Virus record (IMG/VR): IMGVR_UViG_3300042320_001544
Span: 1-57,705 of that record
Origin: a virus
Strand: one strand, 5' to 3'
Length of the DNA: 57,705 nucleotides
The position numbers and the translations under genes were made by a program. This document shows, one piece after another, positions 1 through 57,705 of this stretch (positions within the stretch are counted from its first letter, which is position 1; each line of letters starts with the position of its first letter). The notes under the pieces were generated by a model. It was given only the letters and a program-made list of their open reading frames with translations, was not told the DNA's origin and searched no databases.

Positions 1-127
1 GGCTACCTGCCTACGCCATTGACCATAACCTGTGAACTCGCGATCCAGCGGCGGCGGGCCTTCCTCAGCGGTGAGGCTTGTCCAGTCTTTATCAAGGACG
101 GTTTCCCCCATGATGGGTTGGGCTTCG
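1..127. repeat. Terminal direct repeat, left copy
   Basis: These 127 bases are identical to 57579-57705. The length equals a common maximum assembly k-mer, and the giant reading frame stays intact when the copies are merged. It is best read as a circular-contig overlap rather than a biological terminal repeat. Confidence 0.95.
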
Positions 128-3100
128 TCAACCATCTGGACCGGCTCAAACTGCTCACTGGCCTTCTTCGTGAAATCCCCGCCGGCGAGCCAGGCTTTGA
201 GGTCGTCGAGGCTGGTTTCGAACACGGGGCCGACTTTCCAACCGGGGGTGAAGCTGGATTCATAGCCGGCGCGGGCTTCGTCGAGGGTTTCAAACCCGAG
301 CATGATCTTGTGCTCATCGAAATGGCCATTGCCTTGCTTCACCTGATCGACCACAAAAACGGTCTGGCTTTCGGGCTTGGGTCCAATGAACACGTCCACG
401 TTGTCGCCGTCTTTGCCCGTGGTGCGCTTGAGATAGCCATAGTGATGCGGCAGCGTGACACTCCAGGCTTTGCCGTCGCGATCCGTTCCGCTGCGCTCAC
501 TGCCGGCGGGGTTTTCAATCGAGATGTCCAGCCCATGCAGGCGCAGGTGCCCCTTTTGGTAGTTCCCTGCCTTTTTCTGGGCTTCAGTGGGCTCGGTGTT
601 AACCACCGATGCCGCGGCGCGCACGGCCTCTTGAGTAAGCACGGTATTGACCTGTGCGGCTTGCTCCCGTTCCGCATCCGCAGCCAATGCGGAAACGAGG
701 GCTGTTGAGGTCGGCGAATTGTAAACCTGCTCCCAATCTACGCGGCCGGCGGCCTCGACGGCTTCCTGATTAACGACGCCAATGGCATTCCACAGGGCTT
801 GCGAAAAAGGCCGCGCCGCCCCGTTGGGCATCATTGTATCCAAAAACGTGGCTAGCATTGCAGGGGTATTGACTCCCTCGGCGTCCATTTTTGCAGCCAA
901 CTCAACGAATCCGGCCAGTTTTGCCGGAGGCAAACGACGCCGGCCAAACACTTCTGAGGCCACCGCTTCCGGTGCGTTCAAAGCCAAGGTCTTTTTCGCC
1001 GCGGCTGGCGCAGCCACCCGGCGATACCCCAGCACCCGTTCCTTCGAAAATAAGGTGACTGCCACCTCGTCGTTCACATTCCCATTTAAAACGGCGATGT
1101 GGGTGTCGGTTTCATCCAAATACAAACCGACATGCCCGCCCCATCCGGTTTTGCCGCCGGTCGCAGGGTTGTTGTTCCACATCACGACCACATCCCCGAA
1201 TCGGGGGTTCTGCGTGGGCTTGCCAACGGACAGAAATTGTCGGGCGGATAGAACTCGGGTCGGTGAACCCGTGCGGTTGAGCGCGAAGGATACGCTTGCC
1301 GCACACCAGGGGAAGGTGTCGGCACTTTGCACGACGCCCATGCTACGCAGCATGGCAGCCACTTTCGGGCTGTTGCTTTCATGCTCGCCCAGCAACGCGG
1401 CCAGCGCGGTGGTCGGGGCGCTGTCACCCCTGCCCAATAGCCATTTGGCCAAAGATTTGGGGGCGTTGACGTATTGATCCGGTCCCTTTAACCGAGTCGA
1501 GAGTTGTCTAAATTGAAATTCCCGTGTGCCTTTGAACGAGATTTGGGTGACATCGATCTCGGGGCGATTTAAATTTAACGACGATTCCCCATCGAATGCC
1601 GGAACCATGACGGCCGGCATTTCCTGTGAGACGGTGTCAATTTTCGACTCGGGCAGCTCGACGCCGGTCACCCATGGAGCCATGGTGCCAAACGTCGCGG
1701 GGCGGGCTTGCAAAACAGTGGCTGCTACCGTCGCGGGATCAATCGACGCAAGGGAGGCCGGAGACGAACCCACCGGCATCAACGCCGTGGCCAACCCCAC
1801 CAACAGGGTGGCTGCGTTCTTCCAGATTTTCGCGGCAAACCTCACCAAATGAGGCAGCGTGCGCTCGAGCCATTGCATGAACTCAGGGCGCGATTGAGAC
1901 GCGGCTACAGCCACCGCGTTGGCGACCGATTGAGGAGCGGACGCTTGGATCGCGGCCATGTCCGCATTGTCCGGCAATGCCTGAAGCGCCGAAACTTCGT
2001 TTTCAAATCCGCCGAGATCGATCAAATCCGCAAACTGAGCCGCAAACGCGGCCCGGAGTTCGGCGGAGAAAGTGGGCTCAGGCGCTGCGGCGGTCGGCGC
2101 TGCGGTGGCAGTCGGTGCTGAGGCCGGTGAAGTTGGCGCGGGTGCGACTTCTGACGGGCGCGCAATGTCTCCATTGGCCCGCAATTCCGCGTGCAAGCCC
2201 GTGGGCTCCACATAATACAGGCGACCACTGTTGGACTGCGCGCGCCGGCGCTTGAGGGTGTCAACGGCCGAATCAATTTTCCAACCTGCGATGCCAAGGG
2301 GCTTCAACGCGGCTTTGACCTTGGTCAGGAAACGGCGCTCCTCCGCTGCGGTTTGGGTGCCCTTAAACGGGTATGCTGATTTGATGGCGTCAAAAACGAC
2401 AGACGAGTCCGGCGCGGCTGCTGGCGGAGGTGATTCCGCCGGCAGTCCGGCTTTCTCCCGTGCCTTGGCTTTGACCTTTTTGACTTTCTGGGCTTGGGGT
2501 GTCTCAGCAGGGGGTGCCATTGCGTCTGCCTGCGCTGCCGTTCTCTCCCAGCTCGGCATGAGACGGGCCTCGATCTTAGCCAAGAGCGCCTCGAACCGTG
2601 GCAGAGCGCGATTGTACACGTCCTGCTGGCGCTCGGTGAGATCATCTGGGTCCATGGCCTCCAGTTCATCCATCCGGGCGCGCACGGCGTCGCGCATGCC
2701 TTCGAGGGTGCGGGCTCTGGCAGGTAGCTCAATCAGCGTGTCTTGAAGCGGACCTTGAACCGGTCCTTCCACGAGCGTCGCGACGGGTAGCGGGGTGCGA
2801 ACCTGCGGGGTGCGTTGGTCAGGTGGCGCGACCGGTGGCACAAAGGCGACCACGGCACCGTCATCGCGGAACCAGTTTTCATCAGGGTTGGGCTCGGTGT
2901 CGTAGCCCCAGCCCAGACTCTCGGCCATCTCCTGCACATCGGCCGGCAGCCAGATGCGCTCCATGTAGGGAATGGATGCCGGGAACTCATTGAGCGGGTC
3001 AGGAATACTGGCGCTGCCCACAATGCCAGCGTCCCAGGCGAGCCACTGACCAAACCGGCGTGCTTCCTCGGCCATGGCGCGCCGTGCTTCCCACGGGGCC

Positions 3101-6100
3101 TTGAACACATTCGCATCGGCGCTGAGCACCACACCGTTGTCGGTAATCGCATACCACTTGGGCACGTTGGGGTCTTGTCTGCGGGTGTATTCCCGCAGGG
3201 CGGCGATCCGCTGCCCGGTGTTCTTCATTTCTCGACCTACCGCGCTGGACGGATTCCGGTGTCCCGGCACCTGCACTCCGAGGCGTTGCAGGGCTTCGAC
3301 CGCGCGGGCCGTGTGCCAATCGATCACCGCTTTGAGCGCCGGATCGGTCGCGGTCAGGTTGCGCAGGCGATTAATCAACCGCTTGAACATATCGACCAGC
3401 TTTTGCTTTAGACCGGGGTCCGCCTGAGCGGCTTCGGTGATCTTCTGGCCAAAAAGGCGATCTTCAAACAGCATGCGCTGCGCTTCAAAGCCCATGGTCA
3501 CGGCTATTTCGTCGGACCACTCCGCCGGCTCTTCTTCCATGCGCCCATCGTCGATGGCGGCGGCGAAGTAGCTCTGGTAGGCATCCGACTGAAGATCCGC
3601 CGGCAGGCTTCCCCAGAAATCGCGCATTTCGTCTACGCTGAACTCACGCAACTGCATGGCATGAATCACCTCGTGACTGACGATCTGAGCGATGACATCA
3701 CCCTCCATGCGCAGGTTCTGAGCCACCCAACTGGACAGGTCCACTTTCAACACCACGCGGGTGTAACGGCCATCGGCGCCTGGGTCCATGCCCTCGGTCA
3801 GGATGCCAGAGCCGGGCAGGCCCTCGACGAGTTCAATGTCATCAAACGCCCCTTTGCGAGCCGACAGACTGCGCCGGAGCACCGCCAGTGCGGTTTGAGC
3901 CCGAGCCGTGGCGTTGGGGCGACCCGCAAACTGGGCCAGCGCCGCTTCGACGGCGGTGTCCCAAAGTTTCCGGGTTAGGGGCGGTGTGACCCGCCCCCCG
4001 CTGGCCGGCGGGACGGTTTCGGGGGCAGGCTGCCCGCTTTGGCTTGGGCTTCCAGCGTTGTTGCGTGGGGTCGGTTCGGGGGTGTCGGGTTGCTCATTGG
4101 GTGTTATCTCAGGTTCTGGATTGTTTGCAGGAGTCGGTTTTGCGCGCTGGGTGCCAGTCGTTTGAGTAGTTGGGCGGCTTCCCCCTGCTCGAGACTGCTG
4201 ATCTCGGCCTCCGCTAGCGGGCACGGGTGCATTGGGCGCGGGGTCCGTTGCAGGGCCCGCCTCAGCGTCTCCGCCTGTTGCGGTTTCAGCAGTGCGGCCA
4301 GCTCCAGGTTCGGCAGTTGGTTGAGATCCGTCAGAATCACGGCGGTTGAGCGGGGTAGTGTTTTCAAGTTCACGAGCTTTTTGGAATCCGGCTTTGAGCG
4401 TTCCTTTTTTGGCGGCGACCACGATGACGGCATCGGCGATCCCGGAGAGAATGAGCACGGGATTAGCGGACAAAACGCCGCCCACCATTTTGAACAGGAT
4501 GCCCACGGCAGCCCATCCGGTGGCGATCTCTTGGCCGTTCTTGGCTCGCTTGTAGAGCCGATAGGTTCCCACGAGGGCAAGACCACTGCTGAGCGCTTCA
4601 CCAATGTTTAGCGACATCCATTCGGTGGCGGCTTTGTCACTGACCACGCCGGCATGGACCAGCCATTGCACACCGGGCAGGGGAATGCCGCTCTTGGTCA
4701 GGCTGTCTTTGAGGAGTTGTCCGGCATACTCAGGCAAAACCCCCACCCCGAACTTGTCAATGACTGCGCCGACACTGGCCAGCGGATCGTGGCCGAACCA
4801 CACCCGGTGAAACCACGGCGCGGACATGTTGGCCTCGATGACCTCCGCCATGCCGGAGTTTTGCACCTTGTCGATCCACTGACCCACTTCAGAGCCGGGA
4901 AAGGCTTTGTCGATGATTTGGGTGCCAAACGAATGAAATTTCCCGTAGCGATCCGTAAACCCGAACGGCAGACCGGTATCGACGATCTTGTATCCAAAAG
5001 CCGTAGCCAGCTCCCTCAGCATTCGCGCAAAGGGTTGAATTTGCTCGCGCGCACGGGCCGCCTGCTCAGGCACCTCGGCTTCCGTTTCGGGCGGTGCCGT
5101 TGGCTCCATGGGCTCGGGCGCGGGTTGCGCCGGCGTCGGGGCTTTAGAGGTCGGTGTGGCCGGCTGTTGGTTCACGGCCGGCTGCCCAATGTCTCCCACC
5201 GTGGCCGTGGCTCCACCCTTCAGCATGGCGCGCACCTGCGGTTTCTTCATCGCCATTTCGGCGGCCTGCTCAGGCGTGGAGGCTTGAACGGGAATGTTCA
5301 TGGTCCGAACACCTCCCGTTTTCGAGGTGATCGTGATCGGCACCATGAACCACTGCGGCGCGGGCGTTTCGGCGGGTTTCTCGCGTTTACGAATAATTGA
5401 CGCGGGTTTGATTTGGACTTTGTTGCCGTTTACATCTTTGACCTCTTGGTGAACAAGTATTGCCGCAATATCAATAGGCTCTCCATAGCCCTCGACAAAA
5501 GCCTTTCCATTCGGAAGAACACCTTCAATTGTGAACTCTTCCCCTCCATCCTCAATAACCTTGTCCCCCCTTTTTAGCGTTGCTGCAATTCTGACTGCGG
5601 CGGCGCGCCGGTTGGCAATTGCTTGATCCCGTTCTTGGCCTGGGGTCGTTCTATCATAAATAGACCTGACCGGTTCCGCGACAATATTCTCGTCAGAAAG
5701 TGTTTCAGCTTGCTGGGGGTCAGACATTGTTTGTCCTACGCCCTTGGCAGGTGACGGCGTCGGCTCCACGGGCTCGACGGGCTCGACGGGCTGTTGCGTT
5801 TCCGCAGGTGCCACCTGCTGGGGGTCGGACATCGTTTGTCCTACCCCCACGGCGGGCTCAGGCGTCAGATTTTCATTAACGGAATCATTGACCTCACGGT
5901 TATTGCGCGCTTCAAGAGGTCGCAATTCTTGCAGTTCACTCGGGGTTGCCACCCCTTTCGCCCGCTTGTCCAAAAGTTCCGTGTATCGGGTCCGCTCTTG
6001 GTCATTTAAAAGGTCTGCATCGCCGCTTGGTGCACTGCTTGGTGCACTAGTTGGTGAGGGCACCGTCTGACTTTGCTCATCGGGCGGAAAGATCATCGCT

Positions 6101-9100
6101 CCCGTTCTGGGCATGGCTTCATTGAGCGCCGCCAGTCCGGCTTCGGTGATGACGTAAGTGCCATCCGCTTGGCGCTTGGCCAGCGGAATGCCGGGCATGG
6201 GCTCCACGGGCGCATCCTTTAAGGGCTGGCCTTTGGCATCCACCCTTACGGGCGGCGGGGCCACAGGACCGGGCTCGACGCCGGCCACGGCACGTTCCAA
6301 GGCTTCGGCTTCGGCCTCGGTCAGCGGCATTCCCCTCACGGCGCGCACAGCGGCATTGGCAAACTCACGCAGCGCTGGATCGGCGATGCCGTTGACCTCC
6401 TGCATGATGTTCTTTGCTTCTTTAACGGCGGCTTGTTGCTTCTGGGTGGCGGCCGTCAGCACTTGGACGGCGGCTTGCGCCTTTTGGGTGGCAGCTTGAA
6501 CTTGGGCGAGGGCCGCCGGTGAGGCCGGGCTCTTGGCGATCTGCGCGACCACGGCTTTACTCTGAGCAATGGTTTCCAGTGCGGTCTTGACCTCTTCCGC
6601 CGTTGCTTTGGTGGTCGGCGGCAGGTAGGCGCGAGCTTGTTTCCAGTCCGCTGCCGTCATCGGATCGGTTGGATTGTCCTTGTTCCAATTCGCCACAAAT
6701 CCGCGCACGGCGGCATTATCTTTCGCGTAGGCGGCTCCTTTGGCCACGGCATCGGCTCCCATGCCCACGGTGGCCATCACGGGGCCCATGCCCAAAGCCC
6801 CTAAACCTTCCTGCACAAAACCATCGAGCACGTCGCCCACCGTGGCACCGGTGCCCATGGAGGTGATCGCTCCTTCCATGCCCTCACTGACAAACGACAC
6901 GCCGGCAGTTTTTAAACCTTGCACAGCGGTGTTCCGCAGCGTGGAGCCTTTGACCATGCCCACTGTCGAAAACCAGTCGCCCAGTTGCTCGGCCTTGAGC
7001 GTCGCCCGGTTGGCCCACGTCAGCGCCTTCCCGCTGGCAATAGCCTTCTGGGTGGCGGTCTTGGCTCCCATCAGCGCTTTGCTGGCAACCGCTTGAGCCC
7101 CGGCGCTGAGCGCTTCCACGGCCTGCTCTTGGACGGGTGCCACTTGCGCACCCACAAACCCCATCTGCAACCGTCCAAAGTTTTCTGTGTCGGTCAGGGT
7201 GCCGTTGGCGCTTGCGTAGGCTGCGGCCGCTTCTTCAAGGTAACGTGCGCGCGGGGTGCTGGTCAGTGCGTGGCGCAGGGCATCTTTGTACACAGGGTTT
7301 CGGGTGGCCTGATACGCATTGAGCGCCTGCGCCGCCGGGCTCTCAGGGTTGTCGATGTCGAAATAATCCGCTGCATCGGGATCGGTTCCTGTCAGCGCCA
7401 AAGCTGTTTTTTGGATGTCGGCGCGCAGGCGCACACGCTGGTCAGGGGTCAATTGTTCATCGCCGGCCAGTTTCGTGAGTTCATCGAGACTCTTGGTCAG
7501 CTTCTTGCCCTCAACCCCACTCCAGAGGGCCGTGACATCAAGCGTGGCGCGATCACGAATGAAATTCAGCATGCCCTTGGCGCTTTCGCCGGTCTGCCCG
7601 TGGATGAGATCAATTTCATCCCACGAGTACGACACTCCTCCCAGTTCCGCCGCGTCATCGACATTCAGGCCGCCGGCCGCTTGACCGATCAATGATACGA
7701 CGGTGGCCGGTGCCCGAATGGCCAGTGAATAAATTGCCCCGAGGGATGATCCGACACCGCTCTGCGCAGCGGAGTCCAATGTGTCAACAATGCGGCCGTA
7801 ATACCCCTTGGTATCTTTGGCTAGGGTATCGGCAAACGCGGCAAATTTGCCGGGGTCGAAGTCAATTCTTGAGGCATTCCGGCCGTGATATTCGGCGATG
7901 AACTTGGAAGCAGCCGCATCGATGGCGGCATTGTATTTCCGCAGGTTGCCCCCGAGGCTTTCTTCCGCGCGGATGGCCTTGGCTTCAAGGCTGTCGCCCT
8001 TGATGAACGCATTCCACGCTTGCCGCGGCTCACCGGGTCCGGGGGCCTCTCCGTAAAAAATGCGCTCCAACTGCCGGCCCTCCTGGGCGCTGATCTGTCC
8101 ACTCTGCCACAAGGCACGGGTGTTCAGGCGCGGCATGGGCTGAGAGGGGTCCGCCATCCACTTGGCGATCTGCTCGTTCATGCCGGGCTGCATCTCGACA
8201 AGGATCTCGCCGCGCTCAGCGTCGTTGGAGCTTTGCCAGCGAGTGATCACATCGCTCACCATTTCCGGCGACCACCGGCGCGCACGCCATTCGTCAGCAA
8301 TGGCCTTGTCGTCTCCGCTCCCTTTGAGCTTGGCGGTAAACTCAGGGGCCACGTCGGCATACTCCGGCACTCCATCATACGGATTGCCAGCCGCGAGCGA
8401 GGGCGACGGTGCCCCGCGCTTCATTTCCAGCGCTGGGATTCCATCGTCGTCCCGGTGCACGCGGGCCACGGTTTGGCCGTTGGCTTTGACTTCATCTTTG
8501 GTGATCTCGAACCCCTCGGGGGCAAACAGGTCCGCTTTGCCCACCTCGCGCGCGGTCTGGCGTGCCATTTGGCCAGCCAGATCACGAGCCGGCAACGCGG
8601 CCGGAATAGGAAACAAGGACGAATCCCGCTCAGCTTGGTCAGCCCGGTCGATCCTCACCTTTTGCAGGTTGGGCATTAGTGAATCCGCCTCAGCGAGGGC
8701 ATCCAACGCCGTGCTGCCGTTGGGCATTAGCTTCATGCCTGGCATGAGCAGAGGTGCACCGCCATCGCTGATGGGCCGAAACCCTTCATTGCCGGGCTTC
8801 GGCTCCACGGGCTGAGGGATCGCTTCACGCCGGCCAGTGTTGGTCATGAGTTTGAGGCGATCCTCTTCCGCCCCAATGGCTTGATTGGCTGCGCTGCGGC
8901 CTTGGGACCGCCACTCCTCTTCGCGCAATGCGGCTCGATGTGCCTCGGCGTCCAGCTCTGCGGCTCGCTTTTCTTTGGCAGCCAGCGTGGCCTCGATCTC
9001 CTTCTTTTGCGCTTCGAACACAGGCAACTGCTCAACATCGGTCATCTCATCGAGCGCTTTGTCCAAGCGTTGGATTTGCTGCTTGTCATAATCCAAATCA

Positions 9101-9768
9101 TTTTTCGCAAGGTTGTATTTCTCGCGCGCTTGTTTTGTCTGACTTGCAAACTGGGTGTCGGCGTCGGCGACCACTCGCTTGCTCGCACCCACGCCGACCC
9201 GTCCCACTTTGATCGCGCGGGTCATTTCGTCTTGCTCCGCTTTGGCACTGGCCTCAGCGGTGGTCTTGGCTGTCTTCTCAGCGGCTTTTTCTTCTTTGGC
9301 CTTGGCGGCGGCTTGGGCTTTCGGATCTTCGCCCAGGGTGCGCTCACCCACGCCGGTGATTTTTTGCACCAGTTTGCCGTTCTTGCTCGTGACGGGCGCA
9401 TCGTTCCACGCATTACGCAAGCCCGAGGGTGCTAAGGGGTCGATCTTGTAGGGCGTCCCGTCTTTTGGATCTCGGTAAAGGCTGGGACCGGTCTTAATGA
9501 CTCGATCTCCCCCACTGGCCGGCGTGATCGGGATCACCTGTCCCTGTGCGTTGGTGAAAAATTTCACCGGTTGACCGCCGGCGACCTCGGGGTTCTTCTC
9601 CGGCTTGTCCCCTTTGCGGGTGCTTTCTTTGGCTTTTGCAGTTTGGCGCTTTTCCTCGTAGGCGTCTTTCCGCTCGCGGCTTTCGCGCTTTTCTTTGTAG
9701 GCGTTGGCTCGCTCACGAGCCTCGATGGCGGCTTGACGAAAACGGGAGGGTTTGGCGGGATCACTCAT
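1..9768 (-). CDS. Giant polyvalent protein, N-terminal part (residues 1-3256 of about 7,619)
   Basis: The frame opens at the ATG at 9768-9766 (MSDPAKPSRFRQA) and has no stop down to base 1. On the circular genome it continues at 57578 and ends at 44487. In order I see: a charged N-terminus; a coiled coil around residues 200-300; long helical segments; Ala/Gln-rich and Pro-rich linkers; a hydrophobic stretch near 980-1010; a zincin motif HEVIH at 2032-2036; further Lys/Ala-rich linker; a TIGR02594/CHAP-like amidase domain with Cys2822, His2879 and Asn2895; and an inorganic-pyrophosphatase-like domain near 3060-3180. This architecture fits the phage 'polyvalent protein' class, thought to be packaged and ejected with the genome, or the internal virion proteins of podoviruses. 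The start codon overlaps the stop of the preceding 48-aa gene (ATGA), suggesting coupled translation. Function as a whole is inferred. Confidence 0.9.
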   Translation of the reverse strand, partial: MSDPAKPSRFRQAAIEARERANAYKEKRESRERKDAYEEKRQTAKAKESTRKGDKPEKNPEVAGGQPVKFFTNAQGQVIPITPASGGDRVIKTGPSLYRDPKDGTPYKIDPLAPSGLRNAWNDAPVTSKNGKLVQKITGVGERTLGEDPKAQAAAKAKEEKAAEKTAKTTAEASAKAEQDEMTRAIKVGRVGVGASKRVVADADTQFASQTKQAREKYNLAKNDLDYDKQQIQRLDKALDEMTDVEQLPVFEAQKKEIEATLAAKEKRAAELDAEAHRAALREEEWRSQGRSAANQAIGAEEDRLKLMTNTGRREAIPQPVEPKPGNEGFRPISDGGAPLLMPGMKLMPNGSTALDALAEADSLMPNLQKVRIDRADQAERDSSLFPIPAALPARDLAGQMARQTAREVGKADLFAPEGFEITKDEVKANGQTVARVHRDDDGIPALEMKRGAPSPSLAAGNPYDGVPEYADVAPEFTAKLKGSGDDKAIADEWRARRWSPEMVSDVITRWQSSNDAERGEILVEMQPGMNEQIAKWMADPSQPMPRLNTRALWQSGQISAQEGRQLERIFYGEAPGPGEPRQAWNAFIKGDSLEAKAIRAEESLGGNLRKYNAAIDAAASKFIAEYHGRNASRIDFDPGKFAAFADTLAKDTKGYYGRIVDTLDSAAQSGVGSSLGAIYSLAIRAPATVVSLIGQAAGGLNVDDAAELGGVSYSWDEIDLIHGQTGESAKGMLNFIRDRATLDVTALWSGVEGKKLTKSLDELTKLAGDEQLTPDQRVRLRADIQKTALALTGTDPDAADYFDIDNPESPAAQALNAYQATRNPVYKDALRHALTSTPRARYLEEAAAAYASANGTLTDTENFGRLQMGFVGAQVAPVQEQAVEALSAGAQAVASKALMGAKTATQKAIASGKALTWANRATLKAEQLGDWFSTVGMVKGSTLRNTAVQGLKTAGVSFVSEGMEGAITSMGTGATVGDVLDGFVQEGLGALGMGPVMATVGMGADAVAKGAAYAKDNAAVRGFVANWNKDNPTDPMTAADWKQARAYLPPTTKATAEEVKTALETIAQSKAVVAQIAKSPASPAALAQVQAATQKAQAAVQVLTAATQKQQAAVKEAKNIMQEVNGIADPALREFANAAVRAVRGMPLTEAEAEALERAVAGVEPGPVAPPPVRVDAKGQPLKDAPVEPMPGIPLAKRQADGTYVITEAGLAALNEAMPRTGAMIFPPDEQSQTVPSPTSAPSSAPSGDADLLNDQERTRYTELLDKRAKGVATPSELQELRPLEARNNREVNDSVNENLTPEPAVGVGQTMSDPQQVAPAETQQPVEPVEPVEPTPSPAKGVGQTMSDPQQAETLSDENIVAEPVRSIYDRTTPGQERDQAIANRRAAAVRIAATLKRGDKVIEDGGEEFTIEGVLPNGKAFVEGYGEPIDIAAILVHQEVKDVNGNKVQIKPASIIRKREKPAETPAPQWFMVPITITSKTGGVRTMNIPVQASTPEQAAEMAMKKPQVRAMLKGGATATVGDIGQPAVNQQPATPTSKAPTPAQPAPEPMEPTAPPETEAEVPEQAARAREQIQPFARMLRELATAFGYKIVDTGLPFGFTDRYGKFHSFGTQIIDKAFPGSEVGQWIDKVQNSGMAEVIEANMSAPWFHRVWFGHDPLASVGAVIDKFGVGVLPEYAGQLLKDSLTKSGIPLPGVQWLVHAGVVSDKAATEWMSLNIGEALSSGLALVGTYRLYKRAKNGQEIATGWAAVGILFKMVGGVLSANPVLILSGIADAVIVVAAKKGTLKAGFQKARELENTTPLNRRDSDGSQPTAEPGAGRTAETATGGDAEAGPATDPAPNAPVPASGGRDQQSRAGGSRPTTQTTGTQRAKPTPANNPEPEITPNEQPDTPEPTPRNNAGSPSQSGQPAPETVPPASGGRVTPPLTRKLWDTAVEAALAQFAGRPNATARAQTALAVLRRSLSARKGAFDDIELVEGLPGSGILTEGMDPGADGRYTRVVLKVDLSSWVAQNLRMEGDVIAQIVSHEVIHAMQLREFSVDEMRDFWGSLPADLQSDAYQSYFAAAIDDGRMEEEPAEWSDEIAVTMGFEAQRMLFEDRLFGQKITEAAQADPGLKQKLVDMFKRLINRLRNLTATDPALKAVIDWHTARAVEALQRLGVQVPGHRNPSSAVGREMKNTGQRIAALREYTRRQDPNVPKWYAITDNGVVLSADANVFKAPWEARRAMAEEARRFGQWLAWDAGIVGSASIPDPLNEFPASIPYMERIWLPADVQEMAESLGWGYDTEPNPDENWFRDDGAVVAFVPPVAPPDQRTPQVRTPLPVATLVEGPVQGPLQDTLIELPARARTLEGMRDAVRARMDELEAMDPDDLTERQQDVYNRALPRFEALLAKIEARLMPSWERTAAQADAMAPPAETPQAQKVKKVKAKAREKAGLPAESPPPAAAPDSSVVFDAIKSAYPFKGTQTAAEERRFLTKVKAALKPLGIAGWKIDSAVDTLKRRRAQSNSGRLYYVEPTGLHAELRANGDIARPSEVAPAPTSPASAPTATAAPTAAAPEPTFSAELRAAFAAQFADLIDLGGFENEVSALQALPDNADMAAIQASAPQSVANAVAVAASQSRPEFMQWLERTLPHLVRFAAKIWKNAATLLVGLATALMPVGSSPASLASIDPATVAATVLQARPATFGTMAPWVTGVELPESKIDTVSQEMPAVMVPAFDGESSLNLNRPEIDVTQISFKGTREFQFRQLSTRLKGPDQYVNAPKSLAKWLLGRGDSAPTTALAALLGEHESNSPKVAAMLRSMGVVQSADTFPWCAASVSFALNRTGSPTRVLSARQFLSVGKPTQNPRFGDVVVMWNNNPATGGKTGWGGHVGLYLDETDTHIAVLNGNVNDEVAVTLFSKERVLGYRRVAAPAAAKKTLALNAPEAVASEVFGRRRLPPAKLAGFVELAAKMDAEGVNTPAMLATFLDTMMPNGAARPFSQALWNAIGVVNQEAVEAAGRVDWEQVYNSPTSTALVSALAADAEREQAAQVNTVLTQEAVRAAASVVNTEPTEAQKKAGNYQKGHLRLHGLDISIENPAGSERSGTDRDGKAWSVTLPHHYGYLKRTTGKDGDNVDVFIGPKPESQTVFVVDQVKQGNGHFDEHKIMLGFETLDEARAGYESSFTPGWKVGPVFETSLDDLKAWLAGGDFTKKASEQFEPVQMVDEAQPIMGETVLDKDWTSLTAEEGPPPLDREFTGYGQWRRQVA
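225..590 (-). other. Inorganic-pyrophosphatase-like domain within the giant protein
   Basis: Around residues 3060-3180 I read KKAGNYQKGH, GLDISIENPAGS, HHYGYLKRTTGKDGD, VDVFIGP and DEHKIMLGF. These match, from memory, the small InPase-type domain that recurs in phage and conjugative-element polyvalent proteins. The Asp/Glu/His/Lys-rich core suggests metal-dependent phosphate chemistry, but activity is not shown. It sits next to the amidase-like domain. Confidence 0.75.
1040..1330 (-). other. CHAP/NlpC-P60-like (TIGR02594-type) cell-wall hydrolase domain in the giant protein
   Basis: The stretch contains TFPWCAASV, then FGDVVVMW, GWGGHVGLYLDE and VLNGNVNDEV, ending in LGYRRV. The order Cys2822, His2879, Asn2895 matches the catalytic triad of the TIGR02594 branch of papain-like amidases. 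In a virion-associated protein such a domain would be expected to open peptidoglycan during DNA entry. A separate CHAP-like lysin is encoded at 36580-37101. Confidence 0.8.
3580..3720 (-). other. First zincin-type metallopeptidase motif in the giant protein
   Basis: Residues 2032-2036 read HEVIH, within VIAQIVSHEVIHAMQ, and are preceded by a beta-strand-like segment (TRVVLKVDLSSW). This is the HExxH signature of gluzincin/metzincin-type peptidases. A Glu-rich segment about 25 residues downstream could supply a third ligand. Self-processing or action on a host protein are both possible. Confidence 0.65.
5711..5848. repeat. 33-bp direct repeat pair and Glu-Pro-Val run inside the giant gene
   Basis: Bases 5711-5743 and 5816-5848 are near-identical, with three mismatches over 33 bp. 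In the protein they give two copies of GVGQTMSDPQQ. Between them a 9-bp unit repeats to give EPVEPVEP. This lies in a linker region and looks like local duplication. Confidence 0.8.
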
Positions 9769-9911
9769 GGCTTGGAGGGTTTGGGTCGGCGCTTGGCCGC
9801 ATGACGGAAACGGGCGGATTGAATGTTTGGAGCACCCTTACGGGCACCGCTCCACGCTTGGGCCTGCGGGTAGGGCCCCGTGCTAGCGGCGATGGCGGGT
9901 GCGGGGTTCAT
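9765..9911 (-). CDS. Small basic protein, 48 aa, coupled to the giant gene
   Basis: The ORF starts at ATG 9911. Its stop TGA (9767-9765) overlaps the giant gene's ATG in an ATGA, and its own ATG overlaps the stop of the 64-aa gene upstream. This double coupling is the main evidence that it is real. The product is Ala/Pro-rich at the N-terminus and strongly basic at the C-terminus (SARFRHAAKRRPKPSKP). The RFRHA block resembles RFRKA and RFRQA in the two flanking proteins. Function unknown; a virion-internal or DNA-binding peptide is possible. Confidence 0.6.
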   Translation of the reverse strand: MNPAPAIAASTGPYPQAQAWSGARKGAPNIQSARFRHAAKRRPKPSKP

Positions 9912-10102
9912 GGGGTGCGTTTTTTGAGCGTGCGCTTCATGGGTCGGCTGGCTTTGCGAAAGCGCGACGCTGGCTTTTGACCTTTGGCCATCTGCTGGCG
10001 GACGGGTAGTGGTAGGTCATCCTGATCATAGCCGGACCAATCGAACGCTTTCATGTCGTTGCCGGGCTTGTATTGGTCTGGGGGGTAAAGTCCTGTGTTC
10101 AT
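9908..10102 (-). CDS. Small protein, 64 aa, upstream of the giant gene
   Basis: The acidic N-terminal half (NTGLYPPDQYKPG, DWSGYDQDDLPL) gives way to a basic tail (SRFRKASRPMKRTLKKRTP). The stop overlaps the start of the next gene (ATGA at 9911-9908). I do not recognise a family. Its place between coiled-coil proteins and the giant protein suggests a structural or internal virion role. No Shine-Dalgarno sequence precedes the ATG. Confidence 0.6.
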   Translation of the reverse strand: MNTGLYPPDQYKPGNDMKAFDWSGYDQDDLPLPVRQQMAKGQKPASRFRKASRPMKRTLKKRTP

Positions 10103-10189
10103 GGTGTGTCATTTCGAAACAAAAACGCGGGTCAGCGTCGGCTTGTGCCGTGTCCGCTGAACCCGCGACTTCGCCCCGGTGTTCGGTGT

Positions 10190-10801
10190 TTAAATGCGTA
10201 AAAAGGATGGCAGGCGCTCGGCTTTAATACTGTTACCTCGGCGCACCAAAACATTGTTGTACTCGGCTTCCTGATCCTGCGCGATTTGGTTCTTCCGGGC
10301 CGCAGCCGCTCCTTCCGCTGCTTGCATTTCAGCGCCTCGGGTGGCTGCCAGTCCTGTTTTGCGAGTCTGGTTTGCGCTGGCAATGTTGGACGCAGCCAGT
10401 CCACCCGCTGCTGACCCCAGCACCACCCTGCGCCGGCTAGCGGCTCGCCCAAATGAGCCCCCGCCGGCGGTGGAGGTTCGACTCTGCATCATGCGCTCCA
10501 CGCGCGCCGCGCTTTCTTTGCCGGCCGCAATGGCATCGTCGGACGCGCGCACATCTGAATCCGCCTCCGCCGCAGTGTATCGGCTGGCGATCTCTCCCCG
10601 TCGCTGCGCTAGGTTTGAGTCTTCGGCGTTGATCGCTTTTTCGTTGGCGCGCTTCTTGGCCGCCATGTCTTGCATCCAACTCGCGTTGACGTTGTAGCGC
10701 GGCACGGATGCATACTGGGCAGCCAGCGCGGCCGTCCTTGCATTGGCCTTTGCTATTTCCTTGTTGCGATCCTTCGGCTTGTGTTTTGTGCTTTTACTCA
10801 T
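10190..10801 (-). CDS. Ala-rich helical protein, possibly T7 gp14-like internal virion protein
   Basis: 203 aa. The N-terminus is very basic (MSKSTKHKPKDRNKEIAKAN). The rest is Ala/Arg/Glu-rich and predicted helical, with a Gly/Ser segment in the middle (TAGGGSFGRAASRRRVVLGSAAGGLAASN) that could form a membrane-inserting helix. Short Ala-rich proteins of this kind precede the large ejected proteins in T7-like podoviruses (gp14 before gp15/gp16), and the order here is similar. No diagnostic motif is visible, so the assignment rests mainly on position and composition. Confidence 0.55.
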   Translation of the reverse strand: MSKSTKHKPKDRNKEIAKANARTAALAAQYASVPRYNVNASWMQDMAAKKRANEKAINAEDSNLAQRRGEIASRYTAAEADSDVRASDDAIAAGKESAARVERMMQSRTSTAGGGSFGRAASRRRVVLGSAAGGLAASNIASANQTRKTGLAATRGAEMQAAEGAAAARKNQIAQDQEAEYNNVLVRRGNSIKAERLPSFLRI

Positions 10802-10820
10802 GGCGGCTCAGGTGCAGGGT

Positions 10821-11075
10821 TTAATATTGTTGGCGGCGCGCTCGCAGCGCAAAACTCGCAGGACCGTTCCCGCGCTGAGGGCCTTGCTCCACGTCTTGAG
10901 GTTCGTAGATTTCCTCCCGATCTTCTTCTCCCTCTTTGAGGGTTTTCCGCCGGCGCTTGGCCTTGGCAGGGTCGGCTGCAAGCTGCCCCCTGGCGGCGCG
11001 CTCAATGCCTTTCATCGCACGCTCACTTTGTAGCGAGGCGATGTGGTTGGTTAACTGGGCCAGTCCGGTTGACAT
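10821..11075 (-). CDS. Small charged protein, 84 aa, unknown
   Basis: I chose the ATG at 11075 (MSTGLAQLTNHIASLQ) over an in-frame TTG two codons upstream. The protein is highly charged, with a Lys/Arg block (KAKRRRKTLKEGEEDREE) followed by an acidic stretch and a basic end. No family is recognised. It lies between two coiled-coil proteins in the packaging/internal-protein block and probably belongs to the virion. Confidence 0.55.
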   Translation of the reverse strand: MSTGLAQLTNHIASLQSERAMKGIERAARGQLAADPAKAKRRRKTLKEGEEDREEIYEPQDVEQGPQRGNGPASFALRARRQQY

Positions 11076-11095
11076 ATTCAAAAAAGTTTTATGAA

Positions 11096-11806
11096 TTAGC
11101 GTCTGTTGCCACGGCTTGCGGCCGCAAACGTGCTGGACCCCACTTGGCGGCCTCTTCGAAACGCCATGCGCCCCTTGGTGGTGGAAATGGTGCCGTCCTG
11201 CATCGGCGCGCGACCTGTCTGAAGGGTTTCCTGATTGGCCGCACCTCCCATCTGTTCCTGCTCTAGCTCGGCCTGCCTCCGCCGGCGGAACTCGGCGGCT
11301 CCGCGCTCGGTTTGGACAGTCAGAAGGCCCTTGGTTGGACCTGGATTTTTTCCGTTTTCCAATGCGAATTTTCTTTGTTCTAACGCTTCGAGTTCAGTTT
11401 CAGCCCGACTCAAATTTTCTTTTGCATCAGCCAGTCTTCGCGTCTTATCTTCAAACGCAGCATTGCCGGGCTTGTTAAAACGTTCCTTCCAGTCTGCCTC
11501 CCGCTTTTCGGCATCATCTGCCTCTTTCTCAGCCGCCTGCTCTCCGCCAAACCCTTTGATCTTCTTTCGCTCCGCCGGCGCGCCCCTGCCCCTTCCTCCC
11601 CCACCTCCACCGCCACCACCTCGGGTTGGCGGTGCGGGATTGTCCAAATCCATGCCCATGTTATAGTTCAACTGCGCCTGCTGCCGCATCATGTTGATCT
11701 TCGCTAGCCGCGCTGGCGGGATGCTTGGTCCCCGTTGCTTCGCCCACAACTCTCGATCTCTGGCTTTCTGAGCGCTGCTTTTCTGGGTGAAATCGAGGTT
11801 TTGCAT
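11096..11806 (-). CDS. Coiled-coil protein with a poly-glycine linker, 236 aa
   Basis: The ATG at 11806 (MQNLDFTQKSS) is preferred. An in-frame TTG at 11833 is part of the recurring AATTGACTCC motif and would add nine residues. A run of nine glycines followed by RGRGAP splits the protein into an N-terminal domain and a long coiled coil (ADAKENLSRAETELEALEQRK). The C-terminus is basic. No homologous family comes to mind. The gene follows the large terminase and precedes the internal-protein block, so a virion scaffold or ejected protein is a fair guess. Confidence 0.65.
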   Translation of the reverse strand: MQNLDFTQKSSAQKARDRELWAKQRGPSIPPARLAKINMMRQQAQLNYNMGMDLDNPAPPTRGGGGGGGGGRGRGAPAERKKIKGFGGEQAAEKEADDAEKREADWKERFNKPGNAAFEDKTRRLADAKENLSRAETELEALEQRKFALENGKNPGPTKGLLTVQTERGAAEFRRRRQAELEQEQMGGAANQETLQTGRAPMQDGTISTTKGRMAFRRGRQVGSSTFAAASRGNRR

Positions 11807-11820
11807 GGCGAGTTCTGGGT

Positions 11821-11840
11821 GGGTTGGAGTCAATTATTCC
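11821..11840 (-). promoter_or_regulatory. Copy of the recurring intergenic motif AATTGACTCCAACC
   Basis: Minus strand reads GGAATAATTGACTCCAACCC, 14 nt upstream of the ATG at 11806 and downstream of the terminase stop at 11868. Confidence 0.5.
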
Positions 11841-11867
11841 GCACCCCCCCCAAAATGCAAGGACCAG

Positions 11868-14201
11868 TTAACTGCCCGAGTCGTGCACCCCGTCCGGGTC
11901 CGATTGGAGCCATTCGGTCGTGACGGACGGCACAGGCGCATCTTCCATCATTTCGGTAGCGGCTCCAATGTGGTGCACGGCCATAGCCGTCATTTGCACA
12001 AACTCATCATGGTGCCCTGGGGCAGGCTCCGGCAGCGCCTTGCCGACCTCAATGAGAAAACTCGCCTGATCAAAGAACTCTTGCGCTCCCACTTCAAGCG
12101 ACCTCTCGCGGACTCGGGCTCGGAGGCTGGCGTAGAGTTGCGCAAGGGTCAGGTCATTGAGCACATAACCCGGCTTGCGAGGGATTACTCCTCGGCTCAG
12201 CGTCCGGCGCTCGACCACTTCCTCTCGCATCCACACCGGGCCGGCGTCCTCTTGTTGCAAGAGCGTCACCAATCCGCTGGCGTCGTCAATGGCAGGGATG
12301 ACCAAGCAGCCCCCATACCACCGACTCATCTGGGCAATGTAATTAGCGAGTCGATCCATGTCCGGCGACAGGTCGGCCATCAGCGCACAACTCAGAATAG
12401 GCACCTGCGCATTGCGCCACACGCCCACCGCCGGCCGGACTCCAGGCACCGCCGCCAAGAGGTAACTCTGGCCAGCCAATGGCTTTTCCCAGACGCGCAA
12501 CCACCCGTCCGCCGCGTCGGTCTTGAGGTATTGGCCCTTGGTGATCTTTCCGACTTCGAGGCGCTGGACCCATTGCACAGCACGCGCGTGGTAAAAATCG
12601 AGCGCCGCAGTGTCAAAATAGCGGGCATACTCGACGGTGGGAATTTCTACCGAGTCCAATGAGATCAATCCGGCGCTCGCAGCTTCCGCCGTAACGCGGA
12701 TCGCATCGCACGGGTGAGAACTCCAATCGTGCAACGGCTCGTTCGTCTTTTCGTCCCGATGATACGCTTTCAGAGCTTTGATGCCATCGGCGCACGTCTC
12801 CGGGTCAAACTCGAAGTGAGGAAACAGGGTCAGCGTGCGGTTGATCCCCGGCTCAATATCCGCCGGCCTCGGGCACACCACCACGTTTTCCAGCCCATTA
12901 GCCACGAGGTCCGAGTGAAACGTGAGAGATCCCGGCCCGGTGCTGGCTGCATCGTGAGGCAGCAAATGCTTGGCGTAGGTGTAGCCCTTGCCGTGCATCC
13001 GCTCGACCCGTTCCCGAGTCGTGAGAATCAGCTTCATGTCCACGTCGATCCATCGGAGCCGCCCCCGAGCAATTTGGAAATACCAGCAAACAAGGTTCTG
13101 AGGTGCACCCAAGTCCCAGCTTGTGTACACAGGCAAGCGCGGGTCATACAATCCCGCCTGCATCCGTCCCTCAGCAAGCGCCACGGCCACGGCGTCCGCA
13201 TAAATGGCTCCCTCTACCGGCGCTTCCCAGCATTCGGATAACACCGTGGGATACTCTCGCTTCACCAGCAACCCAAGCCGGCGCTCGGTGGCGTCATACC
13301 ACAGCCTTTGCCCCACGGTGAACGAGAAATGCCGACCCAGCGCCTCGCTGATCGTCTTTTCCATTTCGTCCAGATAGGCCGCATTGCGCGGTTTCATGGA
13401 AGCCAGACTTCCGGGCGTCGTGTAACGCTTTTCGACCCACCACGGGAAAAAGCGGATAAACCAATCCGCCGGCGTTTTGTCGGCGTCTGCCTTGCTGAGC
13501 GCCATCTCGATGAAGGTCCACACATCCCCACCCTCTCCGCCCTTCCAAGTGGTTTCAATCACTCTGATATTCCCCTCGGCGGCCTCCATCCCCCCCGTGA
13601 GAATTTCCGTGGACCGCTTCGGCTCATCAAACTGGATGGTTCCCCACTCTGAAATCCACAAAAACGTCAGCGCATCACCTCGGCCCGATTTTTCAACTCG
13701 GAACCGGCTCCAAGTGTCGTCTTCTTCGCCATTTGTGGCCGCGTGCGCTGCCTCGGTGGGTAGCCTGACCGCAAACTCTTCACCAGTGAGCTTGTAATCC
13801 TCGACCGCCTCCCTCATCCCCGCCGGCAATCGATCCCAAGCCACACGGGCCATGTCGTTCATCTTTTTGGTGCCGTCGCCCTTGGTTTTGTCGATCAACG
13901 CGCACTTGGCTCCCGTCTGAAACAGGCAGAAATCCAGCCCGATGAGAAAGAGCAGCGTTGAAAACCCGATCTGCCTAGCTTTCGGAATGACGAGGTTTTT
14001 TAGCCCTAAAACGAACAAATCCCAAATAATGCGCCTTTGCTCAGGCTTCGGAACAAAGCGCACGGTCTTCTTGCCGGCCTTGTCAAAGATCCAGTAAATG
14101 TTGGCCAAACGCCACACCGGGTCAGCCATGGCTTCCAACGGCGGCCGGTCAAGCGCCGTGCGCTCAAGCCATTCCACGTCTGGCACCGGGTCTGGGATCA
14201 T
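11868..14201 (-). CDS. terL: Terminase large subunit (ATPase/nuclease)
   Basis: 777 aa. The ATPase shows an ARQIGFST Walker-A-like loop near residue 95 and a hydrophobic strand ending in an acidic pair (LTFLWISEW) as Walker B. The nuclease half begins at YTSWDLG, whose Asp is the usual first metal ligand, with a late Asp in HPCDAIRVTAEA. About 200 residues follow this core, longer than many TerL proteins; the extension (PAIDDASGLVTLLQQED and on) resembles a second RNase H-like fold or a dedicated packaging domain. Its start overlaps the stop of the upstream 75-aa membrane gene (ATGA). It drives DNA packaging with the small terminase at 15122 and the portal at 41166. Confidence 0.9.
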   Translation of the reverse strand: MIPDPVPDVEWLERTALDRPPLEAMADPVWRLANIYWIFDKAGKKTVRFVPKPEQRRIIWDLFVLGLKNLVIPKARQIGFSTLLFLIGLDFCLFQTGAKCALIDKTKGDGTKKMNDMARVAWDRLPAGMREAVEDYKLTGEEFAVRLPTEAAHAATNGEEDDTWSRFRVEKSGRGDALTFLWISEWGTIQFDEPKRSTEILTGGMEAAEGNIRVIETTWKGGEGGDVWTFIEMALSKADADKTPADWFIRFFPWWVEKRYTTPGSLASMKPRNAAYLDEMEKTISEALGRHFSFTVGQRLWYDATERRLGLLVKREYPTVLSECWEAPVEGAIYADAVAVALAEGRMQAGLYDPRLPVYTSWDLGAPQNLVCWYFQIARGRLRWIDVDMKLILTTRERVERMHGKGYTYAKHLLPHDAASTGPGSLTFHSDLVANGLENVVVCPRPADIEPGINRTLTLFPHFEFDPETCADGIKALKAYHRDEKTNEPLHDWSSHPCDAIRVTAEAASAGLISLDSVEIPTVEYARYFDTAALDFYHARAVQWVQRLEVGKITKGQYLKTDAADGWLRVWEKPLAGQSYLLAAVPGVRPAVGVWRNAQVPILSCALMADLSPDMDRLANYIAQMSRWYGGCLVIPAIDDASGLVTLLQQEDAGPVWMREEVVERRTLSRGVIPRKPGYVLNDLTLAQLYASLRARVRERSLEVGAQEFFDQASFLIEVGKALPEPAPGHHDEFVQMTAMAVHHIGAATEMMEDAPVPSVTTEWLQSDPDGVHDSGS

Positions 14202-14425
14202 GGTTTAACCTTCACCTCTGCGTCCATGTCCATGACCTCGATGTTTAAAAACGCGGCTCGATACCACGGCATTTCGATGCCGCGCGTGTGCCGAATCCAA
14301 TCCGATTTTGCCGCGCCCTCAAGGTAAATCGACGGAACGGTTAACAATGCGATGAACATCACAAAAGCAGCCATGACGCCGCCGGTAATGAGCATCAATT
14401 CCTTAATGATTATCAATCCCTTCAT
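14198..14425 (-). CDS. Small membrane protein, 75 aa
   Basis: One strong transmembrane helix is visible near residues 10-33 (LITGGVMAAFVMFIALLTVPSIYL), preceded by a short Lys-containing N-terminus and followed by a polar tail with WIRHTRGIEMPWYRAAF. The stop overlaps the terminase start. Function unknown. Its position inside the packaging block is odd for a holin, so superinfection or envelope functions are as likely. Confidence 0.6.
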   Translation of the reverse strand: MKGLIIIKELMLITGGVMAAFVMFIALLTVPSIYLEGAAKSDWIRHTRGIEMPWYRAAFLNIEVMDMDAEVKVKP

Positions 14426-14472
14426 TCTATTTTATGGGTTGGGGGTTTATTCAAAAAGTCGGTTTCCCAGGC

Positions 14473-15105
14473 TCAATACGCCCATTTCGCGTCGCCTAAA
14501 ATTTCAGTGGAATCACCCCACCATTGATCCCACTGCTCGTTGGTCGCGACCTCCCAGTTCGGGATCGCGGCCACGGCGTCTTTGCCAGTCAATGACAACG
14601 GCATCCACTTGATGCGATTGTTCGGATACACTCCAATTTGCCCATTGGAAAGGCGCAGAACATTGCCTTCCTTATGCTCTTGGAGCAATTCTGAGTCGCC
14701 CACATCGACCAGCCCCTGCGCCTGCCCCTCGGGGCAAAAATCGATGGTGAACCAGTAGTGCCCGGTCATTGGCGGCTGCCCTCGCCCCATGTTGATTAAC
14801 ACCGGCACGTCGGACAATTGGTCCTTGCGCCACATTTCAATCGAGCCGCTCAGGCACTCCCACATCTGCACCCGATGCAACGGGAGGGGCGCGTGGTTGT
14901 CCTCGGGAACACTCCAATACACACAGTGCGGAGGGATTTTGTCAAAACACGCCGCGACCCGCTCGACCCATGCCTGGAAACACAGCGGTCGGTTGCGCAT
15001 GGCCCTCACCGACACTAACCACGCAGGTTCCCATTCGGTTTCTGATCCCCCAAAGGCGTCGCAACGGACAAATATTTTTGATTTTGGTAGATTGATGTTT
15101 CTCAT
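14473..15105 (-). CDS. Conserved-looking phage protein, 210 aa, unknown
   Basis: A Trp/Cys-rich globular protein (EWEPAWLVSVRAMRNRPLCFQAWVERV, QMWECLSGSIEMWRK, WFTIDFCPEGQ). The final quarter is again Trp-rich (NEQWDQWWGDST). It lies between the two terminase subunits, separated by only 16 nt from the small subunit gene. I do not recognise the family. No signal peptide or membrane segment is seen. Confidence 0.7.
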   Translation of the reverse strand: MRNINLPKSKIFVRCDAFGGSETEWEPAWLVSVRAMRNRPLCFQAWVERVAACFDKIPPHCVYWSVPEDNHAPLPLHRVQMWECLSGSIEMWRKDQLSDVPVLINMGRGQPPMTGHYWFTIDFCPEGQAQGLVDVGDSELLQEHKEGNVLRLSNGQIGVYPNNRIKWMPLSLTGKDAVAAIPNWEVATNEQWDQWWGDSTEILGDAKWAY

Positions 15106-15121
15106 AAAGATAAAGGACCGA

Positions 15122-15808
15122 TCACGCGCGGCCTAGGCGGATGCTGGCCCACATGGCCGCGATGTCGCCCAACGTCTGGGGCCCCAGCTCCACTTCCTGG
15201 CGTTCAAAGTTCAGCCATTTGCCCAGCAATTGCCAGCGATCCAGCAGCGCCGTCATTTTGTATTTCGGGCCAAACATGGTCTGCGATGTCTCGGAGCAGA
15301 GCAACAGAGCCCGCCGTTCGGTGGCCGTCAGGTTGGCCTCAGTGCCTTCGGTCTGCGCCTTCTCCACCGCACGCGCCACGGCCGTGATCGGGATGTCCAT
15401 GGTGTCCAGTAACGCCAGCACAGCGTCTGTTTTCTTGATCACGCTCCGCTCCTGCACTTTGGCAGTAACCGTGCCGCGTAGAAATTCGACGCGGACCTTA
15501 ACCGTTTTTAACAGCCGACTCGTGGCAGCCGCCACCGATTGCACATTCTTTCCCGCGCCAAAAATCTCAGCGTACGCTTTGACCGGACCCTGATCTTCAA
15601 GCGCCACGGCTCGAGCAAACGACTCGTGCTTGCCATTCACCAACGCCACCGATCCCGGCGGTGGTGCCGTCTTGGTCTGGTTGGCTGGCCGCACAGGCTT
15701 CCCCTTCACGGCCTTCACGGGTTTCACCGGCTTCCCCTTGGGTTTAGCCTTGGCCGTCTTTTGTTTGGTTTTGATGGATCCCTTTTTCATCATGCGACTC
15801 CGCCCCAT
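15122..15808 (-). CDS. terS: Terminase small subunit
   Basis: About 228 aa from the ATG at 15808; an in-frame TTG at 15823 belongs to the recurring intergenic motif. A very Lys/Pro-rich N-terminal tail (KPKGKPVKPVKAVKGKPVRP) precedes a small-terminase-like helix-turn-helix: AYAEIFGAGKNVQSVAAATSR then LLKTVKVRVEFL, the typical 'xxxASrLLKxxxV' pattern. A central helical region for oligomerisation follows (ITAVARAVEKAQTEG). It would bind the packaging site on phage DNA and load the large subunit encoded just downstream. Confidence 0.8.
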   Translation of the reverse strand: MGRSRMMKKGSIKTKQKTAKAKPKGKPVKPVKAVKGKPVRPANQTKTAPPPGSVALVNGKHESFARAVALEDQGPVKAYAEIFGAGKNVQSVAAATSRLLKTVKVRVEFLRGTVTAKVQERSVIKKTDAVLALLDTMDIPITAVARAVEKAQTEGTEANLTATERRALLLCSETSQTMFGPKYKMTALLDRWQLLGKWLNFERQEVELGPQTLGDIAAMWASIRLGRA

Positions 15809-15810
15809 GT

Positions 15811-15830
15811 TGGTTGGAGTCAATTATTCG
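15811..15830 (-). promoter_or_regulatory. Copy of the recurring intergenic motif AATTGACTCCAACC
   Basis: Minus strand CGAATAATTGACTCCAACCA: the TAA is the stop of the upstream gene and the ATG of the small terminase gene follows 2 nt later. Confidence 0.5.
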
Positions 15831-16180
15831 CCAGCGCGGGGGCTTTTGCAAGCCTGCCCTTCTTTGGCGGCCCGTTCCTCAATCATGTCCCGGTGCCGAT
15901 CCACATAATCGATCACCGGTGCCCATTCTTTGCTCTTTCGCGACCACGCTTGCTCCATCACCCACAGCAGATAGGTCGCCGGCACCCGCTCCATGGTTTT
16001 CAGCCGGTGCAATTTCCCAACCGGAAAAAAACTCTGATGATGGAGCACCCCCCGAGTCACCCGGCTGTAATGCGCTCGGCCTGCATCGCGCGCTTCCTGC
16101 AACGGATCCGCTGGCGCAGTGTTCCAAAAATGGTGCTTTCGCCGGTCTTCGTGATCAAAAATCTCAACACCGTGATTCAT
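15824..16180 (-). CDS. DUF3820-like small protein, 118 aa
   Basis: The core FFPVGKLHRLKTMERVPATYLLW resembles the DUF3820 pattern (a 'fGKy.G..l.dvP..YL.W' motif) found in many phage and bacterial proteins of unknown function, some linked to exonuclease-like proteins. The C-terminal helix is charged (VIDYVDRHRDMIEERAAKE). It lies upstream of the small terminase gene, with only the AATTGACTCC motif between them. Confidence 0.65.
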   Translation of the reverse strand: MNHGVEIFDHEDRRKHHFWNTAPADPLQEARDAGRAHYSRVTRGVLHHQSFFPVGKLHRLKTMERVPATYLLWVMEQAWSRKSKEWAPVIDYVDRHRDMIEERAAKEGQACKSPRAGE

Positions 16181-16240
16181 GGTCCCATTTTACCCCAATG
16201 TAGGTTTACGCGCACCGGCGCGTGATATTTAGTCGATTTG

Positions 16241-16516
16241 TTAATGATCCGTACTGTTCGCCTCAAAGAGACGCGGCGGGTTTGGCGATAGTTCCACCAG
16301 TCGGATTAGCTCGTTCTGGAGGCGGTATCGTTCCGCGAGTTGGCGGGCTGCAATGATGCGGTAGATGTCGCGCTGATCCATTTCGGAATGCTCCCCGAAG
16401 TGTTGCCAGTTAGCCCACATGGGATCGTTGCGCAGCGCCCATTGCTCGACAGCGGCAATGTCCGCAGTGAGATTTTCATTGTTTTGACTGATTTGAGGTG
16501 GTGTCGGTAGTTGCAT
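16241..16516 (-). CDS. Small protein, 91 aa, unknown
   Basis: Predicted mostly helical (DIAAVEQWALRNDPMW, RDIYRIIAARQLAERYRLQNELIRLVEL) with a polar N-terminus. No family recognised. It sits between the Lar-like and DUF3820-like genes in the early block. Confidence 0.55.
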   Translation of the reverse strand: MQLPTPPQISQNNENLTADIAAVEQWALRNDPMWANWQHFGEHSEMDQRDIYRIIAARQLAERYRLQNELIRLVELSPNPPRLFEANSTDH

Positions 16517-16571
16517 AAAAGGCGAACAAGGTTGGTGCTGGCAACCCCTGCCAGCGGGTTAGTCGATACTG

Positions 16572-16898
16572 TTATCGTTGCTCCTGCGGCGCTGGCTGGG
16601 TTGCCAGACCACCGACGTTCGCCCAGTCGTTCCAGTCTTTGATTGCACTCATCATTGCGGCGTCGCTTTGACTGTCCGTCCAACCGTAGGGATGATTGTC
16701 GGCAGCCCCACCGTGCCCAAACGGGCAGATTTTTCGATAGGCGTCGCCAATGAGTTGTGAATCCTGAATTGGTCTCGCCCCGCAAAACGGACACGCCAGA
16801 AGGGCAAACAAATCGGATGCAGGCCGACCATCTGGGGCTGGCTGTCTTATGCCGGATTCTGGCGCTCCGGCGGGCGCGGTTTCAAGTGCGGTGTCCAT
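16572..16898 (-). CDS. Lar-like zinc-ribbon protein (restriction alleviation type)
   Basis: 108 aa. Residues LLACPFCGARPI give the first CxxC knuckle and ICPFGHGGAADNH is the probable second half (Cys/His), followed by AAMMSAIKDWNDWA. CPFCG...WN is the Lar-family layout; Lar-type proteins moderate host type I restriction. The second knuckle is not a plain CxxC, so zinc binding may be altered. A Lar-like role fits the neighbouring methyltransferase and nuclease genes, but many phage proteins with this signature have no tested function. Confidence 0.6.
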   Translation of the reverse strand: MDTALETAPAGAPESGIRQPAPDGRPASDLFALLACPFCGARPIQDSQLIGDAYRKICPFGHGGAADNHPYGWTDSQSDAAMMSAIKDWNDWANVGGLATQPAPQEQR

Positions 16899-16903
16899 AG
16901 TGG

Positions 16904-17458
16904 TTATGCCCCAGAGGTCGGCTGATCCTTTGCGTTAGGGCACTTCTCCAGTATCACGAGTTTGTTCCATTTCGTGATGCCACAGACTCGCCATCCCGCC
17001 TTTTTGTAGCACGCGCCGGGGTTCGTGCTGCGGATGCCCGTTGGCTTGACGTAAGTGTAAAGGCGTTCTCCCGGCCACCGCTTCCACGCCAACTCCTCAG
17101 CGTCCAGGATGAGCAGGCTTGAGAGTGTGATTCCCTCGTTGCGGAAGATCGCGTTATTGATTCCTTGCTGGCCGGATGCGTCCTTGAACTTGCGCCAACA
17201 CCAGATCGCGTCTCCGGCCTCCGTGATAAGCACCATCTTTTCCCCCGGTCCCACGAACAGTTTTGGCTTTCTCCCGTCCTTGTAGTGATAACGCGAATAG
17301 TGCCGATCATAAATCTCCCTCGCTCCGTCGTCTCCATCACGGCACTCGTGCCAGTGGCGTCCCAACTGCCTGCGACCAACGCCGTGCCCTAACAATGCGC
17401 TGATGCCAAGCGCCGGAAACGCTTGGTCAGATTGCAGGGCTGGAGACGGCGCTGGCAT
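16904..17458 (-). CDS. Phage GNAT-like protein, 184 aa
   Basis: From about residue 45 the sequence follows a common phage family: AREIYDRHYSRYHYKDGR, AIWCWRKFKD, NNAIFRNEG, LSSLLILDAEELAWKRWPGERLYTYV, PGACYKKAGWRVCGITK and LVILEK. The layout (alternating strands and a late 'G..CY..AGW' segment) resembles GNAT acetyltransferases. The first 45 residues do not fit the family, so the true start may be an internal non-ATG codon. Confidence 0.65.
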   Translation of the reverse strand: MPAPSPALQSDQAFPALGISALLGHGVGRRQLGRHWHECRDGDDGAREIYDRHYSRYHYKDGRKPKLFVGPGEKMVLITEAGDAIWCWRKFKDASGQQGINNAIFRNEGITLSSLLILDAEELAWKRWPGERLYTYVKPTGIRSTNPGACYKKAGWRVCGITKWNKLVILEKCPNAKDQPTSGA

Positions 17459-17477
17459 AGCTTCAATCGTTGGTGTG

Positions 17478-18458
17478 TTAAGCCGCCTCCCCCTTCATCT
17501 TTTGCCAATCCCTCAGTCGTTCCTCCGCCGTGCGGGTATCGGTGGAGTCAGGTGGAGGTGCAGCAGGGGTGGCCGTGCGTTTGGGTTTTGGCGGATCGGT
17601 GCGCCAAATTTGGCGTGCGCGCTCGGTGTACGCGCTGAGTTGGTCCAGAAAGACACTGCGCTTGGCGCTGATTCGGGTTTCCTCCGGGAACCGAGCTTGA
17701 TTCGCTGGCCGGCTGCACCATTCAAAAAAATGGCCCCACTGGTGCCATTGAGCATTGTCACAGCCATCAAGGGTGCCGTGGGCTTGCAACAGCGCGTGCC
17801 GATCATCACAGCTCCAATGTTGCACCTTCCCCCAGCTTGCCGGCCTCAGTGCATCGATGCGTTTCATCAGCGCCTCCAGTTGTTGCGTGCGCGGCGGCTC
17901 GTTGTCGGGCTCAGCGATGCCGGGCACCTGATCGGTGTATTCGGTCTTGGGAGCAGTGGCAGGCGGCACCGGCGGCGCGGTTACAGGGCGTTGTTGGCGT
18001 TGGGCTCGCGTGCGCTGGGCCGCCTTGCTGCGAGGGTTTCCGGGTCTTCCGCGCCGCGCGCGCCCTTTGCTGAGCCGATTGTAGCGCAGGTAATCAGGGA
18101 AGAGCAGCGTGCGCTCTTTGGCATCGCGCACCACCCAACCCACTTCCTCCATCGCGGCTTGGATGCCTGGCATGTCGGCTACCATGTCGAGGTAATTGTC
18201 CCCACCGATCCCGGAAAGGATGGCGTCGAGGCTATCCTCGGCCACCTCGTCGGCGTGCTCGTTCACCACGGCAAACACGCGACTCAACGCGCTGCACGTC
18301 ACATGCCGCATCAAGTTCTGAAAACTGACCGCCCCTGAAAAACCGGGCAGGGTTTCAAAACCGCGGCTCAGCAGTTCCGCCATGCGGTGCACCTTCGGCT
18401 TTGTCCAAAAGCGCTCGGTGAAAATGATCCAATTCCCAATGCCCGTCTTTTTGCTCAT
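17478..18458 (-). CDS. Replication-initiator-like protein, 326 aa
   Basis: The N-terminal 120 residues resemble the winged-helix domain of phage replication proteins (SFQNLMRHVTCSALSRV, MEEVGWVVRDAKERTLLFPDYLRYNRLSKGRA). A long Pro/Ala/Arg-rich linker follows, then a second helical domain (LEALMKRIDALRPASWGK, WHQWGHFFEWC) and a C-terminal amphipathic tail ending AEERLRDWQKMKGEAA. This O-protein/DnaD-like layout suggests origin binding and recruitment of host replication proteins. No helicase or primase gene is seen beside it, so it would have to act with host enzymes. Confidence 0.55.
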   Translation of the reverse strand: MSKKTGIGNWIIFTERFWTKPKVHRMAELLSRGFETLPGFSGAVSFQNLMRHVTCSALSRVFAVVNEHADEVAEDSLDAILSGIGGDNYLDMVADMPGIQAAMEEVGWVVRDAKERTLLFPDYLRYNRLSKGRARRGRPGNPRSKAAQRTRAQRQQRPVTAPPVPPATAPKTEYTDQVPGIAEPDNEPPRTQQLEALMKRIDALRPASWGKVQHWSCDDRHALLQAHGTLDGCDNAQWHQWGHFFEWCSRPANQARFPEETRISAKRSVFLDQLSAYTERARQIWRTDPPKPKRTATPAAPPPDSTDTRTAEERLRDWQKMKGEAA

Positions 18459-18461
18459 TGC

Positions 18462-18785
18462 TTAATGGGTTTGCAGTTCTCGGGTTTCAAAGAGGTCGGC
18501 GAGATCGTCCTCGCGACCCATGATCAGGCGCGCATAGCGGCTTGTGTAATTGTTGTTGAGCCGGAAACCGTCCTCACTGTCGATGGTCACCCCAAAATTA
18601 TATCTCAGGACTTCCCACAGCATCTTGATGGAGCAGTGCGCTTTCCCGCTGTCCTTCCACCGGCGTGCCATCCGCACCAGCTCGTCGTACACATACGGGT
18701 GCTGATAATGATAGCGGAGGAACGCATCACTGGCCGAATTAGCGGTGGGCAGTTCAAGTTGTTCGTCGTTTGGCTGCGTTCTCAT
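18462..18785 (-). CDS. Conserved phage protein of unknown function, 107 aa
   Basis: The pattern AFLRYHYQHPYVYDELVRMARRWKDSG, SIKMLWEVLRYNF and GFRLNNNYTSRYARLIMGRE matches a small family seen in many phages ('f...nP.vy..l ... lRw ... inN.y...YaR'). No activity is known to me. The start overlaps the nuclease stop (ATGA at 18785-18782), and the product ends 4 nt before the initiator-like gene, so the three are probably co-translated. Confidence 0.75.
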   Translation of the reverse strand: MRTQPNDEQLELPTANSASDAFLRYHYQHPYVYDELVRMARRWKDSGKAHCSIKMLWEVLRYNFGVTIDSEDGFRLNNNYTSRYARLIMGREDDLADLFETRELQTH

Positions 18786-19207
18786 AATTTGGTGCAGGCA
18801 GAGTCCAAGGTGCCAGCGAGGTAGGCGTCAATTGTTCGTCTCGCGTGATCAAAACCGTGGCAGACCGAAACGGCGTAGCCAGCCGCCGCGAGTCGATCCT
18901 GCCAGCCCGTTTGCTCAGGGCTCACTCGCCCGCCCTTGGCGCGCTTCATCTCGACGAACAGCCCCGGCCTACCGCCGGCGCACCATGCCAAAAACAAATC
19001 AGGAACGCCGGCGCTCGTGCCCTCGGCCTTCAGCCGTCTGGCCGTTAACAGGTGACGGGCTCCACCATTCGGAATGGCAAACAAATTGCCCCAAGCCGGC
19101 ACCGTGCGCGCCCTCGATCTCGCCCAGATCATGAGCGCCACCTGCTCGGTGTGCTCAGTCGGCCCTTGGCCGGGCTTGATGGGTTTGCGGAAGGGTGTTT
19201 TTTTCAT
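18782..19207 (-). CDS. VRR-NUC domain nuclease, 141 aa
   Basis: EHTEQVALMIWAR, then FAIPNGGARH, RLKAEGTSAGVPDLFLAW, GLFVEMKRAKGGRVSPEQ and AAAGYAVSVCHG match the VRR-NUC branch of PD-(D/E)xK nucleases. The metal ligands would be Glu (first helix), Asp in VPDLF and Glu/Lys in VEMKR. Stand-alone phage VRR-NUC proteins are probably structure-specific DNA nucleases used in replication or recombination. It overlaps the genes on both sides (TGATG and ATGA). Confidence 0.85.
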   Translation of the reverse strand: MKKTPFRKPIKPGQGPTEHTEQVALMIWARSRARTVPAWGNLFAIPNGGARHLLTARRLKAEGTSAGVPDLFLAWCAGGRPGLFVEMKRAKGGRVSPEQTGWQDRLAAAGYAVSVCHGFDHARRTIDAYLAGTLDSACTKL

Positions 19208-19515
19208 CAGGCTTGGCGTTTGATGTTCTCCATTTCAATGGCAGCCACGAGGCAGCGCCGATCTCCATAAACCGACCTCCACGCCACAGGGTCCGGCGGT
19301 TCCTTTTGAATTGTGAGACTGGCCACCCTTGCCATGAGGCGATTCTTTTTCCCGTAGCCCAGCGATAACACCACCGCCCGGCCGGGAATCACGGTGTTTT
19401 GATTCCATCTCGGGCCAAAAGGGCGATATTCAGTAGTTTTAGAGCCATCTTCAAAGGCAAGGAAATGCTCCTTTTTCAGCGGCACGAACAAAGCGGTGCG
19501 CGGTGTTTTTTTCAT
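19207..19515 (-). CDS. ASCH-domain (PUA-like) protein, 102 aa
   Basis: Start at ATG 19515 (MKKTPRTALF). The features VPLKKEHFLAFEDGSKTTEYRPFG, RWNQNTV, GRAVVLSLGYGKKNRL and ARVASL match ASCH domains, which bind RNA or modified bases. A longer upstream frame exists but would overlap the previous gene completely. The first 14 nt of the gene (ATGAAAAAAACACC) are identical to those of the next gene at 19207. The TGATG overlap couples it to the VRR-NUC gene. Confidence 0.75.
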   Translation of the reverse strand: MKKTPRTALFVPLKKEHFLAFEDGSKTTEYRPFGPRWNQNTVIPGRAVVLSLGYGKKNRLMARVASLTIQKEPPDPVAWRSVYGDRRCLVAAIEMENIKRQA

Positions 19516-19850
19516 GCGCACCAATCGGTAAAAGTGAACATCGGCGCGCCGGTGAGGATCTCGCCGGCTTGCTCCAGGGACTCGTGAGCTTTCACGGTTG
19601 GAACCAGCAGCATGGCATCCACCCAAAGCGGAAAAACCAACTGCTTCGAAATCACCTGCATCACCGCTTCCGCCTCGGCGATGATTTCAGCCTGCCCAGA
19701 TTCACCCAGGGCATCGAACGGCACCGGATTCCGGCTGCCGTCGGGCATCGTCTCATGGATGGCCTTGGCCACCTGATATTTCAGTTCGCCATTGGTGTGC
19801 TGGCTGCCGCCCTTGGTGGCGGGTTTCGGGTCCGTCGTTTTAATAGCCAT
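19512..19850 (-). CDS. Unknown early protein, 112 aa
   Basis: A polar N-terminus (MAIKTTDPKPATKGGSQHTNG) leads into a helical core (VAKAIHETMPDGSRN, IIAEAEAVMQVISKQL) and a hydrophobic C-terminal half ending TFTDWCA. Its stop overlaps the ASCH gene start (ATGA). No family recognised. Confidence 0.65.
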   Translation of the reverse strand: MAIKTTDPKPATKGGSQHTNGELKYQVAKAIHETMPDGSRNPVPFDALGESGQAEIIAEAEAVMQVISKQLVFPLWVDAMLLVPTVKAHESLEQAGEILTGAPMFTFTDWCA

Positions 19851-19890
19851 GTGTAAAGGCGTGCCGGGATAACCCGCCCGGCGTCGGGGT

Positions 19891-19910
19891 GTTGGGTTGG
19901 GGTCAATTAA
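19891..19910 (-). promoter_or_regulatory. Copy of the recurring intergenic motif AATTGACCCCAACC
   Basis: Minus strand TTAATTGACCCCAACCCAAC begins with the TAA stop of the DUF2303-like gene. The next ATG (19850) lies about 40 nt further on, beyond a GC-rich stretch. Confidence 0.45.
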
Positions 19911-20806
19911 CGGCCCGAGGCGCTGGCATTCACCGTGGACGGGGCACCGGTGCCAAAGCCCACGGGCAGCGGCTTGGTTTCCACATCGATGATCCTCGGC
20001 GCGTCAGGCTTGGTCAGGGAGGGGTCGCCGCGCACGATCAGCGCCTCGGTAAATTCCTCTGCCACCCTGAAATCATTGAGCCGTTGCTCAACGTCTGCCA
20101 CCGCCTCCCTTACGATCTGAGTCAGCGCATGGCAAAGCAGTGTAAACACCACCTTGCCGCCCGTAACCTTGGTGCGCAGCGTAATCTCCAACCGGTGATC
20201 AGGCTGGCCTTGGAAGATCGGACACATGATTGAGAGCGAACGCGGAACCACTGTCGAACCTTCGGCGGCGTCGGTTTCATAGCACAGGGAGCCGGTGCCG
20301 TTAGCCTGATTGACCACACTCTTGAACCGCGTCACCTCGATTTGCTGAAATGCCTCGACCACCGATACCAAGGCGGCCGCCTCAACAAACAGGTAGGCGT
20401 GTTGGTCAATGAAGTCCAAGAACTCGGCTTGCAACTGAGGTTTGCCCAGCACACCCGCCAAGGGTGCAAACTCGTCGGAATACTCCAAGACCAGTGTGGC
20501 CACATGGCTGTTGGTGTTGACGGGTTCTTTTGGTCCCGAGGGCGTGTGATCCAGCACCGCCGTGATGGTGTTGGCCTTGCTGTTGATGTAAACAGCCAGC
20601 GTGCTGCCGTTGCCTTTCACATAATAGCGCAGGTAGGCTTCCAGTGCGGTGATGTCAGCCACCTTCACCGACTGCCGGAGCGTCTTTGGCAAAGTCTCTG
20701 GAATAAACACCTTCGCGGCATACCCAGGAGGCAAAGCCAACGCTAGCGGGTTTTGACCGTATTCGGACAAGATGAGTTCGTGATTTTCGTCAAAATGGGG
20801 GATCAT
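19907..20806 (-). CDS. DUF2303/YfdQ-like phage protein, 299 aa
   Basis: The order of landmarks fits the DUF2303 family: TALEAYLRYYVKGNGSTLAVYINSK, then ITAVLDHT, HVATLVLEYSDEFAPLAGVLGKPQLQAEFLDFI, TRFKSVVNQANGTGSLCYETD, VPRSLSIMCPIFQG and FTLLCHALTQIVREA. Family proteins are common in phage early regions and have no assigned biochemistry. Length is as expected. Confidence 0.8.
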   Translation of the reverse strand: MIPHFDENHELILSEYGQNPLALALPPGYAAKVFIPETLPKTLRQSVKVADITALEAYLRYYVKGNGSTLAVYINSKANTITAVLDHTPSGPKEPVNTNSHVATLVLEYSDEFAPLAGVLGKPQLQAEFLDFIDQHAYLFVEAAALVSVVEAFQQIEVTRFKSVVNQANGTGSLCYETDAAEGSTVVPRSLSIMCPIFQGQPDHRLEITLRTKVTGGKVVFTLLCHALTQIVREAVADVEQRLNDFRVAEEFTEALIVRGDPSLTKPDAPRIIDVETKPLPVGFGTGAPSTVNASASGR

Positions 20807-20845
20807 AGAATTGAGTTTAAAATTGAAGATTGACGGATTGAATGA

Positions 20846-21220
20846 TTAGAGTTCAGCCGGGAACGGGGGTTTTCCCTGCGCCGCGTCCAGCACTTCGTCC
20901 ATCTGGTATTGGTCCGGGTCGTGCTGGCCCAGCCTGCCGTTTTCATCCGCGAACAGTTTGCTCGCAGGCCGTGGGTTCTTTGGCTTCTTGGCGGAGACAT
21001 CCACCTTGATGGCCACCGCCTTGCCTTGCCCGGCTACGGAAATGGTCACTTTCAGTTCGCCTTTGCCGCCGTTTTCACGCACCGCCTGCACTACGGCTTT
21101 CAGTTCGTCGCTTGCTTCGGCAAGCACATCGCCATTCTGGTACAGTTTCAAAGCCTCCACAAAGGGACGCTCCGCGTGGGCAATGTTGAGCCCCATTGGG
21201 GGAATTGTTTTTTTAGCCAT
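20846..21220 (-). CDS. Unknown early protein, 124 aa
   Basis: Start at ATG 21220 (MAKKTIPPMGL), chosen over an upstream in-frame extension that is out of character. A helix around ERPFVEALKLYQNGDVL is followed by DELKAVVQAVRENGGKGELKVTISV, a pattern I associate with small phage proteins near DUF2303 genes. The C-terminal part is polar (ENGRLGQHDPDQYQMDEV). No function known. Confidence 0.65.
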   Translation of the reverse strand: MAKKTIPPMGLNIAHAERPFVEALKLYQNGDVLAEASDELKAVVQAVRENGGKGELKVTISVAGQGKAVAIKVDVSAKKPKNPRPASKLFADENGRLGQHDPDQYQMDEVLDAAQGKPPFPAEL

Positions 21221-21292
21221 GGTCTTGGATTTTTGGTTTTGGGGTTGAGGCTCGATGCCAGCCGGATTTCGCCGGCATCGAGCCAAGGGGTG

Positions 21293-21634
21293 TTACTCAG
21301 TCACAGGCGCGACCTCAGCTACGGTGGGCAGCATTGGTTCATTGGCCGGCATGCCCTCGCTGGCGCTTGCCTCCTCTGGCGGTGTATCAGCCGGATCTGG
21401 CTGAGGCTCCGCAACCAGCACTGGCTTCACGGCCTCAATGGCGGCAAACTCGCTCAAAAGAGCGGAGATTTGCTCCGTTTCGTCGGCGCTTGGGGTCTGG
21501 GTGCGTGCTGCTGCCAGTTCGGCATTCAGCGTGGTCACCTGCGCTTGCAAGGCTTCAATTTGCTCCTTTTCGGCCGGGTCGGCTTTGAGGAGTTCCAGCC
21601 CGAGCTGGAGGTATTTGATCAGTGTTCTGAACAT
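21293..21634 (-). CDS. Small coiled-coil protein with acidic tail, 113 aa
   Basis: An amphipathic N-terminal helix (MFRTLIKYLQLGLELLKAD) and a coiled coil (EKEQIEALQAQVTTLNAELAAAR) precede a Pro/Glu-rich, probably disordered tail. The start has an A-rich leader without Shine-Dalgarno. Function unknown. Confidence 0.6.
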   Translation of the reverse strand: MFRTLIKYLQLGLELLKADPAEKEQIEALQAQVTTLNAELAAARTQTPSADETEQISALLSEFAAIEAVKPVLVAEPQPDPADTPPEEASASEGMPANEPMLPTVAEVAPVTE

Positions 21635-21708
21635 ATGATGTTGTCTTTTTGGTTTTGGTTTATCTCCCCGATCTCAGGCACCGTGCCCGAGGGGTCAGGG
21701 AAAAGGGA

Positions 21709-21948
21709 TTAGGCCACAAAGGCGCGGCGGTCGCCGGCGGCGTGGCGTTGGCGATTGTGCTTCCGCCTCTGGCGTTGATTCGGGCGCTTCCACTGCTCGC
21801 CTTCGGTAGCCGCCATCATCAGCATGCGCTGGGCTTCCATGGGGTTGTTCTGCAACCAGCAGATTCGCGCTTGCGTCATGCAGCGCGCTGGGGTGAGGTG
21901 ATGCAGGCTTAGGGCGGCCGTCATCAATGCTAGTCCGTGGGGTTTCAT
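21709..21948 (-). CDS. Small basic protein, 79 aa
   Basis: The ATG at 21948 overlaps the stop of the helix-turn-helix gene (TGATG). It is Met/His/Cys-rich in the N-terminal part (MKPHGLALMTAALSLHH, ARICWLQNNPMEAQRMLMM) and very basic at the end (RPNQRQRRKHNRQRHAAGDRR). The basic tail suggests nucleic-acid binding. No family recognised. Confidence 0.5.
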   Translation of the reverse strand: MKPHGLALMTAALSLHHLTPARCMTQARICWLQNNPMEAQRMLMMAATEGEQWKRPNQRQRRKHNRQRHAAGDRRAFVA

Positions 21949-22154
21949 CAGGCGGGGTGTTGGGTGTGGGGTTTTAAGGGCCGGAGAATTTCCGGGAATT
22001 TGTGTTTGAGGTAACGGCGCACGCCGTCGGCGCGGAAATACTTGGCCTTGCACCCGGCACGACGCTCTGGAGCCGGCAGCAGCCCCGATTTGATGTCGGC
22101 GTGGATCGTGTAGCGGGTGCGGCGCACCAGCGCGCACAGTTCGGGTGTGCTCAT
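21948..22154 (-). CDS. AlpA/excisionase-like helix-turn-helix protein, 68 aa
   Basis: MSTPELCALVRRTRYTIHADI reads as a MerR/AlpA-type recognition helix, followed by a basic wing (LLPAPERRAGCKAKYF) and RADGVRRYLKHKF. The size fits excisionases or small transcription regulators. It could direct excision with the integrase at 25026 or regulate early genes. The start follows ATTGACCTCCGAGAC. An upstream extension reading through the small membrane gene is unlikely. Confidence 0.65.
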   Translation of the reverse strand: MSTPELCALVRRTRYTIHADIKSGLLPAPERRAGCKAKYFRADGVRRYLKHKFPEILRPLKPHTQHPA

Positions 22155-22168
22155 GTCTCGGAGGTCAA

Positions 22169-22282
22169 TCACAGCCCCGCCCCTCCCAAGCCCAAAGCCC
22201 ACAAAAGCGCCGGCGTCAGTTTCCAACTGAGCACGAGCGCCACGAGGTAGGCGATCACGATATGAATAGGTTTCAGCGTCAT
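22169..22282 (-). CDS. Tiny membrane protein, 37 aa
   Basis: The ORF reads MTLKPIHIVIAYLVALVLSW then KLTPALLWALGLGGAGL and stops at TGA 22171-22169. It is almost entirely hydrophobic, with one transmembrane helix. It lies between the 59-aa membrane gene and the helix-turn-helix gene, with motif copies on both sides (TAATTGACCC upstream and GATTGACCTCC downstream). Function unknown. Confidence 0.5.
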   Translation of the reverse strand: MTLKPIHIVIAYLVALVLSWKLTPALLWALGLGGAGL

Positions 22283-22290
22283 AAAAAGAG

Positions 22291-22310
22291 CGGTCAGGGT
22301 CAATTATTCA
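22291..22310 (-). promoter_or_regulatory. Copy of the recurring intergenic motif AATTGACCC
   Basis: Minus strand TGAATAATTGACCCTGACCG; the TAA ends the 59-aa membrane gene and the 37-aa gene begins 8 nt downstream. Confidence 0.45.
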
Positions 22311-22483
22311 GTCGGGTAAACCGGCCAATCCTTCACCGTGAGCCAGATCATCCAGAAGGTGAAGAAGAACACGACCACCGCCGCTATCAGGCAGTGGAGC
22401 ACATGCCTCCATCCCCGGATCTGCTCCTGCCGTTCCAAGAGGTGATAAAATTCCATCAGTTGCTGTTCCAGTGTCTTTTTCAT
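22304..22483 (-). CDS. Small membrane protein nested in the methyltransferase 3' end, 59 aa
   Basis: ATG at 22483 (MKKTLEQQLMEFYHLLERQEQ). A charged amphipathic helix is followed by one long, very hydrophobic transmembrane helix (CLIAAVVVFFFTFWMIWLTV) and a short tail. The frame differs from the methyltransferase, whose last 58 codons overlap this gene almost completely (stops at 22304 and 22308). The membrane-protein character, the MKKT start and the motif after its stop support it. A holin-like, Imm-like or superinfection role is possible. Confidence 0.6.
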   Translation of the reverse strand: MKKTLEQQLMEFYHLLERQEQIRGWRHVLHCLIAAVVVFFFTFWMIWLTVKDWPVYPTE

Positions 22484-23759
22484 AAGTTGGGGGGTTGGGG
22501 GTGGTGGGGTGGTCGCGGTTGAGGTCGGCGATGCGTTGGCCGATCCAGCGCATGACGGGGACGGCCATGCTGTTGCCGAGTGCTTTGTAGCGGGGGCCAT
22601 CGGGGGCGGTCTTCCCGCGCCAAGGGACAAGGGTGTGATCGTCAGGAAACCCTTGGAGCCGCTCGCACTCCCGAGGGGTGAGGCGCCGGACTTGCATTTG
22701 CTGGCGGATGTAGCTCGTTTGCTTCATGCCCGGTTCAGCGGCGAGCGCACCGACAACTTGCATCTCCCTCAGTTCGTCACGGGTGTTTTGGGCGAAGGCT
22801 ACGGCGGGAGGATTCCCGCTTGATCCCCCGCTGCCAATTTTGATTGGCACCGACGATCCATCTGTCTGGATGTTGTCGCAGTAGCTTTCGTTTGAGTAGA
22901 ACGAGATCGGCACAAGTGGCGTGCCGCGGCCCGTGCCATCCTCGCTTGCGTCAAAGCCTTCGCCCCGCAGTGTGTGCGCGACGAGATCCGTCGCGTCTTT
23001 GTAGTCACGCATTTTGAGCGTGGAGGCGGAGTCGTCGCACTCGTATTCACCGAAGGCGACCATCCTTGCGGTGATGACTTCGGGGATCACGCAGTCTTGT
23101 CCTCGGGTGTCTCCGGTGCGCTCAAACCCTCGGCGACTTGCTGTAAGGCAAGGTGCAAGGTCGTAGGCAGATCCTTGCCTCTTTTCTCGGCTCGGCGCAG
23201 GATCCCCGCGCAGGCTCTCGCGCTCAAATAAAACTGCGGCGGCACGACGCCAGTCTCCAAGGTGTCCGACAACGAACACACGGCGGCGGCGCTGGGCCAC
23301 TCCGAAGTATTGAGCGTCAAGAACGCGGTAGGCGGTCCCATACCCGAGTTCCCCCAGCCCTCCAAGGAAGGCTCCAAAAGCCCCTGTTTGGTCTGACAGA
23401 ACGCCGGGGACGTTCTCCCAGACCAGCCACTCGGGGAGATAGCGTGCAAGGAGAGCCAGAAACGTGAGGGTGAGGTTCCCTCGAGGGTCAGCAAGCCCTT
23501 TGCGAAGTCCGGCAACGGAGAAGGCTTGGCAGGGGGTGCCGCCGACGATGAGGTGAGGTCGAAGAGTGTCTGGCCATTCATGGTATTGTGTCATGTCGCC
23601 TAGGTTAGGAACCTCCGGCCAGTGATGGGCGAGCACGGCGGAAGGGAATTTTTCAATCTCGGCAAAACCACACGGCACCCACCCGAGCGGCTCCCACGCG
23701 ACGGAAGCGGCCTCAATGCCGGAGCAGATGGAGAGGTAGGTGAAGGGGGTGAGGTTCAT
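22308..23759 (-). CDS. dcm: DNA cytosine-C5 methyltransferase
   Basis: 483 aa. Conserved motifs are visible in order: motif I LSICSGIEAASVAWEPLGW; motif IV GGTPCQAFSVAGLRKGL with the catalytic Cys; motif VI VWENVPG; motif VIII FGVAQRRRRVFVVG; a variable target-recognition region; then LTPRECERLQGFP (motif IX) and YKALGNSMAVPVMRWIGQRI (motif X). The catalytic domain is complete by about residue 420. The remaining residues are Gly/Asp-rich, overlap another gene and may be tolerated read-through. It methylates phage DNA, probably against restriction. The specificity cannot be read from the sequence. Confidence 0.93.
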   Translation of the reverse strand: MNLTPFTYLSICSGIEAASVAWEPLGWVPCGFAEIEKFPSAVLAHHWPEVPNLGDMTQYHEWPDTLRPHLIVGGTPCQAFSVAGLRKGLADPRGNLTLTFLALLARYLPEWLVWENVPGVLSDQTGAFGAFLGGLGELGYGTAYRVLDAQYFGVAQRRRRVFVVGHLGDWRRAAAVLFERESLRGDPAPSREKRQGSAYDLAPCLTASRRGFERTGDTRGQDCVIPEVITARMVAFGEYECDDSASTLKMRDYKDATDLVAHTLRGEGFDASEDGTGRGTPLVPISFYSNESYCDNIQTDGSSVPIKIGSGGSSGNPPAVAFAQNTRDELREMQVVGALAAEPGMKQTSYIRQQMQVRRLTPRECERLQGFPDDHTLVPWRGKTAPDGPRYKALGNSMAVPVMRWIGQRIADLNRDHPTTPNPPTYEKDTGTATDGILSPLGTAGADPGMEACAPLPDSGGGRVLLHLLDDLAHGEGLAGLPD

Positions 23760-23766
23760 GGGGTAA

Positions 23767-24000
23767 TTAAGCCGCCCGCTTTGGCCGCACCTCCACCACC
23801 GGCCGGCGTTTCCGCCTCAAACTCGCGCTGATCTTTGCGAGAGCCGCCTCAAACTGCACCTGATAGGCACCGATCACCGCCACGGTCGGGCCTGGAGGAT
23901 TGCGGCTCAGGGCCGCGCGGCTCGTCGCCATGAGCAGTTCGAGAAACTGCCGGTGGGCAGACGGGTCAAGGCGTTGCGGTGCGTGAGTAGGGGCAGGCAT
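23767..24000 (-). CDS. First leftward gene, 77 aa, unknown
   Basis: Start at ATG 24000 (MPAPTHAPQRLDPSAHRQF), directly downstream of the candidate leftward promoter. It is helical and Ala-rich in the middle (LELLMATSRAALSRN, AYQVQFEAALAKISASL), with a basic end (RRKRRPVVEVRPKRAA). It ends 7 nt before the methyltransferase. As the first gene after the switch it may be a small regulator. Confidence 0.6.
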   Translation of the reverse strand: MPAPTHAPQRLDPSAHRQFLELLMATSRAALSRNPPGPTVAVIGAYQVQFEAALAKISASLRRKRRPVVEVRPKRAA

Positions 24001-24022
24001 AAATAAAATTGGGGGTTTGCCT

Positions 24023-24050
24023 ATTAAATGGTCTTTTCCCAATTTGGCAA
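24023..24050 (-). promoter_or_regulatory. Candidate leftward early promoter with operator in the spacer
   Basis: On the minus strand TTGCCA (24050-24045), a 16-nt spacer and TTTAAT (24028-24023) match sigma70 boxes at 5/6 each. The spacer AATTGGGAAAAGACCA contains the first operator-like site. The start codon of the first leftward gene is about 16 nt beyond the predicted start site. Confidence 0.55.
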
Positions 24051-24059
24051 GAAATAAAT

Positions 24060-24092
24060 TTGCATTTGTTCATTCATTTGGTATTTTCCCAA
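24060..24092 (+). promoter_or_regulatory. Candidate repressor promoter with second operator
   Basis: TTGCAT (24060-24065), 16 nt, TATTTT (24082-24087). The -10 box lies inside the second operator copy. The repressor ATG begins 7 nt after the -10, so the transcript would be leaderless or nearly so. Confidence 0.4.
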
Positions 24093-24094
24093 GC

Positions 24095-24508
24095 ATGACA
24101 TCCACTCACCTTTCTTCCGCTCTGCAATACTGGCTCGATGCCGGCCACACCCAAAAAGAGTTCGTCGAGGCGACCAGCATCGATGCCGGCACTTGCTCCC
24201 TTATTTTCAGGGGTCAGCGCGGACTGACGCTTAAACAACGCGCTGCCGTCTACTTTGCGTTTCAGCAACGGCCCGACCTCACCCAGGCACTGGGTTGGCT
24301 CGTCGCCGACCTGCGCGACAACGTGCCCCCCGAGGTCACCGAATTTATTCAGGTGCGCCTCACTGATTCACCGGCCGTCCGCGAAGGCCGCAAATTATCG
24401 CCGAAAGACGCCGCCGTTGAGCGGTTCATAGAGTTGCTGCGCGCCGATGATCCCAGCACCGTAGATTTGGTGCTCAGCCTCGATGCGTTCCGGCACCCGC
24501 ACAAATAA
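24095..24508 (+). CDS. XRE-type repressor-like DNA-binding protein, 137 aa
   Basis: ATG at 24095 (MTSTHLSSALQYWLDAG). The segment HTQKEFVEATSIDAGTCSLIFRGQRGLTLKQ has the layout of an XRE helix-turn-helix, with a recognition helix near TCSLIFRGQR. A linker and a C-terminal helical region (SPKDAAVERFIELLRADDPST) could mediate dimerisation. No LexA-like protease motif is visible, so induction would need another route. It is divergent from the early genes, next to operator-like repeats and upstream of attP/integrase, which supports a lysogeny repressor role. Confidence 0.7.
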   Translation: MTSTHLSSALQYWLDAGHTQKEFVEATSIDAGTCSLIFRGQRGLTLKQRAAVYFAFQQRPDLTQALGWLVADLRDNVPPEVTEFIQVRLTDSPAVREGRKLSPKDAAVERFIELLRADDPSTVDLVLSLDAFRHPHK

Positions 24509-24543
24509 TGGCACCACTCTGCTAACCGACTCTGACAACCCCA

Positions 24544-24558
24544 TTAATTGACACACCC
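24544..24558 (+). promoter_or_regulatory. Plus-strand copy of the recurring motif AATTGACACACCC
   Basis: TTAATTGACACACCC lies just before the ATG at 24560. It is the one clear copy serving a rightward gene, showing that the motif follows gene direction. Confidence 0.45.
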
Positions 24559-24559
24559 T

Positions 24560-24964
24560 ATGCAAAACACCAATCAACCAAATTCGGCGCTTTCTCCGTT
24601 CGCCGCCAGAATGCTTGCCGCTCTCCAAAAACTGACGCTAGAATGCGAGCCACATCCCTGTGGAGGCTTCACGTCAGACGATATGCAATGGCGGATGGGC
24701 ACGGCATTCACGCCAGACAAAACACTCTGGGAGACGCTCGACGAACTAACGACCGCTCGTCTGATCCGCCACTGTGGGGACGACGATGAGGACGCCATCG
24801 GCACCTGCTACGAGCTTCTGCCGCCCCACGCTCTGGTTTCGGCCCCTGCCCACCCATTGCCCACAAGCCAGCTAAACTGTTTATTTTTAGATCCAACTCA
24901 GAAGACTCTTAATCTTTTGGTCGAAGGTTCGAATCCTTCCGGGGGTACCACTCTTTTGGGGTGA
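24560..24964 (+). CDS. Unknown protein, 134 aa, whose 3' end is the attachment site
   Basis: MQNTNQPNSALSPFAARML starts a protein with a possible winged-helix core (LAALQKLTLECEPHPCGGF, LWETLDELTTARLIRHC, GTCYELLPP). The last 18 or so codons (KTLNLLVEGSNPSGGTTLLG) are encoded by the tRNA-like attachment sequence. Integration would therefore replace its C-terminus with host sequence. No family recognised; a transcription factor in the lysogeny block is plausible. Whether translation reaches the att region is unproven. Confidence 0.5.
   Translation: MQNTNQPNSALSPFAARMLAALQKLTLECEPHPCGGFTSDDMQWRMGTAFTPDKTLWETLDELTTARLIRHCGDDDEDAIGTCYELLPPHALVSAPAHPLPTSQLNCLFLDPTQKTLNLLVEGSNPSGGTTLLG
24901..24950 (+). 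other. attP-like site: 3' half of a tRNA-Lys(CTT) gene
   Basis: The 50 bases fold as tRNA positions 27-76: anticodon stem GAAGA/TCTTT with loop CTCTTAA (anticodon CTT), T stem GAAGG/CCTTC with loop TTCGAAT, then the acceptor strand and CCA at 24948-24950. No D-arm or 5' acceptor strand is found upstream, so it is not a complete tRNA. A tRNA 3' end 75 bp upstream of a tyrosine integrase is the classic phage attachment layout; the host site is predicted to be a tRNA-Lys gene. Confidence 0.8.
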
Positions 24965-25025
24965 TTGCCCAGTGTGGCGTTGATTTGGTGTTGTGTTGGT
25001 GTTGGGGTTGTGTAGAGTTTGACGT

Positions 25026-26165
25026 ATGCCGATTGCCCAACGATTGCCCAACGGAAAACCTGCGCGTAGCCGGGAGGTGGTGACTTTTGAGGGGGTGAAT
25101 TACCCGCTGGTTTTGGAACTGGGGAAAGGGTGGCGGATGAGATCGCGCTCGATTCATCGGCGGGTTGATTATTTTACGGGCACCCTCAACAAGGTCGTGG
25201 CTCGCCGTTTGTGCCTCGCTCATCTGGCGGAATTGAAGACGGGGAAGCCGAGGCCGACCACTCGGACGCTGGAAGATGTCGTTGCGTGTTATCAGTCGAT
25301 GGCCAAGCGAGCCGGCATGGCAACCGAGAAACTGAACATCCGGAGTTTGCGTCAGGTGGTGCAAGCGGTCACCGGAAAAGATTTGCGGCATTATTACCTG
25401 CACGACCTCGGGCCGGACCTGTGGGCGAAGTATCAAGCCATCAAACAGGGGTTGCCTCGGGTGGATCTGTCGATTCGACGAGCGGCACACACGAGCATCA
25501 ACACTTCGGTGCGCGCGGCGGTGTCGCTGTTTATCCCCAAGCTGAGGCCGGGATATGAACGGGCGGGACTGACGATTCCAGCCGACACTTGCTCAGTGCA
25601 ATGGCTCCAGACTCTCAAGCGCCGGCCTGCGGGGTTTCAGGAGGCCGAGATGTTGGCAGCCTGGGCGGGGTTGACTGATCAACGGGCTTTGTGGTTTGCG
25701 GTGGCTCTAGCGCGGTTTGCGGGGCTGCGGAAAGAAGAGATCGGGGGATGCCGCGGCGGTTGGTTGGTGCGGCATGATGGGGTTTGGTGTTTGGAGATCC
25801 GCGACCGGGAAAGCGAAGGATGGTACACCAAGACCGGAGCGCACTATTTTGCGATGATCACTCACCCCGCGCTGATCGAGGCGTTGCAGGCGGTGCCACC
25901 GGACGATTTGGTCATTGGTGCCATTTCAAACCGCACAAATTGGCTGGATCGGGGGCCGCAACAATGGCTCAGGCCGTTCATGGGCTGCCGTGAGGAAATT
26001 TACAGGCCCCTGCACCGGCTCCGCGCGGCTTATCTGGCCAGCATCCAGCGTGAGGCTTTGATAGAGATGCAGCAGGCGGCTACGCGCAAGGCATCCGCTC
26101 AAGCTGGACACACCCAGACGACCACCACCATGCGCCATTACCTTCCTGCCACCATTTCCGCCTGA
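25026..26165 (+). CDS. int: Tyrosine recombinase (phage integrase)
   Basis: 379 aa. The catalytic set is visible: Arg in ARFAGLRKEEIGG, a beta-strand Lys candidate in WYTKTGAH, the HxxR box in PLHRLRAAYL, His in AQAGHTQTTTTM, and the nucleophile Tyr in MRHYLP near the end. An N-terminal arm-binding-like region and a SAM-like core-binding domain (TLEDVVACYQSMAKRAG ...) precede the catalytic part. It lies next to the tRNA-like attP and would integrate the phage at a tRNA-Lys gene. The start follows GAGTTTGACGT without a Shine-Dalgarno. Confidence 0.92.
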   Translation: MPIAQRLPNGKPARSREVVTFEGVNYPLVLELGKGWRMRSRSIHRRVDYFTGTLNKVVARRLCLAHLAELKTGKPRPTTRTLEDVVACYQSMAKRAGMATEKLNIRSLRQVVQAVTGKDLRHYYLHDLGPDLWAKYQAIKQGLPRVDLSIRRAAHTSINTSVRAAVSLFIPKLRPGYERAGLTIPADTCSVQWLQTLKRRPAGFQEAEMLAAWAGLTDQRALWFAVALARFAGLRKEEIGGCRGGWLVRHDGVWCLEIRDRESEGWYTKTGAHYFAMITHPALIEALQAVPPDDLVIGAISNRTNWLDRGPQQWLRPFMGCREEIYRPLHRLRAAYLASIQREALIEMQQAATRKASAQAGHTQTTTTMRHYLPATISA

Positions 26166-26169
26166 TCTT

Positions 26170-26490
26170 ATGCCTTACAAAGACCCCGAGAAAAGGAAAG
26201 CATGGGACCGTGAGAGATCACGGCGGCGATACATTGAGAATCCCGAGGCTGAGCGTGAGCGCCTGTTTCTGTATTATCAGGAGAACATCGAAAAGCGCCG
26301 GAAGGTGAATGCTCAGGCCGCCCGGAAAGCGGGGAGGAAAGAGAAACCGAAGGGGGCCAAGGCTAAGCCCGAGGTGGTCGTGAGCACTTCGAAACGCTAT
26401 CGGTATTTGAACGGGTTGATCTACTTCACTAGCAAGCGAGGGTTCACGCTAGCTGAAGTGAAGGAGATCCTGAAGGGCTATTCCCCCTAG
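26170..26490 (+). CDS. Small very basic protein, 106 aa
   Basis: MPYKDPEKRKAWDRERSRRRY resembles the opening of many small phage proteins and of some HNH-associated proteins. The middle is Lys/Arg/Ala-rich; the end (YLNGLIYFTSKRGFTLAEVKEIL) could form a small globular domain. It starts 4 nt after the integrase and ends 3 nt before the convergent nozzle-like gene. A DNA-bending accessory factor for recombination is possible but not shown. Confidence 0.6.
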   Translation: MPYKDPEKRKAWDRERSRRRYIENPEAERERLFLYYQENIEKRRKVNAQAARKAGRKEKPKGAKAKPEVVVSTSKRYRYLNGLIYFTSKRGFTLAEVKEILKGYSP

Positions 26491-26493
26491 TTT

Positions 26494-29217
26494 TTACACC
26501 CCTGCCCCAGCCCGATATTCAAGGCTGAGATCCCTCACGATAAACGGCTTTTGCTCCGCGCAGAGGATGCGAAGATTGACTTTCACGGCCGTGTCGAGCG
26601 CGCTGAAAAGCAGTTTGTGCGCCCGGCCTTGGCCGAGGGTGCCGATGTCGCCATAGGTGCGGGTCAGCGTGTTGCCGGCGGCGGTGGTGATCGTCATCTC
26701 CACGAGGCCGCGACTGCCAACCACGGTGTTCCAAATGAGTGACACAAATTGTTTGCGCTGGCTGGCATCATTCAGATCCACCATGCCAGTTTCGATTTCG
26801 GCGATATATGCGCGTCGGTAGGCCCCACCACCCCAGGTTGCTTGTCCGTAGCCGGCATCACCGACCGGCGCGGTATCGGGGATCGCATAGGAGGTGGCCG
26901 GTGCCACGATGGGCAGCGCGTCCGAAAAATCGCCTTGGTTGGCGGTGTCCCAGACAAACAAATTCATACTTTCGTCTGCAAAGATAAACTCAGGCCGGTT
27001 TGGCTCCATGCCCGTGAGCCCGTGAATCTTTGGGTGATCAAACTCACCCACCAAGCCCTTGGCTAAGAAGTCGTAGGCAAACCCTTTCAAGGTGCCATCG
27101 AGCGCTGGCACAAAAAACCAGATCATCTGTCCGCGGCTATCTGGAAACATAAAAACCCGCTCAGGGTTTTTTTGCACCGCGTCGCGATCTGCGCGAGCCA
27201 TGATATACGCGGCAGAGTCCAGCGCGGCAAAATTTGAATCGTTTCGGCCGTAGCGGGTGCCGTTGAATTGGTAGAGCTGGAGATCCATGCCCAGAAAATA
27301 CAACTCCCCTCCAACCCATTGGGTGATCGCATTGCCGTTGAGTGCGCCGGCGATGCCAGGCGGTTGAAATTGGTTGTCGGGGTTGTTGGGGTCGATGAGC
27401 GACACTCCAACGGCCGTGTGCACCGCGACTCTGAAATTGTCTGAGTACATGGCGGAGATGCGGTTTGACGATGCGCCGTGCCCCTGCCACACCTCGTAGG
27501 CATCGACGTTGGCCCCTTCGGGTGCCAGTTCCGTTTCGTTCGCTGGCCGGGAAACATAGAGCCGGTTTGGTTGGTCCTCGTATCCGCCGGACCAGTGTTG
27601 CCCATTGCATTGCACGCAGTGCAGCGTAGGCAGGGCTTGGTGCTGCTCCACATACATTTCCTGCCCAAATTCAGTGTCTGACCCGATGGTAATTGTCTGG
27701 GTGGTGCCGTTATTTGAGATCGGGTTGTCCGGCTCCACGAGGTAATACAATGCCGTCTCATCCTCACCAAATTGGAGGTAGATTCTTATATTGCTAAACC
27801 GACCACCGCCAGCCACGGGATTGGTCGGGACCGTCACCACGATGTCATTAGCAGCGAGCGCGTTGATGATCACTGAATTCGAAATTGGGCTATTCAGTCC
27901 CTCGTAACCGAGTCCATCGTTGCCGGGGTCAAAATACCGCGCATAAACCGTCACCGTGCGGTTGGAAAACCCTGTGCTTTTACCGGTGCCACTCCCACCG
28001 GAAAGCGCGGTCATCGACCACGAGCCCGTGTCAGTAGTCGTGTTTGCGGCTGAGGTCGAGGCGCTTAGAATGGTGATCGCTTTCGAGTCGCCATTCACGA
28101 ACGAAACAATGGCGTTGTTGCTCGATCCCCCTGAGCCCGGCGCTGTAAACACGGTGTAATGGTAAGGGCTGGCCACCGTGCCCAACCCCGTCAGTGTCGA
28201 GCGAATGCCGACCCCGTACGGGTCGTAACTGATACGCACATAAATGCGCCCATTGGCAGTTGACCCCGGAAAATTGGTGGCGTTGGCCTCAAACGTCAGT
28301 GAGGCCGCGCCTGCGCGTTGGCCCGATCCGCCTCCGCCGGGAATGGTGTACTTGGCGGAGACGTTGGTGCTGGACGTAGGTGGCGTCACTGAGACTTGCG
28401 GGGCCGCCGGTCGCGTGTTGTCACCTGAGAGCCGCCACTTGCCTGGGATCGCCGTGCGAGTGATTTGCACGATGGCCGGAATGTCTTTGCCGTTGCGCAC
28501 ATGCAGCTGGCTCTGGAAGCGCTGAGCATACCAGCGCGCTGAGGCATGCAGGCGGACGGCCAGCACTTCCCACGTTGCACCGGCGGCGGTAAATTCCACC
28601 GTTCCCGTGTAGGTAGCATCATCCCCGCAGTAAAACGGTCCTCCGCGCGCCTTGCCGGCGGGGATGTTGTAGAACAGCAAAAAAGTTTTTCCGTATTTGC
28701 TCAGCAGCAGCGCCACGGTGCTATCCGCGTCGGCCAAGTTGCGCTGCGGTTGCAGTTGCAGGAACCCCGTGCCTCCCGTCATGGAAATCAGCGCCGAGGA
28801 TGGCGTCAGCGATAAACCGCAGATGTTGCCAACCAAATTCCTCACATAATAATTGGTGCTCGTGTTGAACGTGTGCGGGCTGCCGGAAATGGAGGCCGTG
28901 GGAAAGGTGCCCGTGGTCGAGACGCGCACGATCTCGCCAGCGGTCAAAAAATTTTGATAGACGTTCAGCTCAGTGGGGGTGCCTGCACGAGTGGTGCACT
29001 TGGCCAACGGAGGCCGCAGCGCGGTAATTGTCGTCTTGAGCGTTTCGCTCGCCCCCAGCGCCCACAGCCGCTGGTAAATGGGCATTCCCTTGAATCCGCC
29101 CCATGGGCGCAAAAGGATGTTTTTTGCTTTTTGCAGCTTGGTGCCGAGGTGAGTGGTTTCCAGCAGCGTCGAGATTCCGCCAAACCCTCGAATTGGAAAG
29201 ACGCTTGTTTTAGCCAT
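26494..29217 (-). CDS. Tail nozzle-like (tail tubular protein B-type) structural protein, 907 aa
   Basis: The large beta-rich protein opens with MAKTSVFPIRGFGGIST and carries a repeat-like Gly/Ser/Thr-rich central region. The later segment (NRLYVSRPANETELAP, YEVWQGHG, RISAMYSDNFRVAVHTAVGVSLI, QWVGGELYFLG, LQLYQFNGTRYG) resembles the beta-propeller of short-tail nozzle proteins, where 'wfS/yvSrp' and metric-strand repeats are typical. It lies at the far end of the head module after capsid and neck genes. Assignment by pattern, length and position. Confidence 0.6.
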   Translation of the reverse strand: MAKTSVFPIRGFGGISTLLETTHLGTKLQKAKNILLRPWGGFKGMPIYQRLWALGASETLKTTITALRPPLAKCTTRAGTPTELNVYQNFLTAGEIVRVSTTGTFPTASISGSPHTFNTSTNYYVRNLVGNICGLSLTPSSALISMTGGTGFLQLQPQRNLADADSTVALLLSKYGKTFLLFYNIPAGKARGGPFYCGDDATYTGTVEFTAAGATWEVLAVRLHASARWYAQRFQSQLHVRNGKDIPAIVQITRTAIPGKWRLSGDNTRPAAPQVSVTPPTSSTNVSAKYTIPGGGGSGQRAGAASLTFEANATNFPGSTANGRIYVRISYDPYGVGIRSTLTGLGTVASPYHYTVFTAPGSGGSSNNAIVSFVNGDSKAITILSASTSAANTTTDTGSWSMTALSGGSGTGKSTGFSNRTVTVYARYFDPGNDGLGYEGLNSPISNSVIINALAANDIVVTVPTNPVAGGGRFSNIRIYLQFGEDETALYYLVEPDNPISNNGTTQTITIGSDTEFGQEMYVEQHQALPTLHCVQCNGQHWSGGYEDQPNRLYVSRPANETELAPEGANVDAYEVWQGHGASSNRISAMYSDNFRVAVHTAVGVSLIDPNNPDNQFQPPGIAGALNGNAITQWVGGELYFLGMDLQLYQFNGTRYGRNDSNFAALDSAAYIMARADRDAVQKNPERVFMFPDSRGQMIWFFVPALDGTLKGFAYDFLAKGLVGEFDHPKIHGLTGMEPNRPEFIFADESMNLFVWDTANQGDFSDALPIVAPATSYAIPDTAPVGDAGYGQATWGGGAYRRAYIAEIETGMVDLNDASQRKQFVSLIWNTVVGSRGLVEMTITTAAGNTLTRTYGDIGTLGQGRAHKLLFSALDTAVKVNLRILCAEQKPFIVRDLSLEYRAGAGV

Positions 29218-29222
29218 GAGAA

Positions 29223-30155
29223 TTAATCAGTGAAATCGCCGGCGCAGACCACGTTGCTCTCAACGTAGCCGTGAGGTTTGAGCGATTCGAGCATAGCCAG
29301 CGCGGTGTCGTAATCGTCCTGTAGATCGTTGCGATTGCCTGCAAACTGAGGCCAGCTTGAAAATTTCATTCTAAAGATCGGCATCAAGATGGACTCATGG
29401 TAAGCATGCGGGACCAGCCATGTGCGGCTATCGTTCCACGCCGTTACCCGGGGGGCCGTTTGCTCCACCTTCATGGTGATCACCATTTGCTCATCGGGCA
29501 GGCTGGAAAAGCGGAGCACGGGACCGCGGGATCCGTTGAAGGTGCTTTGTTGCACAATCAAGTAAGCGGTCGGCGTCTGAATTTCGCGCTGAGCAAAGGT
29601 CAACGGGTAGAGCCATGGGCCAGCGCCGTGATTGCTGTTCATGGTGCCGCCGGCGTCGTAGGTCTGGCGGGTGCGCTCACTCTCCAGCGGGACCAGTTCC
29701 CACTTGCCCTCGATCACCACGGGCGGGATCACCTGCCTTACATTCTCACCGGGCTGGATGACATCCTGATAAATCGTGGCCACGACTCCCGCGGCCGTCG
29801 GGCCGGTGTAGGGCTTGAGCAGCGTCGGGCTCGCGCCGGCGGCCGTAATGATCACGTTTTGCGCTTCATCGCCGGGAATAACAATGGTGCAGCCGGCCAT
29901 CCATGACGCATAACCCGTGATGGTGATCGCTTGGGAGTTCTGCGTCACTGATACCGTGACCGATTGCGGGCCCCGAATCAGATAGCCCTGCGGTTCCTCG
30001 CACCAAAACGAATCACCCATCAAAGTGTAAATGTGCTGCAAAGAGGCATTCAGATCCCGCAGCATGCGGTCGGCCGTGCCCGGCGCGGCGTGGGAGATGT
30101 CCTCAATGCCCAAAAGCCCGCACCCATCTTTTTGAATTTCTAGGGCCGCGCTCAT
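29223..30155 (-). CDS. Neck/tail-adaptor-like structural protein, 310 aa
   Basis: A helical N-terminus (TADRMLRDLNASLQHIYTLMGDSFWCEE) is followed by RGPQSVTVSVTQNSQAITITG and WMAGCTIVIPGDEAQNVI, a pattern I know from podovirus-like phage structural genes downstream of the capsid. The C-terminal third is mixed (RMKFSSWPQFAGNRNDLQDDYDTALAMLESL). Its position between capsid and nozzle-like genes suggests a connector or adaptor. Confidence 0.55.
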   Translation of the reverse strand: MSAALEIQKDGCGLLGIEDISHAAPGTADRMLRDLNASLQHIYTLMGDSFWCEEPQGYLIRGPQSVTVSVTQNSQAITITGYASWMAGCTIVIPGDEAQNVIITAAGASPTLLKPYTGPTAAGVVATIYQDVIQPGENVRQVIPPVVIEGKWELVPLESERTRQTYDAGGTMNSNHGAGPWLYPLTFAQREIQTPTAYLIVQQSTFNGSRGPVLRFSSLPDEQMVITMKVEQTAPRVTAWNDSRTWLVPHAYHESILMPIFRMKFSSWPQFAGNRNDLQDDYDTALAMLESLKPHGYVESNVVCAGDFTD

Positions 30156-30158
30156 GGC

Positions 30159-30596
30159 TTATTTGGGGTTGGCTGGCCGGCCGCGTTTTTTGGCCGGCGG
30201 GGTTGTCGCGTCCGGCAGGGGTGGCAAGGGCTTAACAATCCCCACCGGCTCAGGAGACGGACGGGAAACCTGAGCGGTGGGGGTGTTTTTCTTCGCAGCT
30301 CCAACCATGGCTTCGGCGGCAGAAAGGGGTTCAATGGCAAACAGACCGTCCTCGGGCGGATCGGTGCACTCGCCTGTTTCGAGGTTGCGCACCTGAAAAG
30401 CGGTCCAAAAGGTGGAGCCCATGCGCTTCACCAGATCGGCGTTCATCGTTCGAAATGCGGCGTAATCTTTGCAGATGTGGACCTGACAATTGAGGCGCGT
30501 GTCGAGGGTGGTCGAGCCCCCGAGTTTGGGGTGCAACTTGCGAATCACCCCAAAGGTCTTCGACGAACAAATCAAGTATTCAAGTTTGAGCTTCAT
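30159..30596 (-). CDS. Head-module protein, 145 aa, with AT-hook-like C-terminus
   Basis: Start at ATG 30596 (MKLKLEYLICSS). A compact N-terminal domain is followed by a Pro-rich linker and the end PAKKRGRPANPK, whose KRGRP matches an AT-hook. It follows the capsid gene across a strong hairpin. It may be a head-completion or decoration protein. No family recognised. Confidence 0.6.
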   Translation of the reverse strand: MKLKLEYLICSSKTFGVIRKLHPKLGGSTTLDTRLNCQVHICKDYAAFRTMNADLVKRMGSTFWTAFQVRNLETGECTDPPEDGLFAIEPLSAAEAMVGAAKKNTPTAQVSRPSPEPVGIVKPLPPLPDATTPPAKKRGRPANPK

Positions 30597-30610
30597 GGTC
30601 GGAAAGGCAA

Positions 30611-30649
30611 GCGCCCGGCTCCAAAGTGTCACACTTCAAAGCCGGGCGC
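30611..30649 (-). terminator. Strong hairpin between capsid gene and the next gene
   Basis: GCGCCCGGCT (30611-30620) pairs perfectly with AGCCGGGCGC (30640-30649). Inside the loop AAGTGT-C-ACACTT (30624-30636) forms a second stem. No T-run follows on the transcript side, so it may be an attenuator, RNA-processing site or Rho-assisted terminator that lowers expression after the capsid gene. Confidence 0.6.
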
Positions 30650-30650
30650 A

Positions 30651-30670
30651 AGGTAGGAGTCAATTGTTCG
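30651..30670 (-). promoter_or_regulatory. Copy of the recurring motif AATTGACTCCTACC after the capsid stop
   Basis: Minus strand CGAACAATTGACTCCTACCT, 6 nt after the capsid stop codon and directly before the hairpin. Confidence 0.4.
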
Positions 30671-30675
30671 TCACC

Positions 30676-32187
30676 TTAGACAATGGTCGGAAGCCCTTCG
30701 GGATTCCAAGCACTGACGATAATGCCGTAACCATTGACAAGGCCGTTGGCGTCCTGCGTGGCACGAGATCCCCAGCACATTTCCATGCCAATTTCCGAAT
30801 CCAGGCCGTGGTTTTGGTGTTCCTCAGTGCGATGACCAAAGGCCAAACCCTGGGAACCCTGACCGTAACCGCAGGCGATGCCTTCATTGGCGAGGGCGTA
30901 TCCGCGAACATAGGGCTGCCCCTTTTCGTTGCACGGGATCACCTCGCTGCCAATGGCGTGCTGCGTGGTCAGGAAATCGGTCGTCCAGACGCCCGTGTTC
31001 CAAACCACCGTGCCAACGGTGCTCTGGTTGATGGTGCCGCCCGAGGTGCCGCTGCGCAGCGCCTTGGTCAACGTGATCGTGTTGCCGTTGGTAACTTGGT
31101 AGGCATACATGCCGAACTTGCCAGCGTCACCCGTGGCGGCCGATGCCTCCAAATTGCGGATGAGCAGATAGCGCTCGGTGCCGGTCACAGCAGCAATTTT
31201 GTCGCCTTCAAACCCACCAAACGCAGCAGACTCAAAGTACTGCGCATACAGCGGATCCGTTTTGGCGGCGGCAGTTGCGCTTCCACCGAGTTTCAACTGG
31301 TAGCCAGTCGCAGGGGATGCGGCAATGGCTTCACCGAGATAACCAATCGGCGCGCAAAGGGCACCTTGCGGGCCGTCGGCGCTGTCGTTTTCGATCTCCC
31401 AGCGATCCAGCACACAGCCACCCCAGGATGGGAGCAGGCCGGTGTAAAGGCTGTTTTCCTGACCGCGCAGATCGGAGTTGGCGAGCAGCGTTTGCCAGTC
31501 GTTGGAAGACTCGAGTTCGTCGAGCTGCTTGTGAGGCAGCAAGAGGTAATACTTCTTGCGCTCCTGAAGCCCTTTTTTGGCGAGATTCACCGGCTTGGCC
31601 ATGATCGTGCTGAGCGCATTGGCGATGCGCTTGGCGTCGTCGGCCATGAACGTGTCCGCGCTCGTGAGCTGGCTCACGGCAGTTTTGCGACCCGAATAAA
31701 TGGTGTTGCGCGCGTGAGCACGCTTCAGCATTTCCGCTTCCCAGTTGTCGGCTTGGTAGCGCTTGAACCAGTCGGTCAGCTTCACGCGGCTTTTGGCGTC
31801 GATGTTGCCTTTGCCGAGAGTCGTCTGATTCTTGGTGACGTTGTTCCATTTTGCGCCTTTCCACATGACTCCCAATTTGAATTGGTAGAGTTGGAATTTG
31901 GCGCTTTCGCCATTGCCGACACGTTGAGCGCCGGAACCTTGGTAGCCGGGGCCACCAAACGGGGCCTCAACCTGCATGTTCACGGTGTCACCGGCGAGCT
32001 TTTGAGCGTCGAGGACGGTCACGATGGGTTTTCCTTCGCCGGCTCCACCAATGAGTTTGGCGAGGCGGGAGGACCGAATGGTTCCAACGGCCACGGAGGC
32101 CGCCCATTTTTGTTCTTGCGAGTTTGCGCCGGCGGCCGCCACGACTTGGGCGACGGTTTGACCGGTAATGGATGCGTAGTTTGGCAT
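30676..32187 (-). CDS. Major capsid protein, N4-gp56/DUF4043-like
   Basis: 503 aa. The landmarks GDTVNMQVEAPFGG, then KFQLYQFKLGVMWKGAKWNN, RVKLTDWFKRYQADNWEAEM, YYLLLPHKQLDELESSNDW and the later Gly/Ala-rich domain match the N4 gp56/DUF4043 family of HK97-fold capsid proteins. The gene follows the scaffold gene and precedes neck genes, the usual order. Antisense ORFs over this region are shadows. A structured leader lies upstream (32273-32332) and a hairpin downstream, consistent with special control of the most abundant virion protein. Confidence 0.85.
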   Translation of the reverse strand: MPNYASITGQTVAQVVAAAGANSQEQKWAASVAVGTIRSSRLAKLIGGAGEGKPIVTVLDAQKLAGDTVNMQVEAPFGGPGYQGSGAQRVGNGESAKFQLYQFKLGVMWKGAKWNNVTKNQTTLGKGNIDAKSRVKLTDWFKRYQADNWEAEMLKRAHARNTIYSGRKTAVSQLTSADTFMADDAKRIANALSTIMAKPVNLAKKGLQERKKYYLLLPHKQLDELESSNDWQTLLANSDLRGQENSLYTGLLPSWGGCVLDRWEIENDSADGPQGALCAPIGYLGEAIAASPATGYQLKLGGSATAAAKTDPLYAQYFESAAFGGFEGDKIAAVTGTERYLLIRNLEASAATGDAGKFGMYAYQVTNGNTITLTKALRSGTSGGTINQSTVGTVVWNTGVWTTDFLTTQHAIGSEVIPCNEKGQPYVRGYALANEGIACGYGQGSQGLAFGHRTEEHQNHGLDSEIGMEMCWGSRATQDANGLVNGYGIIVSAWNPEGLPTIV

Positions 32188-32352
32188 AACGGTTGTTTGG
32201 GGGGTGGGTGCCCGCCGTTTGCGTCATGGCATCAAACCACGCGCCGCCGGCGAGGCGGGTTTTGGGGTAGATGCAACCCTTGCTTGCCGCAGGTTCGCGG
32301 CTGGGTTGCGTGAATCAGGCGGGTTAGCCTGAGATAGCTCCGGGGCGGTATT
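32188..32352 (-). promoter_or_regulatory. Structured leader upstream of the capsid gene
   Basis: In this 165-bp gap three perfect stems occur: TCAGGC/GCCTGA (32315-32320 with 32327-32332), GCAACCC/GGGTTGC (32273-32279 with 32303-32309), and a nested GCCGC/GCGGC (32286-32290 with 32297-32301). The region between them and the capsid ATG is G-rich on the plus strand. It could be an RNA leader, a processing signal or a terminator followed by a promoter; I see no clear promoter boxes. Confidence 0.5.
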
Positions 32353-33468
32353 TTACCTGAAGGTCACCCCAAGCGTAGCTGCGCTGCCGCCGAGGTCTTC
32401 ATTCAGAAACGCATCGATGTCCGCAAGATCATCACTCTGGGCGGCTGCCTGCAAGCGTTGAACTCGAACGTCATCGGGTGACACGTCTCGAATACTGACA
32501 CGGTGCGCCTGTCCAGTGGAGCCAGAGAACGGCATTGGGCCCGGCTCCGCCTGGGCTGCTGTTCGCTGGGTCGTCTGACGGCCCATTGGGTTTTGGGGGC
32601 TTTGACCCGGCTTCGCCTGGGTTGGAGCAATACCTTGCTCGCGCGCAATTTCTTGCGCGATGAGCAGAGCAAATTGGGGGTGGCGGCGTTTCGCCAAATC
32701 AAGCGCAACGTCGGGATCGTTCGCGATTGAAGGGTCGGCCGCAGCGGCGCGTTCGAGCGCATTGATTTCCTCCATGCGCTGAGTCGTGGCCAAGGTAAAG
32801 GGGTCGTTGTCGTCGGCCAGCGCCGGAAACATGTCGTAGGCAGCCTCCACGGCCGCATCTTCGATCTGCTGCACTTCCGTGGCCTGCTGGCGCTGCGTCA
32901 CGACGTGCTCCCGCTGCATCAGCCGGAGATCGGCAATCAATTCCGCTTGGCGGGTGTTCAGGTCGTACACCTCGCGGTTGTAGGTGGAGCCAATGCCGCC
33001 ATCCTCAGCAAAATCAATGAGTTTGGATCGCACTTCCTCCAACTCGGCTTCGAGCGCATCCATGCTCGGATTGCTTTGCGCGGCCTCGGTTGGAGCGCCG
33101 GTTTCGTCGATCAACCCAAGTTGCTGGTTGGCCATCGCTGAAATCTCTGACGGCGAGAGATCAGGGTTTTTCATGGCAATCTCCAACATGACCTTGTGAG
33201 GTGTTGGAAGGTGCTTGGTGTAAAACCGATCAGGCAGCGTCTCAGGAATCGTCCGCGCTGGCGGTTCTTCGTTCACTGGCGCTGGCGCTGGCACTTTCCG
33301 GTCTTCGACAAATAACGTCTGGGGCGCAGCGTGTTGCACTTGGGACGGTGCCGCTTCCTCGATCACCTCGGGCGCATCGCCCATGCCGGCAAGAGCCGTG
33401 TCCATGGCGGCGTCAAAGTCGGCGTCTTCGGTTTCAATCAAGGTTGGTGCTTCAGCGGTTCCCGTCAT
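32353..33468 (-). CDS. Scaffolding-like protein, 371 aa
   Basis: Start at ATG 33468 (MTGTAEAPTLIETED). The protein is acidic, Ala/Glu/Gln-rich and mostly helical, with a coiled coil (SMDALEAELEEVRSKLIDFAE and further to about residue 210) and a Gln/Pro-rich low-complexity segment. It sits immediately upstream of the capsid gene, as scaffold proteins do. No protease motif is visible in it or nearby. Confidence 0.7.
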   Translation of the reverse strand: MTGTAEAPTLIETEDADFDAAMDTALAGMGDAPEVIEEAAPSQVQHAAPQTLFVEDRKVPAPAPVNEEPPARTIPETLPDRFYTKHLPTPHKVMLEIAMKNPDLSPSEISAMANQQLGLIDETGAPTEAAQSNPSMDALEAELEEVRSKLIDFAEDGGIGSTYNREVYDLNTRQAELIADLRLMQREHVVTQRQQATEVQQIEDAAVEAAYDMFPALADDNDPFTLATTQRMEEINALERAAAADPSIANDPDVALDLAKRRHPQFALLIAQEIAREQGIAPTQAKPGQSPQNPMGRQTTQRTAAQAEPGPMPFSGSTGQAHRVSIRDVSPDDVRVQRLQAAAQSDDLADIDAFLNEDLGGSAATLGVTFR

Positions 33469-33510
33469 GGTGGGTATTCTATGTAATTTACTCCGACCGC
33501 GCAAGAGTTA

Positions 33511-33529
33511 TTCACAATTCAATTGTGAA
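33511..33529. repeat. Perfect palindrome overlapping the glycosyltransferase stop
   Basis: TTCACAATT-C-AATTGTGAA has 9-bp arms. The stop codon of the upstream gene (33521-33519) is inside it. It lies upstream of the scaffold/capsid genes and could be an operator or a weak terminator. Confidence 0.55.
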
Positions 33530-34067
33530 CAACCTCCCACGGTTTGGGTTTGCCGTGATACACCACGACTGCGCCTGAGTCCGGCCCGTGGACTTTAAAA
33601 CTCGTCACCAACGGCGGATGAAGATACTGAATGGAGTCTTTGAGCTTTGAGTAAATCCATTTTTGGTCGCTTCCCGGATGGGGCGTGCCATCGTAATCCA
33701 CTGTGACCTCGGGGCGTGCACCCTGCCACACCATGACGCTGCTGTTGAGATCGGGGAGGAGCGCGTCTTTCATACCCCACACCTGCCCGTTGGCCGTGGG
33801 TAGGTCATCTAGCCAGTTCAGCGGTTTGCGAATGGTCACATCAAGATCGAAATAGCAGGTTTTGCCAAGGTCGTGATCGAACAGTTCAAGCTTCGACCAC
33901 CAACCTTGCCAGCCTTTGACCAATCGAATGCCCGGTTGCTTCGGGTGATCGGTCAGACAAATGAACGGCGCTGGCTTGTAGTGCTGCCACACCATGTCAC
34001 TGAGCCGCTGGACGTGCTCTGGGCCGTAAAGGCCGCCGGTCTTTAGGACGCAAACAAAGGTGTCCAT
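33519..34067 (-). CDS. Glycosyltransferase-like protein, 182 aa
   Basis: VCVLKTGGLYGPEHVQRL and FICLTDHP begin a GT-A-like fold. CYFDLDVTI provides the DxD metal/sugar-nucleotide motif, and the end AVVVYHGKPKPWEV is the 'HGxPKPW' signature of phage-borne glycosyltransferases. It could transfer a sugar to host surface polysaccharide, virion protein or DNA. It overlaps the FkbM-type gene by 25 nt. Confidence 0.75.
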   Translation of the reverse strand: MDTFVCVLKTGGLYGPEHVQRLSDMVWQHYKPAPFICLTDHPKQPGIRLVKGWQGWWSKLELFDHDLGKTCYFDLDVTIRKPLNWLDDLPTANGQVWGMKDALLPDLNSSVMVWQGARPEVTVDYDGTPHPGSDQKWIYSKLKDSIQYLHPPLVTSFKVHGPDSGAVVVYHGKPKPWEVVHN

Positions 34068-34699
34068 ACAAAGATATCGTCGTTTCCGATGCGGTCCACT
34101 TTCCGGTATTCCCGCTCGTGCAGCCAGTTGCGGGTGTAAGAGTCCGGCCAGCCGTAGGGCTCGCCGTGTCCTTTCAGTTCAAGGGCAATGACCGGGTGGC
34201 TCACCCGGATGATTTCCTCCGCCCCTTCAAGCGCTGGCTGTTCCCATCCCTCCACATCAAGCAGCATGAAATCCACGCCAACGTGGGGCAAAACTTTGTC
34301 CAGCATGATGATCGGCGCGGCATGGGGCGCATTGCCTAACCTTACCTGAGTGGCTCCGTAATTGCCCCATTCCCTCGTGCTTCGCCAAGTGGTCACGTTT
34401 CCCTCTTGGTTCCCAAGGGCTCCATATTTCGGGTGATAAAACCGTTCCGATTTCGATTTGCCGTTGTTGGCGAGCAGGCATTCGTAGTTCTGGGGATCGG
34501 GCTCAAAGGTGAACACTTGTTGAAAGCAATCGACCAACCAATTGGCATACACCCCCACATTCCCGCCGGCCTGCACACAGATCCGGCGCGGATCCTGCAC
34601 ATGCTGCAAATACTGCGGCAAACGCTCGACCTCGCGGAGCACCACTTCCGGCGTTACGGTGTCGCCATCCGGCCAGCAAAAACCGCCGCGCTCTTTCAT
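34043..34699 (-). CDS. FkbM-like SAM-dependent methyltransferase, 218 aa
   Basis: Start at ATG 34699 (MKERGGFCWPDGD), overlapping the stop of the long glycosyltransferase (ATGA). The SAM-binding loop is CVQAGGNVGVYANWLV, with the acidic ribose-binding residue in VFTFEPDPQNYECL. FMLLDVEGWEQPALEGA and PVIALELKG complete the FkbM pattern. FkbM enzymes usually O-methylate sugars, so together with the flanking glycosyltransferases it forms a small glycan-modifying cassette. Confidence 0.85.
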   Translation of the reverse strand: MKERGGFCWPDGDTVTPEVVLREVERLPQYLQHVQDPRRICVQAGGNVGVYANWLVDCFQQVFTFEPDPQNYECLLANNGKSKSERFYHPKYGALGNQEGNVTTWRSTREWGNYGATQVRLGNAPHAAPIIMLDKVLPHVGVDFMLLDVEGWEQPALEGAEEIIRVSHPVIALELKGHGEPYGWPDSYTRNWLHEREYRKVDRIGNDDIFVWTPLFAS

Positions 34700-36576
34700 T
34701 TCCAGATTGCCCTTTCTGGGTTGAGTGGGTTCATCGCCCTTACAGCTCGATGAAACGGCCCTTTCCCGCTGGCCATTTTCGGAATGTGCAGCCATTCGTA
34801 ATCTTCAAACGTGGTTAAACCGATGGCCTTGGCAATCACCATCAGCATCAGGATGGCCTCGCGATCTTCCCTCATCTCGGCAAAGCGCAGCGGGTCCAAT
34901 TTCCAGTCGAGGCCACCCATTTGCTTTTGCCATTGCTCCATGGCTAAATTAATCAGCGCTCCCGCTTGTTGAGCGGTGCCCTTGAGATAATGCCCATACG
35001 AAGCGATGACGGCAGTGCGCAACAGATTGCACAAAGCCGCCGGCCAAATTTGGACATTTACAATTTGAGAACACACCTCCACGGCGGACATCCAGGCAAA
35101 CTTTAATTTGCCTTGAAGCGCCATCATATAAACGACGGAGGTTTGCCAACTCATTGTCCACCGAAACGCCAACCCGTCGCTCATTGTTGGCATTTCAACC
35201 CCCGCCACGTCTGCTTCCCATTCGCTGAACGTCAGCAGCCCCTCGCACACCCGATAGGTCAGGAACACCTTCAGCGCCGCAAGCGCTTCGCCTTGGATCA
35301 GGTGCGGTGGGCGATCCCGAATCCAGCGCAGCGCGCGCTCAGTGCGGTAGGCAATGGGTAAAGACTGGTCGTTGTTCGCTTTGTACACGTCGATGATTTG
35401 ATCGTCGGACGGGTAAACGATCACCGTGTTCACCGTAAGAGGCGTCTTTTTGGGAGATCGATCTTCAAATGCAAACACTGCGGCATGGCTTTTGAGGTGC
35501 GCCAGCTTGTCGGCTTTCTTGACGCCGGCCGCGTGAAGTCCGTAAACGAGATCGGGCACGCTGCCATACCCGTGGGAAACGGCGTGCATGAAGAAATTAA
35601 ACCCCGCCGGCATCGGGTGAAACGGCACCCCGGAACGCTGGACGGCCATGTTCAGTGGGGTCTGGTCGCCATAGTCAGCGATTTCATGGATCGTTTTGTC
35701 GTCAAGGATCTTCGCGGCTCGGCGAAAGGCCGCCCGGACGTGCTCACACGAGAAATCCGCAATGAACAGCCCCGAGTTGAAATACTGCCGGCGCTCCAGT
35801 CCTAACTTGGCACAGTCGAGCGACACAAACGACTGAGCATCCCGTGTGCCTGGGTCTGGCACCGCCGACACGGCACCCTTGGCCACTTGCGACACGAAAT
35901 CGGTTGGCCGGAGCAGCCACAAGTCGGCATCGAAAAACACCACCGGCACCGGTGGCAGGAGATCGGGCAGGGCTAGCTTGTAGGCAAAGCCGGCATCGCC
36001 ACTGAAGCGCAGCACGTTGCACGGCAATCCTGTGTGCTGGTGAAACCTCTTTACCGCTTCTTCTCCCATGGCTTCGTAGCCTGGGGTGATGATGGTAGCC
36101 CCAAGCAGCGGCAGCGGGTCGGAGGCGTTCCAGCCTGTGGCGGTTGGCTCTAAAGGTTGGGTATGCTGACCGAGATAGAGCATCGACGCGCACGATTCTT
36201 CGACCGTAGGCGTACGCTGATTGGCGATCTTCAACCATTTTTGGATGGTGTCAGGGTTTGGCGCTAGCTCCCAAAGCGTCACGCAATACACCCATTTGCA
36301 ATGGGCCATGTGCGCCTTTGCCAATTCGTGATATTCTGCCACTCCCTTGGGGTGCTCTTTCAGCCACAAAATCCATGCCCCTTTTCCAGCTAGTTCTTTG
36401 CCTTCGGGCTTGCTCCCGCACGAAATCATGAGGGTTTCAATCTTGAAATAGCCCGATGCGCCGAAAAACGCGCTTTCCCATTCATTGTGGCCCGGCGTTC
36501 CCTGTTTAAATGGGTTTACCCCCACCACTCCAAAGAACTGGGAGCCGTGGCCGTCGTGTCCGTCTGTCTGTTTCAT
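34696..36576 (-). CDS. Two-domain glycosyltransferase, 626 aa
   Basis: The region around residues 160-400 looks GT8-like: LLGATIITPGYEAMGEEAV, VPVVFFDADLWLLRP with DxD, RQYFNSGLFIAD, GDQTPLNMAV and VYGLHAAG. The N-terminal 150 residues form a separate domain (MISCGSKPEGKELAG..., CKWVYCVTLWELAP). The C-terminal 220 residues are helical and unlike GT8. It heads the glycan cassette. Confidence 0.7.
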   Translation of the reverse strand: MKQTDGHDGHGSQFFGVVGVNPFKQGTPGHNEWESAFFGASGYFKIETLMISCGSKPEGKELAGKGAWILWLKEHPKGVAEYHELAKAHMAHCKWVYCVTLWELAPNPDTIQKWLKIANQRTPTVEESCASMLYLGQHTQPLEPTATGWNASDPLPLLGATIITPGYEAMGEEAVKRFHQHTGLPCNVLRFSGDAGFAYKLALPDLLPPVPVVFFDADLWLLRPTDFVSQVAKGAVSAVPDPGTRDAQSFVSLDCAKLGLERRQYFNSGLFIADFSCEHVRAAFRRAAKILDDKTIHEIADYGDQTPLNMAVQRSGVPFHPMPAGFNFFMHAVSHGYGSVPDLVYGLHAAGVKKADKLAHLKSHAAVFAFEDRSPKKTPLTVNTVIVYPSDDQIIDVYKANNDQSLPIAYRTERALRWIRDRPPHLIQGEALAALKVFLTYRVCEGLLTFSEWEADVAGVEMPTMSDGLAFRWTMSWQTSVVYMMALQGKLKFAWMSAVEVCSQIVNVQIWPAALCNLLRTAVIASYGHYLKGTAQQAGALINLAMEQWQKQMGGLDWKLDPLRFAEMREDREAILMLMVIAKAIGLTTFEDYEWLHIPKMASGKGPFHRAVRAMNPLNPERAIWK

Positions 36577-36579
36577 TTT

Positions 36580-37101
36580 TTATTCAAGAATTCGAATGAC
36601 CTCCAGCACATTTTTGCGGATGCGGGGTTTTTCAAAAGTTCCCTCACCATCGCGCGATGCGCGGGCATTGGTGTTAAAGCCAATGGCATCAAACGGCCCG
36701 GTGGTGGTGCCGTCGTCGTTGGTGCAAAGTTCAATGTGGCTGTAATCAAAAATGATGATGTCGCCGGTTTTCAGAATGCAATTCTTCGGCAGGATCCGCA
36801 GCTTGCGCCGGCGCGCCCACTTGCTCCACTCCCTCACGGCCGCACTCTTGCAGCGCCACGTTTCGGCGGCGGCCGGCGTCAATTTCAGGGCTGCTAGCAC
36901 GTCCGGCCGTTTGAGCCATTCCCTCATGCAGTACGCGACCCCGGCGGCGCAATACGGCTCGCGATTGGTCATCCCTTCCGGGTAACTCGTGGCTTCCCAC
37001 AGCTTCGCAATCCACGGGGCGCGATTTTTTGTCACCTCGACTTTGTCTTTATCCAAGCGGGCGATCTCAATCAGCGCGAGACGTAACGGGTAAGTGCTCA
37101 T
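36580..37101 (-). CDS. CHAP-like endolysin, 173 aa
   Basis: PYCAAGVAYCMREWL gives the catalytic Cys, ILKTGDIIIFDYSHIELC the His (in SHIEL), and GFNTNA the polar third residue, the order seen in CHAP/NlpC-P60-like amidases. There is no signal peptide, so release would depend on a holin such as the membrane protein two genes upstream. The start overlaps the preceding stop (ATGA). Confidence 0.7.
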   Translation of the reverse strand: MSTYPLRLALIEIARLDKDKVEVTKNRAPWIAKLWEATSYPEGMTNREPYCAAGVAYCMREWLKRPDVLAALKLTPAAAETWRCKSAAVREWSKWARRRKLRILPKNCILKTGDIIIFDYSHIELCTNDDGTTTGPFDAIGFNTNARASRDGEGTFEKPRIRKNVLEVIRILE

Positions 37102-37475
37102 GCAACAATGTCTGGCACCGGCGGCAGGTTGATGATGCGCTGCCAGACCCCCACGCCTTCCGCAGCGAGGGACACCAATTCCTTGGTGATGTCGCCTGAC
37201 CGGTGAGGAAAACCCAGCTCAACCATCAACGCGGCAATCTGTTCGCCCACTTGCTCCGCCTCGGCATCAGTGAGGTTGAGCAATTCGGCCGGCACGTCGG
37301 CGATGCCTTCGAGCGCTTCTTTGATCACGGGCCATTCTCTGGCGAGGCTGAACAGTTCAAAAATGCTGATCTTTTTATCGGCCGCGATGTCGCGGCCTCG
37401 CAGGATCAACACGGCAATGGCAGCAATGAACTGCTGGGTCTGGATGATGGAACGGGTGTTAATGCTCATGGTCAT
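37098..37475 (-). CDS. Small helical protein in the lysis block, 125 aa
   Basis: A hydrophobic N-terminal helix (IIQTQQFIAAIAVLIL) is followed by KKISIFELFSLAREWPVIKEALEG and an acidic helical part (TDAEAEQVGEQIAALMVEL). The layout recalls small phage proteins encoded beside endolysins, with unknown role. Either ATG at 37475 or 37469 could start it; both overlap the holin-like gene slightly. Confidence 0.65.
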   Translation of the reverse strand: MTMSINTRSIIQTQQFIAAIAVLILRGRDIAADKKISIFELFSLAREWPVIKEALEGIADVPAELLNLTDAEAEQVGEQIAALMVELGFPHRSGDITKELVSLAAEGVGVWQRIINLPPVPDIVA

Positions 37476-38007
37476 GGGGGTGGTTGGGTAGATGACGCTC
37501 AGCCGCGTCGAGAATTTTTTGGGCGTAGCGATGCTCGCGGATCTCCAACAACCTCACCACACCGTGGATGACGGCAAACGACACAATCGAGGCTACCCCG
37601 CCGCCGAAAAACAACATGATCGGGTGCGTCAGGACCGCCGCCGTTTGCGGCAGGAGCAGGCTGGCAGCCACATTGAGCACGGCCCCAAAAAACAGCGCCA
37701 TCATGCCGCGGCCCACTAGGATGTTCATCGGTTCTCTCCGTAGCCGAAAAATAATCATGGGGATCATCGTGCAGGCCGCCCCCATGAGCGGGAGTGCTAA
37801 CACCCGCAGCTCAGTGATTTCGCCACTGGCCGCTTCCTCCGCGAGGACCATTCCACCTGGAGCAATGATGCTCAGGCCCAAAAAGATCATGAGAGAATCA
37901 ATGACGGCAATGAATCGGTGAGGCATAGGGGGCGAGGTGTGAGGTGAGGAGGAATGACACGCTTGGGAGCGCACGGTTTCGGGACAGGACAGGTTTAGAC
38001 TTTTCAT
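37459..38007 (-). CDS. Holin-like membrane protein, up to 182 aa
   Basis: Several transmembrane helices are visible (AVIDSLMIFLGLSIIAPGG; VLALPLMGAACTMIPMIIF; GRGMMALFFGAVLNVAASLLL; HPIMLFFGGGVASIVSFAVIHGVV), then a charged C-terminal tail rich in His (HLPNHPHDHEH). The start is either ATG 38007, which has the AATTGACGCC motif just upstream, or ATG 37926, which removes a polar 27-residue leader. Membrane topology and position beside endolysin and lipoproteins suggest a holin. Confidence 0.65.
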   Translation of the reverse strand: MKSLNLSCPETVRSQACHSSSPHTSPPMPHRFIAVIDSLMIFLGLSIIAPGGMVLAEEAASGEITELRVLALPLMGAACTMIPMIIFRLRREPMNILVGRGMMALFFGAVLNVAASLLLPQTAAVLTHPIMLFFGGGVASIVSFAVIHGVVRLLEIREHRYAQKILDAAERHLPNHPHDHEH

Positions 38008-38010
38008 GGG

Positions 38011-38027
38011 GTGGCGTCAATTATTGC
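38011..38027 (-). promoter_or_regulatory. Copy of the recurring intergenic motif AATTGACGCCACC
   Basis: Minus strand GCAATAATTGACGCCAC starts at the stop of the 128-aa lipoprotein gene; the ATG at 38007 follows within a few bases. Confidence 0.45.
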
Positions 38028-38407
38028 GGTGGCGTCGCTAACAGCACTTGGGTGGCGTTGTTGTCTTTGACAATCTCGACCGCTGCTGCCTCAGCCGTGG
38101 CTTTCTGGGAAGTCGCCGCTGCGTTGGTGTCGATCACCTGTTTGGTCACCTCTTGAGCCTCAGTTGCAGCAGCAGAAAATCCGCTGGTAGCGACGGCTGC
38201 GACTGCGAGCGCCCCGTCGCGAAACGATTTTTCGCCATTCCAGAAAAAGCCCTCCCCCCATTTGCCTGCAAACTTACCACCGAGGCCGTAGGCTTGCTTT
38301 CTTTCGGTAATGGTGTTGTCCGTCAGGTTCCTCACCGTCTCTTCCTTCATGCCCATGCAGGAAACCAAGGCGAAACTTAAAAACAGCGTCAGCAAATGCA
38401 ATCTCAT
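38021..38407 (-). CDS. Lipoprotein of the lysis block, 128 aa
   Basis: MRLHLLTLFLSFALVSC is a lipoprotein signal with a VSC lipobox. The mature part has a Gly/Trp/Phe-rich segment (KFAGKWGEGFFWNGEKSF) and an Ala/Thr-rich helical tail (AAATEAQEVTKQVIDTNAAATSQ). Position suggests an outer-membrane spanin-like subunit, although it is longer than typical o-spanins. It is coupled to the upstream lipoprotein gene by ATGA. Confidence 0.7.
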   Translation of the reverse strand: MRLHLLTLFLSFALVSCMGMKEETVRNLTDNTITERKQAYGLGGKFAGKWGEGFFWNGEKSFRDGALAVAAVATSGFSAAATEAQEVTKQVIDTNAAATSQKATAEAAAVEIVKDNNATQVLLATPPQ

Positions 38408-38547
38408 GGCTTCGGGTTCCCTTCTGTGTCAAACATGGTAGCCACAAAAGAGTTCATGGCGGCGTCAAACGGGTCCGGTAATTTGGGGCCGGTTGACGTG
38501 CAAGCGGGCAGACTCAGCAGGATAACAACAAGGAATGGGACTTTCAT
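38404..38547 (-). CDS. Small lipoprotein, 47 aa
   Basis: MKVPFLVVILLSLPACTSTG has a clean lipobox (LPAC). The short mature part is PKLPDPFDAAMNSFVATMF. Size fits an o-spanin (Rz1-like). It overlaps the genes on both sides by ATGA, so the three lipoprotein genes look like one translational unit. Confidence 0.65.
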   Translation of the reverse strand: MKVPFLVVILLSLPACTSTGPKLPDPFDAAMNSFVATMFDTEGNPKP

Positions 38548-38723
38548 GGTTGTGAATTTTGATGAGCGTTTTGTTCCATCCACCATTTTTCAACGATGCT
38601 TGGAACATGGCCGTTTGGGTTGGTTTGCCTCAAGCCGATGATCAGGCTGCATGAAGTAAGACTCAGCGATAGCGCGAGTGCCATAAGCAAGAGCGTGAAT
38701 TCGATTCTGAGGAGTGTTTTCAT
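38544..38723 (-). CDS. Small lipoprotein, 59 aa
   Basis: The ORF MKTLLRIEFTLLLMALALSL continues to LTSCSLIIG, a signal with LTSC lipobox, followed by a short polar part ending NSQP. It begins at the stop of the 133-aa gene (TGATG) and its own stop overlaps the next lipoprotein start. It is absent from longer-ORF lists because of its size. Role unknown; spanin-like or surface exclusion. Confidence 0.65.
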   Translation of the reverse strand: MKTLLRIEFTLLLMALALSLSLTSCSLIIGLRQTNPNGHVPSIVEKWWMEQNAHQNSQP

Positions 38724-39124
38724 CAGGTGGGTGGCAAAGGAAGCAGACCCTCGGCCTCCATCTGCTCGCAGGTCTTGGCCATACTTTTGAACAAAGGAGG
38801 GAAAGCGTCGTAAACAACAAGCCTTTGCCCACGTTTTTCATGGATAAAAGCTGCAAGCTTTTCATTGGTGTCATCTGGCAGATGTCCAGAAGCAATCCAC
38901 GGTTGAAGCACCGCTGCTATGCCTCCTAATTCAGCTTGAGGATGAACAATGATTGAAAAATCAGCCTTAACTTCAAGCCAACGGGTTCCGTGAGAATCGT
39001 CGATCCACTCGAACATCAAATGAGTGTCTTCAGCCTTTTGAAGAGACGAAGGGCGAGAAAGTTGCCACAAGCCTTTGCTTAACTCTTCCGCAGCAGACGC
39101 AGGAATGTAATAGATGGCGCTCAT
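38723..39124 (-). CDS. Adhesin-linked protein, 133 aa, low GC
   Basis: Start at ATG 39124 (MSAIYYIPASAAEELSKGLWQL), overlapping the adhesin stop. A globular alpha/beta protein (THLMFEWIDDSHGTRWLEVKADFSIIVHP, LAAFIHEKRGQRLVVYDAF). It shares the low GC of the adhesin gene, so the two probably moved together; a fibre-assembly or chaperone role would fit. No family recognised. Confidence 0.65.
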   Translation of the reverse strand: MSAIYYIPASAAEELSKGLWQLSRPSSLQKAEDTHLMFEWIDDSHGTRWLEVKADFSIIVHPQAELGGIAAVLQPWIASGHLPDDTNEKLAAFIHEKRGQRLVVYDAFPPLFKSMAKTCEQMEAEGLLPLPPT

Positions 39125-39993
39125 GCAAAGCGAGCTAGTTGGTTGGTTACAAAGGAACTCCATCCAGGCAGGCTTGTTGGGTCCATGTTAAAAACAATCA
39201 CTTCTAAAATGGCGTTACCTGCTCCAGCAAGATAAACAGTTGAATTTGAAATAGTTCTTCCAATTCTTCCGCCTGACATCCCTAGTTGAGTGTTACCTGC
39301 GTTTCCTGTAGTTAAAAGAGTTCCGTTGCGATAATGCTTCGATGAGGTTCCATTAGCCAAAAATCCTAGGGCGTAAACGCCACTTGTAACGTCTCCCAAG
39401 GTTCCGTTTAACGCAGTTCCCCAATTGGATTGTAAGGTTGAGCTTGATATTCTAACGTAACGGTTTGAAGCTGTTGAGAAGTCTCCAATAAGGGTTCTTA
39501 TTGCACCCTCGTATTCATATTTTGCGACAATCGAAAAGAAAACAGGAAGCACTAAGGTTCCAAGGTTTAAGCTAAATCCAACCCCTGATTGAGCCACTCC
39601 GTTTCCCCACCCGCCTTTGGCGTTCATTACAGTAGAGAATGGCATTCTGGAAGCTGCGCTTGATTGAGTGGCGTTTCTGCCTCCAAGTTGTCCATACCAT
39701 GTCACACCAAAAGCTTCATTGCCTCCGTCTTGTGTGGCAATCGCTGACGCTGCTGCTAGGTCAATTTGTCCGTTTGATAGATACCCGATGTCAGCCTCGG
39801 GACTTCCTGTGCCGTTACCTTGAAGTCTAGCAATTGGTCCGGTGTGGCTAGATACCAAACGATATTGAGAGGCCGCATAAAGGCAGGTTGCGCCTTGGGA
39901 AACTAATTCGTCTAACGGAGGAACAAACGGCGCAGCAGCGCCGCCACTCGGTCGAGCGAATGACAAGCCTAGAGATAGTCCGAGGGCAGGCAT
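39121..39993 (-). CDS. Tail adhesin with arabinofuranosidase-B-like/LamG-type domain, 290 aa
   Basis: After a Gly/Ala/Pro-rich start, CLYAASQYRLVSSHTGPIAR, ADIGYLSNGQIDLAAASAIA and AFGVTWYGQLGGRNATQ match the N-terminal module of AbfB-like and phage adhesion domains ('Yg.r.l...ytG...rvR ... DIGf ... l....F......vttwYDQSG..rnatq'). The rest is a concanavalin-like beta-sandwich. It probably binds host surface sugars. Base composition is clearly more AT-rich than flanking genes, suggesting recent acquisition. Confidence 0.75.
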   Translation of the reverse strand: MPALGLSLGLSFARPSGGAAAPFVPPLDELVSQGATCLYAASQYRLVSSHTGPIARLQGNGTGSPEADIGYLSNGQIDLAAASAIATQDGGNEAFGVTWYGQLGGRNATQSSAASRMPFSTVMNAKGGWGNGVAQSGVGFSLNLGTLVLPVFFSIVAKYEYEGAIRTLIGDFSTASNRYVRISSSTLQSNWGTALNGTLGDVTSGVYALGFLANGTSSKHYRNGTLLTTGNAGNTQLGMSGGRIGRTISNSTVYLAGAGNAILEVIVFNMDPTSLPGWSSFVTNQLARFA

Positions 39994-39996
39994 CGG

Positions 39997-40275
39997 TTAG
40001 GCGCGATTTGGAACTTTGTGGTAGCAGCGGATGTGACCGCTGGCGAGTTGGCCCGCGTGGAAGTAACCGTAAAGGATGTCACCGGCGGGATAGGTTGCGC
40101 CGGCGGTGACCACTCCAGTGGAAGGGTTGGCTCCCTTGATCAACCCGTTCCCTTGCAGGTTCGAAAACACCGCGGCCGTCACAATCTGGATGGCCGCGAT
40201 GTTTTTGCCTGCAAAGGCGTTTGTATCTGCCACCTCGAAAAACCCGAGGCTGCCGTCAGTGAGTGAGACTTTCAT
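39997..40275 (-). CDS. Small structural protein, 92 aa
   Basis: MKVSLTDGSLGFFEVADTN begins a small beta-rich protein with Gly/Ala-rich middle (STGVVTAGATYPAGDILYGYF). It is between the adhesin and another beta-rich protein. A head decoration or tail spike base role is a guess. Confidence 0.6.
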   Translation of the reverse strand: MKVSLTDGSLGFFEVADTNAFAGKNIAAIQIVTAAVFSNLQGNGLIKGANPSTGVVTAGATYPAGDILYGYFHAGQLASGHIRCYHKVPNRA

Positions 40276-40290
40276 CGTGTTTGAGGTGGC

Positions 40291-40310
40291 GGGTTAGGGG
40301 TCAATTAGAC
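40291..40310 (-). promoter_or_regulatory. Copy of the recurring intergenic motif AATTGACCCCTAACC
   Basis: Minus strand GTCTAATTGACCCCTAACCC, starting at the stop of the 156-aa gene; the next ATG (40275) is about 16 nt beyond. Confidence 0.45.
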
Positions 40311-40775
40311 AGCGGCAATGGTGCAAACGTGTTTGCTCACCACGGACCATTTCAGGTTCACGGCTTCGAGTTCGAGCGATGCACCCGCAAACGCGCCAAA
40401 CGTGGCGGTGTCCTTGGCTCCACCGGTTACACCGTCATCGAGATTATCGGTCGAGGTGATCACATGGGCAAAGGCCGTTTGATTGATGATGCGTAGGCGG
40501 GTTCCCGCTTGGGCAGCAGTCGGAGCAGCCAGCGTGAATGCGCCGGCGCTGCCTGTTTTAGCCAAAAGGACCGTGCCGCTTTGAATGGCAATGGCTCCAT
40601 CAGCCGTGTAAGTGGTCTGCTCTCCATTGGCCCGCTGAACCGCCAGCAGAAGATTTGGACCTGTGACCCGGCGGCGCTCGACCTTGGGAGCGCGCTCGAT
40701 GTCGGTCACTGGAAAATTGATGGCGCGGATGATTTCCGCAGGGGTGACACTCGGGAGCTTTTCGATGGCTTTCAT
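40305..40775 (-). CDS. Head-fibre/decoration-like protein, 156 aa
   Basis: An N-terminal helix (VTPAEIIRAINFPVTDIERA) is followed by a beta-rich domain of the type seen in phage fibres and decorations (GTVLLAKTGSAGAFTLAAPTA, AGTRLRIINQTAFAHVITS, ASLELEAVNLKWSVVSKH). It follows the portal-adjacent gene. Assignment by pattern only. Confidence 0.55.
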   Translation of the reverse strand: MKAIEKLPSVTPAEIIRAINFPVTDIERAPKVERRRVTGPNLLLAVQRANGEQTTYTADGAIAIQSGTVLLAKTGSAGAFTLAAPTAAQAGTRLRIINQTAFAHVITSTDNLDDGVTGGAKDTATFGAFAGASLELEAVNLKWSVVSKHVCTIAAV

Positions 40776-40830
40776 GGCGTTGTTTTTTCAGTATTGGGGA
40801 TTTGTAACGACTGCCATTTGTAAACCCTCG

Positions 40831-40850
40831 GCGGGTGGGTGTCAATTATT
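40831..40850 (-). promoter_or_regulatory. Copy of the recurring intergenic motif AATTGACACCCACC
   Basis: Minus strand AATAATTGACACCCACCCGC begins at the stop of the 107-aa gene. The next gene's ATG (40775) is about 55 nt further. Confidence 0.45.
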
Positions 40851-41169
40851 CGTCATCGGACTCCGGTGGCAGGCCGGCGTCCCTCCGTTTTTGGATCCTT
40901 TCCATTTGGACCAATCGCTGCGCCTCGGCTTGTCGATACACCTCCACGGTGTCCGCAAGGTGCGATCTCATCTTTGTGGCCAGCAGCCATTTTTCCTTGG
41001 CGACCAAACACTGCACGGGATCGGTGGCGGCCGTCAGGTTTTCCGCCATTTCCGTCACCAGCGCATCAAACCACTCCTTCAAAATGAAGTCCTGAAAATC
41101 GGAGTCGGCTAGCAGCTTCCGATAGTGCGCTTCCCGGCGCTGGTTCCGTTGGGCAAGCTGTTCGATCAT
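40846..41169 (-). CDS. Helical protein downstream of the portal, 107 aa
   Basis: MIEQLAQRNQRREAHYRKLL, then FILKEWFDALVTEMAENL and a long coiled coil (AKEKWLLATKMRSHLADTVEVYRQAEAQRLVQMERIQ). The start overlaps the portal stop (ATGA). Small coiled-coil proteins here are often scaffold or head-assembly factors. No family recognised. Confidence 0.65.
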   Translation of the reverse strand: MIEQLAQRNQRREAHYRKLLADSDFQDFILKEWFDALVTEMAENLTAATDPVQCLVAKEKWLLATKMRSHLADTVEVYRQAEAQRLVQMERIQKRRDAGLPPESDDE

Positions 41170-43328
41170 GCCAAAGCTGAGGTGGAAGGTCCGGGATCCG
41201 CGCCGGCCATCACGGGAGCGACAGGCTCTGCATTGCGTGATCCCAACAGTTTCTCAGGGTTCTTTTCGCCCAAGTCGCGCAGCAGTCCGGCATAGGTGTC
41301 CCAGGCGTTTCCACGCACCTCGGGGGGTAGCGACAGCCAGTCTTTAAAAATGCGCAGCACCTCGTTCGACCGCTGGATGCGCTGGGTCGGGCTGCTCGCA
41401 TTTGACACATACACGCGGATCACGTTTTTGAGCTTTTTGGCGTTCGACCTTGCCCAGTCTTGAATGGCCTGTGCCCGTTGCAATCCAGTCAAGGGCTCGG
41501 GCATTAAAGCGGGGTCTGGCATCGGCTGAGGTTGCATCTCCGGCGGAGGCATTGCTTGCGCATCCACGACTTGGGGCAGCGCGCGCGCTTGGATGGTCTG
41601 CGCTTCGAGCAAATTTGCAATGCGCGGAAGATCCAGCGCCCCGTGTAGTTCGGCCTCGGCAAACGCGACAATCGCGGCGTTCATGCCCTTGCCGAGTTCG
41701 CCCTGCCGTTCGCGCAACGACGTGCTCTTTTGGGCATCCATGATTTGAATGGCCCCAAGCGTATCCGCCCCTACGCTGCCTTGGGTTGCATCAGCAGGGT
41801 TCCCAAGCCCTACTTCCATTTCCAACTTCTGCTCCATGTTTTGGAGCGCCGTCTCGATTTCCATGGTCTGCGCCGGCACGGTGACCACGCTTACCACGTC
41901 CTCGGGCCGGAAGCCGGAGGCGGTCTGGATTGTCTCCATCGTCCGAAATTGAATCGGCTTGCCCGCTTTGGCATTGAGCGAGGCTTGCCGGTTTTCGATC
42001 AGCAGGTTTCCGCTGCGCTGCAATTCCAACTCCAACCGGCACCAGCATTTATCGACGAACAAATTTTTGTCGGCGTACTTCTCAAAATAGCCCTGCCCAT
42101 ACCACCGATCCTCGAGCGGAAAAATGCGCGTCGGCTCGCCAAACGGGTGGGTGCGGGTGGTCCACGTCAGAATCTGCGAAGCCGGCCCGTAGTAGATCGG
42201 GTAGTTCAAGTCGAGATCGACGCAGAGGGCCATGTCTTCATAGCGCCCATTGCCGCGCACGTCGTATTTGAAATAAATCTCCGCGTACGTCCGCTCTTTG
42301 TAGGCTTTCTGGTCAGCGTCGGCCTGCACATCGGTCTTTTCTCCGCGGCCTTTGATGGCGCGCTGCACCTCGGTGCCTTGCTCACTCTGCCCGGAGTCCT
42401 GCACGGCTTGCAGGTAAGCCAGCACCGCCGGCGTGTCGCGGATGCTCGCAGGGATGGTGTCCACCATGTCCATGTAGGGCAGAGCGAACAGGTGCGCTTT
42501 GAGTTCGGCCGCATCAATGCTGGTCGCCGTGGGAGGGATCACGAGATCCGCCCAATGAGGGAAGGCGAAGTCAGCGCCCACGGTCTGGGCGATGATGGCC
42601 GGAAGCTCAATTTCAGCGTCGGATAGCATGGCGGCCGTGCGGACGTTCGCCGGCAGTGTCACCCGTGGATCCCGCACCAGGTATTGCACGGCGGGGTTGT
42701 TGGGGTCCGCCTGCCAGCGGTCCACGCTGGTGATCAGTTCGCCCCGTGAATCGCGCTGCGGTCCATCGGTGCCCATGAGCACCCTGACCTTCTGCTGCAC
42801 GCGGGTGCGGCTGATCTTTCGCACGATCTTCGGGACACATTCCCCGCGAATCAGAGCCGTCTTCACCGCCATCTTGCAGCGCTCCAACAGGTCTTGGCTC
42901 GTGGCCGCCGATTGCAACACGCGCTCCACATCCTCCAAAATTTCGCCGGCATCCTCGGGCCCTTCGGGTGAGATCCCGAAAAATTTCTCGCCGGCCAGCA
43001 TGTCATCGACGATCCGCGATTTGTGCTGCTCGATGAACATCCCGATCTTGCCCAGCGACAAATTCACTTTGGCGAACAACGAGCCTGGCACCGCACGGTG
43101 GGAAAAATCGCTCTCAAACATGCGGGTGTAACTGTTCCGTTTCCACAGCCACGAGTTCTTTTCATAACCGACAAGCCCGCCGGTCGCCCAGCCCATTTCC
43201 TGCCTCCAGAACCTCATGCGCTGGATGGCATAGAGCACCATTTCCTGCTCCTCCTCGCCGTTGAGTTGCAACGAGGTCGGCGGAAACAACACCTTCGGGG
43301 CGGAGTGGGGGGAGTCGTCGGAGATCAT
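41166..43328 (-). CDS. Portal protein, 720 aa
   Basis: The protein starts with a helical clip-like region (EEEQEMVLYAIQRMRFWRQEM) and contains MFIEQHKSRIVDDML, YAEIYFKYDVRGNGRYEDMALCVDLDLNYPIYYGP, FGEPTRIFPLEDRWYGQGY, LFVDKCWCRLELELQRSGNLLIENRQASLN and later a Pro/Met-rich tail. These features fit large portals of N4-like/podovirus relatives. Length 720 is in the expected range. It forms the dodecameric DNA channel to which the terminase docks. Confidence 0.8.
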   Translation of the reverse strand: MISDDSPHSAPKVLFPPTSLQLNGEEEQEMVLYAIQRMRFWRQEMGWATGGLVGYEKNSWLWKRNSYTRMFESDFSHRAVPGSLFAKVNLSLGKIGMFIEQHKSRIVDDMLAGEKFFGISPEGPEDAGEILEDVERVLQSAATSQDLLERCKMAVKTALIRGECVPKIVRKISRTRVQQKVRVLMGTDGPQRDSRGELITSVDRWQADPNNPAVQYLVRDPRVTLPANVRTAAMLSDAEIELPAIIAQTVGADFAFPHWADLVIPPTATSIDAAELKAHLFALPYMDMVDTIPASIRDTPAVLAYLQAVQDSGQSEQGTEVQRAIKGRGEKTDVQADADQKAYKERTYAEIYFKYDVRGNGRYEDMALCVDLDLNYPIYYGPASQILTWTTRTHPFGEPTRIFPLEDRWYGQGYFEKYADKNLFVDKCWCRLELELQRSGNLLIENRQASLNAKAGKPIQFRTMETIQTASGFRPEDVVSVVTVPAQTMEIETALQNMEQKLEMEVGLGNPADATQGSVGADTLGAIQIMDAQKSTSLRERQGELGKGMNAAIVAFAEAELHGALDLPRIANLLEAQTIQARALPQVVDAQAMPPPEMQPQPMPDPALMPEPLTGLQRAQAIQDWARSNAKKLKNVIRVYVSNASSPTQRIQRSNEVLRIFKDWLSLPPEVRGNAWDTYAGLLRDLGEKNPEKLLGSRNAEPVAPVMAGADPGPSTSALA

Positions 43329-43435
43329 GGCGGCACGGGGGCGGGGGGTGGAACAGGCGCGGGCTTCGGCGCTTGGGTGATTGAGTTTCGAGGGCTCTCA
43401 AACTCAGCCATGGGGTCGCAAAGGGGCATTTCCAT
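43325..43435 (-). CDS. Possible short proline-rich peptide, 36 aa
   Basis: MEMPLCDPMAEFESPRNS ends in a Pro/Ala run (PAPVPPPAPVPP). It begins 5 nt after SSB and its stop overlaps the portal ATG (ATGA), which would couple portal translation to SSB. Low sequence complexity leaves doubt that the product matters. Confidence 0.4.
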   Translation of the reverse strand: MEMPLCDPMAEFESPRNSITQAPKPAPVPPPAPVPP

Positions 43436-43440
43436 GAGGA

Positions 43441-43905
43441 TTAAAATGGAATGTCGTCGTCTTCTAGCCCGTCGGTGATCGGGCCGTCGGGGTCGGGCAG
43501 GGTGCGAGAGGATTCCGCCGTCTCGCGGGCTTCAGGCCGGCGCGCGCGGTCAGGGGGTTCCTCGGGGGCGGATCGGGTCTTAGACTCTCCGCAAAACTCA
43601 AAGCGGTCAATCATCACCAGCGTCTTGCGTCGCTTCTTTTCCGTCGCTTTGTCGATCCACTCTTCAATGGCCAGCTCACCTTGAATCAAAATGGGGGAGC
43701 CCTTTCGAAAATGCTTTTCAATGCTCTCCGCCGTCTTGCGCCAAGCGCGGCAATCGACGAAACAAACCTTTTCCTGCTTCTCACCGGCGTCATTGAACCA
43801 AACCTTGTTCACGGCCAGCCCAATTTCCAGCACGGGCACACCCTTGGCCGTAAATGCCAGTTCGAGATCGCGAGTGATGTTGCCTTTGAGTATGACCAAG
43901 TTCAT
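43441..43905 (-). CDS. ssb: Single-stranded DNA-binding protein
   Basis: Start at ATG 43905 (MNLVILKGNITRDLEL), preceded by GGAAGGTGGAG, one of the few good Shine-Dalgarno sequences in the genome. The OB-fold shows VFLVILKGNIT-like strand 1, FVDCRAWRKTAESIEKHFRKGSPILIQGEL and KTLVMIDRFEFCG. A disordered Pro/Arg/Asp linker leads to the acidic tip DDDIPF, the canonical tail that recruits host replication proteins. About 154 aa, usual length. Confidence 0.92.
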   Translation of the reverse strand: MNLVILKGNITRDLELAFTAKGVPVLEIGLAVNKVWFNDAGEKQEKVCFVDCRAWRKTAESIEKHFRKGSPILIQGELAIEEWIDKATEKKRRKTLVMIDRFEFCGESKTRSAPEEPPDRARRPEARETAESSRTLPDPDGPITDGLEDDDIPF

Positions 43906-43965
43906 CGGCTCCACCTTCCCACCCCTCCGCGCTTTTGGCAAGCGCAGGAATTGACTCCGACCCGA

Positions 43966-43983
43966 GGGTAAATCGATTTACCC
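43966..43983. repeat. Perfect palindrome GGGTAAATCGATTTACCC
   Basis: All 18 bases are self-complementary. Just left of it is a plus-strand copy of the AATTGACTCCGACC motif (43949-43962) that faces no gene. Confidence 0.7.
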
Positions 43984-44163
43984 CTTCACCCTTTTTGATT
44001 TATTTTTTAGGTACTTCGTACTCTCTCTCTTCCTCTATCTCCCCCCGAATTGTTCACCAACAATTCAGAATATCGGGCTCTTTGTTCGCGAATTGTTCGC
44101 TCTTTGTTTATGGGTTGGCGATGAGCAAACCAAAGGCATTTGGAACAATCTACGAGGTGACAA

Positions 44164-44208
44164 ATGCGCTAAAATATGCGCCAGCAATGCGCCAGTGTTT
44201 GGCGCAAA
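44164..44208. repeat. Iteron-like ATGCGCCA repeats
   Basis: ATGCGCTA (44164-44171), ATGCGCCAG (44176-44184) and ATGCGCCAG (44187-44195) are spaced 11-12 bp, about one helical turn, followed by inverted TTTGGCGCAAA (44198-44208). Such spacing is typical for initiator binding sites. Confidence 0.6.
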
Positions 44209-44272
44209 CGTGAACAAATCCCCGGAATTGTTTTGATTCCGGCGTGCTTTGTTCGGTATTGTTTCCCATTGT

Positions 44273-44482
44273 TTACCGACCGCGCACGCCGTCGAATTGC
44301 GCATCGGGATCCAGCGCGTTGGCCTTGGATTTGGCGCGATTCATCCACCAGCCTTCGCTCTTGCCTTGGTTCCAAGGCAAGAGCCGTTCGGGCACCACAT
44401 GCGCCAGGATAAACAAAATCACGGCCGCACCGACTGCGGCGCGCGCGCTCCATTCAACCACCGTCCAAAGTTGAGCTTTCAT
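44273..44482 (-). CDS. Small membrane protein, 69 aa, downstream of the giant gene
   Basis: MKAQLWTVVEWSARAAVGAAVILFILAHVV has one transmembrane helix, followed by a polar basic tail (NQGKSEGWWMNRAKSKAN). The ATG is 4 nt after the giant gene's TGA, so translation is probably coupled. Role unknown; a membrane partner of the giant protein or a small holin are both possible. Confidence 0.65.
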   Translation of the reverse strand: MKAQLWTVVEWSARAAVGAAVILFILAHVVPERLLPWNQGKSEGWWMNRAKSKANALDPDAQFDGVRGR

Positions 44483-44486
44483 GGGT

Positions 44487-47400
44487 TCACGGTGCTTTTG
44501 GCAGCCGTTTAATCAACCGGGAAAATTCCGACATGGCCCCCTTGCCTTTACCTTCCATGGCTTCACCCATGGCCCCTTGCGGAACCGGCATGAAGTTGAG
44601 CCCAGTCAGATCACCCAGCAGCGATAGCGAGCCCGGCTTGCGTGCCACATCCTGCGGCTTGGGATAAAAGAGCCTTGGGAATTGTTTTGAGGTGCCGGAG
44701 GTGGCAAAGTTTCTTGTTTGCGTTCCTTGCCGGATGCTCTCGGTGCCCACTCCCATTTTTTGCAAGTCGGTCACGTCCTGCGGCCAGTTGGTCACGGTCG
44801 TCTTCTGAAGATCAAGGAACCCCCGTGGAATGCCCAGTTGTTCGAGCAGCGCCACTTGTTCGGGAACCGTCGCCGCTTGGATGAGCGCCGCGCGCCGGTT
44901 GATCTCAGCGATCATGGCGGCTTGCTCAGTCGCCGGCAATTCTTTGTCGGCCTTCACCTGCTGCTTCCGCGCCTTTGCCCATTCATCAACCTTAAACGGC
45001 GCATTGCCCACCGCCTGGTATTCGCCCTCAGCCGGCAGGTATTGGGACAAGCCCGGAATGTTGGACATGATTGCCTCCCTGATACCGGGGTCATACTTCA
45101 GTCCTGGAATGGGTCGCAAGCGCCGGCGGATTGGGTCCATAGCCTTGGTCACGGTGTCCCGAGCCCGGCTTGGGATGAGCGGAGCGGTGAGCAAATCAAA
45201 GAGCGCATCCGATGCCACCACCGGAAACGACTTGTCTCGGTTGTAGGGGCTGATCTTGTAAGTGACCGGCGTGAGATTCATCAATATTCCGGTCTGCATG
45301 TAGTCCTGTCCCATGTCGGCACTGTGCTCCCACATCTCCCTCCAGTCGCCATTGGCAGCCATGCCCAGCAGCACGGCCTCGCGCAGGTAGGGGTATTTGG
45401 TGAACTTCATGTAAAGGTCACCCACTCGACCAAGGTCATCGGTCAGGGTGCCATCGGTGCCGATGTCGATGCCGTATCGGCGCAGGTAATCGCGCACGAG
45501 ACGCACCACGCGGCTTGCGTTGATGCGGTCGCCAGTCCGAACGGCTCCAGCCAGATCGCGGCCTTCGTCGTCGTAATTCCGGCCAATCATCGGATCGTCA
45601 TCATCTCCACCTTCATCGCCGCTCATGGCGGCCCCGATCACGGTGAGGGCTCCCATGGTCATCAGGTTGGCCATCGAGCGCCGGCGCTGTTCGCCAGACG
45701 CGCCACGGCTCGTCGCCGTGATGAGCGCGCCGCCAGTGACGTTGTAAAGCTGACGCAGGTAGTTGTAACCCCACTTGATGAACGGGAACAGCGCCTTCTT
45801 GGTGATGCGGCCCAGTTGCGTTTGGCTTTGGTTCGGATCGATCCACGCCGGGACGTTGGCGTAGTCCATAAACCAGAACATGGCGCGGTCGTACGCGTCC
45901 TGAAAGGCTTTGGGCTGATCAGTGTGAGCGGTCTTGAGGTAGGTCAGCACCCAGTCGCGCCGGGCGCGGCCTTTGAGTTTTTGCTTGTCGGCCTCCAGAT
46001 CGGCGCGCGCGCGCAGGATGCGATAGATCATCGCCATTTTCGGGTTGGTGTCTACGTTCCCGTAGCCGATGGCTTTCAGGAAGGCGCTACCAGGGTCGAG
46101 GTTGCCAAGGTCAAACAATGCGCTGGCCTTCGGATCGATATCAAAAAGCGTCAGGCCGCCGCTATCGCTGACGATCTCCTCTGGCACCACTTCGGAAATG
46201 CGAGTCTTGGTCCGCGCAATGCGGTCGCGGGCCATGCCTCTGACCAAATGGCTAAACTCATAGGCTCCCAACTTGGCGGCCTGCCCTTGCCCCGTAACGG
46301 CGCTCAGAATGGCGTAGTTCAGGCTGTTCAGCGTCGCGATGTTGCGGAGAATTTCATTGCTGGCCCAGTTGGTCACATAGGTGCCAAAACTAACGAGCAC
46401 ACCCCGGTTGAACCGGTCCACAAACCACTCAATGGCACGCAAAAGGCTGTTCTCCGTGCGCTCGTGAGCCATGCCGGCCATCAGTTCCTTGTGCACGTTC
46501 CGATGAATTCCGTACTCCTTGTTCCAGAATCGCGCGGCATCACCCACCAGACCGCGGAGCAGTTCGGCCTGATCGGGGGTCAATGGCTCGCCTTTGGTCG
46601 GCTTGAGTTCCTCGACCAACCGGAGCCGGCGGATGTGAGCGAGCAGGATGGTCGTCAGGATTTCATCCACGTTGATCATGTCTGCCCGTTGAACTTGCGG
46701 TAAGCGGTCGAGCCTCACCGAGGCGCGATTGATCAACAGGCGGCGCGTTTCGAGGCGATTCTTTTCCCGGATCGACTCCATGGCGGTCACGCTGAACCCA
46801 TCAATCAGGTTGCGCACCTCACCGCGTTGAATCTTGGTGCCACTCCGCGTCGTGCGGGCGTCGCTCATGAAGGTGCGGAGCAGTTGCCCCATGAACTGCG
46901 CAAGGTTGCGTTGCACGGCGACATCCGGCGTCCAGCCCCCGAGGGTGGTGATCATGGGCAGCGGCGCGTCGCCAAACACATTGCGCAGCGTGTCCGGCCA
47001 TGTGTTGAAAGTCGCCAGCAGACTGCCCCGGTTAAACGTAGGCACCACGGTGCCACCAGGACCGACCTCGGTGACGTTTTCCATGCCGGGCATCAAGTAT
47101 TGATCGAGCACACCGACCGCCGTCGGGAACCGCTGGGCAAAGCCTTGGTAAATACCAGCCTGCACGTCGGCCGGCATCCACTCATACAACACAAAGCCAC
47201 CTCGATCACGAGCCAGCGCGCCCACGCTCAACACGGTGGGCACGCCCTCAATGTCTTGGGTGGTCATATCGCCGGCTGCTAGGTTTAGCGTTTGAGCTTC
47301 AAGCACGGTCAGGAAGCCAACTGGCCGTTCAAAGTCGGTGAAGATAAACGACCCATCGTCGGCGACGCCGGCCACCTCCAGTCGGCTGGCGACCGGGAGC

Positions 47401-50400
47401 ACCTGATCCAGAAACGCTTCCATGTCCTTTTTGCGGCTGCTCCAGTAACCCGGATCGCCGAACGCGGCTCGCACCTCGCGCCGCACCTTGTCCATCATCC
47501 CGTTGATCGCCGCCACGGCAAACCCTTCGTCAAACTGGTTCTTCTGAATCACCCGTTTGATGCCCGGCACAAAATAGTCGAGCTTGTCGAACCGGCCGTA
47601 AAAGTACTTAGCCAGCACGTCTGAGAAACCGCCATGCGTTGGCCGTTTTTTATTGTCTGTCTCTGCACCCTTGGCCATTTGCACCCGCCGGGCCTTGCCC
47701 TCAGCCGTGATGCCGTCCAGATGCTGAGCCGCCGGCTTGCTGGGCCGCACAGGCTGAGGGGCAAACAAAGCGAGCCCCTGTTGCTGGATGCTCTGACGCA
47801 TCGCCGGCGTGATGTCCACGCGCCAGATCCCAGTCTTGGCCGCAGAGTCTTTCCATGCTTGAAGAATAGCCGCGTCAGGTGCGTCAACGTCCCAAGTCGT
47901 TGCAAAATTTCTATCGGCCAAAACCTCCGTCAACGCTTGATTCACATTGTCAAATCCCAGCATGTCATTGCGACGAATGGCGTCTCTGGCAGCTTGTGTG
48001 GTTTTAGCCTTGCCTTCTGTCGGGATGACGGACTGCTCAACTCTTCCCCCCCACTGCTTCACAAACTTGCCAATTTCTTTGGGGAGGATGGTGTCATAGA
48101 AACCAACCATTCCTTTGCCGCCGACTTTAAGACCGTCGCCGGTGATGCTGCCGCTGCTTCCTCCGTCGATGATCTGCTGGGCGACATCTTTGCCAACGTA
48201 TTCTTCCAATTTCTCCTTGGGGATCGGGTCTGTCGAAGGGAACACATTCAAGTAATTGTCGTCTTTGACTCCCGCCAGAATGTAGGTTTTGCCCTCGTCA
48301 TCGGTGCGATACTGCAATTCATCGAGCTGCTGGCTCAGATCAAATCTCGCCACCTGCGTCTCGCCGGTGGTCCAACCGATCCACAGCTTGCCTTTCGCCA
48401 CGGCGTCTGCCAGAGCGCGCTTGAACATTTGCAGGGGCCAAGTGGCGCGGAAGGGAGCGTCAGGGACTGTCCCGATTTGCCGCACACCCCGCACAGCCCG
48501 CAGCGACTTTTCATTAGCGGCAATGGCTTCCTCCTTTGTCCGCCGGATGCCTTCAAAGCGTCCCTCATCATTTTGGAAAGCCCACTGCCCTGCATACTGT
48601 CCCGCCGTTTCCGGCATTTGGACGATTCTCGTCGAAATGATGGTTTCCGCTGATGGAGCGTCTTCGCTATACCCCTTCTTCCGCCCTTGCTGATGGCGGT
48701 CGCTTTGGATCTCTTCGATGAATGTCCCCGGCCGGCCTTGCGAATCAGTGCGCTCGTTCACCCGCATGTGCGCCACATAATTGGGCACGTTCGGAAAATG
48801 GCGGGACGTGAAGGCATTAGCAGCGTCCTTCGATTGGCCACCAATGATTGTGCCTCCGTTTTGCCGGATCAACTCGGCAACTTGCGAAGTGATGGGCTGA
48901 TCAAACTCAATGGCATACTCATTGTCTTCGCTCCTCCCGTAATCCATTTCGCTGAAGCCTTCGGCGTCCATGTCTGTCAGGAATGAATCGGCCGCTTCGT
49001 CATCAGCAAAGGTAACAGTGGTGCCCGAACCCTCGGTTTTAACGGGCATCGCCAGCACGACCTCGCGGTAGTTATGGCCCCCAGGCAGTTGGTATTGGGA
49101 GTATTTGCCGACATTCGGAGCAGCAACCCGTTTGTTGTCGATGTCCTTTTGCGCAGTCTCACGAGACGAATAGCGCCCCACCACATTGCCTGACCCATCC
49201 ACGATGACAGTGCCCATTCCATCCCCCTCGACACGCAGCGACTTGTAAAAGTCCGTTACCCCCATACTCACAACCTCTTCCAACCTCACTGCGCCATCGC
49301 TAGCGAGGTAGTCGAGCACAGCTTGCTTCTCGATCTTGTCCCCTTGGCTTTCAATCCAAGGCATGATTGCACTCCACTTGACCTCTTCGGCCTTGATGCC
49401 CGTCTGCGGGTTGGTGATGATGCCCTTGAGGGTCTTCGCATCGGCCCGCGCCGGCATCTTGGTCTTCACGACCTCCGCCAATTGCGAGTAAAACGCCGGC
49501 GTCACGGGCTGCACCCTTTCAGGCGCACCCAGTCGAACCCCCTCGCCTTTCCTCCCACCCTTCAGCCACTTGTCGAGGGCGTTGATCAACTCACTGGTGA
49601 AGTTGACGTACTCCTGAGTGCCCCAGCCCAATTGCTTGCCCAAGGGTCCAATCTGGCGGTCGGGGCGCTCGGCATCGTTCACATACTCATTGGCGTCCAC
49701 ATGATTTTGCAACCCCGCAAACGAGCGCACCCCCGCCGGGATCGTGCCGTTCGCCATGTCGGCCACAATCTCCGCCTTCGCCGTGGCCAGTCGATGCGCG
49801 AACACGCTTTCACGGGTGAGGGGTTTGATGGGCTCCGGTGCCCCGAGGGCTAGGTTGGGGACTATTCCTGTTTTGTCGATACCCACACCTACTTTTTCCA
49901 ATTCTCTGCGCAGCGAAGGTGTAACCACGTTGTCGGGTATTGTGACCCCTTCAGGGAGCGAGTCGCGGATTAATTGAGCCACCTCGGCGTCCGGGACGAT
50001 TCGTTTAATCTTGGCATAGCGAGACAAATCGACAATGCGGCCCTTGCCCCATGGGTGCGCGCCCACCGCACGTTTAGACAGGGGAGCTTGGTAGTCATCT
50101 TTTTTCGGAATTTCGATTTCGACGGTGACGTAGGGTTTCCGGTACGCAGCCGCAAACTGAGCGTTCAGCGGATTCTGCGAAGAATGAAAATACGGTGCGT
50201 AAATCGCATACACGTCATCGCCGTTTGGCCCCTTGAGTTTGAATTTGCCAGCGTTCCGGCCGGATTGAATAACCAAATCTGGGCGTTCTTCGGACTGCAT
50301 CCATTCACCCATTGGCTCGGCTGAACGAAGGTTGCCTTCCAAAAAAGTAGACATTGGAGGGTAGAGCTGGCCATCTATCAATGCCATGGTGCGATACCTC

Positions 50401-53400
50401 GTCACCGTGGGCTCGCTGTCCAGTTTTTCGATGGTTGCCTTGTCAAGGCGTCTTACCGCCTCGGGTGCCCCGAGGGCTATTCGTCCTCGTCCTCTTCCCC
50501 GTCCTCTTCCATCGTCGCGGGATTCATCCCGCGCGGGAGTTGGCCGAACCACGGCGGAAGCGTCCCTTCCTCGATCTCCTGCTCCAGATTCTCCAGCGTC
50601 TCGTCCAGATCCCAAATCAGCCCTTCCTCCTGAAGAAAGGCCCCTTGCGTCATAGCCTCGCCGAGGCTGTCCAGGAACAAATGCGCGGTCCCCCATGCCG
50701 TTTGCCCAGGCTGGCTTTCCCAAAGCCGTACCATCTGCAATTGCTCTTGCAAGGTCACGACCTTCGGGGTGGTCCTTGCTGATTGTAATGAGTCGGAAGA
50801 CGGCGGCTCTGGCTTCGTCGAGGGTGAGTTCATTCTTGAGGTAACTATCCCACACAGCCCGCACATTTGCAACATTGGCCTTCTTGGCTTTCCACGTTGC
50901 CGGGAACAATAATCGCACTGCTTCCCAAGTGATGCTCTGCACCTCGCGGGGCAACAAATTGAACGCCACGGCCGCCATCCGATACGCTTTGGCATTGGCT
51001 GCATACATGCCCTTGATGCCGGCGGCTCCATCATTTTTGACCCCTCCGCCTCCAAAATTCTGCGTCACTTCGAGGCTGGCCCCGCTGAGCGGCAGCCACA
51101 GCAACGCTGCAACGGCATGCGTGTCCATGGTCACATGACCGCTCAAATTGCGCGGATCGACGATGTTGTTGTAAAAACTACGCACCTTGTGCTGGTCACC
51201 CAGCGACGTGCTGATGACCTCATGCTCGTCGGTGAGGGTGCGGCCCTTCACCTTGACGGAACGGGTCATGACGGCAATGGCCTTCTCAATGGTGTTGTAA
51301 CCGCCCCAAGCGATCTTCAACTCAACGCCTTCTTCGTTGGTCATGTTGCCCACAAACTCACCGTGCGGCGTGACTTTCTGATAGCGAACGTCGTGGTACG
51401 TCTCCGAGAACATGCGAATGAATCGGCTCTGCAATTGGGGGTCTTTAAGGTCACTCAGCTTATTGCGAATGCCGTCTTTTTTGGATTTCCACTGAAGGCG
51501 ATCCAATTGCGCGCGCGCCCGGTTGACGTTTGCTTGGGCTTTAGTGTTGTCCCAATTGGTCCAAGTGACACTGCCATCGCTTTCGACAATCCGCTTGGCC
51601 CCGCCTTGATAGACAACCTCGCCATTTTTATCCAGCTTCTCTTTCTTGCCGCCAGTCTCCTTGTCTTTTTCCATGACCGGCTGCGGCTCTGCGGCTCGCA
51701 TGATGAATTGCTCGGTCATCTCAGCGGTCCATTCCGAGTTTTGGTGGTTCTTCCAAACGTCCATCATGCGTTCGGCGAGGCTCACGTTCATGAACCAGTC
51801 TTTCTGGGGCGAAAACACGGCGAGCACGGCGCTCGCTTGCTCGAGCGTGGCTTTGTATTTTTTACCGAAATGCTGGGCGATGATGTTGGCCCCGTCATAC
51901 CACAACGTGGCAAAGTCGCGGATGCCTTCAGGGAACATCTCAATCAGCGTTTTGAGGTTCGATTCAACGGCGGCGACGTAGGTGTTGTAAATTTTTTCGG
52001 CGTCCTCCAACGAGATGGCGCTTTCCTCTTTGAGCAAAGAGTCGATGGCCGCGTTGAGGTTCTTTTTCTCGACCTCAACCTTTTTCGTCAGGCCGGTGAT
52101 CTGCTTGTCCAGCCGTTTGATTTCGAGCGCCGTCGCCGTCTGGCCGTTTTTCTTGAGGAATGTGGCAAGGTGCTTTGCTTTTACCTGGGCTTTCTTCCAG
52201 CCCTTGGCTGTGGCGATTAGCCCGGTCGCTTCATTTTTGGCCTGCTTCAGCGCTTCGCGCGCCTCGGCGAGGGCCTCCATGGCGGAGTTGAGCGGCGCAT
52301 CAATGACCCTCATGCGTTCGGCCAAGCGCGGTTCGTCGCGACCCACCAACGGATAGCGGGTAAGCAGCAGCGCATTCTTCCGGTAAGCCAGCGGATTGTG
52401 CTTCCGTAACCGGTCGAGATCGACGTTGTGATCTCCGTCGGTGCCCTCGCCGGTCCGGCCTTTTGTCGCCGTGGCGTTGCTGGTGCCTACGGTGCGGCCG
52501 GCGACCGTTTCATCTTTGACGGCCTTCACAAAGTCAGACTGCTCAGCATCGATAGAAGGCGCGTCCTCAGCTAGCGAAACAGTGGATTTTTCAAAAGCAG
52601 GGGATTCTTCCATCAATCCGTTTTCACGGAACGAAAAATAATCGCTTGGAGAATAAGCCACCATGGCCTCTACCAATTCAATGCCGGCAGAGGACAGTCC
52701 TTCTTTCACTATGCGCGCCATGTGCCTGTTCTCCGGTGTTACGGCGGCAGAAGTTGGGCGTGACGGTTGATAAATATTTAAAGCGACAACATTGGATCCT
52801 TCTCTTGCAGCGCCTAAAAGCGCAAGAGTGGCAATGGCCGCAGGTGCGGTAGAAATAGGAATGCGCTCTACAGCACGCAACTGGAGCCGAGTATCAAGAA
52901 ACAGCAGGTGATGATGATCGGGGTCTGCTGTTCGCAGGGCGTTGAGGTAACCTGCTAATTCGTAAGGCTGGTTTAGCACGGGACGCTCTGACGAGGGCAC
53001 AGCCTCCCAGTTGGCCATGTTTCCTGTTTGAGGGACCGCTGGAGTTGGCAAAACAGGCAGCTTGGTAGTGCGGCTTGGCAAGCTCGGGATCGTTTCCGAT
53101 TTTTGATTGAGCATGCCAACCTCGCGGAACGAAAAGAATTGTTCGCCATTTGTAATAACATGATCAATAAACGGCACGTTTAACATTTCCGCCATTTCCA
53201 CCATTTTGCGGGTCATGCGTCTGTCAGCCTCGGACGGAGAAGTCTCGCCACTGGGGTGGTTATGAGCAATCAAAAACCCTTCAATTTGCATCGCAGGGTT
53301 AGCCATGCGTGCGGCCTCAAGAATGCCGGCAAGCCGGCCAATGCTCAAGATCGACTCGTTGACACTGCCAACATGCACAATTTGCGAGTGAATAACCTGC

Positions 53401-56400
53401 GAGCCATCGCCTAGCACGGCTATTTTAACACTCTCAAAGTGCGGGGTGCGCACGGCGAGGTTAAAGGCGGCAAAGTCTGCCGAAGTCTTTAGAATCGCCC
53501 CCCGAATGTTAAACCCTGGAATTTCCTGTGAAACAAAGTCATGCAGCAGCGCAGAGATTGTCTTGCCTTTAGCAAAGGCACCAGCGATGGCGGCGGTGTC
53601 AAGGGAAGTTAACCCTCTAAAGGACCGTCCAGCCTCGTCTCGGAGGGCGTCCACGCGCTCTTGGAGTCCCCGAGAAATTCCACCGGCAGTGGGTAATGGG
53701 TAGGCTTTACCACGGGCGGCGGTTGCGGAACGGATTGCGCGTTTGGCCGCGGGTTGTTTGCTGGCAGGGATGTTAACATTGTCGGCGTCAAGGTAGCCTT
53801 GAATGGCTGATTCTGCAAGGCTCACGCTGGCAGAAAGCTGATCCTTGTCAGAGTTTTTAATCTGCTCCGGCGCATACAGAACCACTTTTTTACCGTCCTT
53901 GCGCGTCTTGAGCGTTGAGAACACGTCATCAAACGCTTGGGCCACGGGCTGAATCTCGTTTTCGAGCAGGTAAGGATACCGGCCCGCGTCGCGTACAAAA
54001 TCCTCGACGGGCACCACGTTGGCCAGGTAATCGTTTTGATACCCGTCCACCTGCATTTTATGGATGACGTAGTTTTCGAACGCGCGAGCCGCGCGCTCAA
54101 TGGTGCTGCCCCAGTAATCGCTTTTGCCTTTGTCATTGCGCCGGGCGCGCTGGGTCATGGGCGAGGCATCCAGCGCCTTCACCAAGGCCGCAAACGATTC
54201 CTCGACCTCGGGGCGCACGCCCTCCTGTCGTTTCCAATCCTCGGGAGTGAAGTAACTGGGGATACCTTCGTTGATCTCATTCCAGCGTTTGACGCTCATG
54301 GATCCTCCCGTTTTGGTGTTCACATATCGAGTCTCAGGCTCGTTCGTGATGTAGACACCGGCATTGTCGCGAATGCTGAGTCCGCGCGCGCGGCCAAAAT
54401 AATGATCCAGCGCATGGAAAAACTCGTGAGCCAGCGTGCCTGCTCCTCGGGTCTTGGTGAGGTTAATGACGATGGTGCCTGGCTCGTAATGGGCCGAGGC
54501 CCAACCGTGCCCTCGGCTTCCGAAGCCCATTCCCAATTGGCCACCAAGGGACAACGCTTGAGTCGGCACCTTGAGGATGCCGGCCAGATCATGGAAGGCA
54601 TCGAACGCTTCGTTGATCATGCCTTGGCGTTCCTTGGCGTTCTTGCCTTGGCTCACCCAGTTTCCAAACTCCACGCCTCGGAAACCAAACGCGGTTTGGA
54701 AGTCCTCGGGGGTCACGTCTTTGCCTTGGCGGTAGTCTTGGGCGCGCCGCGGACGGTTCTCGGCGGTGCGCAAGTCGGTTTCTTTGACGTTGTCGCGGTC
54801 CTTTACTTGCTCCCACGCAGCGACCAGATCGGCGTAGTTGGTTTTGCGATATTCAAAGGCGGCGTCCGGCTTTTGGTCGGTGAACGTCTTCAGTGCACGC
54901 CGGAACGGATCTCCCTTTTTGGTGAGTTTAAAATTGCCGGGCGTGCCGTAGACCACAAATTCCATCTTGGCCACGGGTTTACCTGCGCTTAGCTTGGCAA
55001 TGACGGCGGCCGTCAGTTCTTCAAGGTTTTTGGCCGTGACACTGCGCCCATCCACGTTGGCGTCAGCCCACGGGCTTGGCACCTTGGCACCATTTTCAAA
55101 GCGATAAGCGTCCGGGTAATTCCGCACCGCTCCCACGCGCCCCCACTGCGCGCGGTCAATGCGTTCCAGCATCCTAATTTTGTCCACCAAGGGTCCAAAC
55201 ACGCTGCTGGTTTGGCGCATTTTGTTGAACAAGGCATCTAGCCCGAGGGTGGTGGCATCTTGCATCAGCCCCTTGATCAAGCGGATCTTTGAAACCCACG
55301 CATTGAGCTTGTAACCGCGCTGCGGCTTGGTCGGGATCGAATCGCGCAGGGTCGTGGCCAGTGCCGCAAATCGCGTATCCTCTAAGCTGTCGATCTCCGA
55401 CTTGGGCCAGATTTCGGACAAAGTTTTGCCCGCAATGTCGGAGTCGGTCAGGTCCGCATTGATGGTCGGCACCTTATCCTTGCGGGCACCTCCCAGCTTT
55501 TCACCAAAGTCTGTCAATCCGCCGGCTGCGGCAGAGCCCGCCACCTTGGCGCGAGCCTTGGCTTTGGCCTGCTCCACGTTGGAAACGGGCGCGGGTGGGG
55601 TTGCAATGAATCCCTTTGCTCTTTCCAGTAATAAAATCTGATCGGTCAGGTTGCCCGCAGGGTCCACGGTGCCACCAAAGGATTGCACGCCGCCTAGTTT
55701 ACTGGACGTGTATTGAGTGCGCTCGGCAGTCAATCGGGCAATTTCCCGATCAATCGACTCAAGGCTTGGGTATTCGGCTGCCAGTTTTTTGGCCTTGGCG
55801 TCTCGCTCTGCCTCGGATTGAGCGTTGGTTTCATCCTTGGTCGCCAATCGCGCTTTGACGTTTTCAATGCGGGTTTTGAGATATGTTACATCGCCCGATT
55901 GCTCCGCTTTCGGGATGGCATCGCGCAACGTAGAATAAGGCAAGCCCTCGCCCAGTCGGCGCTTAACCTCGGGTAGCAATGCTTTGGCTTCTGCAATGAC
56001 TGCCGTGGGCTCCCCTTCCGCCGGCTCAGGGGCTGCTTCTGGCTGGACCGGAGCCTCCGCTTGTTTCTTTGCCCAGGCGGCGTCCAGCTTTTTAGTACTT
56101 GGCAACGTCTGGTGCACGCGCTCCCTCTCACTCGGCACGGGTTGCCCGTCTTTGGTCACTCGGATGACGGTCACCCCCCACGATCCCAATGGGCCGCCTT
56201 CAGACCGGAAGGAAATCACCCGGTCAGTTCCGCCATAACCTTCCACCAACGCACCCGGCTGAAAATAGGCTTCCAGCTTGTCCAGCAGCGTTGGCTTTTT
56301 GACCTTCTTGGCGCGGGCCTTGGCCTTGGCCTTTTCAACCGGGGAAACCGGCGGCGCGGCAGGTGCCGGCTCTTGGCTCAGCCCACGGTCTGGATCTTGA

Positions 56401-57705
56401 GATGATCGGCTCGGGCTTTGACTTGTTTCGCTGCTCGTTGCGCGTTGGCCAAGCGGGTTTGCATACGCTCCCGTCCGCTGGCCTGATTGGGCGACAGCAA
56501 AGATTTTGGCAGCGGATTCTTTCGAGCGGGTAACATCGGTTTCGGCTTTGTTGGCGAGCTGCTTGAACGACCCGCCAAGCAGATTTTGCACGGCCGGCAG
56601 CACCTCGTCAATGGGTTTGTCCAGATGGGCGGCGATCTTTTGGGCCACCCTTTTGATGTCCTGGTCAGACGTTAGGCGCTGTTCGGTCGAGGTCAGGGCC
56701 GCGACCCCTGCGACATCGATGCCGGCGGCTTGCAGCATTCTGACAAACGCAATCCAGCTTTCCCCTGTGTTGTGGACATCCTCGGTGACAAAAACCGGCC
56801 GCCCTGTGTTTTTGATTGCCTCGATAATTTCCGTGACCGGGGTGAAATAAACAGGATCGTTTTCCTTGGCCAAAAACGTGCGTTTGTTTTTTGCCTCCAT
56901 TTGCGCGCCTGCGACCCCCGCCGGCCTAACCTCCACCATCTGTCCGTAGTCCTGCGCGATTCGCAAAGCCAATTCATGAGGTAACACATTGTTCCCACTG
57001 GTCGAAGGCACTGGCACCAACAGTGCATTGGCGGGAATATTGGCAAACGCGGCTGGCTTGTAGAAACGGGAAACAATTTGGATCGCTCCCTCCACCCCAT
57101 ACCCCGCTTCACTCCATTGCGTTTTGTCATGCCGCAATTCTTGAACTTGGCTCGATGCAAAAAGAGGCCGGTCAAATTCACTTGTCGTTGTTTGCGCTTT
57201 GGCGCGGGCCTTGGCCTTGGCTTGCTCAACAGGGGAAAGCGGCTCTTGATAAACAATCGAAATGCCTTTCCTCACATAGTTTGGCGGCAGCGGTGCACCC
57301 TTTGCATTGGCGTCGTAGGCTTCAACGGAAACGGGTTGTTTCTCAAACATGCCACCCATGAACCATTGGGCGTATTCATTCGTGAGCGCTTTCGCCTTCG
57401 TTCTAACCAAAAGATCCTTTCTCAATCCTGTGATCAGTTGAGCAGCGACATTTTGGGCAATGATGTGGTGTTGCCACGATTCAATGCCTGGCTCTCCGTT
57501 TTCCTTGGAGATTTCATCGGCCAACTCCAGCGCCAAGGCTTCAATCTCGATAGGGGTTCCCTGGGGTAATACCTTTTGGGCTACCTGCCTACGCCATTGA
57601 CCATAACCTGTGAACTCGCGATCCAGCGGCGGCGGGCCTTCCTCAGCGGTGAGGCTTGTCCAGTCTTTATCAAGGACGGTTTCCCCCATGATGGGTTGGG
57701 CTTCG
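44487..57705 (-). CDS. Giant polyvalent protein, C-terminal part (to residue 7619)
   Basis: This continues the frame entering from base 1. The Met at 57689 is internal (residue 3220; the same codon lies at 109-111), not the start. Domains in order: type I phosphoribosyltransferase-like (about 3424-3564); LPD1-like segment with zincin motif HEFFH (4307-4311); an intact RadC/JAB domain with HNHPSG (4694-4699) and a degenerate second copy; coiled coil; a DUF7178-like domain with FSPQKDW; an Arg/Gly-rich linker; a YRTM...LYPPM domain; a widespread phage polyvalent module (FYSQL ... EEIQSD ... WTTGE ... GFYD); and a long helical C-terminal region resembling large polyvalent-associated domains such as LPD38. 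The domains are separated by repeated Lys/Ala-rich and LGAPE peptides. Whole-protein role is inferred: ejected multi-tool protein and perhaps the internal core. The 69-aa membrane gene follows 4 nt after the stop. Confidence 0.92.
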   Translation of the reverse strand, partial: EAQPIMGETVLDKDWTSLTAEEGPPPLDREFTGYGQWRRQVAQKVLPQGTPIEIEALALELADEISKENGEPGIESWQHHIIAQNVAAQLITGLRKDLLVRTKAKALTNEYAQWFMGGMFEKQPVSVEAYDANAKGAPLPPNYVRKGISIVYQEPLSPVEQAKAKARAKAQTTTSEFDRPLFASSQVQELRHDKTQWSEAGYGVEGAIQIVSRFYKPAAFANIPANALLVPVPSTSGNNVLPHELALRIAQDYGQMVEVRPAGVAGAQMEAKNKRTFLAKENDPVYFTPVTEIIEAIKNTGRPVFVTEDVHNTGESWIAFVRMLQAAGIDVAGVAALTSTEQRLTSDQDIKRVAQKIAAHLDKPIDEVLPAVQNLLGGSFKQLANKAETDVTRSKESAAKIFAVAQSGQRTGAYANPLGQRATSSETSQSPSRSSQDPDRGLSQEPAPAAPPVSPVEKAKAKARAKKVKKPTLLDKLEAYFQPGALVEGYGGTDRVISFRSEGGPLGSWGVTVIRVTKDGQPVPSERERVHQTLPSTKKLDAAWAKKQAEAPVQPEAAPEPAEGEPTAVIAEAKALLPEVKRRLGEGLPYSTLRDAIPKAEQSGDVTYLKTRIENVKARLATKDETNAQSEAERDAKAKKLAAEYPSLESIDREIARLTAERTQYTSSKLGGVQSFGGTVDPAGNLTDQILLLERAKGFIATPPAPVSNVEQAKAKARAKVAGSAAAGGLTDFGEKLGGARKDKVPTINADLTDSDIAGKTLSEIWPKSEIDSLEDTRFAALATTLRDSIPTKPQRGYKLNAWVSKIRLIKGLMQDATTLGLDALFNKMRQTSSVFGPLVDKIRMLERIDRAQWGRVGAVRNYPDAYRFENGAKVPSPWADANVDGRSVTAKNLEELTAAVIAKLSAGKPVAKMEFVVYGTPGNFKLTKKGDPFRRALKTFTDQKPDAAFEYRKTNYADLVAAWEQVKDRDNVKETDLRTAENRPRRAQDYRQGKDVTPEDFQTAFGFRGVEFGNWVSQGKNAKERQGMINEAFDAFHDLAGILKVPTQALSLGGQLGMGFGSRGHGWASAHYEPGTIVINLTKTRGAGTLAHEFFHALDHYFGRARGLSIRDNAGVYITNEPETRYVNTKTGGSMSVKRWNEINEGIPSYFTPEDWKRQEGVRPEVEESFAALVKALDASPMTQRARRNDKGKSDYWGSTIERAARAFENYVIHKMQVDGYQNDYLANVVPVEDFVRDAGRYPYLLENEIQPVAQAFDDVFSTLKTRKDGKKVVLYAPEQIKNSDKDQLSASVSLAESAIQGYLDADNVNIPASKQPAAKRAIRSATAARGKAYPLPTAGGISRGLQERVDALRDEAGRSFRGLTSLDTAAIAGAFAKGKTISALLHDFVSQEIPGFNIRGAILKTSADFAAFNLAVRTPHFESVKIAVLGDGSQVIHSQIVHVGSVNESILSIGRLAGILEAARMANPAMQIEGFLIAHNHPSGETSPSEADRRMTRKMVEMAEMLNVPFIDHVITNGEQFFSFREVGMLNQKSETIPSLPSRTTKLPVLPTPAVPQTGNMANWEAVPSSERPVLNQPYELAGYLNALRTADPDHHHLLFLDTRLQLRAVERIPISTAPAAIATLALLGAAREGSNVVALNIYQPSRPTSAAVTPENRHMARIVKEGLSSAGIELVEAMVAYSPSDYFSFRENGLMEESPAFEKSTVSLAEDAPSIDAEQSDFVKAVKDETVAGRTVGTSNATATKGRTGEGTDGDHNVDLDRLRKHNPLAYRKNALLLTRYPLVGRDEPRLAERMRVIDAPLNSAMEALAEAREALKQAKNEATGLIATAKGWKKAQVKAKHLATFLKKNGQTATALEIKRLDKQITGLTKKVEVEKKNLNAAIDSLLKEESAISLEDAEKIYNTYVAAVESNLKTLIEMFPEGIRDFATLWYDGANIIAQHFGKKYKATLEQASAVLAVFSPQKDWFMNVSLAERMMDVWKNHQNSEWTAEMTEQFIMRAAEPQPVMEKDKETGGKKEKLDKNGEVVYQGGAKRIVESDGSVTWTNWDNTKAQANVNRARAQLDRLQWKSKKDGIRNKLSDLKDPQLQSRFIRMFSETYHDVRYQKVTPHGEFVGNMTNEEGVELKIAWGGYNTIEKAIAVMTRSVKVKGRTLTDEHEVISTSLGDQHKVRSFYNNIVDPRNLSGHVTMDTHAVAALLWLPLSGASLEVTQNFGGGGVKNDGAAGIKGMYAANAKAYRMAAVAFNLLPREVQSITWEAVRLLFPATWKAKKANVANVRAVWDSYLKNELTLDEARAAVFRLITISKDHPEGRDLARAIADGTALGKPAWANGMGDRAFVPGQPRRGYDARGLSSGGRADLGSGRDAGESGAGDRGRDASAVVRPTPARDESRDDGRGRGRGRGRIALGAPEAVRRLDKATIEKLDSEPTVTRYRTMALIDGQLYPPMSTFLEGNLRSAEPMGEWMQSEERPDLVIQSGRNAGKFKLKGPNGDDVYAIYAPYFHSSQNPLNAQFAAAYRKPYVTVEIEIPKKDDYQAPLSKRAVGAHPWGKGRIVDLSRYAKIKRIVPDAEVAQLIRDSLPEGVTIPDNVVTPSLRRELEKVGVGIDKTGIVPNLALGAPEPIKPLTRESVFAHRLATAKAEIVADMANGTIPAGVRSFAGLQNHVDANEYVNDAERPDRQIGPLGKQLGWGTQEYVNFTSELINALDKWLKGGRKGEGVRLGAPERVQPVTPAFYSQLAEVVKTKMPARADAKTLKGIITNPQTGIKAEEVKWSAIMPWIESQGDKIEKQAVLDYLASDGAVRLEEVVSMGVTDFYKSLRVEGDGMGTVIVDGSGNVVGRYSSRETAQKDIDNKRVAAPNVGKYSQYQLPGGHNYREVVLAMPVKTEGSGTTVTFADDEAADSFLTDMDAEGFSEMDYGRSEDNEYAIEFDQPITSQVAELIRQNGGTIIGGQSKDAANAFTSRHFPNVPNYVAHMRVNERTDSQGRPGTFIEEIQSDRHQQGRKKGYSEDAPSAETIISTRIVQMPETAGQYAGQWAFQNDEGRFEGIRRTKEEAIAANEKSLRAVRGVRQIGTVPDAPFRATWPLQMFKRALADAVAKGKLWIGWTTGETQVARFDLSQQLDELQYRTDDEGKTYILAGVKDDNYLNVFPSTDPIPKEKLEEYVGKDVAQQIIDGGSSGSITGDGLKVGGKGMVGFYDTILPKEIGKFVKQWGGRVEQSVIPTEGKAKTTQAARDAIRRNDMLGFDNVNQALTEVLADRNFATTWDVDAPDAAILQAWKDSAAKTGIWRVDITPAMRQSIQQQGLALFAPQPVRPSKPAAQHLDGITAEGKARRVQMAKGAETDNKKRPTHGGFSDVLAKYFYGRFDKLDYFVPGIKRVIQKNQFDEGFAVAAINGMMDKVRREVRAAFGDPGYWSSRKKDMEAFLDQVLPVASRLEVAGVADDGSFIFTDFERPVGFLTVLEAQTLNLAAGDMTTQDIEGVPTVLSVGALARDRGGFVLYEWMPADVQAGIYQGFAQRFPTAVGVLDQYLMPGMENVTEVGPGGTVVPTFNRGSLLATFNTWPDTLRNVFGDAPLPMITTLGGWTPDVAVQRNLAQFMGQLLRTFMSDARTTRSGTKIQRGEVRNLIDGFSVTAMESIREKNRLETRRLLINRASVRLDRLPQVQRADMINVDEILTTILLAHIRRLRLVEELKPTKGEPLTPDQAELLRGLVGDAARFWNKEYGIHRNVHKELMAGMAHERTENSLLRAIEWFVDRFNRGVLVSFGTYVTNWASNEILRNIATLNSLNYAILSAVTGQGQAAKLGAYEFSHLVRGMARDRIARTKTRISEVVPEEIVSDSGGLTLFDIDPKASALFDLGNLDPGSAFLKAIGYGNVDTNPKMAMIYRILRARADLEADKQKLKGRARRDWVLTYLKTAHTDQPKAFQDAYDRAMFWFMDYANVPAWIDPNQSQTQLGRITKKALFPFIKWGYNYLRQLYNVTGGALITATSRGASGEQRRRSMANLMTMGALTVIGAAMSGDEGGDDDDPMIGRNYDDEGRDLAGAVRTGDRINASRVVRLVRDYLRRYGIDIGTDGTLTDDLGRVGDLYMKFTKYPYLREAVLLGMAANGDWREMWEHSADMGQDYMQTGILMNLTPVTYKISPYNRDKSFPVVASDALFDLLTAPLIPSRARDTVTKAMDPIRRRLRPIPGLKYDPGIREAIMSNIPGLSQYLPAEGEYQAVGNAPFKVDEWAKARKQQVKADKELPATEQAAMIAEINRRAALIQAATVPEQVALLEQLGIPRGFLDLQKTTVTNWPQDVTDLQKMGVGTESIRQGTQTRNFATSGTSKQFPRLFYPKPQDVARKPGSLSLLGDLTGLNFMPVPQGAMGEAMEGKGKGAMSEFSRLIKRLPKAP
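48027..49502 (-). other. Widespread polyvalent module (FYSQL ... EEIQSD ... WTTGE ... GFYD) in the giant protein
   Basis: Landmarks in order: FYSQLAEVVKTKMPARA, EEVKWSAIMPWI, YQLPGGHNYREVVL, VAHMRVNERTD, FIEEIQSDRHQQGRKKGY, APFRATWPLQMFKRAL, IGWTTGETQVARFDLS and GGKGMVGFYDTILP. This combination is a hallmark of phage polyvalent proteins and of unknown biochemical function. An extra acidic segment of about 80 residues is inserted between the LPGG and AHMRVNER blocks. Confidence 0.7.
49890..50408 (-). other. YRTM/LYPPM domain of unknown function in the giant protein
   Basis: The segment begins VTRYRTMALIDGQLYPPM, then APYFHSSQNPLNAQF and YVTVEIEIP, ending GKGRIVDLSRYAKIKRIVP. I recognise the pattern from other phage polyvalent proteins but know no assigned activity. 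A very Arg/Gly-rich linker (alternating GR) precedes it. Confidence 0.5.
50790..52022 (-). other. DUF7178-like domain in the giant protein
   Basis: I see LWYDGANIIAQ, LEQASAVLAVFSPQKDW, VTMDTHAVAALL and EVQSITWEAVRLLFP. From memory these match a phage family often encoded as a stand-alone protein of unknown function. The two halves are separated by an insertion rich in Lys and Glu (around the codons at 51480-51700). Confidence 0.6.
52614..52967 (-). other. Second, degenerate RadC/JAB copy
   Basis: This segment aligns by eye with the preceding JAB domain: VVALNIYQPSRP takes the place of the HNHPSG region, then TPENRHMARIVKEGL, and SDYFSFRENGL corresponds to EQFFSFREVGM. Both metal-binding histidines are replaced, so it is probably a non-catalytic duplicate. 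Confidence 0.75.
53115..53477 (-). other. RadC/JAB (MPN) domain, catalytically intact copy
   Basis: The domain carries the JAMM-type signature HNHPSG followed by SPSEAD (residues 4694-4699 onward), after the RadC-like lead-in of about 65 residues. Metal ligands (His, His, Asp) are all present. RadC-type JAB domains are frequent in mobile-element proteins; deubiquitinase-like isopeptidase or nuclease functions have been proposed. Confidence 0.85.
54393..54695 (-). other. LPD1-like region plus second zincin motif in the giant protein
   Basis: FGFRGVEFGNWV begins the large polyvalent-associated domain 1 pattern. About 85 residues later LAHEFFHALDHYFG gives HExxH at residues 4307-4311, with an additional His at +6 (HALDH). 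This arrangement is common in polyvalent proteins and predicts a zinc peptidase. Confidence 0.8.
56655..57077 (-). other. Phosphoribosyltransferase-like domain in the giant protein
   Basis: About residues 3424-3564. LLVPVPSTSGNN resembles the substrate/PPi loop, and PVFVTEDVHNTGESW matches the type I PRTase PRPP-binding loop (hydrophobic strand, two acidic residues, then TG-E/T-S). PRTase-like domains are reported in polyvalent proteins, where nucleotide or RNA chemistry is suspected. It is flanked by two copies of the VE(Q/K)AKAKARAK linker. Confidence 0.7.
57579..57705. repeat. Terminal direct repeat, right copy
   Basis: Exact copy of bases 1-127. Removing it gives a 57,578-bp circle; any coordinate p in 1-127 equals p+57578 here. 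Confidence 0.95.

Follow-up and report, generated by a model that had tools for sequence, protein, structure and literature searches.

The giant gene and its domains

The window, a 57,705-nucleotide stretch spanning IMG/VR virus record IMGVR_UViG_3300042320_001544, carries a direct terminal repeat of 127 bp: comparison of its ends showed positions 1-127 to be identical to 57579-57705. The record is a complete circle, with a genome of 57,578 bases. Given this end repeat, the ORFs at the two edges are a single ORF of 7,619 aa, which the window boundary splits in two. The joined gene is open over 7,619 codons on the minus strand and occupies roughly 40% of the genome. Its two parts and main landmarks are as follows.

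1-9768, minus strand: 5' part of the polyvalent protein gene; ATG at 9768, resuming at 57578; InPase lies here
44487-57578, minus strand: 3' part of the polyvalent protein gene; stop at 44487; LPD5, LPD1, RadC and DUF7178 lie here
53868-55517, minus strand: LPD5-LPD1 block with HEFFH motif, from domain matches and homology to relatives
47763-49493, minus strand: FYS...TPxMR domain, anchor of the cross-phage test, from alignment (80 loci)
3652-3684, minus strand: HEVIH zincin-like motif, from sequence
54405-54437, minus strand: HEFFH zincin-like motif, from sequence

Domains recognised in the product were InPase (pyrophosphatase family), LPD5, LPD1, RadC and DUF7178. The product belongs to the phage polyvalent proteins: at least two unrelated domains, the five just named, share one ORF, and packaging genes (terminase large subunit and major head protein matches) are found on the same element. 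In polyvalent proteins, which occur in phages and conjugative elements, a single polypeptide unites enzyme domains that are unrelated to each other (Iyer et al. 2017, PMC5512222). The giant is like those described there in its LPD1, LPD5, RadC, InPase and zincin-like motifs, but unlike most of them it is far larger and has at least eight recognisable blocks. The original prediction had assigned two peptidase motifs to this protein, and these correspond to HEVIH and HEFFH.

Two further observations concern the window. Within low-complexity sequence of the giant, PA(V/K)GVGQTMSDPQ occurs twice, at 5713-5751 and 5818-5856, 35 residues apart. A 379-aa ORF at 25026-26165 lies on the plus strand, opposite to most genes; it had no PHROGs match and by eye looks like the C-terminus of a tyrosine recombinase.

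The giant carries two peptide families at domain borders

The peptide VE(Q/K)AKAKARAK, here called KAKARAK, had been predicted at three places, each behind a Pro/Ser-rich lead-in and between whole domains, with a relative near 2450-2490. All three copies were located on the minus strand, each preceded by such a lead-in and standing between domain blocks. The relative is a degenerate fourth copy and, since the edge ORFs are joined, sits in the same protein as the other three.

57198-57236, minus strand: KAKARAK copy 1, SPVEQAKAKARAK, protein 3371-3383; precedes a phosphoribosyltransferase-like region
56307-56345, minus strand: KAKARAK copy 2, SPVEKAKAKARAK, protein 3668-3680; sequence repeat
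55545-55583, minus strand: KAKARAK copy 3, SNVEQAKAKARAK, protein 3922-3934; directly before the LPD5-LPD1 block
2458-2490, minus strand: degenerate fourth copy, KKVKAKAREK, protein 2427-2437; same 7,619-aa protein

The region after copy 1 gave a weak UPRTase match (E 0.045). Right behind copy 3 the LPD5-LPD1 homology to relatives begins, and the copy itself is predicted by the structure model to be disordered (pLDDT about 30) with a short helix. Pair scores for the 13-mer among the three copies were 57, 52 and 50, whereas the top pair in 60 local shuffles reached 47.

Relatives lack the KAKARAK 13-mer, an outcome named beforehand as part of what would count against the prediction, and the exact back-translated pattern had no match in viral contigs. 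The looser pattern VExAKAKA was seen as single occurrences in unrelated viral proteins, helical or coiled. KAKARAK as a widely conserved processing site was rejected on these results.

An all-against-all search of the 7,619-aa protein revealed a second border peptide, (L/V/I)xL(G/F/Y/N)AP(E/Q), in which AP(E/Q) stands behind a hydrophobic strand. This APE tag is present in six to seven copies, the seventh being the weakest, mostly at domain ends; 0.11 would be expected from the rate in related proteins.

53865-53888, minus strand: APE tag VVLYAPEQ, end of the LPD5-LPD1 block; modelled as a strand, then disorder
50457-50480, minus strand: APE tag IALGAPEA, from the repeat search
49830-49853, minus strand: APE tag LALGAPEP, from the repeat search
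49515-49538, minus strand: APE tag VRLGAPER, immediately ahead of the FYS...TPxMR domain
47751-47774, minus strand: APE tag LALFAPQP, immediately behind the FYS...TPxMR domain
964-987, minus strand: APE tag LALNAPEA, N-terminal (upstream) of the InPase part
8512-8529, minus strand: possible APE tag DLFAPEG, near the N-terminus; weakest member

At the end of the LPD5-LPD1 block, where the giant has VVLYAPEQ, relatives read ALFSRS, VMFSRS or MLFAKTR. APE rather than KAKARAK is the junction tag with better support in the giant. Compared with most other tags, KAKARAK is longer, helical and without an aromatic residue.

Tags at the same borders in other phages

Loci with the FYS...TPxMR anchor domain, which in the giant lies between VRLGAPER and LALFAPQP, were fetched from viral (80) and cellular (55) sequences. 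At the same borders, relatives of the giant carry FSSAS, SFSIG, FDDP, SPAD(D/E), FAK(A/S/T)R, FMPE or FSR. The peptides before and after the anchor domain matched within a phage: SLFSSAS/ALFSSAS, SFSIG/SFSIG, LRFDDP/VMFDDP, TLYSPADDS/TLFSPADES, ALFSPRKQ/ALFSARKQ, LALPPAAQAV/LFMPPAGQAV and RFMPERP/QFMPERP.

This pairing was assessed by permutation in 30 non-redundant proteins, the large FMPE clade having been collapsed to one member. Eight of the tag pairs were known before the test was designed and the remaining pairs were new. The summed score of own pairings was 762, a value reached by none of 100,000 permutations (maximum 579). Own pairing ranked first in 13 of the 30 proteins and among the top three in 19. 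At a second domain-end anchor, QRFN...DIRF, own pairing scored 174 against a permutation maximum of 167 (11 phages). Where a third anchor, the DAEYMAAVE domain, is present, most proteins have their phage's own tag or one like it just ahead; L039 is an exception.

Tag copies also recur within single proteins: FSSAS five times, FDDP six, SFSIG five to six and APE seven, against 0.05-0.2 expected from other proteins. The patterns were picked from the founding pair, so the new evidence consists of copies beyond two only; these were found in L044, L062, L071, L009, L017, L021, L010, L060 and the window protein, and none in L039, L054 or L082. Tags occur about once per border and almost never at free termini. 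Two tag borders that were modelled fall at fold/disorder edges, the tag beginning where the fold stops; both models were modest (mean pLDDT 62 and 61), and only the fold/disorder edge was used from them.

L034 (6,895 aa) has six blocks in common with the giant, among them the last thousand residues at the C-terminus, and arranges them differently, which shows internal domain shuffling. The common blocks carry L034's own tag: LFAKTR at the LPD1 end, MFAKSRP at the RadC end and LFAKARP at the anchor-domain end, with LFAKARP, LFAKARK and TAKAKARM elsewhere. The giant reads APE at its LPD1 and anchor-domain ends, and at its RadC end no tag could be recognised. The likeness of LFAK(A/S/T)R to AKAKARAK is suggestive of a relationship between the two.

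Among named phages the anchor domain gave four matches, all distant. The cultured Shewanella phage vB_SbaS_Y11 has a 3,372-aa protein with FSR-type borders. A terminase search found no close kin of the window phage. Prophage tags were seen in several phyla, such as FM(R/Q/A)W in an Oscillospiraceae MAG and FAPRK in a Nitrospirales MAG, but the numbers per host do not suffice to tell host effects from phage effects. Dozens of other phages and prophages mark the same kinds of domain border, each with its own peptide, and the peptides look like a lineage-specific cut or docking code. KAKARAK is best seen as one instance of this wider pattern, which is apparently undescribed: the text of Iyer et al. 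2017 (PMC5512222) does not mention linkers, and no description of phage-specific junction tags was found in the literature searched, which left out most subscription journals and preprints.

The first 120 residues of the giants often contain a short phage-specific repeat of a separate kind (13 of 37 proteins, compared with 3 of 970 internal windows). Carriers include the window giant (from 9768 downward, protein 16-41), L016, L040, L042, where PPEESFDD occurs three times, L055, L064, L087, L109, L114 and L129. These N-terminal repeats are a candidate head-targeting signal.

Reading and origin of the tags

The proposal of a polyprotein in which the repeats act as sites of processing or as tags for docking held in part: other giants have their own tags at several borders, and these survived the permutation and codon tests, whereas the KAKARAK peptide is not conserved in relatives. 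A short peptide that is alike across unrelated borders of one protein and differs between phages suggests a common reader, and one partner would then read all copies within a given phage. With tags about once per border and at a fold/disorder edge, that partner would most likely be a protease, the most economical reader because cutting would free domains of unrelated activity, either during head maturation or after injection. Our leading but tentative reading, to which we give somewhat less than an even chance, is that the repeats are junction tags of the giant polyvalent protein and most likely processing sites for one protease. KAKARAK may have arisen more recently as a second tag, or may be a linker that was duplicated and acquired the role.

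Starting from P1 DdrB, Iyer et al. 2017 (PMC5512222) proposed that polyvalent proteins undergo autoproteolysis by their metallopeptidase domains. Eight tag-bearing proteins (L010, L017, L023, L062, L063, L064, L077 and L088) have no HExxH, so the reader is not simply a zincin of the same chain, and an in-cis HExxH peptidase was rejected as the general cutter. Autoprocessing would place a protease in cis wherever tags occur; on HExxH it does not stand there, and other peptidase types are possible. Among the 20 window ORFs, PHROGs recognised no prohead protease, and 11 of the 20 were without any match. A prohead protease cutting many head proteins would be expected to leave the same motif in other head proteins; this was not supported, the tags being confined to the giant and missing from neighbouring genes except for one match, in the terminase.

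Known systems offer partial parallels. In SPN3US, prohead protease gp245 cuts after A-X-E (PMC10052503); its substrates are injected head proteins with a short, sometimes repeated recognition motif, and APE fits A-X-E. Unlike in SPN3US, no such protease was recognised here, the tags are in one protein, and most tags of other phages are not A-X-E. In MARTX-type multi-effector toxins one protease domain cuts several disordered interdomain sites and frees the effector domains (PMC3153235). The giant had no cysteine protease domain match and its setting is phage to bacterium, so the analogy is one of working only. DdrB and DarA of phage P1 are packaged in the head, injected and proteolytically processed, as the giants might be, but the descriptions of them mention no tag that recurs at several borders. 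Against processing stands N4 virion RNA polymerase: it too is large, polyvalent and equipped with a peptidase domain, and it is packaged without being processed (PMC5512222).

Docking is the main rival to processing, though we consider it rather unlikely. Each domain's peptide would bind one phage-specific partner for packaging or threading, without cutting; the partner could be the head interior, the portal, the ejection channel or a different domain of the same giant. Docking accounts equally well for the matching tags within a phage, for their divergence from phage to phage and for their restriction to the giant, and the separate N-terminal repeats (13/37 versus 3/970) look as a docking signal would. 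However, tags that stand roughly once per border and are nearly missing from free termini resemble punctuation rather than docking by avidity.

Less probable still is that the repeats are inert linkers which recombination copies along with domain cassettes or from one cassette to another, so that they record shuffling and have no reader. Domain order is shuffled between phages, as this would have it, and the DNA of some repeats indicates common ancestry. KAKARAK copies 1-3 share 31-34 of 39 nucleotides inside the motif while their flanks are about random (the degenerate fourth copy shares 7-9 of 39 in the register compared, which is no DNA similarity). Identical residues use the same codon in 23 of 35 cases, compared with 13.1 expected, although the z of 3.5 is generous because the three pairwise comparisons are not independent; most remaining differences are synonymous. 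Together these point to old duplicates of one segment of about 40 bases in which the peptide was kept. L017 has linkers GKGMKEQGN and RPEPP(E/K)GGTT, four copies each, with the same codons at 45 of 48 and 53 of 65 positions, and such near-identical DNA suggests recent copying between domains, unlike the APE-type tags. For APE, 12 of 48 identical residues share a codon (15.1 expected), which is chance level, and for the pooled tags 59 of 133 do (48.5 expected, z 2.0), a slight excess at most. Codons this close to independent suggest that the tag peptide was kept over time and is not a recent copy. As the origin of all tags, recent DNA duplication was rejected for the APE type, accepted in part for KAKARAK and accepted fully for the L017 linkers. 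Inert linkers leave unexplained both the tags with randomised codons and a kept peptide and the sharp edges of the retained peptide inside random flanks.

It is improbable that KAKARAK is a basic helical spacer, touching packaged DNA or aiding solubility independently of the APE tags: it does read as Lys/Arg/Ala alternation behind an S-P-x-E helix cap, and unrelated viral proteins contain single stretches like VExAKAKA, but its three copies are almost the same, sit at successive borders and share a conserved non-basic lead-in, SPVEQ, which exceeds compositional demand, and local shuffles fail to reach their pair scores.

Other phages tag the same domains differently from the giant, each keeping its peptide while the codons drift. 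It is conceivable, at slightly lower confidence than the processing reading itself, that the giant polyvalent proteins of phages are genuine polyproteins whose junctions carry a phage-specific code: a short peptide at most borders would change in concert across all borders of a protein as the reader changes, and domains captured from other phages would be re-tagged. The giant tagged proteins are thought to be injected into bacteria, and since the first description of polyvalent proteins the question has stood whether they work as one piece or are cleaved into individual effectors. The tags predict, for each phage, the sites to examine and the exact residues to change. They also provide a sequence-only means of marking out domains whose function is unknown and of spotting recent acquisitions.
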